Of a stretch of DNA of 64,000 nucleotides, positions 1 through 64,000 are shown one piece after another. The notes beneath the pieces were generated by a model. It was not told the origin of the DNA. It worked only from the letters and a program-made list of their open reading frames with translations, and made no database searches. Origin of the DNA: Apostichopus japonicus (lineage: Eukaryota > Echinodermata > Holothuroidea > Aspidochirotida > Stichopodidae); assembly GCF_037975245.1 (NCBI RefSeq), contig NC_092572.1:11605769-11669768 (forward strand), in the 5' to 3' direction. The translations under genes and the position numbers were made by a program. Position 1 is the stretch's first letter, and every line of letters begins with the position of its first letter.

Positions 1-17
1 TCTTCATTTTCTCTCAG

Positions 18-16593
<16,576 letters not shown>

Positions 16594-16830
16594 GAGTGAT
16601 GAAACAGTCTAAGAACCTAGCAAGATATGAGTAAAGAATGAGTCTATATAAGAACTGAACATATCGAGGAATGTTAGCTCAGTGGTTATAACGCCGGTTC
16701 CTTTCCATCATAGGGTCACGAGTTCGAGTCACTCCAAGATTAAAGTATGTCGTCCAATTACAGAGTTGCTAACAATTGACAATTCATAATCATGAAAATA
16801 TATGAAAATAAAAGACTGACCTCGGTCAGC
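16594..16830 (+). other. Probable RTK 3' UTR and poly(A) signal
   Basis: After the stop there is no further ORF. An AATAAA hexamer lies at 16807-16812. A tRNA-like sequence sits inside the inferred UTR. The transcript end is inference. Confidence 0.45.
16668..16737 (+). repeat. tRNA-like sequence (SINE head or tRNA pseudogene)
   Basis: It contains an A-box-like TTAGCTCAGTGG and a B-box-like GAGTTCGAGTC about 40 bases later, and starts GGAATGT and ends CACTCC, so a partial acceptor stem can form. The T stem pairs poorly. It looks like the head of a tRNA-derived SINE or a decayed tRNA, not a functional gene. Confidence 0.5.
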
Positions 16831-16968
16831 TTTCAGCTTTGATAAGTCAATGATGTTTTGGTGACATATTTGTCTTGATCTAGAGATCAAACATGATGCT
16901 AACCAACTCGAAATCATTTGTGATTCCTAAGGCCGGATCTCCAAAGAGATACTTTGAACAAACTTGTA

Positions 16969-16971
<3 letters not shown>

Positions 16972-17059
<88 letters not shown>
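16972..17059. repeat. (TA)n microsatellite
   Basis: An uninterrupted run of 44 TA dinucleotides. Confidence 0.98.
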
Positions 17060-17062
<3 letters not shown>

Positions 17063-17069
17063 ATTTCCT

Positions 17070-17192
17070 TGCATTTGGGGCTCCCCGAAACTTTTTAAAA
17101 TTAAATACCTATAGATGGGGTTCCTGGCACCTGACACCCAGCAAAAGTACATAAGTGCCATCCTCAGTGACCCCCTCCCCCTTAGCCGCGCC
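17070..17192 (-). mobile_element. Possible truncated hAT-like end
   Basis: On the minus strand the block begins CAGTGGCGCGGCTAAGGGG, similar to the terminal repeat start CAGTGGCGGAGC of the element at 25353. No partner end was found; the (TA)n run may have replaced it. Confidence 0.3.
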
Positions 17193-17688
17193 ACTGCACA
17201 TAACTACAAACAACCTTTTTCGTATTTACCGTATTACATTATTTTATACCTCCAAACCTGGGGAGCTCCCCCTCCCTGGCGCCCCTTGCCTCCAGTTCTT
17301 ACGCCTATGGGAAGTAAACTTTTACAAGAAAAGTAGCAATTTCTGGCAAATTTCTTGCCATATATCGTCAGTCAACAATAAATGTTTTACAAACTTTTCA
17401 ATTTAATGCAAGGAATTCTATTTATTTCCTTAAAAGTTGATTTGAAATTATTGTTATTTGTTATGGTATTACTTGCAAAATTAGCTCACCATGATTGAAA
17501 CTGGAATACATGTAAAAAACGTAAATCTTATGAAATGCGTGCATTATGTTTTTTGTGTGAGTATTTGTTGACGCAGCATCATCCTGATAAAGTTTACGAT
17601 GCGGATTAGTTTGTTGATCGCAAAAGTTTACTCTTATGTGAGTACCATGTGCCATCTTCTCATTCCAGAAATATCCTTTAGTTGATAA

Positions 17689-18171
17689 CTAAATAAAAAG
17701 AAGTTGGCGACTGAAACTGTGCAATTCTTTTGGTGACCGATCAAATACGTAATATTTAAGTAGGTTTTGTGTGGATCCACTTTGTTGGAAACTTTTGAAG
17801 TAACTTTGTGGTTTGCCTATATGCAAATCAAAATCACAAGTCCCATCACTGCCTCTCCATGTAAATACCCTTTCAGGGTGAACCTTATGAAGCCAGGGCC
17901 CTTGGGGTGGGCTTGGAGCGCTTTTTGGAGACCTTGTCACAACAGAACCTTCCCCTCCTTCCGGTCCTTTAAATATTTCGTTAATACTATAGCCCGCAAA
18001 ACAACACACAAACAAGTTAAAAAACGGCAACTCATTGATTAGAACACCTTTTCTTAATGTACGCATTCGGAAGACTTTGAAAGTCCTCTGGAAGGGCGCA
18101 GAGAGAATAAATTTCCCGTTGGCAGCGTGGTTTGCCCAACTGTGTTGAATCAATCCCTGAAAGGACTCCAT
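17689..18171 (-). other. Unassigned 160-codon ORF
   Basis: This is the longest open frame in the intergenic stretch. I recognise no family, TM helix or motif in it. No splice partners were found. It may be chance or a fossil of a mobile element. Confidence 0.2.
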
Positions 18172-21046
18172 GTTATAACTGTCCCCTCCTCAGTAAAAAA
18201 AACACCCTTTGAGAAGCAAATCGACCCAAATGAAACCAGCTAATTCATTAATCTTCTAGAGATACATTTCACGAATAGGCCGGATAGTACCGGAATACTC
18301 CTGCTACGATCATTTAGTCTTTTGAATTCTTTCTCATGGGTTCAAATGAACCCTACCACTTTAGGCACGACGACCACCAATAAACTGACTTCAATCCCCT
18401 TCAGGTATATACCCCTTTTCGTTTTTTTAAACCAGGACTGTGTGAAAGAAATATTGACTTCTACCTCGAATTTACCAAAACCATTATCATTTCTCCATTG
18501 AGATATTCCATGCCTTGCATGAAAAGAAAGTGCAACTCAGCAAGTAACATGTGGTTGATTTTCCATTTTTAAATTTTGTTTTAATTTATAAAGCAACCAG
18601 GCGTTCTCTGAATAGTCATGGCGATCGCAACCAAGTTTGGGCGATAGAATTTTCACCAACTTAATTGGGTGCCATTTGTCTATGTAAATATAATTATTAT
18701 CATAATTTCACATGGGATTGTAAGTTTGGATTGTTGAATTTCGAATACCGCCACCTATTTATCTCAATGACTGTATTCTAAGCACATCGTGAAGTAGCCT
18801 ACCATTGTAATACTACATAACTTTAGCTTAGGCCCAGCTGTACGTGAATTACTAGCTTTCACGGTGCGTCGTTCATAGGGTCCTATTGTAAGTGGATATT
18901 TTGTCTGTTTGGACATATAATAATCAGTAATGGTTGATACATTTTAGCTGTTCATGTCATTGTGTTATTCTCATTCATGCAATCCCGATAAAATTAGCGA
19001 ACTGTCCCATCGAGCTTCAGATGGACTCGAGTGTGTGCCCTTCATAGCTTGTGTAGCCTAACGCTAAGTTTTAAGTAAATGTTATAAAGGCTAGGCCGAG
19101 CCTAAGCCTTACATTAGTTGCATGGTTACATTCTCAAACCTACGTTTTTTCCTGTTATATAAGTTCCTAGTCAAAGGTAGTCTACACCGTTTGCAACAAA
19201 TTTAAGCATTATCTGTTGAGTGTTGGGCTAGGCTTGATTGAAGAGGAAATTTGGCTAGGCTACAGTCATGCTAACACCAGGATAACAAAAGTTTAAACCA
19301 AAAGTTATTAGAAGAATGCAAATGGTCAGTTTCTTCTGTGTCAAACTTGATCAGTGAATCAGGAAGAAAAATACTTACTGTGCAACCAAAATTTTCAGAA
19401 ATTTCCATCAAACTTGGTTCAGAGTAAAACCATAGCAGCTTGATTTAGGCCTAACTGTTGGTTTTCTAAATACATCACAGGAATGAACTTGCCACTAATT
19501 TTTGGTGTTAGTTAGACCCTGTCATTCTCAGTTCTTACCTATCATCATAATTTTTTTCTAAATGATTCTCGATCCCAGTCAAAAATCAAGGTACTAATCA
19601 AGAATCTGTACCATTCCTAAACCCTACTTCCTAACCCTATTCCCTACTTCCTAACCCTAATTCCTAGCCCCTAGTAAGCTTTCCCATTCATATGGTACGG
19701 ATTCTAAAGTTAGGCCAAAATAAAAAATCATGTGGGATATTTGTGAAACAACTATAGGGATAATTCCAATTGGCATTGTGAGCATCAGTAAGGTTATTGG
19801 TGTTGTTAATTTTTGGTTCAGTAATTAGTAGTAGCATGGTGACTTCGAAGTTCGGACACTTAAGACTTAAAACACCCCAAAACTAAATCTTCTGGTATAA
19901 TTCACCAGAAAATATACTTCATATGGTGGGAGAATTGTGTTATAGTACGATACACGGCCAAACTTTCTTTCCTGCAAACTGTTTTCACGTTGTTTTCCAA
20001 GAAGATTCTTCGTGATTGTGGAACTGGTATTTCTTTGCTAGAGTATTGCGAAGTTCGGACGCGCAACCCACAGTGTGGCGCTGGTGATAAAATTGGTGGC
20101 GCAGTTGCTCTTTCAGTAATTATAACAGACTTCATAGATCTTCGTCATTTTGTTGACAAATATGTCAGTAATTTCTTGCACACGGGTCATTTTGGAGAGA
20201 AAATAACTGTAGCTTCGTACTTTTTGGTGAAATTTGGCTCTTCCTGTAGTTTTTCATGGTGAAATCGTGTATTTCTTAGGGTGTCCGAAACTTTGCAGTA
20301 TGCCGAACTTCGCAATACTGACTATATAACTACCCAGCTAAGTATGCAGGTCTTGTAGTCAATAATTTACCTGATTGTGGTGACTTTATCATTGTAATTC
20401 CAGTAGGGTAATGACATTTCAAATCACTTATTGTTGATTTTATTATTAGACTTACTGATGCTTATTGTTTAAGACATTTTTTACATGGTTGTAATTTTGA
20501 CCACCCGTCCATTGATTCAATTTCACTAACAGCAGACACATAGGCCTACATTGATTGCTGGCAGTACTATTTTGTGTTAAGTAGCTTAAAGTATTTGAAA
20601 ATTGATGGTGAGCAATGCACCTGTTCTGACACATCATCAAGCTGTAAAATCTGTGAAAATTCTTCAAATAGGATTTCTATTGAATTGCAAAACCGTTCCA
20701 ACATCAAACATGTAGTTTGCAGAACTCTTAAAAGCTAAAACAGGTCACAGAATTAATATTAAAAGATGGACATTTCATGAAAAATTAGTCATGGGCTCAA
20801 CAAACACCATTGTAGACGGGTATACCATAAATTATGAAGGAGTGTTATTACTGAGAGAAGCGGTTAGTACTTCATAGACTGTGACTATGTGAAGAGTACA
20901 TGCCTCCTAAAACTAATATTGTATTGAAAAAATGTTCTTTGTTTTCTTTTACGAGCTTGGTAACTGATGCAGATGTGGCAGTCTGGATAAACAATTGATA
21001 ATGCATTATAATTAATTCCAAATTTAATGTTATTTATTTCACATAG
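18172..21046. other. Intergenic stretch upstream of ATP5PF coding sequence
   Basis: It should hold the promoter and non-coding first exon of ATP5PF, since the first coding exon begins at an acceptor. A consensus donor gtaagt near 18889 could end that exon, but this is only a candidate. Otherwise AT-rich, with a short inverted repeat at 20042-20319. Confidence 0.35.
20042..20319. repeat. Inverted repeat with perfect 17-bp arms
   Basis: AGTATTGCGAAGTTCGG at 20042-20058 is exactly inverted at 20303-20319. A partial third copy (cgaagttcggacac) lies near 19850. It could be the end of a MITE, but target duplications were not seen. Confidence 0.6.
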
Positions 21047-21214
21047 ATTCACCATGCAGAACATCACCAGAGTGGCACCATGTGCCAAGACACTAATCAG
21101 CCACAGTTTAAGAAGAAATATAGGTGTTACAAGTGTTGCCATGGCTAAAACAAATGCTCCTACAGATAGTGTGCAGAAGCTCTACATTGACAAGATTAGG
21201 GAATATGCAAAATT
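21047..21214 (+). CDS. ATP5PF: ATP5PF exon: presequence and first helix
   Basis: Acceptor ttcacatag, seven UTR bases, ATG at 21054, and donor gtaagt at 21215. It leaves in phase 2 (Leu split). Confidence 0.9.
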
Positions 21215-23687
21215 GTAAGTATATACAGTACAGAGGTTCATTAACGTTTCAGATTCTTGTATCAGACCCTGTGGCAGTGATGGTTTATTAGCATCTATTG
21301 ATAGGATACTGTAGTATACAGAAATTCTATGTGGAGAAGATCAGGGAATATGCAAAATAGTAAGTATGCAGTGCAGAGGTTGATTTTACATTATTCAAAA
21401 TTAGTGTGATGAGACCTTGTAGCAATGATGGTAGTTAAGCTTGTCTCTATAGATAATATTGCATTCAGAAATTTTCTGTGGAGAACATCAGGAAATTGAA
21501 GCAAACTTGTAAGTAAGCAGTGCAGAAGTTCTTTTAACATGTTCAATATTTGTGTATGAGACCTTTCGGCAGTTTAAGCATGTATCTGTAGGATATTGCA
21601 AACAGAAATGCTATGTGGAAAGATCAGGGAATAGTGTACATACATAACTGATTGTGTACTGTACAGGGGTCACTGTCCATTATAAGTTACATGTAGTATA
21701 GACCTATGGTATTTTGGCATGCATATTTATTAGACTTGTAGTTGAGTTCAGCAACATAAGTACAAGCAGAGGTTCCCTTTGCATGGATTAGACTACAGGC
21801 ACATGGCACTAAGAGAGAGTAAGAGAAATAAATCTTGAAGTATAAGGTAAATACTAGATTTCAAAAATGCCTCAGTACGATTATGGGTACAATCCATGAA
21901 GGCAAGTATGTGTACAGGTACTTTATATGATGGAGTACAAGTACCAACTCGCTGCAAAGCCTGTAGGAAATTAAAGCATACAGAAATGCAATCGGACAAA
22001 GGTCATTTTATATATGCATTTATAATTGTGATTCTACAGTATGTTATTCACTGATTGTTTGAGATGTTTTAGACAGGTTTAGATGTTTTAGACATGTTTT
22101 AGACAGGAGATCATATTACTGTAAATTTTAATTTGTAAAGAACCCAAATGTGGACAAGAGCAGCTAATACTCTTTGCTAAACCATACTGTATATAAATAT
22201 CATTGTTAACTAACAAAATGAAATGCATATACAGGGATGTGCACAGGATTTCCTGAGTGCTGGGTATACTGATCGCCGTCCGATTTTTGAAGGTGCTCAG
22301 ATGCCAAATGCTGGCACTTGTGTAGCTTTATAAGCACTTACACTAGTTTTGCCAACAATTTACAATTTTTTATATTTTATATTTTTTTAGTGACATATAT
22401 TCCGTACCTGGTAAAAGTTATTAGTTTCTTTCAAAGAGATTTTACAAGGGACTGATTGAGAGCCATAAGTAATGCATTATTAGTCTGTATGATTTTGGCA
22501 TAGGCTAGGCCCAATTTATGTTGAAGATATGAATATATTGTTAGGAATGTCAGGATTTTAGGTGAAAAAACTGCTGGGCGGGATTCACAATTTTTAAGAC
22601 ACTGCTGGGCGGTAATTTTTAGTGCTGGGCGGGGCTGCCATGTGCCGCCCAGCGTGGGCACATCCCTGCATATATATATATTATATATATATATGCCTTT
22701 CATTATTGTTAGTTAACCATGATGTTTTAAAGGTTTGTTGAGATCTGGTAAGGATCCCATCAGACTGAGGAGTATCCAGGTATTGTAATCGTAAACATTA
22801 CACAAGCTTGGTCAGCTTGAGGTAAAACATAACACATTCAGCAGTTATGTAATTTGATATATATTGATTTATATATTTGTTTGACATTTCTGACATTTGT
22901 TTTCCCTGTAGGAGTGCTGCTGGTAAAATTCAGATGGATGCACAGAGCCAGAAAGACTTTGAAGCTGAATCAGCTAAGTTAAAAAAACTATATGGAGGAG
23001 GAGACTTAACAAAATTTCCAGAATTTCAGTTCAAAGGTGAGATTTCACGTAAATTGTGTTTAAATCCCTATGTCACTTAAGTAAAGGCAGTTAGGCTGTG
23101 AAGAAAAACCTCATTTTCCTTCTTGGTCCCATTTCCTCCTTTTTCTTCTCAAAATAACTACTTCTTCCTACCATTTGGTTTTTCTTTGTTCTCTACCATT
23201 ATATTATTTCAAAATGCAGCAAATTGCTGGGAAAGTGTATTTTAAATATCACATGTGTGAGTGATTATGATAGTCGTTAACTAGAGAACATTAATCTGCT
23301 TAAATTGTAAACTTTGTGTGTAGCATTGTGGCCAGTTTGCATCTAGGATGCCATACCAGATCAAGTTAGCTTTGGGTGAGTATACCTACTTTAAACGAAA
23401 GACAATAACACCTAGTTTGAGTTAACAACTGGATGTGTGGTGTCTGTTAGCCTGCCATATCTGTGTGTGGCAGTGTAAAAAAAAAATTCTGTTCTGTTTT
23501 GTAACCCTCCATTCATACATATTGGGAAAAGTAAAAAAGAAAAGAAAAAGGAAACAGCTTCCCTTTATTTCTAAAGGAGGACTGAGTAAATATATATGTT
23601 TATGCTCATTGTTTCTTTATTTATTTATATATATTTATTTATCCATATTTTTCAGAAATTGACTTTGAGGCCAAGAAGGATGCCTAA
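21054..23687 (+). CDS. ATP5PF: ATP synthase peripheral stalk subunit F6 (coupling factor 6), mitochondrial
   Basis: Three coding exons, 21054-21214, 22912-23036 and 23656-23687, give 105 residues (human about 108). The phases agree (2, then 1). F6 is part of the peripheral stalk of mitochondrial F1Fo ATP synthase and helps hold F1 to Fo in the inner membrane. The N terminus MQNITRVAPCAKTLISHSLR is basic and Ser-rich, as expected of a mitochondrial presequence. The family signature follows: LRRNIGVTSVA, DSVQKLYIDKIREYAK, LKKLYGG and FPEFQFKEIDF, each matching a vertebrate F6 block. The start at 21054 (accATG) was chosen because it lies inside the exon after the acceptor acatag; an upstream in-frame ATG at 21027 is in the intron. 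The exon-1 end is tandemly repeated in the following intron. Confidence 0.96.
21177..21680 (+). repeat. Tandem repeat of the ATP5PF exon-1 end and its donor
   Basis: Four units of about 145-149 bp. The first covers the real exon end and donor (gtaagt at 21215). Unit 2 has a matching 38-base block at 21322-21359 with donor gtaagt at 21360; unit 3 has gtaagt at 21509; unit 4 (about 21606-21640) has lost the donor. Shared words after each donor include gca-tgcagagg-t and g-gaccttg. Confidence 0.8.
22232..22668. mobile_element. hAT-like non-autonomous DNA element (MITE)
   Basis: The ends are exact inverted copies of CAGGGATGTGC. Flanks tgcatata and catatata agree at six of eight bases, in a TA-rich context, so a target duplication is only possible. 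Inside the right end are gctgggcgg and ccgcccagc inverted pairs. No ORF. It lies in ATP5PF intron 1. Confidence 0.65.
22912..23036 (+). CDS. ATP5PF: ATP5PF exon: central region
   Basis: Acceptor ttttccctgtag to donor gtgaga. It encodes SAAGKIQMDAQSQKDFEAES then AKLKKLYGGGDLTKFPEFQF. Confidence 0.95.
23656..23687 (+). CDS. ATP5PF: ATP5PF terminal coding exon
   Basis: Acceptor catatttttcag, then EIDFEAKKDA and the stop taa at 23685-23687. Confidence 0.93.
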
Positions 23688-24460
23688 ACTGCCTCAGAAT
23701 GGAGAATGATGTGATCAATATTCATGGACACTTTTAAAATCTATATCTAGGTTGAAAAGAGAAAGAAAAAATACCAAATGTCTAAATATAGTTTGTTGAG
23801 TTCTCTCTTTTACTCACCACGCCTGGCCGAGAAGAATGACAAGATTGAGAATAGAGTGCACAACGATCGAAACACCTGACCCCTGATCTGTATGACCCCT
23901 GTACCTACCTACTGAAGATCAAGAAGTTTATAGTAAAGGAGTTCCAATTTGAAGAACAGAATATTATAGCAAGAACTTTTGATTTAGGCCGCATTAAGTG
24001 TGTACAAAAGCTATGATCATAGCTTGCTGGAGCATTATCTTCTTATGTTAATGATTAATATGGAGAATGAACTTGTACAAGGTGCTGTTGGCATGTCTAG
24101 TATAGATAACCAGAGACATAGAGATCAAGTTGGGATTTGTTTGTATGTATAATATTTTCATATCTTGCTTCAAAGAATCTGTACTGACACTTTGAACAGT
24201 TTAAATATTGTTGTTGTTTATATTTGATAACAGTACAGATGGGTATCAGCATTGAAGAATTGTCCTAACTGGTAGGATTCGAGCATCATTCAGTAATTGC
24301 CCTATCCTTTCTGAAGACTCATTAGTGTATAGGAAAAGTTGGTGGTGACAATGTCAATATTTACCGTAATAGGAAACTTCTTGGACAGATTGCAAACACT
24401 TTATATTGTAGCTTCAGTTGATGAATAAAAGAGAGAATAAAAGTCTGTATGTGTTGTCTA
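23688..24460 (+). other. ATP5PF: ATP5PF 3' UTR with poly(A) signals
   Basis: Two AATAAA hexamers at 24424-24429 and 24436-24441 are followed by a GT-rich stretch (tgtatgtgttgtc), the usual poly(A) site layout. Confidence 0.75.
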
Positions 24461-25352
24461 TTCTTTGGGATATGTATTTAAACTATTCTTCTTTACACTC
24501 ATCATTCAAGTGCCAGGTTGTACCAGTTGATGAATCGGAGTGACCAATAGGCCTGTCCGCAAGAGTAAGTGGTGCAGTTTCAGCATCAGCCCAATAGCTG
24601 TTTCCTTGTAATGCAACATAAAGGATGAATTATAAATCTACAAGAAAAGTCAGTAATCTTGCTATAGTTAATCTGGTCTTCAGGATAATCTCCTTTTAAA
24701 TGTTACATATTTGGCAAGCTCGTTAATGGCTAAATCGAAGACGACATCAACAACTTGGTGCAGACCTAAATTGTGAAGTTGATCCATTGTTTAAATAAAC
24801 TCTAAGAACCAAGACAAGTTCTCTTTAGATAAACTTTAAACCACAAAGCATCCTTGTATGCCACTCATCCCCATTTGTCCTTGACATCTGACCACAGCCA
24901 ACCCTACCCCCTCCCCCTTACAAAATAATTTGGTCAAAGTATGAAAATTCTCAAATTTGATTTTGGATGTCCACTACGGATTTCTAGTGCTTAAGTTCAG
25001 TCACTTCTATGGAACTAAATTTTAAAATATTTACTATATTTTCATTAAATTTTGTCTATCATTTAATAGGGACTAAAAGATTGTTATTGAGTAGCAGGTA
25101 ATCAGAACTTGGGCGCCACTGACCCCACGCATGGTTTGGAAACAAAAACGAACACGACTTTGGCTTAACTTCCGAATATTAAGTCATGATGTTGGAGAAA
25201 AAAATATCAGTTTTAGTACAGCGAAGGAGTAACCCCATGAGGGAAGAAGGTTGGATTCCACTGATGTATAACTTCTGTTTTCACAAGTTAAAGTTCTTCA
25301 TTTATCTATCATACAGAAAAATAACGGCTAACCTGTCAGCTACCCAAATAAG
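24461..25352. other. Intergenic stretch between convergent genes
   Basis: AT-rich, no ORF or repeat recognised apart from a short ggcgccactgacccc stretch near 25112 that recalls hAT-like ends. Confidence 0.5.
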
Positions 25353-25715
25353 CAGTGGCGGAGCTAGGGGTATTGGTCAGGGGGGGGGGGGTCGAGAATG
25401 TTCTGTAGGGGCACGTTCGACACTATCTGAGCGGAGCACCGTCACAGGTTGGCGCGGAGCGTACAGAATTTTTGTTTAAAGATACTCCCTAGATCGCCGG
25501 AAATGACCCTTTCGGGCCTTGCTAATTTGCAGATAAACGAAGAATAAATAGGTGTCATCACCATTTTGTCAGAAATTTGACAAATGTCAATAGGTAGATG
25601 ATAGCCCAATAACAAAGTCAATAATCGTGAATAAGTAAAAAAGTGGTAAAAAGCTGAAAAGGGCACCAGCAGTCCATTCAAGTCTGTCAGGGGGAGGGGG
25701 GGGGCTCCGCCATTG
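25353..25715. mobile_element. hAT-like MITE, 363 bp
   Basis: Left end CAGTGGCGGAGC, right end inverted as CAATGGCGGAGC (11 of 12). Flanking octamers CAAATAAG (25345-25352) and CAAATTAG (25716-25723) agree at seven of eight, fitting the 8-bp target duplication of hAT elements. It carries G runs inside both ends and no transposase. Confidence 0.8.
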
Positions 25716-25819
25716 CAAATTAGTTTGAAGATCTTATGGATAGGCCAATGGGGAAATTATGTGGACCGTGAAACCTTAAAGGGAGGGAATGTAAAATGGC
25801 ATAGTATGGCCTAGTAAAA

Positions 25820-28800
25820 AGTCAGTTTATTTTTAAGGAAAAATTCAGACAAATACCAAACAAAAGACAAACAATTGGATATATTTTTCATGGATACTCA
25901 TTTACATTTTAATATTTCCATCAGGTAAATTTGATACAACCCCAATCATATACAACATACAAAAAGCTGCAAAAACTTTTTAACTTTTTTTTTTATTAAA
26001 TATTTTACATACTTTTGCTCAAACTCTACTTTTTTTAATTAAGCAAATACAAAAAAGAAAAAAAAATATATAATGAACAGAGACAAACACTTTTTTTCTT
26101 TCAAAAACAGAATGCACAAAAGCAATAATTAAATAAGAGATTGTGCATAAACTTGTGCTGTAGAATTTAAAAACTTTTCTCTTTTAATATAACCCTATAC
26201 CTATATATCATAAATGCAGGTAGAAATATTCGGTAGGTGACAAGTGCTTAATAATATAATATCGGTTTTTAAAAGTTTTATAACTTTTCTTTGGATAGCA
26301 TCTGACTAGATATATATTGGAAGCATAACCTTGCTTGATAGAAAGCAAAATATAAATTATTCATATTTTTTGGCATTCCAGTATCTTCAAATAGCTAGGA
26401 CACCCCATTCACTAGGACACCACACCCCTCCTAAAGATGACATGGCAGAATATCATGTTGTTAAGGTTTTTTACAGATAATACCACACTTTAGTTTCAAA
26501 GTATTCTGTCCCATTTCGATTCCTTTCCAGCATTGCTGGTGTTTGGTTGTTCGGTCACTCAGGACCGCAACTATTTTAATTCAGTTTTTCTCCATTATTT
26601 AGACTTCCATGGTATTTTTTAACGAGGCAGTGTCTGTAACAAATCGTTTCATCCTTTACTAACTCAGAAAAATAAAAAGAATCAACCCCCCCCCCCCCAC
26701 CCTTGAACATTTGTTTGAAATAATTTTGCAATTTGTGACCATTTTTCTCATGGTTTACAATACAAGACTTAAAATAAAGAGTAAAGGCCAGCCCACTCTG
26801 TATATCTGTTCTCACAAAAAAAAAGATCTCCCTCAGGCCCACCCTTGCTTGATCCTCAGTTTATAAATAAAACTCTGTTTACTTCATCAACATAACAGGT
26901 GATTACTACATTGCTCCCTAAATTTAGAATGGGGCAAAATGCAAACAACCTCTCCAGTATGGGTAGCACTCATTTATAATTATTTCATCGTTCAAACTAC
27001 ATCTAAATGTGTAGCGAAGAATTTAAATATGTTCAGAGTTTCATCTATTTTACCATATTTTGAAGGTATTACTGCATTCCTTTTAATCTTGTGAAATCAG
27101 TGGATACAGATAAATTTAAGCACATTCATTCCTCTACTACACTTTACGACTAGCCCAGTCTGTAAAACAAAGCATCATCGCTAAGCACATCTTTTCTCTA
27201 CAATTTAAGACTACCGCAAGCTCAACATTTTAAATTTAATCACGCTCAATAATCTCCTACCAAATGTTATGGATAGGTAAAACTTAACTTAATCTGATCT
27301 TGGTAAGCAAGAACCCATTTCAGTACGACTTCTTAAAAGCAGGAAGCATATGGAATATAATGATACCTGGGTGTAATACAAACAATATTTAACTTGCTCT
27401 GCTCTCTTCTCCCAACAAAGCAAAACATCGACAACGTAATCACTCTTTTATTGTACTTCTGGTTTTTTTTGGTCTTTTTCTTGTCAAAATCTAAGATGAA
27501 CTGTGTGAAAGAGACATCAATGGTGCGTATTACACGATAAAACATTGCTCTACGCACCTAGACTCCTCTCATCAAGGCAACGATTTAAAATTTAAAAAAA
27601 GTTAACGAAAAAGTGACATCAAAGTGCATCAAAGAAACCGTTCAAAATTATGCAAGTAGCACCTGCAAAATCACTAGACTAAAAGAGGCGTGTTACATAC
27701 ATATCAAAAACAAATAAACAGATGGAACATATTAAAATAACTTGTCTTTTAAAATATTATTTGTTGGTAATGGCAAGTGAAGAAATAACTTTTATTTTTT
27801 CTCTCTCTTCTCCTAAAATTTCTCTACAAACGCTTCACAAAAATATAGTTAATACAGGCAACGGCAGCATAACATTATTTGTTTTTTATTCATCTTGTCC
27901 GTTCTTCGTCGTTCACACTTTTAATACTGCTTTTTATCGTTAAAGACGCTCTCAACATCCCAAGACTACGATTTAACGTTATCTTTATACCCTTAACACT
28001 AGGCTATACTAAAGGGAGAGGTACAGAAAAGTAAAGTATGTATCCTAACATACACGGTTAACACAGTACAACATACTTTGATGCAGCCTACACTGATCTT
28101 GATAGAAAAGAAAAAAAAAGATGCGAAAACCGCCTTTCCAACAAAAGCGGCCATTTGTAGCTACTCGTGGAATTGACAGATACTCAAGGCTGTCAGATGA
28201 AAGAAAAATACTGAGGCAGGGTGAAAGGTCATTTTGAACATAGCCTGCACATTAACTTTTAAAAATAAATATCTCGTTTTCTAAGTTTCCTTTAAATAAT
28301 AAGAAGTTTATAATGGTCCCTGATGTGACCAGATACATTCTCCTCACAAATTAAAGACAACTAAAACACTTAACATGATAGTAAACACAATTAATATGCT
28401 GTCATGTATGCAGAGTATTATGAAATTCCTTTTCATGAAATGTATTCTTTGCTTGTTATGGCTACGAAAATATGCTAGAAAGAATATTAATAGCACAAGC
28501 ACTGCTTTTCATGTTTGCATGTCCCAATCGTACAGACATCTTGGTCAGAAGTCACTATAAACTTTTATTTATCGCAAAGAGCCTCTTCACAAAATGTTAT
28601 GAAAGAGGTAGCCAGCTTGACTTGTGCCTTAACTAAACTAGGATTTATTTATATACAGATATATCATTTTTTGTCACTTTTCAACCCAATCTTTGATTAA
28701 TGCCACATTTAAGCACTCTACGTTACTTGTGTAACTCTTTCTTTTAAGAAAAAAAGATTTTGAATGTGCTATGTTTGTACCTCCTTCTCTTCCAACTGAC

Positions 28801-29520
28801 ACCCCCCCCCACCCCCTCAGCGCCCTCCCCAAAAATCAATTGATGAAAATTACATTTTCATTCAACTAGTATAAAAAACAGAAGCTCAAAATGCATGGCT
28901 GAAGTAGATTTCCCATGTTCAACAGCAATATGATACACATGTAATAGGCGCAGATGCAATTGAAATCCCCACTTTTTCCTACATGCACTTTAAGTAACTG
29001 TGATTTCTGACTAGTATATAATAACACTACGTAAGGAACTCAAAGTTACTCAGAGTGCTGCTGTTAGGAGGAAGGTGATGGATTAATAAATAATTATCTT
29101 TGGTCAACAGCACATTCTGTATCATGTATATATACCCATGTGATCTACATCAAATATTTAATTTCACTTGGCATATGTACAGGCGAACAAAAATTTTAAA
29201 AAAAAGTCAAAAAAATAAAAATGGAGAAAGAAAAAGAACGATTCAATCCTGTTTTGTGATGTATTTTCAAAGAGACATTTTTTATAAAGGAAGGAAAATG
29301 AAAACAAAAAATAAACAGAATAACGGAAAACATTGGATTTAAATAACATTTCGCTTGCATAACTCTTCTTTGTATCTGCCAAAACTTGAAAATGAGAAAC
29401 AAGAAACTTCAATATATATATGTGTTGTCCTATGCAGATGCCGACAGCGTAGGGAGATACCTGGGGTGGGGGAGGGTGGGGGGCTTTAGATGAATACATC
29501 ATTGCACAAAGACGAAAGGT
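25820..29520 (-). other. ROBO: Probable long ROBO 3' UTR
   Basis: This AT-rich stretch has no coding exon and lies directly 3' of the last ROBO exons. A minus-strand AATAAA sits at 25826-25831. The extent (about 3.7 kb) is inferred; it assumes use of the terminal exon starting at 29534. Confidence 0.4.
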
Positions 29521-29534
29521 TCAGACCTGGCTAC
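29521..29534 (-). CDS. ROBO: ROBO candidate terminal exon (SQV stop)
   Basis: A strong acceptor (cttttctcttttccag) is followed in the right phase by gt agc cag gtc tga. Joined to the donor at 30317 it ends the protein GIQVGSQV. Only phase and splice signals support it. Confidence 0.45.
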
Positions 29535-30291
29535 CTGGAAAAGAGAAAAGAAATGAAAAGGAATTTACGACTTGGATTCACACATTTGTCTTGTCTATGG
29601 TGAACAAAAAAAATAGTTTCACACTTATTTTAGGTTAATTTCACAGATACTTGAATTTCAAAAAAATACAATTTCACAAGTTATCAAATAATTTCCATAC
29701 ATTATTTGGTCAAAAATTTAGGGTCCAGACTCAGGGTTTGAAATACATCAAAGCATGGAATGGCAGATGTTTCACTGACCACCTTATTCTTCCCTTGAAC
29801 TAGCACCATCCCCTCCCTTCTCTCCCCTCCCTCACCCTTCCCCTCACCTTACTTGCAATGAACCAGTTTTGTTATTTTTCACGACAGCTCTGTCATAGGC
29901 TACAGTAAGTTCCGAAATTTGCAAGTGTTAGCATTGCTTTCATCGTCCTTTCTCCCACCCACCCAACCACCCCCCCCCCCCAAATCCACTCATGCTAGTT
30001 GAAAAAGAATCATGCTCTGAAGCTTTTCTAAACATTTATGTTAAATAAATTGTTGTGAAAATGTTCTCAAAGTGTGAACTCAACAATTCAAAAATTCCAG
30101 AGAGAGTTTTCAAAACATTTTATTCTAGGTCTGCATGTGAGCCACAGCTACGAAGTTTGAACAACCATTGGATTGGCAGAAATCACAAATCTTGTCTGAT
30201 TTGATATGCGTGATACATTCAGTGATCAAAAGGATAAATATATTTGCCAAGACAAGAAAACTGATGGTACCGTTGTCGTAGCTAGCTTTGT

Positions 30292-30473
30292 TTATCTGTC
30301 TGGTTTCACCGACTCACCTACTTGTATACCATTACCAATGGTGACCATTGGAAGACTGTTGGTAGGGTGCGTAGGGTACCCATTAAGGAATCTCTCGCCC
30401 TCCTCTGACCCCTCAGAGGCCTCATCTTCTGCGCAGCTTCCACCGATTGAGAGACCAGAAGCCATTAGTGAAC
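30292..30473 (-). CDS. ROBO: ROBO exon: C-terminal segment
   Basis: Acceptor catccag. It encodes SLMASGLSIGGSCAEDEASE through SLPMVTIGNGIQVG. Read through, it ends ESVKPDR and taa at 30292-30294. A consensus donor gtgagt (30312-30317) after GIQV would shorten it to 30318 and join a further exon. Confidence 0.82.
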
Positions 30474-33400
30474 CTGGATGTGGGGGAAAGAAAGAGAGAA
30501 TTGTTTCATTTAAAAGAGTTTATTGCTTAATTTTAAATTTGAACATCCCCATGCAAGATAAATTAACAAGGTAATTTTGCTTGTGTGATTTTTTCTATGC
30601 CTTTTGATGACCAAAAAGATGCTTTATCACATCTATTTGTACTGACCTGCCAATGTCTGGAAATTAATAAGCAAATCTTTCAAGAATTAATTCTCAAATT
30701 AAAATAAAATAAAATAAAAGTTATTCAATGCGTTCCATTCAATTTAAAATGAACAACAAATTTCACCCACCCACAAAAGTTTTCCCGCAAAGATGTCAAC
30801 CAAACTTGTAAACCAGACAACTAGCAAAAGAAATTTCTTTTTTTCCTTTATTTAAACTGAATTTTTTTTCCCTCTCTTTTCTATACCATTGAAACGTTTG
30901 ATTGAAGATTTGGAAATTTGAGTAAAACTTTTTTTTTTTTTTTTTTTTTTACAAAATCTTTCAAGAATTAATTCTCAAATTAATATAAAATAAAAGTTAA
31001 TGAATGTGTTGCATTCAATTTAAAATGAACAAACAATTTCACCCACCCACAAGTTTTTTGTCTGGCAAAGATGTCAACCAAAATTGTAAACCAGACAACT
31101 AGCAAAAGAGTTTTTTTTCCTTTTTTAAAACTGATTTTTCTTTTTTGTTTCTTTCTTACACCATTGAAACTTTTGATTGAAGATTTGGAAATTTGAGTAA
31201 TTTTTTTTTCTTCTTTTGAAAAAAACTTTTTTGTTTAATTTTTTTTCATTTTTTTTGGATAGAAATTCCTTGAAATGGAATGTGACAAGTCATTCTTAAA
31301 TGAGGACTGCATATCTACCTATATGGTTAACAACACTCACCTGTACAGTAGCTACTGCCATCAAAGTCTGTATCTACCTCTCCCCTGACTGTATCTAGAT
31401 CAGATAGTTCTGATACCGCTGGCATGGATCCACCTTGTTCAGAAATCCCTGCAACAATGGCCAAGATGACAAACAAATTAGATCCACCATTGTGAATGAA
31501 GAAGACATTTTTTGAAATGAAGAATGGATCACTTGGTTAATTTTAAATTTTTATTATTTTCTTTCTTGGCAGAAGTTTCAAATCATTCCAAGTCATTAAT
31601 GCATCAGTATTGCCTTTTCTTTTTCCAAGAGGGTGAAGTGGTGGGGTGGGTGGGTAGAGTGGGTGGGTGGCAGTTGGCGATGATTTTGTTTAGAGTACAT
31701 GATTGAGGTGGGATCAGCGCTTTGTTTGCTTTTTTCTTTCTCTCTTTTTTCAATTCAAGCGTTTCTAATGAGCACAAGAACAGATATCAAGAGAAAAAAC
31801 TGCTTGTCACAGAAAGTGATCTATAAACTGGAAAACATTAAATAATTTATTTATTGGGATTAAATTCTCCACCTTTGATTCTTTGATTGATAAAAAGCAT
31901 ATTTTTGTTGGTATTTAGCAAAATTTGTTCAAATTTTGCTGCAAAACCAGAGATCATGTGCAAAACATGTTGCTTTGAGCCTGAGAAAGAAGCAAGAGGA
32001 AGTGTATGTTTAATGGTATGATGATTCACACTAATTTTGATATTAAGCACCTCTATGGGAGGGGAGGGGGGAGGGGAGGGGGGGTGGGACGGTGACATGT
32101 ACATATTTATACCTGGAGTTATCCTTGGTAGCATAGGGTGACCCTCTTCATTATCTGAGGGTGCTTCGCTCTGAGACATTAAGTCATTGTACTGTAAGAG
32201 TTCTTGTCCTATTTCAGCGTGCCTGGGATCCTCAAAGACCTGTTTCGGTGCTAGATGGTGGCCACCGTTCTCCGACGGGTGGTGGCCGCCGTTCTGCGGG
32301 TAGTGGACCCCTTCCTGCGGGTACTGTCCGTTAGGCCTGGCGATGGGCTGAAATACCCTCCCCGAGGTAGGGTCTATCCTGGTGCCGGGCGGGAGACCCA
32401 CGGGTCCTCCTCCACCCCTGTACGCATCGACATGCGGGAAAGTTCTTTGGTTGTAATGCATGGAGGATGGGTACTGAGGAGGGGGGTAATGCATTGCGGG
32501 TAGCGTCATGTTTTCTTGCGATTTTTGCATGCACTCGTGGCAAGTTACTGGCTGTGAAGGAGGAGGAGGAGTAGGGTACTGCTGCTGCTGCTGCTGTTGT
32601 TGGTGAGGGTGCTGATGATGGTGCGGATGGCTGTGGTGAGATGACTTACTCCCGTTGGATGACCCTGTGTGGTAGTTATATGGTGGAGTTTGCATATGTG
32701 GTGGTACCCTGTTGTCAGTGGGCGGTTCCTCTGGGGGAGGGGGCAGTAAATCTGACCAGGTGTTTGCTGGCCTCTGCTGGTGTTGTTGTGGCTGCTGTAG
32801 ACGCTGTGATCTCTTCTTCCTGTGCGGTTTACTTTTGGCTCCTGCGAAGAAAGAAAATCGATATAAAAAATAATCAGTTTTGAGTCAAAAATTTACATCG
32901 ATCGAAGAAATTAGGATACTGTACGTATTCAGGTTAGATAACGTTTGATAATCTGATAGGAATTGGCCAATTACCCGTGATTACGCAAACGAATTCCAAC
33001 AAAACTGACTTTGTTTATCTAACGGCCTACACGCTTGACAAATCTCATAATAAGTCCATTCCATTCAGAATTTCATTCTGTTTTCTTCTTTCCATTTCTG
33101 TTTTTCAAACAGAGAAACATGTCTATAAATCAATATGACAATTCTTCTTCTTTTTTTCACTTTTACAACATTTTACAATTTTCATGTTACTCCACTAGGT
33201 GTCCAATGTTTCCATACAGATAATACATGTATTCAATTGATGTTGCTCAACAGAAACTTTAATATACATTGCATGAGGGCAGATATGACAAATGCCTTCT
33301 TGTCTTCCACGGTAATCATCACTTCAACTTGCTAAACCAATCCATCCACTATTGATTACACATTTCTTTCTTTTATTATTATCTTATTATTATCTTCATT

Positions 33401-36400
33401 TCTATCAAACAGCATGAGTGAACCACATGCCTTGTTGGTTAGACTCACTGCTTGGTTTACTGGCAGTTCCATTGGGGCAGGGTTGTGATCCAGATGTGCC
33501 CGAAGAACACCCTGTGTCGTTGCTACTGCTACCACATGTGCACTTAGGAGCCGTCGCAAAATGAGTCTGGAAAGAATATAAACAAAGTAAATCAATTAAT
33601 CGATCAATCAATACAGCTATTTGTGATTGACCGCAGACGTCCAAACCATTGCAGAGTTACTCAGAATAAATTGTACAATCGATCACACTAAGATATCAAT
33701 CTCTCCTATTAAACTATCAAGTGATTATTATTAATATTGAATAATTCCACTTACAGGAAAGGAAACATGCCAGCAATTCCAGCGTAATAAGGTTTAACTA
33801 ATCTTTCATATAACATAAAATGTGGACAAAAGTTGTTTTAAATTCTGCTTTATACCAGCAGTACAAACTCAAGCACATAAATCACCACAATGATAAACTC
33901 CAAAAGTCACAAAATAGGATTAATATTCTGCATAACTTTTTTTCTAAATAGGATTGTGAATGAGTGGAACGGTTTGCCTGAGAAAGTTGTACATGCAAGT
34001 AGTGTGAATGGATTTAAGAATGCTTTGGACAAGCACTTTCAGCAGTGTAATCGGGTCGGAGTGTTTGTGTCTTCAGTGTTTTTTTCCTCTTCTATAGGGT
34101 CCTTGATGGGGACTTGTGTTTCCCTCCTCAACCTTTTTTTTCTACTACTATAAACTAAACAAGTATACCATTTTAAAAAAGTTCTTTTTGAATGAAAACA
34201 GGAACAGACCAAGCAAACATGGTAGAGGTATCACAAGTAAGTTGGGCCTTGTAATAAAGCCCAAAACTTTTTCAGTTTGGAAACAGACTTGGGCATAACA
34301 GAAGTCACAGGAAAAGAATGACCAGATTGTTGCAACGGTCCTAGCAAGAGGTGGGCTAGGCCGGGTTCTACATGATTCATATAACTATTTTTTTGGTGGT
34401 AAGCTTCTGGTAGTTGGGGGCAGACAGGAAAATGCTTAAGTAAATTATTCACAGCAGGTAAGGAGTTCCCAATGTAAGACAAAAAAAAAACTTTAATAAC
34501 ATTTTCTTTTTTCTTTCCATTTTACCCCAGAGGCACAGATCTCAGTAAATTTGAAGGTCTTTTAAGATTTTCTTTTCTAAGATTTTTCATCTTAAGATTT
34601 AAGATCTTCATATTGTAGAAGGATTTCTGACTTACATTTTGTGGAGGACACAATTGCGTAGATGCGTACGGCTGAGGGGGGTAGCGTGTTGACGGCCGGG
34701 TTACTGACGATGGTACACTGGTGCATGGGGAGGGTGTGGGGACAATGTGGGTCCTGGGTGAGGTCCTCTTCGTCCACCACTGCGTAGACAGGCGATCGTG
34801 CTCTATGGCCGCTCAGCGTGCTGCTCCCGGAGCTAAGGGTGGCTTGGTTGTGCATCCCTCCCTGGGAGGCATACGAAGGATCTGAAACGACAAATTTGTT
34901 GATAGAACGATGAAATTTAAGAATATTCTGTTTCAAGAATTGAGTGGATGGGACTGTATTATCCAAGTGCTGTATTATCCACAGGCTTATGGTACAGTCT
35001 GATGGTTTGTATGAAATACCAGGAGATGTTATTATTAAAGGCATGATTCTGCGGGTATGAGAAAGTTTTTCTTAAGGTGTGCCAAGTTTGGTAGGATCAT
35101 GATAATCTATATAGTACAGAATGTGTTATATCATGACGTTACTGAACCAGCTAAATATTGAAAAAGAAATAAATTTAAAAAAAAAATAAAGCAAAGTGTG
35201 CAACACTCTTGTACAAATGAACAGGAAGATAGAATAATATGAACAATACGATGCAAGAGAAGAGGAACTGATTTAACAACAATGACAAGAGGGTTAGAGA
35301 AGATTTTAAATTTCAAGATTTTTCTGTGATTAAATCTGTGAATGACATGGAATGAAGAAGATATAAAGAAGTGATTTTAAAATTCAAGCCATAAGTTCAC
35401 TTTTGTTTTACACCAAGTTTGTCACAAAGTCAGTAAATTTGCTTCCACCAAGGGCGGCGGAACCGGGGGGGCACAGGGGGCACGTGCCCCCCCACTTTTC
35501 CTCAGGTTAAAAATGTGCCCTTTTTCTACATAAAAATTGAGGTGTCTCAAGTTAGCAAGAGGCCAGGGAACCAGAATGAACACTCGGGAAGGGCCGTTTC
35601 CGGCCATCTGAGGGGTTTGTAAAACCAAAAAATTTTCTTGTACGCTCCGCGCCAACTGATGGTGGCGCTCCGCTCAGATAGTCGTGCATACAACTTTTCA
35701 AATCCTGGCTACACCCCTGACTGTTTAATGAGTTTCTGTGGGTCAAACTCAAAGCTATTTCGAATGGAAACAATTTGTTAAGATATTAACAAGAAATAAA
35801 CTCTAATTCGGAAGATTCCTATACATTAGCAACTTGTATGATTTCACCTCAGTTTGTCTCAAAAGAAAACTTGTTCCTTGTTTCCCAATTTGAACATTGG
35901 ATATTGCAGTGCTAGTATGCATATTTTCCTTCAGGGGGGGGGGGGGGGGGTGGGCGTTGATGGAGTGATGTGTATACGCAAATAAGATAATACAATAAGA
36001 GTTATAAAGGGTACTAAATATAAGGCTGCATCAGTCCAATTGAATTTCTGCAAAGTGCCCTTTGATGTCGGTGCCCCCCCAGATTAAAAGTGCTTCCGCC
36101 GCCCTTGGCTTCCACACACTGGTAAAATTCTGAGAAATTGATTTTGCATCAAGATTGATGCTGTTTACATTTCCATTATAGAGAGGGTTGTGGTCAATTG
36201 GTGAAGGCAGTGGACTTGTGATATAAGGTTTGCTCAGTACTCTGTGTCTTCGGGCAAGGCACTTTAATATCCATTGCCTCTCTTCACCCAGGTGCATAAA
36301 TGGGGACTTGCTAGGTAACTTGTCAATATTGTTGTGTGCGCCGGTTTGTGGCTGCACCCTATTGGAAGTCCCCCATGGGACACATGGATGTGGTGCACTG

Positions 36401-39400
36401 TCTTGCCCCAGGAGAGATCGTTTTAATTGTGCACACTTTCGTGTGTGGATTTCACACATTGCCAAAAACCAGGGATTAAAAGTTGTAAAAGGAGGGCCTT
36501 GGCCTCAAGCAAGACTTCAAGTTTAACTTTAATGGTGATAATAGCAACTGTTGTTTCAATCTATGAAGAAAGATCCAAATTAAAACAGCATATATCTGAA
36601 ATCTCAATAGCAAAATCGAATTTGAACTCACTGCAGATGAGAACTGAATGTTCCATAACAGATTAAAATACTTGCCAACCTACAGTCTATATCAAACCAT
36701 ATCAACAGGTTAAATAAGAAGGAACAAAGGCAACACAGCATACTGAGAATGTAAATGTGTCTTGAACCAAACCCCACCCAATCCCCCCAACCCCCCCACC
36801 CCGAACAATCAAACTCAATTCAAGGCATAATTAATGACTACCTTATGCAACCACAGTATATGTTCTCTCCATTCCATTATTCCAAAACCACTGCTCATAA
36901 TGTTTTTGTTTTTTATCCACAAGGCAATAACACAGTATTCAAATAAGTTATGGTAGACATTAGATTATTAATCACTATAGCCTAAAAATATGCTAGATGT
37001 CAGATAATGGTCACATATTTTTTTACTGCCACTCACAAAGTAGTTATCCATGCTGAGATATTTAATTACCTATTTCAAAACTCCTAGATGGCTAGGACTA
37101 ATTTAGAGAATTAGCCAAACGGGAAAGTACTCTAGTAAAACTTCTAGCAAATTGTTAGCTACAATTGTGGTCAATACTGATGACCCTATAAATTGCTCAA
37201 GAAAAGAACACGGTTCGTTTGTAAAAAAAATAATCTCTGGAAATAGAGAATAAAGTATTCTGCAAGGTCAGTGTACCCTATCAGTTTTACTACACATGTC
37301 ATTCACCAAAATATTACGACACCAAAAAAACAAAAACAAAATATAAAAATTAATTTAAAAAAAAATATATATATTTATGCAGTACACAATATGCTAGTGG
37401 AACAGGAGATGTAACTCTACACATGGTATTGGAAAGTGTAATCTAGCTAACGATACAAGCACTAACTACATTCTTTCCTACTTCTTCATCATTTTGCTTT
37501 CAAGGTTAGGGTTCGTTATTTTTTTTATTGCTAAAGAAGCATTTGGAGGATGGTGGAAGCAAAATTTCATGCACGCCCTCAGCTATCGGACGATTGAATT
37601 TCATCGTCGGCCTGCGGGCCATTTTCTCAACAAGTATCTAATGACTGGGCTTAGAGCTAAGCCAGTAAACAACTCAGTTGAGAATTAATTACATGGAATA
37701 ATTTTTCTTTCAATTGCTGCGAGTTTCAGAAAGCTTGAAGGTGATTTTATAATGACGCTTGAATTTCTTTTTCTTTTTCCTTTTTCTCTTCCTTTAGGAA
37801 GTGAAAGATCTTTTAAAATAATTTCATGAATGTTCAAAACTTTTTTGTTTCCGTTCAGCTGCCAGCCTTTTGAGTTGATGGGGGAGGATATGCAAAAAAA
37901 TTCAAAAACACGAATCATTTCAGGTTTTAACCTGGGGATGGATTCCGGCGATGAGTAGCTAAAGCTTACTATTAGTCTAGTAGGATGAGGATATGTCTTC
38001 AGGATTTGGAATTCAATAGATGCAACTAAAGAAAGATAAGAAACGGGATGTACTTCCCTTCTTCTCACTTCAATCGACTACAAATTAGCAGGATTACCGA
38101 GGGGAGGGGGTGGGGGAGAGGTGATGCCAATTATGACGACACAGCAAAGCGGTACACTGGAAATGGAAATCATACACTTGCAAGAGGAAATGATTTTCTT
38201 GGTTGGTTGGAGATGGTTTGATTTAAATGACATGCTCGCAAAGAACTGCAATATCATGAAGTTGCCTAATTTATCCACAAATTTAAGGTGGCATGGTTTT
38301 ATGGGGTGATGTATTCTCTCCAAGAATGGAGTTCTTGCTACCACGTTTCTCAATTAACCCCTCCCTGCCAGAGATCAATCTTTCTCCTCACTACCTCATG
38401 TCAACCACCAACTCCTCACCCATCAACGATCTCTCTACTGCCTTTCTAGAAATGCAAACTGGAGAACACGAAAGATACTATATTCATTGAGTTCCCCTCC
38501 CCCCACCCCCCACCCCCAACTTTAGGACATTTTTGTCAGTAGGTTCTAAGTTTATGATAAACTTAGAAAGGAGGGGGGTAAAAAGGGATAAAAGTTTCAA
38601 TGTTGACTGCTACAGAACATGTTAATTCTGTGGAATTTAAATACTATACTTTAGGAGTTATTGAAAGTGAAATGCCAACTCCACCCCCAACCCTCCCCTC
38701 CCCTGCCCTTCCTTACATTTATTCCTTCCTTCCAAAGGAAAGCAAAAGTCCTGTTGTAAGGGAGCCTTTTTTCACCCATTTTATACAAATACAAAAGACA
38801 AGAGAGAAGACTACAATTTTGTGAAAATGTCCATAAATGTCTGCTGATTCTAACTTTTCACAATAAAAATAAATAAATAAAAAAAGTGGAAAAAGCTAAG
38901 GAAAATGAGTGAATGTGTTAGTAGGATGATGATGAAAAGCTGTTAGCTAACCCTGTTGCTCTAAGAGCCAATAGGCAGGACCAGCCTGATCATGGTTTAG
39001 TGGTGTATGTGCTGCTGGCCAATATCTGCCAACGGTTGAGCTGAGGGTGCCATTAGTGGTGGAGAAGGTCGTCAAGAGGGAGATGTTACCGTGACATGAC
39101 TCCGCGTCGTCTGTCGGGATGGGAGGGAGGGGCTGCTGGGCTCCTTTCTGGTGGCTGTGAAGGTGCGGTGCTAGGGTCCTGTTTAAAAGAAGCAGAGAAA
39201 TTTAATAGGATAATCTTTTTCGCAAACTTGACATCTATTAACGTGATTTAAATCAAACTGAAGAGGAATCAAGTCTGTCCAAACTTAATTCAAAGATGTT
39301 CGTACAATGTGTCTTCAATTTTGCCAAGGAACACATCGTAGGCAGGTATGTTCTTGTGCTCTCTTTAAATCATACCCAACCAACACTCGGTTAGACCAAA

Positions 39401-42400
39401 ATGAGTTAAATTGAATTTTGAATGAGCCAGTTTTGTCAATTTGAAGACCCATTCGCTCCAGGAATCAAATTCGAATAATAAAAAGTTTCACTTACAAGCC
39501 GATGCCTTCTGATGTTGGTTCGTAATGTAACGATCCTACGGAGAGAGGGAGACAATGAGATGAATTTGAGATATGTCACCATAAGTTATTACTTGTAAAT
39601 CTTCAAGCAACTACTGAAGAAGATTGAAATACTTGTGATGTAACCATCCCACAGTTGAAAATTCAATGATCATTGCTTGTGTGATAAAACATTTATAAAT
39701 TTATAACGGATCTAGTATTTTCCAATCTCATATCCCCATTTCACACCACCCACCCCCCTTGCCCCCCCCCCTGCCAAGTGCTATTTTAAGTCATCAGGTG
39801 CATCACGTTACCTAGGTACTGTCAAATCTTTCCAGCAGTAACTCCCTATTTATGGTTTTCATTCATCAAGCAGTATTACCTTTTGTAACAACCACAGACT
39901 TCTCGTGCCGTTTCCTACAGAAGACCACCAGTAGAATCACTGCACCGATAAAAGCAATGAGAGTTACGATTCCGACTACCTTGATAATTAGCCCGTTCTC
40001 GTCATCACCGGTCGGAGGTCGTACTGAGGAAGAAGGATCAAAAACAGAGAGAAGGTGAAAATAAAGACTAATGGCAAGGTCACTATGTGTCATGAATATG
40101 CGCATATGTAAATTACCAGCCACCCATTGATTTGAAAATTGAAATCAATAGGGTTAAAAGAACTAAGAATCAGAATGGCCTTGATAACCTTTAGCATCTA
40201 ACGATTTTTGTCCTGAAGTGAAGTGTCGTTATTGGCACGGGGACAGGGACAGGGGCGATGAGTAAATTAATGACCGAACCCGATAAAGGCTGTAGGGTTG
40301 ATCAATCATCAAAGGTTGATCAGTCATCTCCCTTTGTGACTTTCACACCCAGTTTACTGCATAGTATTAAACTCCAATTTTTGAAGAGTCATCTTGACAT
40401 ACTGACAAAAACTACTAACACTGCATGTGCAGCATTGAACCTGTCTTTTATATGATGAAGTGGTAATAACTAAATGTTTTCAAGAAGTCCATCCACGATA
40501 CAGCTTACAAAAGAAGACTATTAAAAGCAAACTGTCAAAGGACTGCTAATGTTCTGACGTGCTGTGTTCCATGCATCGTTGTTCCTGAAAGTGTCTTCAG
40601 AATTTAAGAGTCACAGAGATAACTTCCCAAACAAAATCCTAAGAATTATCTGATTTTCATGATAGAGGATGGCTGAATTATGTAATAACAAATGGACTGG
40701 GTAGGATGTGTTCTGCTTCCTATGTTCTAACTTCCCTTAACTGTATTTGTATATATTCTCTCTCGACTTATTCCACACCATTGCACCTGTTCAACACCAT
40801 CCTTGCAATTTCTTCCCTTAACTGGATTTGTATATATTCTCTCTCTAATTATTGAACACCATTGTACCTGCTCAACACCATCCTTGCACTTTCTTCCCTT
40901 AACTGGATTTGTATATATTCTCTCTTGACTTATTCAACACCATTGCACCTACTCAACACCATTGCACCTACTCAACACCACACTTGCACCCCAAAATAAC
41001 ACTTCCCTGTTAACTATATTCAAGCCTTTAATCACATGTACACATCAATTACACCCTTATTGTATCCTTTTGGTTATATGACCACAACTTACTTGGGGTA
41101 CTTGGTGGCATCTGTATGACATAAGGTGCACTGAGAGGTCCCATGCCAGCTGAGGTGTGGGCAGCCACAGATACTCTGTACCATGCAGATGGTGTCAGTT
41201 GGGTGATACGGGTCACCACCACGATGGGGTCGTTAATGGTCTTATTCTGGCCTGCATTGCTGCTGTTACTCAAGCAGAAGACAGAGTACCCGGTCACGAT
41301 ACCCTTGACCCGACTGGCAGAGGGAGGGGTCCAACTGACGATGAGGGATGTGGACCCATTAGGGCTGACCTGGACAGAACTTGGTGATACCCTGGGAACT
41401 GTCAAGTGAGGTAATCCAATGTTCATTTTAGAATACATGTATGAATGACATCTTTGCATTGAATTTACAACTTATAGCTATACTAGGGATAAATGTAACC
41501 CTCCAATAGAAGCACACATTATGTCCTTCTTTCATCACAGACAGATCAAAGGAGCAGTGCAGCCCTGGGTTTGTTGAAAGCAACTCTCATGTAATGGGAG
41601 GGGGAGGGGGAGGGGGAGGGGGGTGGTCTGGGATACTCTTACCCAAGGAAAGTAGAATTTTAAAAAGGGGAAAGGCTGCATCCTGAGACATATTTCGACT
41701 ATAAGCTTAGGACTACAGCTAGGTCTTCACCTAAGGTTGTGCTATACTTTAGAATTTTTAGGTGACAGAGGTTGAAGAAGGGATATGCACCACCACCCTG
41801 GACCCACCCCTCGCCTACCAACTGATTCAGGCTTCCCCATTCATCAATTACCTTACAGCACATCACTTAGTACTTACTATCTTCAGCTGTTACTCCAATG
41901 AGAGGGTCGCTCTCTGTACCCTTATAGAGGCCATTGAAGGGTGTAACTACGATGGTATATGAATTCCAGGGATCAAGGTCTGTAAGGACCAGACTGCGAC
42001 TATCTGTGACTGTCATGATCTTTTTCTTGGTAATCTGGTAAGTTGGATAGTAAGAGATGTGGTACCCGTCGATGTAGGCTGCGTAACGGTTCACCTGCGT
42101 GATTAAAGAAGAAAACGATCACGTATGAAAACAAACTAAAATACGGACAGATATCCGGAAAAATGAAGATATGTCAGTGTTATACGGACAGATATCCGGA
42201 ACAATAAAGATATGTCAGTCAAGGTAATACCAACTAAAATACGGACAGATATCCGACACAATAAAGAATGTCAGTCAAGGTAATACCAACTAAAATACGG
42301 ACAGATATCCGACACAATAAAGAATGTCAGTCAAGGTAATACCAACTAAAATACGGACTGATATCCGGAACAATAGAGATATGTCAGTCAAGGTAATACC

Positions 42401-45400
42401 AACTAAAATACGGACTGATATCCGACACAATAAAGAATGTCAGTCAAGGTAATACCAACTAAAATACGGACAGATATCCGACACAATAAAGAATGTCAGT
42501 CAAGGTAATACCAACTAAAATACGGACTGATATCCGGAACAATAGAGATATGTCAGTCAAGGTAATACCAACTAAAATACGGACTGATATCCGACACAAT
42601 AAAGAATGTCAGTCAAGGTAATACCAACTAAAATACGGACAGATATCCGACACAATAAAGAATGTCAGTCAAGGTAATACCAACTAAAATACGGACTGAT
42701 ATCCGGAACAATAGAGATATGTCAGTCAAGGTAATACCAATTAAAATACGGACAGATATACAGTGGGTCACATGATTTTTCCTTGCATGGATTTTATTTT
42801 CCTTACAGTTCTTTTGTTACATGCTCATCAAGCCCACAGCCTAAGTTAGCTCCTGTGGATTTTGAGCATTACTTCTGAGGGAGGTGTGTGTGTGTGGGGT
42901 GGGGGGTGGGGATATGGTGTGTCTGGTGGCTCAGTCTTCATGGAAGATCCTGGGCCATGGTCCTTAAATGTTCCTGGCAGACGATGATTTTCATGAGCAT
43001 AATCTTATTTTACTAGAAAAATCGTTAGTGTTTATCTTCTATACATACACTATGAAGTACTACTACATGCACAAAAACTTCATAAGAAAATTATCAATTT
43101 TAATTATCATCAATTCCATTTCATCTTTTACAAAAAACGACGGAAAATTTCCAAACATTAGAAAATTGTTTAAATTTTTCTGTAGAAAACTTACACTCCA
43201 TGTGAGTTGAAGTTTAGTAGCACTGACTGGATAGGCACCAGTGACGGCCAGTCCACACAAGTTCAATTTGCTCTCCAACAGGGAATTGGGGATGGACGGA
43301 GGGGGTGCCAGATGGCCCTCTGGTAACGTCCTCACCGCCTCTAGTGAGGACTCGGTGCCGTCTCTCTCCCTGTGAAACGGCTGCACCGACACTGTGTAGT
43401 CTTCGTCTGGTATCAGACCTGTCACGATGTGAGAACTGTCTCCCATCACTGTCTTGAGGATGGAGTTTCCCTGCCCGGAACTTGGACGGCATTTGATTTT
43501 AAACCCGTCCAACGTCACATCGGAGCGTGAAATCTAGGAAATATAAATATTTGTGTTTACTAGTTATCTGCGGACAGAATTACACCTTGGTTTGACGCGA
43601 AGTACTCACGAACTGCGAGTCAAATAAAAAGAGCCTGGTTTTCTTTAAGGGAGAAAGAAAGGCTTATGATCGGATGCGTCGAAGCAAACCCTACATAGAA
43701 AGTAAAGCAATTTCACAAGAAAAATAATTTACTCAAAGGTTGACTTGCAATAAATAAAAGATAATGTCCATTAAGGTCGACTCTGCTCTGATGCCTGAGA
43801 GAGTGAAAGCTACATGTCATTAAGATGCCATAGTTAATTGCACTCTTGGCAAGGGAAGGCTAAAAGTGAGAACATTTTTCAACATTTGTAGAATGACCTT
43901 GAGACACACATCCTCTCTAAACCTTGAATCTGCTCTAAATAACATCCTGTCAGAAACACTGACGAGGAAACCACTTAGTTTACTCTCATAGCAAAATAAA
44001 TATTGAGGAGGGCTGTGGAGGGGGGAAGGAAGAAGGGGAGGGAGGGATGGGAAAGGGGAATATTTTGACCATCTAACTTCCACAGGCAACTCACACATCC
44101 TCTAATTTCTTCCATGGACACTACCTTCAAACACACTCAAGATTGTTTAACCAAATCAAGATTTTATCACTATCCATACCAACAAAGAGCATTTTATTTT
44201 CAAAATTAAATGGTATATGGTTCTTCCATAGAAAGGGCCATTACTTGTGGAACTAGTCCAGAAGATCAAAGAAGTCGCACATTGTTGCAACAAACCATTG
44301 GCTCCATACAAATGTGACCTATAACCTTTGGTGGTGACTATGTGTACACAATACAAACTTATCATTCCCCACAAGAATGAGGGATTGATACAAATTGGAT
44401 AGTGTCTGTTGATGTATCTAGAACAGATCTATCCTTTGACCTCAGAGTGGTAAAACTCTTACTATTAAATTCAACAGGGGCACTTGCTGGCCCTCTATGG
44501 AATGAACAGCAGTAGGGAACAGTAAAGCATGCAGGTTTTTTTTTTTTTTTTAAAGGAAACAAAATGAACTAATGTTTCAAACATCCAATTGGGGGGATTG
44601 CTAATGATTATGCATTATTTTGTTAATGCAAATGCATGTCCCTGTGAATACACCCTTAAATTGATGCCTAACTACATGTGACGTCAGGTGACGATAATAA
44701 ATAGTCCTAAGACCGATGTTTCCGACTTGCTTACCTCCCACTGTAGAAGGATGGACGTTGGACTCAGAGGGACAGCTTTGGTGATGTCCACAGAAACTGA
44801 ATCGATGAAGGCTGTTCCTTGGTCATCCCCTGTATAAGCAGCTGTTAAAACAAGAAAAATAATATAATGATTGATAGCAGGAAACAAAATAGCAAAACAA
44901 ATAAAACAGCACAACCTCCCAGGGCTCCTTTCCTCCCAAAAATGACAACAAGTCGATCGTGTTTACGTACATAACATGACTGAAGAATGGAAAACGTGTG
45001 CTTGTATCTTTACAGCTGATGAACAGTTCTCCCTTCTCCACCCAACCCCCCCCTCCCCAGCCTCCTCCCCCATCATCTAGCTATCCCCTATGGAGTATTA
45101 TAAGCAATGCAAGTTCTCCAAGAGTAAAGAAATGTAATACACTCTATTAGTTTAGCTGCAAACTTTTGTCAGCTTTCTATAAAAACTGACTCAAAAACTT
45201 TTCTGCCAATTCTAACAAGACTTTAACAAATATTGTCCACCTTCAACGAGCACATTTCAAAATTTGTTGTAGAGAGACTGACAGTCCTACGGTCAGTAAA
45301 ATTTGAATGAAATCTTTTCTTTCATTAATGTGATCACCTCCCATGAGTATTCCCATGCTGCAACGTATATCTAAGAGGGACTGATTTTATGTTAAAAACT

Positions 45401-48400
45401 TTTTCTTTTTTTATTCTTGAAAAGTATCTCCTTCTGATTTCTGTCGTACTTAAGTGGCTTGCTTGCCCCAAGGATCAGATTGTGAATATTCTTTCTCCGA
45501 AGAGGAGATATTTAATCAAGAGGGGGAAAAGATCTTATCTCTCTCTCTCTCTCAAGCTTACACGTAGATGCAAACTAAGATACTACTTTTTATCTCTGTA
45601 TTTAATGCTGCTGTTGTCTTTATATTGCTGGAGTATGCTGAGAAATTTATTTCATTTCGTTCCAAACCTGTTCTTTGAAAGTCATCTGCGATGGCAAATG
45701 CAATTCAGACTAAATCACAGAATATAATCAACTGCTCTCTGTTTGTATTAAGTAGTAAGTGCCCTTAAAAATTGCTAATTTATGATTGAACTTGCCTATA
45801 AAGTTTCATACATGAAAAATATATTTCCGAAATAGAATTCCGATAGGTATTACAATCTTCAAAAGTCTGGATAATATGCCAAAGAACAATCTATAATTAT
45901 TTTGTACTTCAGAATAGGCCAGTTCATCTTGCAAAAGGAGTTTGAGGTGATGTCAATTCCAACATGGCCATCTACCTACACCTGTCAATTAACCCATACC
46001 CCCACCCATACCCCCCACCCCACCCCCCCACACACATATTAATGAAATGTTTGAATTTTATTACTTAATATCACCTCAGTCCACTGTCAGTTATTCTGTT
46101 ATTTGGTGGACTACATTAACTAATTACATTGCCATCTTCCATTTTATCTTCCTGTCTTAAAAGTCAACTTGGGGGGCACTATCAGACTTTGAAAATATCT
46201 ATGCAAAATTTGCTGCTTCTGAGCATGCTCAGTAAGTTAACTCTCAACTCACCCAATGTCACGACAGGACTGCTGACTCTACTTGGAATGCCGACGCCAT
46301 TAGAGTTAATACCCCTCGCTAAGAAGACATACGGTGTCCCTGACTGCAGTCCAGTCACTACATGAGTTGTAGCTGCTATGATGCTATCCACCTTCACCCA
46401 TCCTATCATGAAACAGAAAATATACAATACATTCTTAAGCAAAAGCAATGTGTGATGGGAATGACTTGACGATTTGCTTCAAAATACCCAAAAGATGGGG
46501 GGGGGGAGGTAATTCAATATACAAATGGACAACTATTAAAGACAAGTAAACACTTTTAGTATCATTATCAATTTATTCACCTGTGATTCACATACCCCCC
46601 TCCCCCTCCCCGGCCCCCACCTGCTCTCTACTCGAGATAATAAAAAATAATGACATAATCACTGTGGCTTCTTGTTGTCTCTAACATTCCCAAGTACAAT
46701 ATCTAAATACATGCATCAAATCAACAGTAACAGGCAACTTTAGACGCAACAGACAGTAGCTTATAGAGACAGGGGAGCGGATGATTTCAAAATTCTTACA
46801 AACCACAGAGGTCCGTCTATTAATTCGTTACATTCTATTTTTAAATAAAAAATAAAATAAGAACCAAACAGAATAGGAAAGGAAAGAAAATGTCAAAGGA
46901 TTCCTGAGGACAGGTGTTGGGTGTTATATATATACCTAATGCTGTGTTAGGTGTAAAGTACTCTAGCCTGTACGATGTAACCGGTGGCCTTCCCGCAACG
47001 CCAGCGGCAGGACTCTCCCAACTAAGCTGGACAGAGTTCCGGGTGACGTTGATGGCCGATAAGGATGAAGGGGCCCCCGGAAGATCAGGGATGTTGGGAG
47101 GTGGTTGAACCAATGAGGGCTGGTTGTTTCCTAGGTAGAAATAACAGGGGAAAAAAAAACATATAACAAGTTGAAAAGAGAAAGACCGAAATCATTACCA
47201 GCTCTAATAGTAGTAGGCCCTGAAAATGAGATATTTGTTCATCACATGGGATATCCAAACTTTGAGTGAGGCATTACAAAGGTTTTAAGCACATAGAGCA
47301 AGAATTAGCAAAATAAATTCCAATTTTTCTGAAAGGTACACACCAAACCGAAAAGTACAGAAATAGAACAATAGCTATAAATGGCTTCTAAATAATTCCT
47401 TACCTGCAGGAGATATTTGTTCTAAGTATAATAAAATCGCTAAACCGGTGAGATCAAAATGATGTGTGCTTGTTATCCTCTGGTCATTCGTATTTTTAGA
47501 TTTTGACTTTTATCTTTTTACTTTCCAAAATACTTTGAAGAGTTCTTTCTCCTGGAGGTCGTGACCTATTCTTTGAATTATTCCCAGGCTTACAGGAAAG
47601 ATTAAACATGAGCATAGAATGTATCTGCGATGGCAAAACACTTGTTTGATTATACAAGTACCTCTTACTGTTTGAATGTAAGTGACCTTTTCTTTTACAT
47701 TTTATTATTACACTATTACTTTATTTATGGCCAGCGATAATCTGATGCTGGGTTTTACCCTTCCCTTCCCTTCCGCCGCCCCCCCTCCTTTCGAAAGTTT
47801 TCTAAAATACATTTATGTGCACTCCTTTAAGACTTTAACACCCCCCCCCCACACCCATATGCAAGTTGACCAGATTTAAGTTTCATTCTTGATAACACAG
47901 CTTTAACTTTTGCATGCAAGATTTTGGAACCACCCCTCCTTGAGTATAAATTATTGAAATTGTTGAAATTAAATTGAAAAGATAAATTGCAGGCCAAACA
48001 CTTACTGATGACTGTCAAGGAGGCAGACCAACTGCTCTCCCCGCTAGCGTTTGTTACCATGCAGCTGTAAGAGGCGGTGTCCGCAGGCTGGACCGACAGG
48101 ATTCGCAAAGTATGCGAACCATCCACCGAAAATCTGACACAAAGAAACAAGACAGGAATCAGGAGAGATCGACGCTAAAGACATATTCAAACACATCTGA
48201 TAAATTTATGAGAATATGAAATTTATTTTGTTCTAGTTTTAAAACTTCCCTTGGCACATGTGCAAGACCACCGGGCGACACACAATGTATCTTCCCTTTA
48301 GTGTCAGTTACTTCATAGTTCTGCAAGTTTATATAAATATCGTTTGAGGTTAAAACTAATGTGCTTTGTGAATATTTTAGAATGTTCCATATTTGGAGTA

Positions 48401-51400
48401 TTAATACTTCCGAGAATTGGTTAATACACTCGTTGAGATTTTGGTGAAACTCTTTGATAGATTGGTAAAGTCGTAATACCTTTTACTGTAAGAACAAAAT
48501 AATAATAGTAATATATACTTTGAAAAAATTGTACAAATTGTTGACTTCTCATACTGCAAAAATCTGTTATTCCAGAGATGGAAGATTGGAATCTAAGAGG
48601 TTTATTACCTGTTCCTTTCTTGGATGGGTTCCCCCTCCTTGGTCCACTGGACTTCACCTACATCGTCCACTAACAAGCAATAGAAGACAGCAGTTGACCC
48701 TTCCATTAATGTCTGGTCAAACGGTCCTGTTCTTATAACTGGCGGTGGAGAGAGACTTGACCCTACCAAAGTGAGAACCAAAACCAAGATATTGTTTCTC
48801 GTGTTATCAAGTAGAAAATGTGATCCAAATGCCTACATCGTATTAGGTTCTTCCAAATTTTAGAGAGACGGATGAGGGCAGGGGTAATGAATGACGGATG
48901 GAGGGAGGGGTAAAAATGATGGATAGAGGGAGTTCGGGTAAGAATGACATATGGATCGAGGGAGGGGTAAGAATGAGTCAGATAACGGTAGAGGCACAGA
49001 GGCAGAGTAGTGGGGGGGGTATGGAAACTCTTGTGCAAACCTATAAAAGTGAGGGAGAGTGACTGTTAGAGGGAGTAACATTTATATTCTGTTAATTAAC
49101 CTTGAGATAAAAATTCTAAACTGTTTTCCTACGACAACAGAGACGGTAACTGTAACTTTGAGACACGTTATTGACAATTTGATGATAACATCGCAATTAG
49201 CACTACTCAGTGTTCGGTTCCTCGAGTGTATCTGTTATCTCGTAATTGCTGCGTCTCTATTACAGCTGTTAGATTTTATTATATCCAAATGTGAATATCA
49301 TCCGACGACAGAATGAGACTCGTGACACATTGCTATCTCCTCCGACAATTACCCCAGGGTTTATTCGGCTTAACGAAACAAGCTTTTAAGAGGATGCGTT
49401 TCTCTGTTCTGCAGGATTCCATTTCAATTTTTCTTATTTCTTTTCTTTTGTTTGAATAACATGAGAAACCTGAGTCATTCAAGATTCATCCTATTAACCT
49501 TCACATCAGAAGTGTACCGTTACTCCAAAACAGATGGAGGGTCCCTTCTAACGTCTGTTCTTTATCATTAGAACATGATGCAATTACTGACGACTCCAAT
49601 GGTTCTATTTTAAAACAAATCTTTTGTTTCTTGGTCTAGACTTTACTCATTAAATGTAAAATAAATAAAGGACTTTCCAAGGTCTTCCAAACCATTCGTA
49701 CACAAAACAAACAGAATGTGTCGGACTAGAGAGAAACCTTTTGTGTGAAATGATCAAAAGTAAACCTTGAAACTTTCGAAGCAAGAAAAAAATAAAAAAT
49801 AAATAAACAAACAGTATTGTAGAATACTGAGTTATCTAAACTCTGCACATTCTTCTATTTTCCCCATTTTTGGAATTATTTTTCACACTGAATGGTTACG
49901 TAACAGATGTACGACATTGTCCGTTCTTACCAGGAAATATAAAACTTAAATATTTTACCACATGGGGGGAGGGTCTGACTCACCTATGACCCTGACAAGA
50001 GCACTAGCTTGGACGTTCCCCGACCCACTGTTGGTGGAACAGACGTAGGTCCCCTCGTCATCCTCCTGCGCTCCAGAGATGTGTAAGGTACCCTGGCTGT
50101 CCACCCTGAAACGACCCCTCGATTCCCCCGACTGCAGTGTTAAACCCTGGAAGAAGAAAAGTTTTAAAACAAAACAGTTATTACTGATATCCTTTACGTT
50201 TGATCCCTGTTGATATACATACCAAACCCCAGTCCGGGCAATTAAGAGTTGGCTGACTTAGCATGTTAATTTATTTATCTGCTCGTTAACTTTCACCCCA
50301 ACGAAATCATCTTAAAATGGTGTATTAATTTGATTGGATATCAATTATGTTATTCTCAGTCGCGCTACGGACCTGGCAAAATCATCAAATGGACGCAGAT
50401 ACAGACAGAAAGATACAAATTTCTCCACACAGCGACGAATGATTTCAAGTAATTTCAACCACTCGTGTCGTTTTATTGGTCGATGGAAGACCTGAAGAAG
50501 ATTACTTTTTTTTTCAACCTGAGAGTAAAATTCCTTCCTCAACTTTTGCCAGAGCTACTACTACTACCGACCACTATTTTATCCAAACCATTCGATACGG
50601 AGGGACGGTCACGTTCTCCTTTTGAAGTTCTCCAATTTTCTAACACTTGAGGTTTTAAGTAGTCCTTGTATCCAGCTTCCTTCCTCATGACCTAGTTTCC
50701 TTTCAAAATACCCTTTAAAATACAAAAATACTTTGTCCCTCCTAACAAGAACAACAAATCAATTCTCTATCTATTTTCTTACAAAACAGTCCTCTTTTTT
50801 CTTTTTTCCTATTTTTTTTCTTTCTCCTTATTTCATTCATCCTGCTGTCTTTACATATCAAACACAGTAAGAGCTTAAAGACTCTTTCCCGGGACTCAAG
50901 TTTTCCTCGAAAATCAATTCTTCTCCAGTTGTGTTTATTTTTAGACCTTTCCCCATAACTAGGCATAATGTCTCTCGCTGTACAAGTATCTTTGGTTTCT
51001 TCACCGTCACCTTTTTTTTATTGCGCGATAAAAGTTCTAACCGTACACTGAACACCTGAAAAATCGATCGTGTTAAACGCTTGGAAGACTAGTACAACAA
51101 AAACATGAATAAAAAAATATTATGGATTCCTTTTATATCAGATATGAATTTATATCACCAAAAATTTATACATTACATTAACCCTGCAAAGGTTTGGATA
51201 GGTGGTCAATAATGGATGGGTGGGTTGGCCAATGTTTAACCATCGCAAATGAATTTTGAATAAACAGGATAAGACTGGCATATATTTGTGCTTCTTTACG
51301 TGCTACAACTCAAATTGGCTTAGTCCAGAAAGCACAAATTGACAAAGACAAACTTTAAAGTGTTTTTAACTTTAACAGGTGTGCAAGTGCTTTTAAACAG

Positions 51401-54400
51401 TTTCAGATAAATTCATATTATTTTATGGGGAGGAGAATAAAAAGACTGGCATATGTAAGTTAAGTGCTCTACAACTTCAATTGACCAAGAATCGGCTGAA
51501 TAAGCCATGAAATTATGGAAAATGACAAAATATTTCAATGTTTTTTTTTTCTAGCCTTGACAGGTATCAGATTTTATTAAATATTACTATTATTTATTGT
51601 CATTATAACGAAAACACTGCAAAGTATATGTATGTATATATGAAGTCCCTATACTCATACTTGTATTCGTACTTTTAGTACTCAAGGCATTGTAGTATAT
51701 AGTGGTAACGACTAGTACTAATGATGCACCCTTACTTGTGTTTAGAACATTGTACTCATTTTACAACTCACACCGATTAATTACAATTGTACTTGTACTC
51801 ATGCTGTTGTACTCACCACTTCATCATTCTGCCAGAAGACATCAGGAGGTGGGTTTCCTCCTGCCTCACAGTGAAGTGCGACGTTATCATCTACGGACAC
51901 GGTCTGGTCCCTGGGAAGGACATTGAAGGCAGGATCATCTACAGAAGAAGAAGAAGAGAAGGTAGTGTTTAACAATGTGCATATTATTCTGATTGGTGGA
52001 ACCAGCATCAGAGATGCCTTGGGAAGAGGAGAAGGGGGAGGAGGAGGAGGAGGAGGAGGAGGGGAGGAGAGGAGGGGGTGGAGGAGGGGAGGAGGAGCGG
52101 TGGAGGTGGGGGAGGGGGTAGTTGAAGAGGGCCTAGGGGAGGGGATAGTTGGGTAGTAGTAGGAGTAGGGAGGTTGGCGGTAAGGTAAAGTCTAACTTTT
52201 GGGGAAGGATTATTATAGGAGCAACCATTTCAATTTGCTTGCTTAAGATTGTACTGTTGCTCTCGTTCCATAATTGAGGGCCAGGTGAGACAAGAAAACC
52301 AATTCCCGATAGTTTACCTTCCCCTCCCCCTTTTACCTGCCTGTAGCCTTTTGTATGAATCAAATAAATCCATTCCATAAAAACTTTGTCTTCAAGTCCT
52401 TGTCCATTGATCAAGTTTTCTGATTAATATGTTCTCTTGTACACACAGATTTTGATCTACGTACTAATCAGGCCATTAGGACTTCAACCTGGTTATCCCT
52501 CGCTTGGTTTATACCTGGAACAAAATGCCCATTTTCCGGGTATCACATAATCAATGAAGTAACCTAAGCTGTTTTCCTTATCTTAGCTAATGAAGCAGCT
52601 GCAGCAGGAAAAAACTTCACAAAAGAACTTGATGAGTAAGACAAGGAAGAAAGTCTCGGTTACTTCTTAAATCACGTGGTACCCAGAACATCGCCGTTTT
52701 TGTTCCCGGGTATAAACCCAGCGGGGGCTTTACCAGGTTGAACTTGTAATGGTGGCTTTGCATTAAGAACCAACAGATAATCTCTCTTAACAAGAAAAAT
52801 AAATAAATAGATAAATAAAGCTTGCAACTTTGCAGGTAGCTCTAACTTTGACAGCCAGTGGTATACCGTCATCAAATTGCACTCAAATTTGTTGTCACGT
52901 GTGGTGCATGCACATGGCTAATAACTGTCATGGATGTACATAAAACACGGATGCCTTTCAGTGCGCTGCGAGCCACGCGGCATAATTAAGCAAGAAAACA
53001 TCTTATTACGTTTCCCACGAGCTCTTGCTCTTCTCTGGAAGGAAATTGTTGTATTGTATTAAACTAGCCCCCTTTCAAAATGCCACCTGTAATGGACTGT
53101 GTTTTAATGCACTTTTAACGTCATCAAACTGTTCTCTCTTCTGTTCTTTCTTCATCTTCTTCTTCTCCTACTTAGTCTTGTCTACTCTTTTCATCCTGCT
53201 GCGCATGTAGTCAAAGGAATTGAAGCTCCATCAGAAACCTGTGCCAAAGTGATCTAACAATTAAAGGATTTTGCAGAAGATTACCTTTGACAAGTCTGTT
53301 TCCATTATAGTCTACTAATGATTTCCTGAGAAGATCTTAGGGAAGTTATCATTCAGCTTGATAAGTACCCCCCTGGTGATGTTTCGACTTTAATGTATCC
53401 TCTCATTCGCAGAGTTTATATATATATTTGAAGACTTAATCTGTAAATGGGGGCAACTTAATGAATTTGAGGACAAGCATTATTACCACCTGTTACATAA
53501 CAAGGAATAGACTAATGCTCTCCAGGGTAACAAAGAATATGTAACTGTTCTCTTAGCTACAACCTGCCGCATATGAACAGGGTTGTGCAAATGTTCAAAG
53601 CCATAGGCTGACATGGGTGGAATAAATACAAGAAATTCCCAGAAAGATATTTCCAACGCGAAATGAAAATTGCTCCATCACTAACGGTCGATAAGGAACA
53701 AGATTTATCCGTAAACTGTCCAACATGAGAAATTTATAATGTAGGTATGAGTGGTTAATACTACAGTTCTGTGAACAAATTATATATTAATATATAATAT
53801 ATTAATCACATTAATTAATCGAAGGGGAGATACAATTTTTGAAGCCTGTCAAATTTCCTGCATATCAATACAAACTGTAAGCCTGTTCCTACTGTAAGCT
53901 ACAAATATGACCCTAACTGAAGCATTGGTACGAGAGGTCGTGTTCTTATCGTCTTGAGTATATATTGTACATTACAATTATCCCCAACCTGATGTACAGT
54001 GAAAGCCATACTCACACAGTGTGGGTTCATCAGTATTCAACACTTAAATGACCAACTGATCATGTTAAACTGAGCTATAGTTAAAAAACGTAGACAATTC
54101 ATGCTTGGAGCTGCCTCAATATACCCCCAAACCTATAGCTTAATGAATTTAAGAAGTTAAGAACAATCCCTCCCCCAGCCCCCCCCCCCCAATACAGTCA
54201 TTAAGTATACTGAATTATAACAACCTGTCTTATTATTTAGTGTGTAATCAATTCACAGTCCAGACAGCCAAAAGAGGGCCAAACTTTTTTGGGATAAAAT
54301 GGATAAAACAATTAAATGAGAATGCAAGAGCAGCGCTGTGCACCCACAGTCAGACTTATTGCATAGATTGAGAATAAGTCCTTTGTCAGAACAGTTAATG

Positions 54401-57400
54401 TTGAAAGCCATGTCCATTCAGAAAGTCTACACAACCTACGTCTGAATAATGAGTTCATATCTTCAACCAACAGTGAAGAATTCTTGCATTCAAAGTACAG
54501 TATCTCTACAAAATGCAAACGTCTACATAAATATGATTCACATATCGAATGTTAAAATGAGTGCTCTTAAAATGAAGAAGCGAGGGAGCCTAGTTTATCT
54601 CATTACTATGACATTTAAATATATATTAAAATTGACTATGCCAACATAGAATTTTATTTTTTTTAAATACAAGAAAAACATTCCATTTTACTTTGACAAC
54701 AGTACGGTAAGCTGTATTAATTCTCAGTTTAAAAGTATATGCAGAAACAACTGCTGTCAGCTTTGGTTGGTTTTTGACAGTTCTCGATCAATTCCCGGGG
54801 TGTGAACAAGTGAAACAGGAGTGGCAAATTACATTAAATATTCAAGCTATGATAATAAATCAGATGACAATGCATTGACTTCTCTCAAAGGTTTATAAAG
54901 GAAATGTGAAAATCTTTGTATCTCGGACTAGTGTATGTACACGCAGATGTCTACACATCTGCTACAACATCAGGTGTCAGAATCGAGCCGGCCAGCCGGC
55001 CGACAGACCCACCGGAGGCAAGAATGAAAAGTACCTTCACATTTGAAAATAAAACTCAAAACATATAACATCACCATGGGCAAAAAACTGAATTTCTTTC
55101 ATGAGTAAAACAAAAACTCTACAGAGATAAGTCTTTGATATTTGAGAGAATCACACGAGAGTCAGATGTACTTTGGATGGCTGGACGGTGCGTGCACTAT
55201 TGAAATGTCTTTTTATTTATTTATTTATTTTTTTATAAGTTGGTTTGCGGTGGAGGAGGAGGAGGTGTAAGAGGAAGAAGTATTAAATGATGTGTGATCA
55301 ATGCCATACGTACTGTTGTACTGCAGAACCGTTTAAACTTTGATTGACATATTATTTATTTTTTTTGCACCAGAAATGATTACTTGAGTGAAAGGAAGTG
55401 CGTCAATGTGCTGCAAAGAACAGCATGTTCCATCCCGTCGTCCTCGGTCGGAGGAGGAGAGAATAATGTACTTTTACTTTGGTGTGCGCGTGAGGCCTTG
55501 GCCTCGCAGTCACCACGGATAGTCACATGACCACCGTGGTCACGCTGCTGGGAAGAAGTTAGTTTTTAAACAGAGACACTTTACAGCTGCGATGGTATGA
55601 AATGTATAATTACATTTTGTTATCAGTTCTGTCTTTCCTTTGTGCAAAATAAAAGAAGTTAAAGCTATATCAATTTCTACATGTTATGTTACATGCTAAA
55701 ATTCCCCCACATGCATGCAACCAAAGTGAATTCTCTCCAATAGTGCACAAGAACAAAACTCTCTCTTTCTCAACACTAACCGGATAAATCCGAACCCCTT
55801 CTGAATTTATAAAAATAAACCTGATGTAAAATTCCTACCATGTAAAGGTAATAATGCTCAAAATCCCATCATGTCTTTGTAATGTCATTGTACAGCGCAG
55901 TTCAGTATTTTTATTACTTCAAGCAGTCTATTATACTATATTATACTATACTATACTACTATACTAGTCTATACTATAATAGATACTATACTATACTATA
56001 CTTTACTATACTATACTACACTACACTACACTACACTATACTATACTATACTGTACTATACTATACTTTACTATACTACTATATTATACTTTACTATACT
56101 ATACTGTACTATACTTTACTATACTATACTACACTATACTACACTATACTATACTGTACTATACTATACTGTACTATACTATACTTTACTATACTATACT
56201 ATACTATACTGTACTATACTTTACTATACTATACTATACTATACTTTACTATACTATACTATAGTACAGTATACTATACTATCGTCCTCCTTTGAGTTCA
56301 ACATCACTTCCAAATTCTCCACCTGCCCTCACTTCCAAAAACTTGAACCCTTGACTGCAAGATGAACCTGCCAGTCTCTTCTCCAAGCAAGGATGATTCC
56401 TACTGATCCTATTGGTTTACCCCCTGATAAGCCCCTGATGAGCCCCCTTGCTATAGGGATCAATGATTCTGGTCATGCTTTGATACCCCCAAACAAGGTG
56501 AATATATGAGATCATCTTTGCCAGCTAGTAAGGTCTCAGAGCTTAACAAGTAAGTAGAGTGGTAGGTGTATTTCAAGTGCTGTGTTTATCATCACAACTA
56601 GAATGGACTTCATGAGAGAGGTAGTGAGTGATACATCATACCTATATAACACTTCTAATACCAACTTGAAATATTACCCTTTTTTGAAATTTTTAGGTGC
56701 AAGATATCTTATCAACTTAGTAGTTGCCATGGTAATAAACAATTATCACAAGCTGGTACCAAGTTATTAGTCATTAGATTAGACTCTTTGTAACTTATTG
56801 ATAATTTTCTCCTTCCACATATTCAACCATATCCCTCTCTCTTCATTTTGGTTTCCCCTGAAAGGAAAAACTATGGAGTGACTCTCGTCGACCCCGCAAA
56901 AGTTTGAGGGGGACAGCGGATTTTCAAAATCTGCAAAGTACTCTTATGGTTCGATTCATCCAACACTGTAGCATACAGAAACATTGTACTCAAAGCTGAA
57001 GCCAAAGTGAATAAATCAGGTCAAACATCAGGAGTCTAATGCATGCTATTAGTTCCTCAATACCGCCCTCTCTACCTTTCGGGAAACATTTCATAGTTTT
57101 GTAGTTTCGATAAAATGTATTACCTTTTTCTATCTCCTTCAATCTTTCTTTTTTTTCCCCAAACAAATTATGTCCTAAAACATTCATTGGCTGCTTGATT
57201 GAAGTTCCATTAGCAATTAAGAATAACATTTACAGGATTCACAAAAACATCATTTTAATTTAAGAAATTTGCAAACTGTTTATCACAATTTGCTGCCAGA
57301 GGAAAAGGTCATCACTTTCACCTCAGTGCTTTTCCACTGTATAAAAGCAATTTTTATCAAACGAAAATAAAATAGGGAAAAAATGGACCTATATATTGGC

Positions 57401-60400
57401 ACATTTTTAGTCATTTCGACATATATCTAAGAGTTACGAATCGGGCAGAGCTATTGCAATAGCCAGACAAGAAACCAGGTCAGAATATTTTGACCTACTT
57501 CCTGTTTATGTATCAGTTAAGGTCTTCTCAGTTTCATGTCCTAATTTTTCTACTTTTTTTTTTTTTTTTGGCTTCACTTTAAAAGACCAGCAAAACCTCC
57601 AGTAATTACAAGGGCTGCCGATTGCTCACGCCTTACCTTAACCTCCTTTTCAATCACAATAACTTTGATTTTTCTTCTTTTTTTTTTTCTTCTTTTTTAT
57701 GAACTTAACTCCTTATCATTACTACACACACGAAGTATGACCTTTTCCCTTGGTACCAACACCCACCCAAACAACAAACACATTGTGAACTGCGATTCCA
57801 CCTCTGCTAAATAGATTAAATGCGGGCTAAAGCAAATCTCCTCGGGGCTTTGACCTACGAACATAATTTCGACCTCGCCCTCAAAACGCAACCCAGAAAT
57901 TTACCAGAGCTGTCGCACTGGATGTGTCCTCCAAATCGCGCCCCCCGCGGGGACTCTTGTGATCAGGTGAGAAGCTGCACCCTGCGACATGTTTTGGTAA
58001 CAAATCACTTCATAATTTGAAGCAGCTGAAAATTAATTTTCAGAGAAAATACTCCGTAGATTGGTCACGTCTTGGTATAACGCCTCCCATTGACTTAGAT
58101 GTTCAAGTCACGGAAGGTAACCATAATTAGATTCACAACTTTCTAAACACTGACCTATGAAATCAGCTGTTTTATATACATATATTCCGGTTATATCATA
58201 TTGCGGTTCAATGGTAACTAACCGACCGGCTCTTGCTCTGTCATCTTATTTTCTTTCAGATAAGTTAATTTGCATATCAGTTTTTAATTGTGGGGTCAAA
58301 TAAACAGAGGGGGTGGGGGGTGACTTCTTTAATAAGGAACATATGCATGGAAATTTCGTATTATATAGTTACAAAGTAATCAACAAGTTTCAAATATTTG
58401 TAAGTTCCGATTATTAAAGCTTCTATTTGAGAAATTCACATGTTAAATTGCTTAGTTTGCAAAAAGCACAAAAACCTCATTCCAAAATTACTTATAAACC
58501 ACAGGGTGGTTATTTCCCGTCCTTGTGCAAAAGTATTACAAGTGCTTGTCCAAAATAATGTATTATGACTCTGTTTAAAACACATGGAGATCGTTCAAGT
58601 CACAAATAATTAACGATTCTGTTTTATAATCGTGTATCACAAAAAGTTTTTTTTGCCAAAGACTATCAACTTCTTGCATATTAGTGCATTAAAATCGGGA
58701 ATCACATTTTTCAAAACAATTGAGCAAATATGCAAGTCTTTTCTTCTCCCGTGCAAATTGAAATCAAATGTTGGTTAAATATATAGCTAAATGTAAGTCA
58801 AGGTAGTGAACTTCATTCACGGCCGTATGTTGTCGACTGGATGGAGACTTTATGTAATGGACGCAGCAATCTGCTAGTTTGAAGCACCTGATTGCATGGC
58901 ATGCCACACGTGTCCATCATGAACTTCAAAAAGCACCGTAATTAGTCCACATATGTCTTTCTGATTATCTCTCCGAGGAAAATAAACCCATTCCTATGTA
59001 AATGACCTATCGGTAAACGCAACAAAGTAATCACTTGGCTCTCTCTCTGATACCGGTAATCAGTTAAACTGTTTAGCTAGGAGAGAAATGAAGACCACCG
59101 AAAAAAAAACGACACAAAAACAAATACCAAAGACAGATGATCAGAGAAGATGAGTAGAGTACATTTCTTTTTCAAAAACCTCAAAAGCTGTGAGAAATGA
59201 GGCTAACTAAGGTTGACCCATAAATCTAATGGGATTCCATCGAAGTACGACCGAGATCCGTTAATTGCTACAATTGGCTGCAATCTCTGATGGTTGCAAG
59301 CTCTAGTTAATAACATGTGTAACTTTGACGTTGATAACGAACCAGTCCCCAGGGTCGTCCCTCTCTTGCCTAGGTTACTCTCTTTCATTTCGTCCATCTT
59401 TTATGATCCCTGTTCCATCTTTCAGACCGAGGGAGGCTTGGTGTAATCCGATACGCTGTGCACTGACGTTCATTTTATCGAAAACGGTCATCGTCTCAAT
59501 TGTTTTGGGGTACTCGTCCCAAAAATATCGTGCAAAACCTTAAGATTGTTCCGTGAAGCATTCACATCTAGTTACATTGTTTTTAGCATGTTTAAGTTAT
59601 TTTTATGCCTGTCTCGAGTAAAATGTTGGATTGCTTTCAGTCCTTCTGGCACCATCTTGACAAGGATACACAATGTCATACAGGATAAGGGCCCCACACA
59701 CCCCCAACCCCAAAATATATTTTCCACATTTCAAGCAATGTTATCCTCTAAGTAGGCTTTCGTCTCCCTTAACAGTACTCCAACCTTTGCTCATTTACTT
59801 CTACTTCGTTCAACTTTCACATATTCTATCTCCATCTTGCAATTCAGCAATCCTTAGACTGTCGATGATCTTTTGTCACAGAATATTTCATTTCTTCTCC
59901 TGTCACCATCTGGTCCCATCCTCTTGCCTAGTCTCTTCCTCCTGGATCTCCTGCCTCCTCCCTCCTCCTCCCGCCTCCTCTACGCCAGCGAACATCTTTC
60001 CTCACTCCCTACCAGATCGTTCGGTGAATCACAGAGTTGCGCAATTCTTTTTCACATTCCTGACTCTAAGGTAATGACAAACCCTCCCTCCCTTTGGACA
60101 GAATGCAATTTTAAGCCTGACTAGTTTTAATAACTATCATAGTCCGTGAGTCCTCATAAATCACTGCCCGTAATTTGACAACAATAATAATTTCGAGCCA
60201 AATAAATGACGACACTCTCCTTGATGCGATATCGACGACTGCCGATTCTGCACGAACTTTGCTGAAACTTACACTGCCCTCCCTAGACCACCGGATGGTG
60301 CAATTGGAAAACATTAGACGTTTTTTAATTCTCAAACCGGAGAGGACCTATTCTGGCGAGATTGAGTTTCGTCCGAACTGTCGTTTTTCAACTCCCCCTT

Positions 60401-61513
60401 GTAGATCAGAATCGCCTCACGCTGATTGTCCCCAGAAATGATTCGATGGATTTTTCTCTCCTCTTTCGTAAAGATTTTGATAAAAGCAGTGAGTTACCCG
60501 ATATGCCCATCAATGCCTTCCACCAATGTTTGTCCATTTGATCTCCGGAATGAAAGCAGCCAGCGTACACCAGGGACTGCATGCAAAGACCCGGGCTCAA
60601 GAGTAAAATCAATATTGATTTTGAGGTATGCAACAGCATCTTTACCTCTCTATATCTATCTCTCTCTCTCATGTTTGTGCCAAAATGTTGAATAAGAAGA
60701 CACAAGGTGGATGGATCTCAGAAAACTGTAAACCATTTGGCCATGAGATTTGTTGTTTAAAGTGATGAAGAATCGGAGAATCGCTGCTGCTGTAGAGATG
60801 TTTTACACAATTTTTTTATCTTTCTCTCTCTCTAAAGAAAAACCTCCACGAATAAGGAAATACGACAGACACGCCGAAATCATTTAGTATGAAAGCACCT
60901 TGGGGTTTCAGGATATCAAAGGGAGAAGTATGTTGATAAGACAGTCACAGGTGAAAACGGAGAATGCGGGATTGGAGTTGGCTGTCGTAGGTGGGGTGGG
61001 GGAGTGGAGCAGTGGGGTGGGGGAGTGGAACAGGGGTGGGAAGGCTGAGGATATGGTTCTCAGGGACACCATTCAGCATTTGTCCAAAGCTGAGTCCTGA
61101 CACCTAAGTTGGCTTGTTTTCCACTGCAGATAAACTTAGCATCTTCATCCTCCTTTAATCCTCCCCATGTTCCTGAACACCATCCCCTCCCCTCTCTCCC
61201 TCCTCCCCCCTCCCGTCCATCCCCTTACTCATCTTGTGTATATAGTTACTTCTTCACCTATCATTAACCAATCACAAAAAATTCCATCGACATTATCAAA
61301 GATCCCAACCAAACCCTACCCTGGACACCCTACAACCCCCTCCCACCCTCCTCCTCTTTTCAAGAAAAGGACATAAATAGCTTACCACCAATCCTCAAGG
61401 TTGCAGCCTCCTGGTAGACACCATGATCTTTCTTCACCACACAGTGGTAATTTCCTGCATCTTGAATGTGAACGTTCCTGATTTCAAGAGAACCGTCATC
61501 TTTTATCTCATGT
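30292..61513 (-). CDS. ROBO: Roundabout (Robo) axon-guidance receptor, from Ig3 to stop; 5' part outside window
   Basis: Nineteen minus-strand exons (61513-61386 down to 30473-30292) give about 1265 residues. Robo receptors bind Slit through Ig1-2 and steer axons and cells at the plasma membrane. Seen in order: second half of Ig3, Ig4, Ig5, FN3-1, FN3-2a, FN3-2b, FN3-3, a TM helix, then a long cytoplasmic tail. Landmarks match vertebrate Robo: DPAFNVLPRDQTVSV (Ig4), PPPVIRTGPFDQT and SGESSWSASL (Ig5), YRVSVAAHTSAGMGPLSAP (last FN3), a GSS-SGTSGSQ Ser-rich stretch before TWSDLLPPPPEEPP (CC2-like, the Ena/VASP-binding type), and SELSDLDTVRGEVDTDFDG. Four FN3 domains instead of three is unusual. 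Phases agree throughout except between 34636 and 33566, where a short exon is probably missing. The 3' end may instead be spliced to 29534-29521. Confidence 0.94.
30674..31220. repeat. Tandem duplication, two units of about 281 bp
   Basis: caagaattaattctcaaatt occurs at 30681 and 30962, and the following 240 bases agree closely (cacccacccaca, gatgtcaacc, gtaaaccagacaactagcaa, accattgaaac, gattgaagatttggaaattt), separated by T runs. It lies in a ROBO intron. Confidence 0.85.
31341..31448 (-). CDS. ROBO: ROBO exon: acidic tail segment
   Basis: Acceptor attgttgcag, donor gtgagt, phase 1 in and out. It encodes GGSMPAVSELSDLDTVRGEV then DTDFDGSSYCT; like the SDLETDVADDD region of vertebrate Robo. 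Confidence 0.85.
32113..32841 (-). CDS. ROBO: ROBO exon: CC2-like LPPPP motif and His/Gln/Pro-rich tail
   Basis: Acceptor ctttcttcgcag, donor gtataa, phase 1 in and out, 729 bases. It starts AKSKPHRKKRSQRL, then TWSDLLPPPPEEPP (about 32720-32760; CC2-like Ena/VASP-binding motif), a His cluster, eight or so Gln (CAG/CAA run at 32580-32603), PTPPPPSQP, and an acidic end QSEAPSDNEEGHPMLPRITP. Confidence 0.9.
33449..33566 (-). CDS. ROBO: ROBO exon: Ser/Cys-rich tail segment
   Basis: Acceptor atattctttccag, donor gtgagt, phase 0 in, 1 out. The frame (CTCGSSSNDTGCSSGTSGSQ) was chosen because it joins the next exon in frame and resembles GSSTSGSQ of vertebrate Robo just before CC2. It does not fit the phase of the preceding exon (1), so something lies between. 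Confidence 0.7.
33938..34045 (+). mobile_element. LINE 3' fragment (reverse transcriptase ORF C terminus)
   Basis: The frame reads FFLNRIVNEWNGLPEKVVHA then SSVNGFKNALDKHFQQ, the R-x-V-x-x-W-N-x-L-P ... F-K-x-x-L-D pattern common at the C terminus of CR1/Jockey-type retrotransposon proteins. The catalytic domains are absent. It lies opposite to ROBO, in an intron. Confidence 0.65.
34636..34881 (-). CDS. ROBO: ROBO exon: tyrosine motifs of the cytoplasmic tail
   Basis: Acceptor gtcgtttcag, donor gtaagt, phase 1 in and out. It contains HRARSPVYAVVDEEDL and SAVRIYAIVSSTK, which may correspond to the CC0 and CC1 tyrosine motifs of Robo; that assignment is tentative. Confidence 0.82.
35449..36107. 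mobile_element. hAT-like MITE, 659 bp, with perfect 8-bp target duplication
   Basis: Ends CAAGGGCGGCGGAA and its exact inverse TTCCGCCGCCCTTG. The octamer GCTTCCAC flanks both sides (35441-35448 and 36108-36115). Both hallmarks fit hAT. No transposase ORF. G/C runs (ggggggcac, gtgcccccc) lie inside both ends. It sits in a ROBO intron. Confidence 0.9.
36185..36530 (+). mobile_element. tRNA-derived SINE
   Basis: Starts with a tRNA-like A box (TGGTCAATTGGTGAAGGCAG), followed by the body words tcttcgggcaaggcac, cattgcctctcttcaccc and ggtgcataaatggg, which I associate with SINEs of marine deuterostomes from memory. Ends are not exact; no target duplication found. Confidence 0.55.
38952..39178 (-). 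CDS. ROBO: ROBO exon: cytoplasmic tail segment
   Basis: Acceptor ttttaaacag, donor gttagc (weak), phase 2 in, 1 out. It encodes QQPLPPIPTDDAESCHGNIS and TVGRYWPAAHTPLNHDQ. Reading on without splicing gives an immediate stop (ggt tag). Confidence 0.78.
39496..39535 (-). CDS. ROBO: ROBO exon: 40-base cytoplasmic micro-exon
   Basis: Acceptor ctctccgtag, donor gtaagt, phase 1 in, 2 out. It encodes GSLHYEPTSEGIG; the frame then fits both neighbours. Robo tails often begin with short exons. Confidence 0.75.
39880..40023 (-). CDS. ROBO: ROBO exon: transmembrane helix
   Basis: Acceptor cttcttcctcag, donor gtaata. An acidic linker TGDDENG is followed by a hydrophobic helix (IIKVVGIVTLIAFIGAVILL and on) and basic CRKRHEK. 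Confidence 0.92.
40731..40990. repeat. 81-bp minisatellite, about three units
   Basis: cttcccttaact recurs at about 40731, 40812 and 40893, each followed by gtatatattctctct and caacaccattgcacct; the last part has a shorter 20-bp duplication. In the ROBO intron 5' to the TM exon. Confidence 0.85.
41093..41398 (-). CDS. ROBO: ROBO exon: last FN3 (FN3-3 of other Robos)
   Basis: Acceptor cacttgacag, donor gtaagt, phase 1 in and out. A whole FN3 in one exon: SLIVSWTPPSASRVKGIVTG, YSVFCLSN, YRVSVAAHTSAGMGPLSAPY. Confidence 0.94.
41878..42094 (-). CDS. ROBO: ROBO exon: FN3-2b, second half
   Basis: Acceptor taatcacgcag, donor gtaagt, phase 0 in, 1 out. It encodes VNRYAAYIDGYHISYYPTYQ through YKGTESDPLIGVTAED, closely like vertebrate FN3-2 (TVDRQPQFIQGYRVMY). 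Confidence 0.92.
42113..42770. repeat. 57-bp minisatellite with higher-order structure, about 11-12 units
   Basis: Units of 55-58 bp carry atacggac(a/t)gatatccg, then gtcagtcaaggtaatacc. Variants alternate in a fixed order of three (see findings). It lies in the intron directly after the FN3-2a/2b exon. Confidence 0.93.
43195..43533 (-). CDS. ROBO: ROBO exon: end of FN3-2a fused to start of FN3-2b
   Basis: Acceptor atatttcctag, donor gtaagt, 113 codons, phase 0 in and out. It holds the second half of one FN3 (LDGFKIKCRPSSG to RDGTESSLEAVRTLPE) and the first half of the next (APPPSIPN to KLQLTWS). The exon runs from post-Trp to post-Trp, so it spans a domain border. Confidence 0.92.
44735..44841 (-). 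CDS. ROBO: ROBO exon: FN3-2a, first half
   Basis: Acceptor cttgttttaacag, donor gtaagc, phase 1 in, 0 out. It encodes VSVDITKAVPLSPTSILLQWE and stops just after the B-strand Trp. Confidence 0.9.
46253..46402 (-). CDS. ROBO: ROBO exon: FN3-1, second half
   Basis: Acceptor catgatag, donor gtgagt. It encodes TTHVVTGLQSGTPYVFLARG then INSNGVGIPSRVSSPVVTL, matching the end of vertebrate FN3-1. Confidence 0.92.
46936..47130 (-). CDS. ROBO: ROBO exon: FN3-1, first half
   Basis: Acceptor tctacctag, donor gtatat, phase 1 in and out. It encodes PDLPGAPSSLSAINVTRNSV, QLSWESP and VTSYRLEYF. Confidence 0.92.
48006..48133 (-). CDS. ROBO: ROBO exon: Ig5, second half
   Basis: Acceptor ctttgtgtcag, donor gtaagt, phase 2 in, 1 out. 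It encodes FSVDGSHTLRILSVQPADTA then SYSCMVTNASGESSWSASLT. Confidence 0.93.
48609..48762 (-). CDS. ROBO: ROBO exon: Ig5, first half
   Basis: Acceptor actttggtag, donor gtaata, phase 1 in, 2 out. It encodes SPPPVIRTGPFDQTLMEGST and the core Cys/Trp (FYCLL, VQWTKEG). Confidence 0.92.
49984..50146 (-). CDS. ROBO: ROBO exon: Ig4, second half
   Basis: Acceptor ttcttccag, donor gtgagt, phase 0 in, 1 out. It encodes RFRVDSQGTLHISGAQEDDE and GTYVCSTNSGSGNVQASALV. Confidence 0.93.
50147..51816 (-). other. ROBO: ROBO intron between the Ig4 half-exons
   Basis: AT-rich; no exon seen. About 51650-51810 has loose tacttgtact-type repeats like those of the minisatellite at 15110. Confidence 0.45.
51817..51938 (-). 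CDS. ROBO: ROBO exon: Ig4, first half
   Basis: Acceptor cttcttctgtag, donor gtgagt, phase 1 in, 0 out. It encodes DPAFNVLPRDQTVSVDDNVA then LHCEAGGNPPPDVFWQNDEV. Confidence 0.93.
52020..52135 (+). repeat. Purine tract (GGA-rich), C/T-rich on the ROBO transcript
   Basis: About 110 bases of ggaggagg and ggggag runs with almost no pyrimidines. On the minus strand it is a long polypyrimidine tract about 80-200 bases upstream of the acceptor of the ROBO Ig4 exon. Confidence 0.85.
52477..52757. mobile_element. Long foldback (arms about 115-125 bp, short loop)
   Basis: The left arm has ttcaacctgg, ggtttatacc, gaacaaaa, gggta-cac, gaagtaacc and ttccttatctta; the right arm has the same words inverted in the same order. 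The loop is about 52596-52630. Probably a palindromic MITE; no target duplication identified. In the ROBO Ig3-Ig4 intron. Confidence 0.75.
55928..56282. repeat. (ATACT)n microsatellite, about 355 bp
   Basis: A nearly pure pentamer array (tatac/tactа-type unit) with scattered tgtac, tttac and acac variants. In the large ROBO intron. Confidence 0.95.
61386..61513 (-). CDS. ROBO: ROBO exon: Ig3, second half
   Basis: Acceptor gtttttttcag, donor gtaagc. It encodes HEIKDDGSLEIRNVHIQDAG and NYHCVV, aligning with RYEIRDDHTLKIRKV of vertebrate Robo Ig3. The preceding exon is not in the window. Confidence 0.9.
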
Positions 61514-64000
61514 CTGAAAAAAACAGAAACATTACACAACATTTGTATTGACCTCTAATGAATAAAAGCATACTTGAAGGAAAAACATGCAAGAATATTG
61601 TTCCCTATCCCTCCTTGCCATCTCCCCCACCCCTACCCTCCTTTCCCTATCCCTATCCCCTCCCCTCCCCCTTGCTAGGGTACTAGTAAGGCCATGCAAC
61701 CATTTTACAGACATAGCCTAAAGCAAACTGTTAACCACTGAAGCTTACAGCATAAACTCTGTGTTTTCTTCTTTCAAGTGAATTATGCCATGATTATTTT
61801 GTGTCCCAGCTTCAAAGTTTATACTTCATATAATTATACTCTGTGTACAACAAAAAGTTTTGTCAGCCTTGTTTTTAGCCTCATGCATGGTGTAGCAATT
61901 GACACAAATTGCAGAATATTCTGTTATCGGTACCTAATGTTTATTGAGAATTAACACACGCTGCACATTTTATTCAAATACGTTTCCAAATTCTCCCTTT
62001 CTCATGTTTATTCATTGAAGCTGAACATTTTCTTCACATCATTCGGTTGAGTTTGATAAACTGTTATAAGTAGTAAAACAGTGTTTACTATGAAACTCAG
62101 ACTAACTCAGGTTAAAAGTAGAAAATACCTGGAAAGTATTTTCACACCAGCTATCACGACCGACGGAGCTGTCGATATAGGTCAAACACCGTTGCCGCTC
62201 ACAGTTTAAATATTCAAATCTCGGCAACTTTGTCAAAACTAGGACGGTCAGTTACCTGTCGTTGACGATAGAGTTACTGCTAGTTTATACCAATCTGCCT
62301 TTTTAACTTTTCTATTAAGAGCACAGCCTCCATATGATGTGCTACTGAATACATTGACCAAGTTTAAAGTCTCCAGAAATACAGAAAGCCTATCAAAGGG
62401 TCATTGTAAAGTAATCCTGTCTTTTGCTTAAATTTCCTTCCGATGATCAATGCTGCTGTTAGAGTGTGCCGATTAGAATGATGGAAGAACATGTTTGTTG
62501 CCGATAATTTTTTTTTTTTAAGTAGCTGTGTCAAAACTCGAAACTGCTCAAACTTGCCACGAAAATAAAGTCGATGCAAACGATTGCACAACAGAAAAAT
62601 CAATCGCTTTGGCAGTTTGCCTTGATTAAATATAAAACAAAACGAATCATTTAAATTTGGAGGGGAACAGAGTCATTTCCTAAAATATTTGTGATGTTGG
62701 TTTGAAAAATACTTCAGGAAATGTGTTGTTCTTGTTGACATATATACAATACTGGTATGCATTACATTTTCACTTACGTGTGCCCTTTTCCTCGATTCCC
62801 CTCCCCCCTTCCCCGCCCCCTTCTTCAAACTATACCATCAATAAGTAAAATCTTTTTTGATCAATTTTCAGACTACAATACAAATTATAAACTACAACTC
62901 CTTTATGCTTCTAATTTGGTACAAACTGTTACAACGAGAGCAAAATCTAACAAAAAACTTTGCAGAATTAACGTAACTTTTGTTTTTACTGAATTTAGTC
63001 CACCCCACATCACAGAAAAAGACATACTTATGTAAATCATTTAAGAAGCCAAAACGTTTTCAGAATGCAATTAAAAATAGTAAAACTTTCTTGGGAAACA
63101 AAATGCAGTCATCAGCTCAATCTCCATGCCTACTGTATCCTCTAGACGAACAGCCTATTCATTTCGACGGTTATCTCATCAAATATATCTGCTCGACCTC
63201 CAAAACGCCTGAAATTAATTTGACAAAATCACACCGCAAAACTTTCATTCCCATGATTGGCTGTCATAGCATATATATAGCTTGTCGTTTCTGAAAACTT
63301 GATCGTTTCACAATTATCAAAGATTTCCTCGAATTTCAAATCCATTTAACGAGATTAACATTTCACTATAGAATTAACTTAATCAGATTCTCGGCCCATA
63401 ATACCCCTTCTTTCTTTTATCAGTTTTGACGTCTTATGAAACTTTCCCCCGTCAGACTTTGGGAGATATGAGAGAAAAATTTACTGAAAACAAGAGGTGT
63501 CCATGTTTGGCCATAAGCGATCTCCTTGGGTGGAATTTCAGTTATTTTTGGCAATGCTGGCTGTGACTAAGCAATGCTATCCCTCGCCCACATGACGGGA
63601 TGGCGACAGAAGTCCGACTCCACAGCCAATGACTTTAATTGCACCAGAAATTATAGCGTAAAATTAATCCTGGGTGCCTGGCGCCGACGCCGCGAGGGGA
63701 AAACAATGGGCAGGTTGCAATAACACACAGGAAAAGTATTTAATCAATCGGTTCGTAACTTTGGCTAAGATTCTTCCACTCTTGGGAAAGAAAACCACCC
63801 CAGTAGCAGGAATAGAACACTCATGCATAACATCTGTTGAGCTAATCTCAAACAGCATCTCGTGGGACGGGGTCGTTTCCTCAGTCTCCTGGGAAGAAGA
63901 TGTTACCAGATGCGGAGAGAGGACAGGAGAGGGAAGAGGGGAAGGGGAGCTAGGAGAGGCAAGAGCATTCATAAATAGTTAGCTGTAACCGGTTCTGTCT
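61514..64000 (-). other. ROBO: ROBO intron reaching the window edge
   Basis: The first half of Ig3 was looked for on the minus strand and not found, so the next upstream exon probably lies beyond 64000. Confidence 0.45.

Follow-up and report, generated by a model that had tools for sequence, protein, structure and literature searches.

Robo receptors are drawn with three FN3 domains, and their extracellular organization is presented as similar across metazoans in the consulted portion of PMC7535936, where the seven modelled Robos include one from a sea urchin. The only deviations from the layout of five Ig and three FN3 domains (5+3) named in the available text of PMC7580999 are silkworm (Bombyx) Robo1a/b and vertebrate Robo4, and the same ones are given in the corresponding part of PMC5919748; all of them involve missing domains. 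In fly Robo1, FN3-2 is required for inhibition by Robo2 and dispensable for repulsion itself. In this study, we closely examined a stretch of 64,000 nucleotides from the sea cucumber Apostichopus japonicus (here called the window) and found a gene with four FN3 domains, two of which have affinity to FN3-2 and share an intron. We are fairly confident that it belongs to the Robo family of axon-guidance receptors and that its FN3-2 module was duplicated in tandem. No report of a four-FN3 Robo was found in the open-licence PMC literature, as judged from titles and abstract openings among the matches listed, and database entries of such Robos without a published report may well exist. The locus would represent an apparently unreported, modest domain gain in a nearly fixed layout.

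Gene model and FN3 domains

The gene model comprises 12 exons on the minus strand (61513 to 39880; all coordinates of the gene refer to this strand), with AG/GT splice sites and a single stop-free reading frame, an openness that is partly by construction because the exons were chosen from open frames. Read from the N-terminus, it encodes half of Ig3, then Ig4 and Ig5, the four FN3 domains and, last, a transmembrane segment; what is missing of the Ig region is located upstream, for the most part or entirely past base 64000. The second half of Ig3 is encoded at 61386..61513 (Pfam I-set, 28.8 bits at a cut-off of 23.7; splice sites and frame), followed by the two halves of Ig4 at 51817..51938 (splice sites and continuous frame) and 49984..50146 (I-set, 28.8 bits; frame). 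The numbering of these exons as Ig3 and Ig4 is an assumption based on resemblance. Ig5 is divided between exons 48609..48762 and 48006..48133, which score 60.1 bits as a joined I-set domain; both are in frame and covered by an alignment in which residues 406-605 of Robo2 match Ig5 and the first FN3 domain in one stretch.

The presence of four consecutive FN3 domains, claimed in the first-pass annotation, was confirmed: six exons with AG/GT sites encode them in one open frame, and all four, scanned singly, passed the Pfam fn3 (PF00041) gathering score of 25 bits (55.6, 42.4, 42.7 and 56.4 bits). FN3-1 is encoded by exons 46936..47130 and 46253..46402 (both phase 1-1). The middle two domains, here named FN3-2a and FN3-2b, occupy 41878..44841, a span that proved exact, with 44841 as the 2a acceptor and 41878 as the 2b donor. 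Its first exon (44735..44841, 107 nt, phase 1-0) carries a linker and the A-B strands of 2a to one residue past the Trp and is followed by a phase-0 intron of 1201 nt (43534..44734). The symmetrical exon 43195..43533 (339 nt, phase 0-0) then provides the remainder of 2a, a long linker and the A-B strands of 2b, and runs, as had been described, from one B-strand Trp to the next; the two Trp are 113 residues apart. After a second phase-0 intron of 1100 nt (42095..43194), exon 41878..42094 (217 nt, phase 0-1) completes 2b. The fourth domain, which corresponds to Robo FN3-3 by position and sequence, is encoded at 41093..41398 (phase 1-1), where a second donor at 41102 is also in frame. Exon 39880..40023, supported by splice sites and frame, encodes the juxtamembrane part and, downstream of the final FN3 domain, one transmembrane segment, whose hydrophobic run was judged by eye. 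The extra domain sits between the other FN3 domains and not beside the membrane, a qualification of the earlier statement that it lengthens the membrane-proximal ectodomain.

When the six FN3 exon intervals were shifted at random along the minus strand, none of 20,000 sets stayed open. Five introns, near the copies and ahead of the transmembrane exon, were searched for further phase-compatible exons (at least 60 nt, a multiple of three, with polypyrimidine tract and donor), and none emerged. Comparison of the two copies at the DNA level, exons and introns alike, revealed no similarity beyond chance (best intron E value, 0.56), so that the duplication is old and not an assembly artefact. A model built on genomic sequence could in principle reflect a duplicated haplotype or misread exons, but with one frame across 12 exons, no open set among the shifted ones and copies this dissimilar in nucleotides, we regard such an artefact as very improbable.

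Several repeats were noted in the window. A tandem array of 56-base units with a higher period of 169 bases (42182-42759, 98% matches) makes up about half of the FN3-2b intron. The intron before the transmembrane exon harbors an 81-base tandem repeat of 2.9 copies (40731-40962), which is open on the minus strand because its period is a multiple of three, and a long TATAC-type pentanucleotide array (70.6 copies, 84% matches) lies at 55932-56282. A neighboring gene on the plus strand (2-13500) resembles an Ig/FN3 receptor tyrosine kinase. Among its seven pieces, one Ig (59.4 bits), one FN3 (4411-4677, 38.1 bits) and three kinase matches (25.3, 38.0 and 33.4 bits) exceed the Pfam cut-off, while a second Ig (28.2 bits) and a hand-joined kinase piece (16.8 bits) stay below it; a transmembrane-like run near 7400-7735 was recognized by eye.

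Affinities of the two middle domains

Using HMMs built from human Robo sequences (Robo2 alone for FN3-1, Robo1-3 for the other positions), the first domain matched Robo FN3-1 with 61.0 bits and the fourth matched Robo FN3-3 with 63.2 bits; identities to Robo2 were 39/98 for FN3-1 and 41/89 for the fourth domain against FN3-3. The view that both middle domains are FN3-2-like also held, on the grounds of profile scores, mutual best match and a common intron column and phase. FN3-2a scored 35.4 bits with the Robo FN3-2 HMM versus -0.3 (FN3-1) and 7.9 (FN3-3), and FN3-2b scored 33.9 bits versus -0.8 and 2.4. In a panel of 26 FN3 domains, 2a and 2b were each other's best match (27 of 79 residues identical, 34%, ungapped), and the FN3-2 domains of Robo2 and Robo1 came next for both. 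The joined FN3 region aligned to human Robo2 (PDB) in two parts, FN3-1 plus 2a to residues 507-667 and 2b plus the fourth domain to 636-821; the alignments overlap, which means that both middle domains use the start of human FN3-2. In this search, titin chains reach higher totals because many FN3 domains are summed.

A profile of 2a and 2b was searched against PDB chains, and the best 60 of 136 matches were considered. Robo2 FN3-2 (1ujt) obtained 47.7 bits, 47.5 of them as one domain; the best other single-domain chain listed was an engineered consensus FN3 (32.4 bits), followed by CDO (31.6) and PTPRD (30.4), and in four other chains with per-domain scores the domains reached at most 24.1 bits. 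Chain totals of multi-domain fibronectin and PTPRD exceed that of Robo2 (59.5, 51.4 and 49.1 bits).

The GTES motif that had been put forward as a sign of kinship is present in both copies (RDGTESS and YKGTESD). Taken alone, it carries little weight, because comparable patterns stand at this site in further FN3 domains of the panel, e.g., GPGPESS in PTPRF. An FN3 phylogeny of the 26 domains, suggested as a check of the duplication, joined 2a and 2b with weak support (75/28); the best tree did not group the pair with Robo FN3-2 and placed it inside a group with fibronectin/tenascin domains (85/84, not starred). A constraint uniting 2a, 2b and Robo FN3-2 was not rejected (p-AU = 0.404).

This placement and the low support for the pair could be taken to mean that exon shuffling brought in one of the middle domains from a different FN3 gene and that this domain is no copy of FN3-2, as could the observation that for 2a a generic fibronectin/tenascin HMM scores above the Robo FN3-2 HMM. 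We consider this improbable, given that 2a and 2b are mutual best matches with Robo2 and Robo1 FN3-2 next for both, that intron column and phase are identical in the two, and that a long linker precedes both, as it does before Robo2 FN3-2. An internal duplication of FN3-2 is the reading we follow below.

Shared intron, probable duplication and the symmetrical exon

Column 32 of the 2a/2b alignment is the last one before the intron in each of the two domains, and both introns are in phase 0. The first-pass annotation had the phase right and placed the introns directly after the B-strand Trp, which is off by one residue (QWE| and TWS|). By our own arithmetic, assuming one internal intron per domain, about 75-107 codons and three phases, such an exact coincidence has a chance of about 1 in 225 to 1 in 320. 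The introns flanking the FN3-2 pair are in phase 1, those inside the domains in phase 0. The ancestral FN3-2 module was probably made up of two exons (phase 1, phase 0, phase 1), and a tandem copy of such a module preserves the frame. The phase-1 intron between the copies would later have been lost, or the breakpoints may have been located inside exons; either event would have fused the tail of 2a and the head of 2b to the one exon of 339 nt. The resulting order of the ectodomain would be Ig5, FN3-1, FN3-2a, FN3-2b, FN3-3 and transmembrane segment, with 113 residues, i.e., one FN3 domain plus linker, gained between FN3-1 and FN3-3.

The age of the copies, with 34% identity at the protein level and no remaining DNA or intron similarity, would also fit a scenario in which the four-FN3 layout is ancient in Robo and was kept here but reduced elsewhere. 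This appears slightly less probable still than exon shuffling: 2a and 2b resemble each other more than they do human FN3-2, they have a shorter C-E stretch in common, and published Robos are described as 5+3 in the portions of PMC7580999 and PMC7535936 consulted. A duplication of the FN3-2 module thus remains the preferred explanation.

The symmetrical exon has a further property. Among all contiguous sets of the six FN3 exons (except the whole), 10 skips keep the frame, and a single one of them, that of the 339-nt exon, takes out precisely one copy of FN3-2. The predicted 2a/2b hybrid is a complete FN3 domain with 44.2 bits, no worse than 2a (42.4) or 2b (42.7), and one splicing event could therefore turn 5+4 into 5+3. 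The exon may accordingly be a regulated cassette, whose skipping would yield a three-FN3 Robo with a hybrid domain and whose inclusion would give the long form; with its phase 0-0 boundaries it is well suited to this, yet we think it rather unlikely. Splice sites on either side look strong by eye, favoring routine inclusion, and such symmetry comes for free with every duplication of a module that has a phase-0 intron inside. As the reverse hybrid also scores 41.0 bits, the ability of a hybrid to fold does not prove that it is used. Such a cassette would be compatible with the duplication and, though doubtful, would add to it. That a Robo ectodomain is switched in length between 5+4 and 5+3 by skipping a Trp-to-Trp exon, with a hybrid FN3-2 rebuilt, is offered as a tentative prediction; if true, a gain-of-domain Robo could tune trans regulation or reach.

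Cytoplasmic part and comparison with known receptors

In the model, the last FN3 domain ends just 15 residues ahead of the transmembrane helix (41093-40023), and the juxtamembrane region of fly Robo1 is given as 46 residues in the available part of PMC7580999. The gap in the model reflects a short stalk next to the added FN3 domain or else a missed exon. Farther downstream, 34636..34861 on the minus strand is a possible cytoplasmic exon of uncertain frame. One frame contains PYASTQL and is open only from 34812 or less; the other (34861-34636) is open throughout, lacks PYASTQL and has the tyrosine motifs VYAVV and IYAIV. PYASTQL is similar to the Robo CC1 motif, but the resemblance may be due to chance; reading it as CC1 is weakened by the competing frame, which is open over the whole possible exon. 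A second cytoplasmic coding stretch (32113..32841, minus strand; 3' boundary tentative) belongs to a 345-codon frame that is the longest among the open frames listed for the window and is open to 32113. It contains WSDLLPPPPEEPP, which we take to resemble the CC2 motif of Robo. Neither the piece with WSDLLPPPPEEPP nor that with PYASTQL had a Pfam match.

The 113 additional residues would act mainly as a spacer separating the Slit-binding Ig end from the membrane-proximal FN3-3 and as an additional surface of FN3-2 type at that place, with the Ig and cytoplasmic signalling parts presumably unchanged relative to other Robos. The fly Robo1 result makes regulation a likelier target than Slit binding, and we expect that the receptor tolerates the fourth domain and that its effect concerns spacing and regulation more than Slit binding. 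A natural FN3 gain would show that the distance from the membrane to the Slit-binding end can vary by the length of one domain. It would offer a natural test of models in which the conformation of the ectodomain controls activation, and also of the role in regulation by another Robo that the fly work assigns to FN3-2.

Pattern-matching stretches in viral contigs (6) and in bacterial or archaeal genomes (45) included none that could be confirmed as relatives, as is to be expected of a gene from an animal. PTPRF, PTPRD and the contactins, with their many FN3 repeats, likewise combine Ig domains with FN3 domains in tandem; with the 2a/2b profile, PTPRD (2dlh) reached 30.4 bits and whole contactin-4 chains at most 33.4 bits among the matches listed, versus 47.7 bits for Robo2 (1ujt). 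With vertebrate ROBO1, ROBO2 and ROBO3 (5 Ig plus 3 FN3), the gene shares FN3-1, FN3-3, the Ig5-FN3-1 stretch and the transmembrane region that follows, but it has two FN3-2-like domains where these receptors have one. Three FN3 domains are characteristic of Robo without defining it, and four are present here. ROBO4 and Bombyx Robo1a/b also deviate from 5+3, yet are called Robo in the consulted text of PMC7580999; according to the same text, they are devoid of some Ig and FN3 domains, whereas the sea cucumber gene has one FN3 domain extra.
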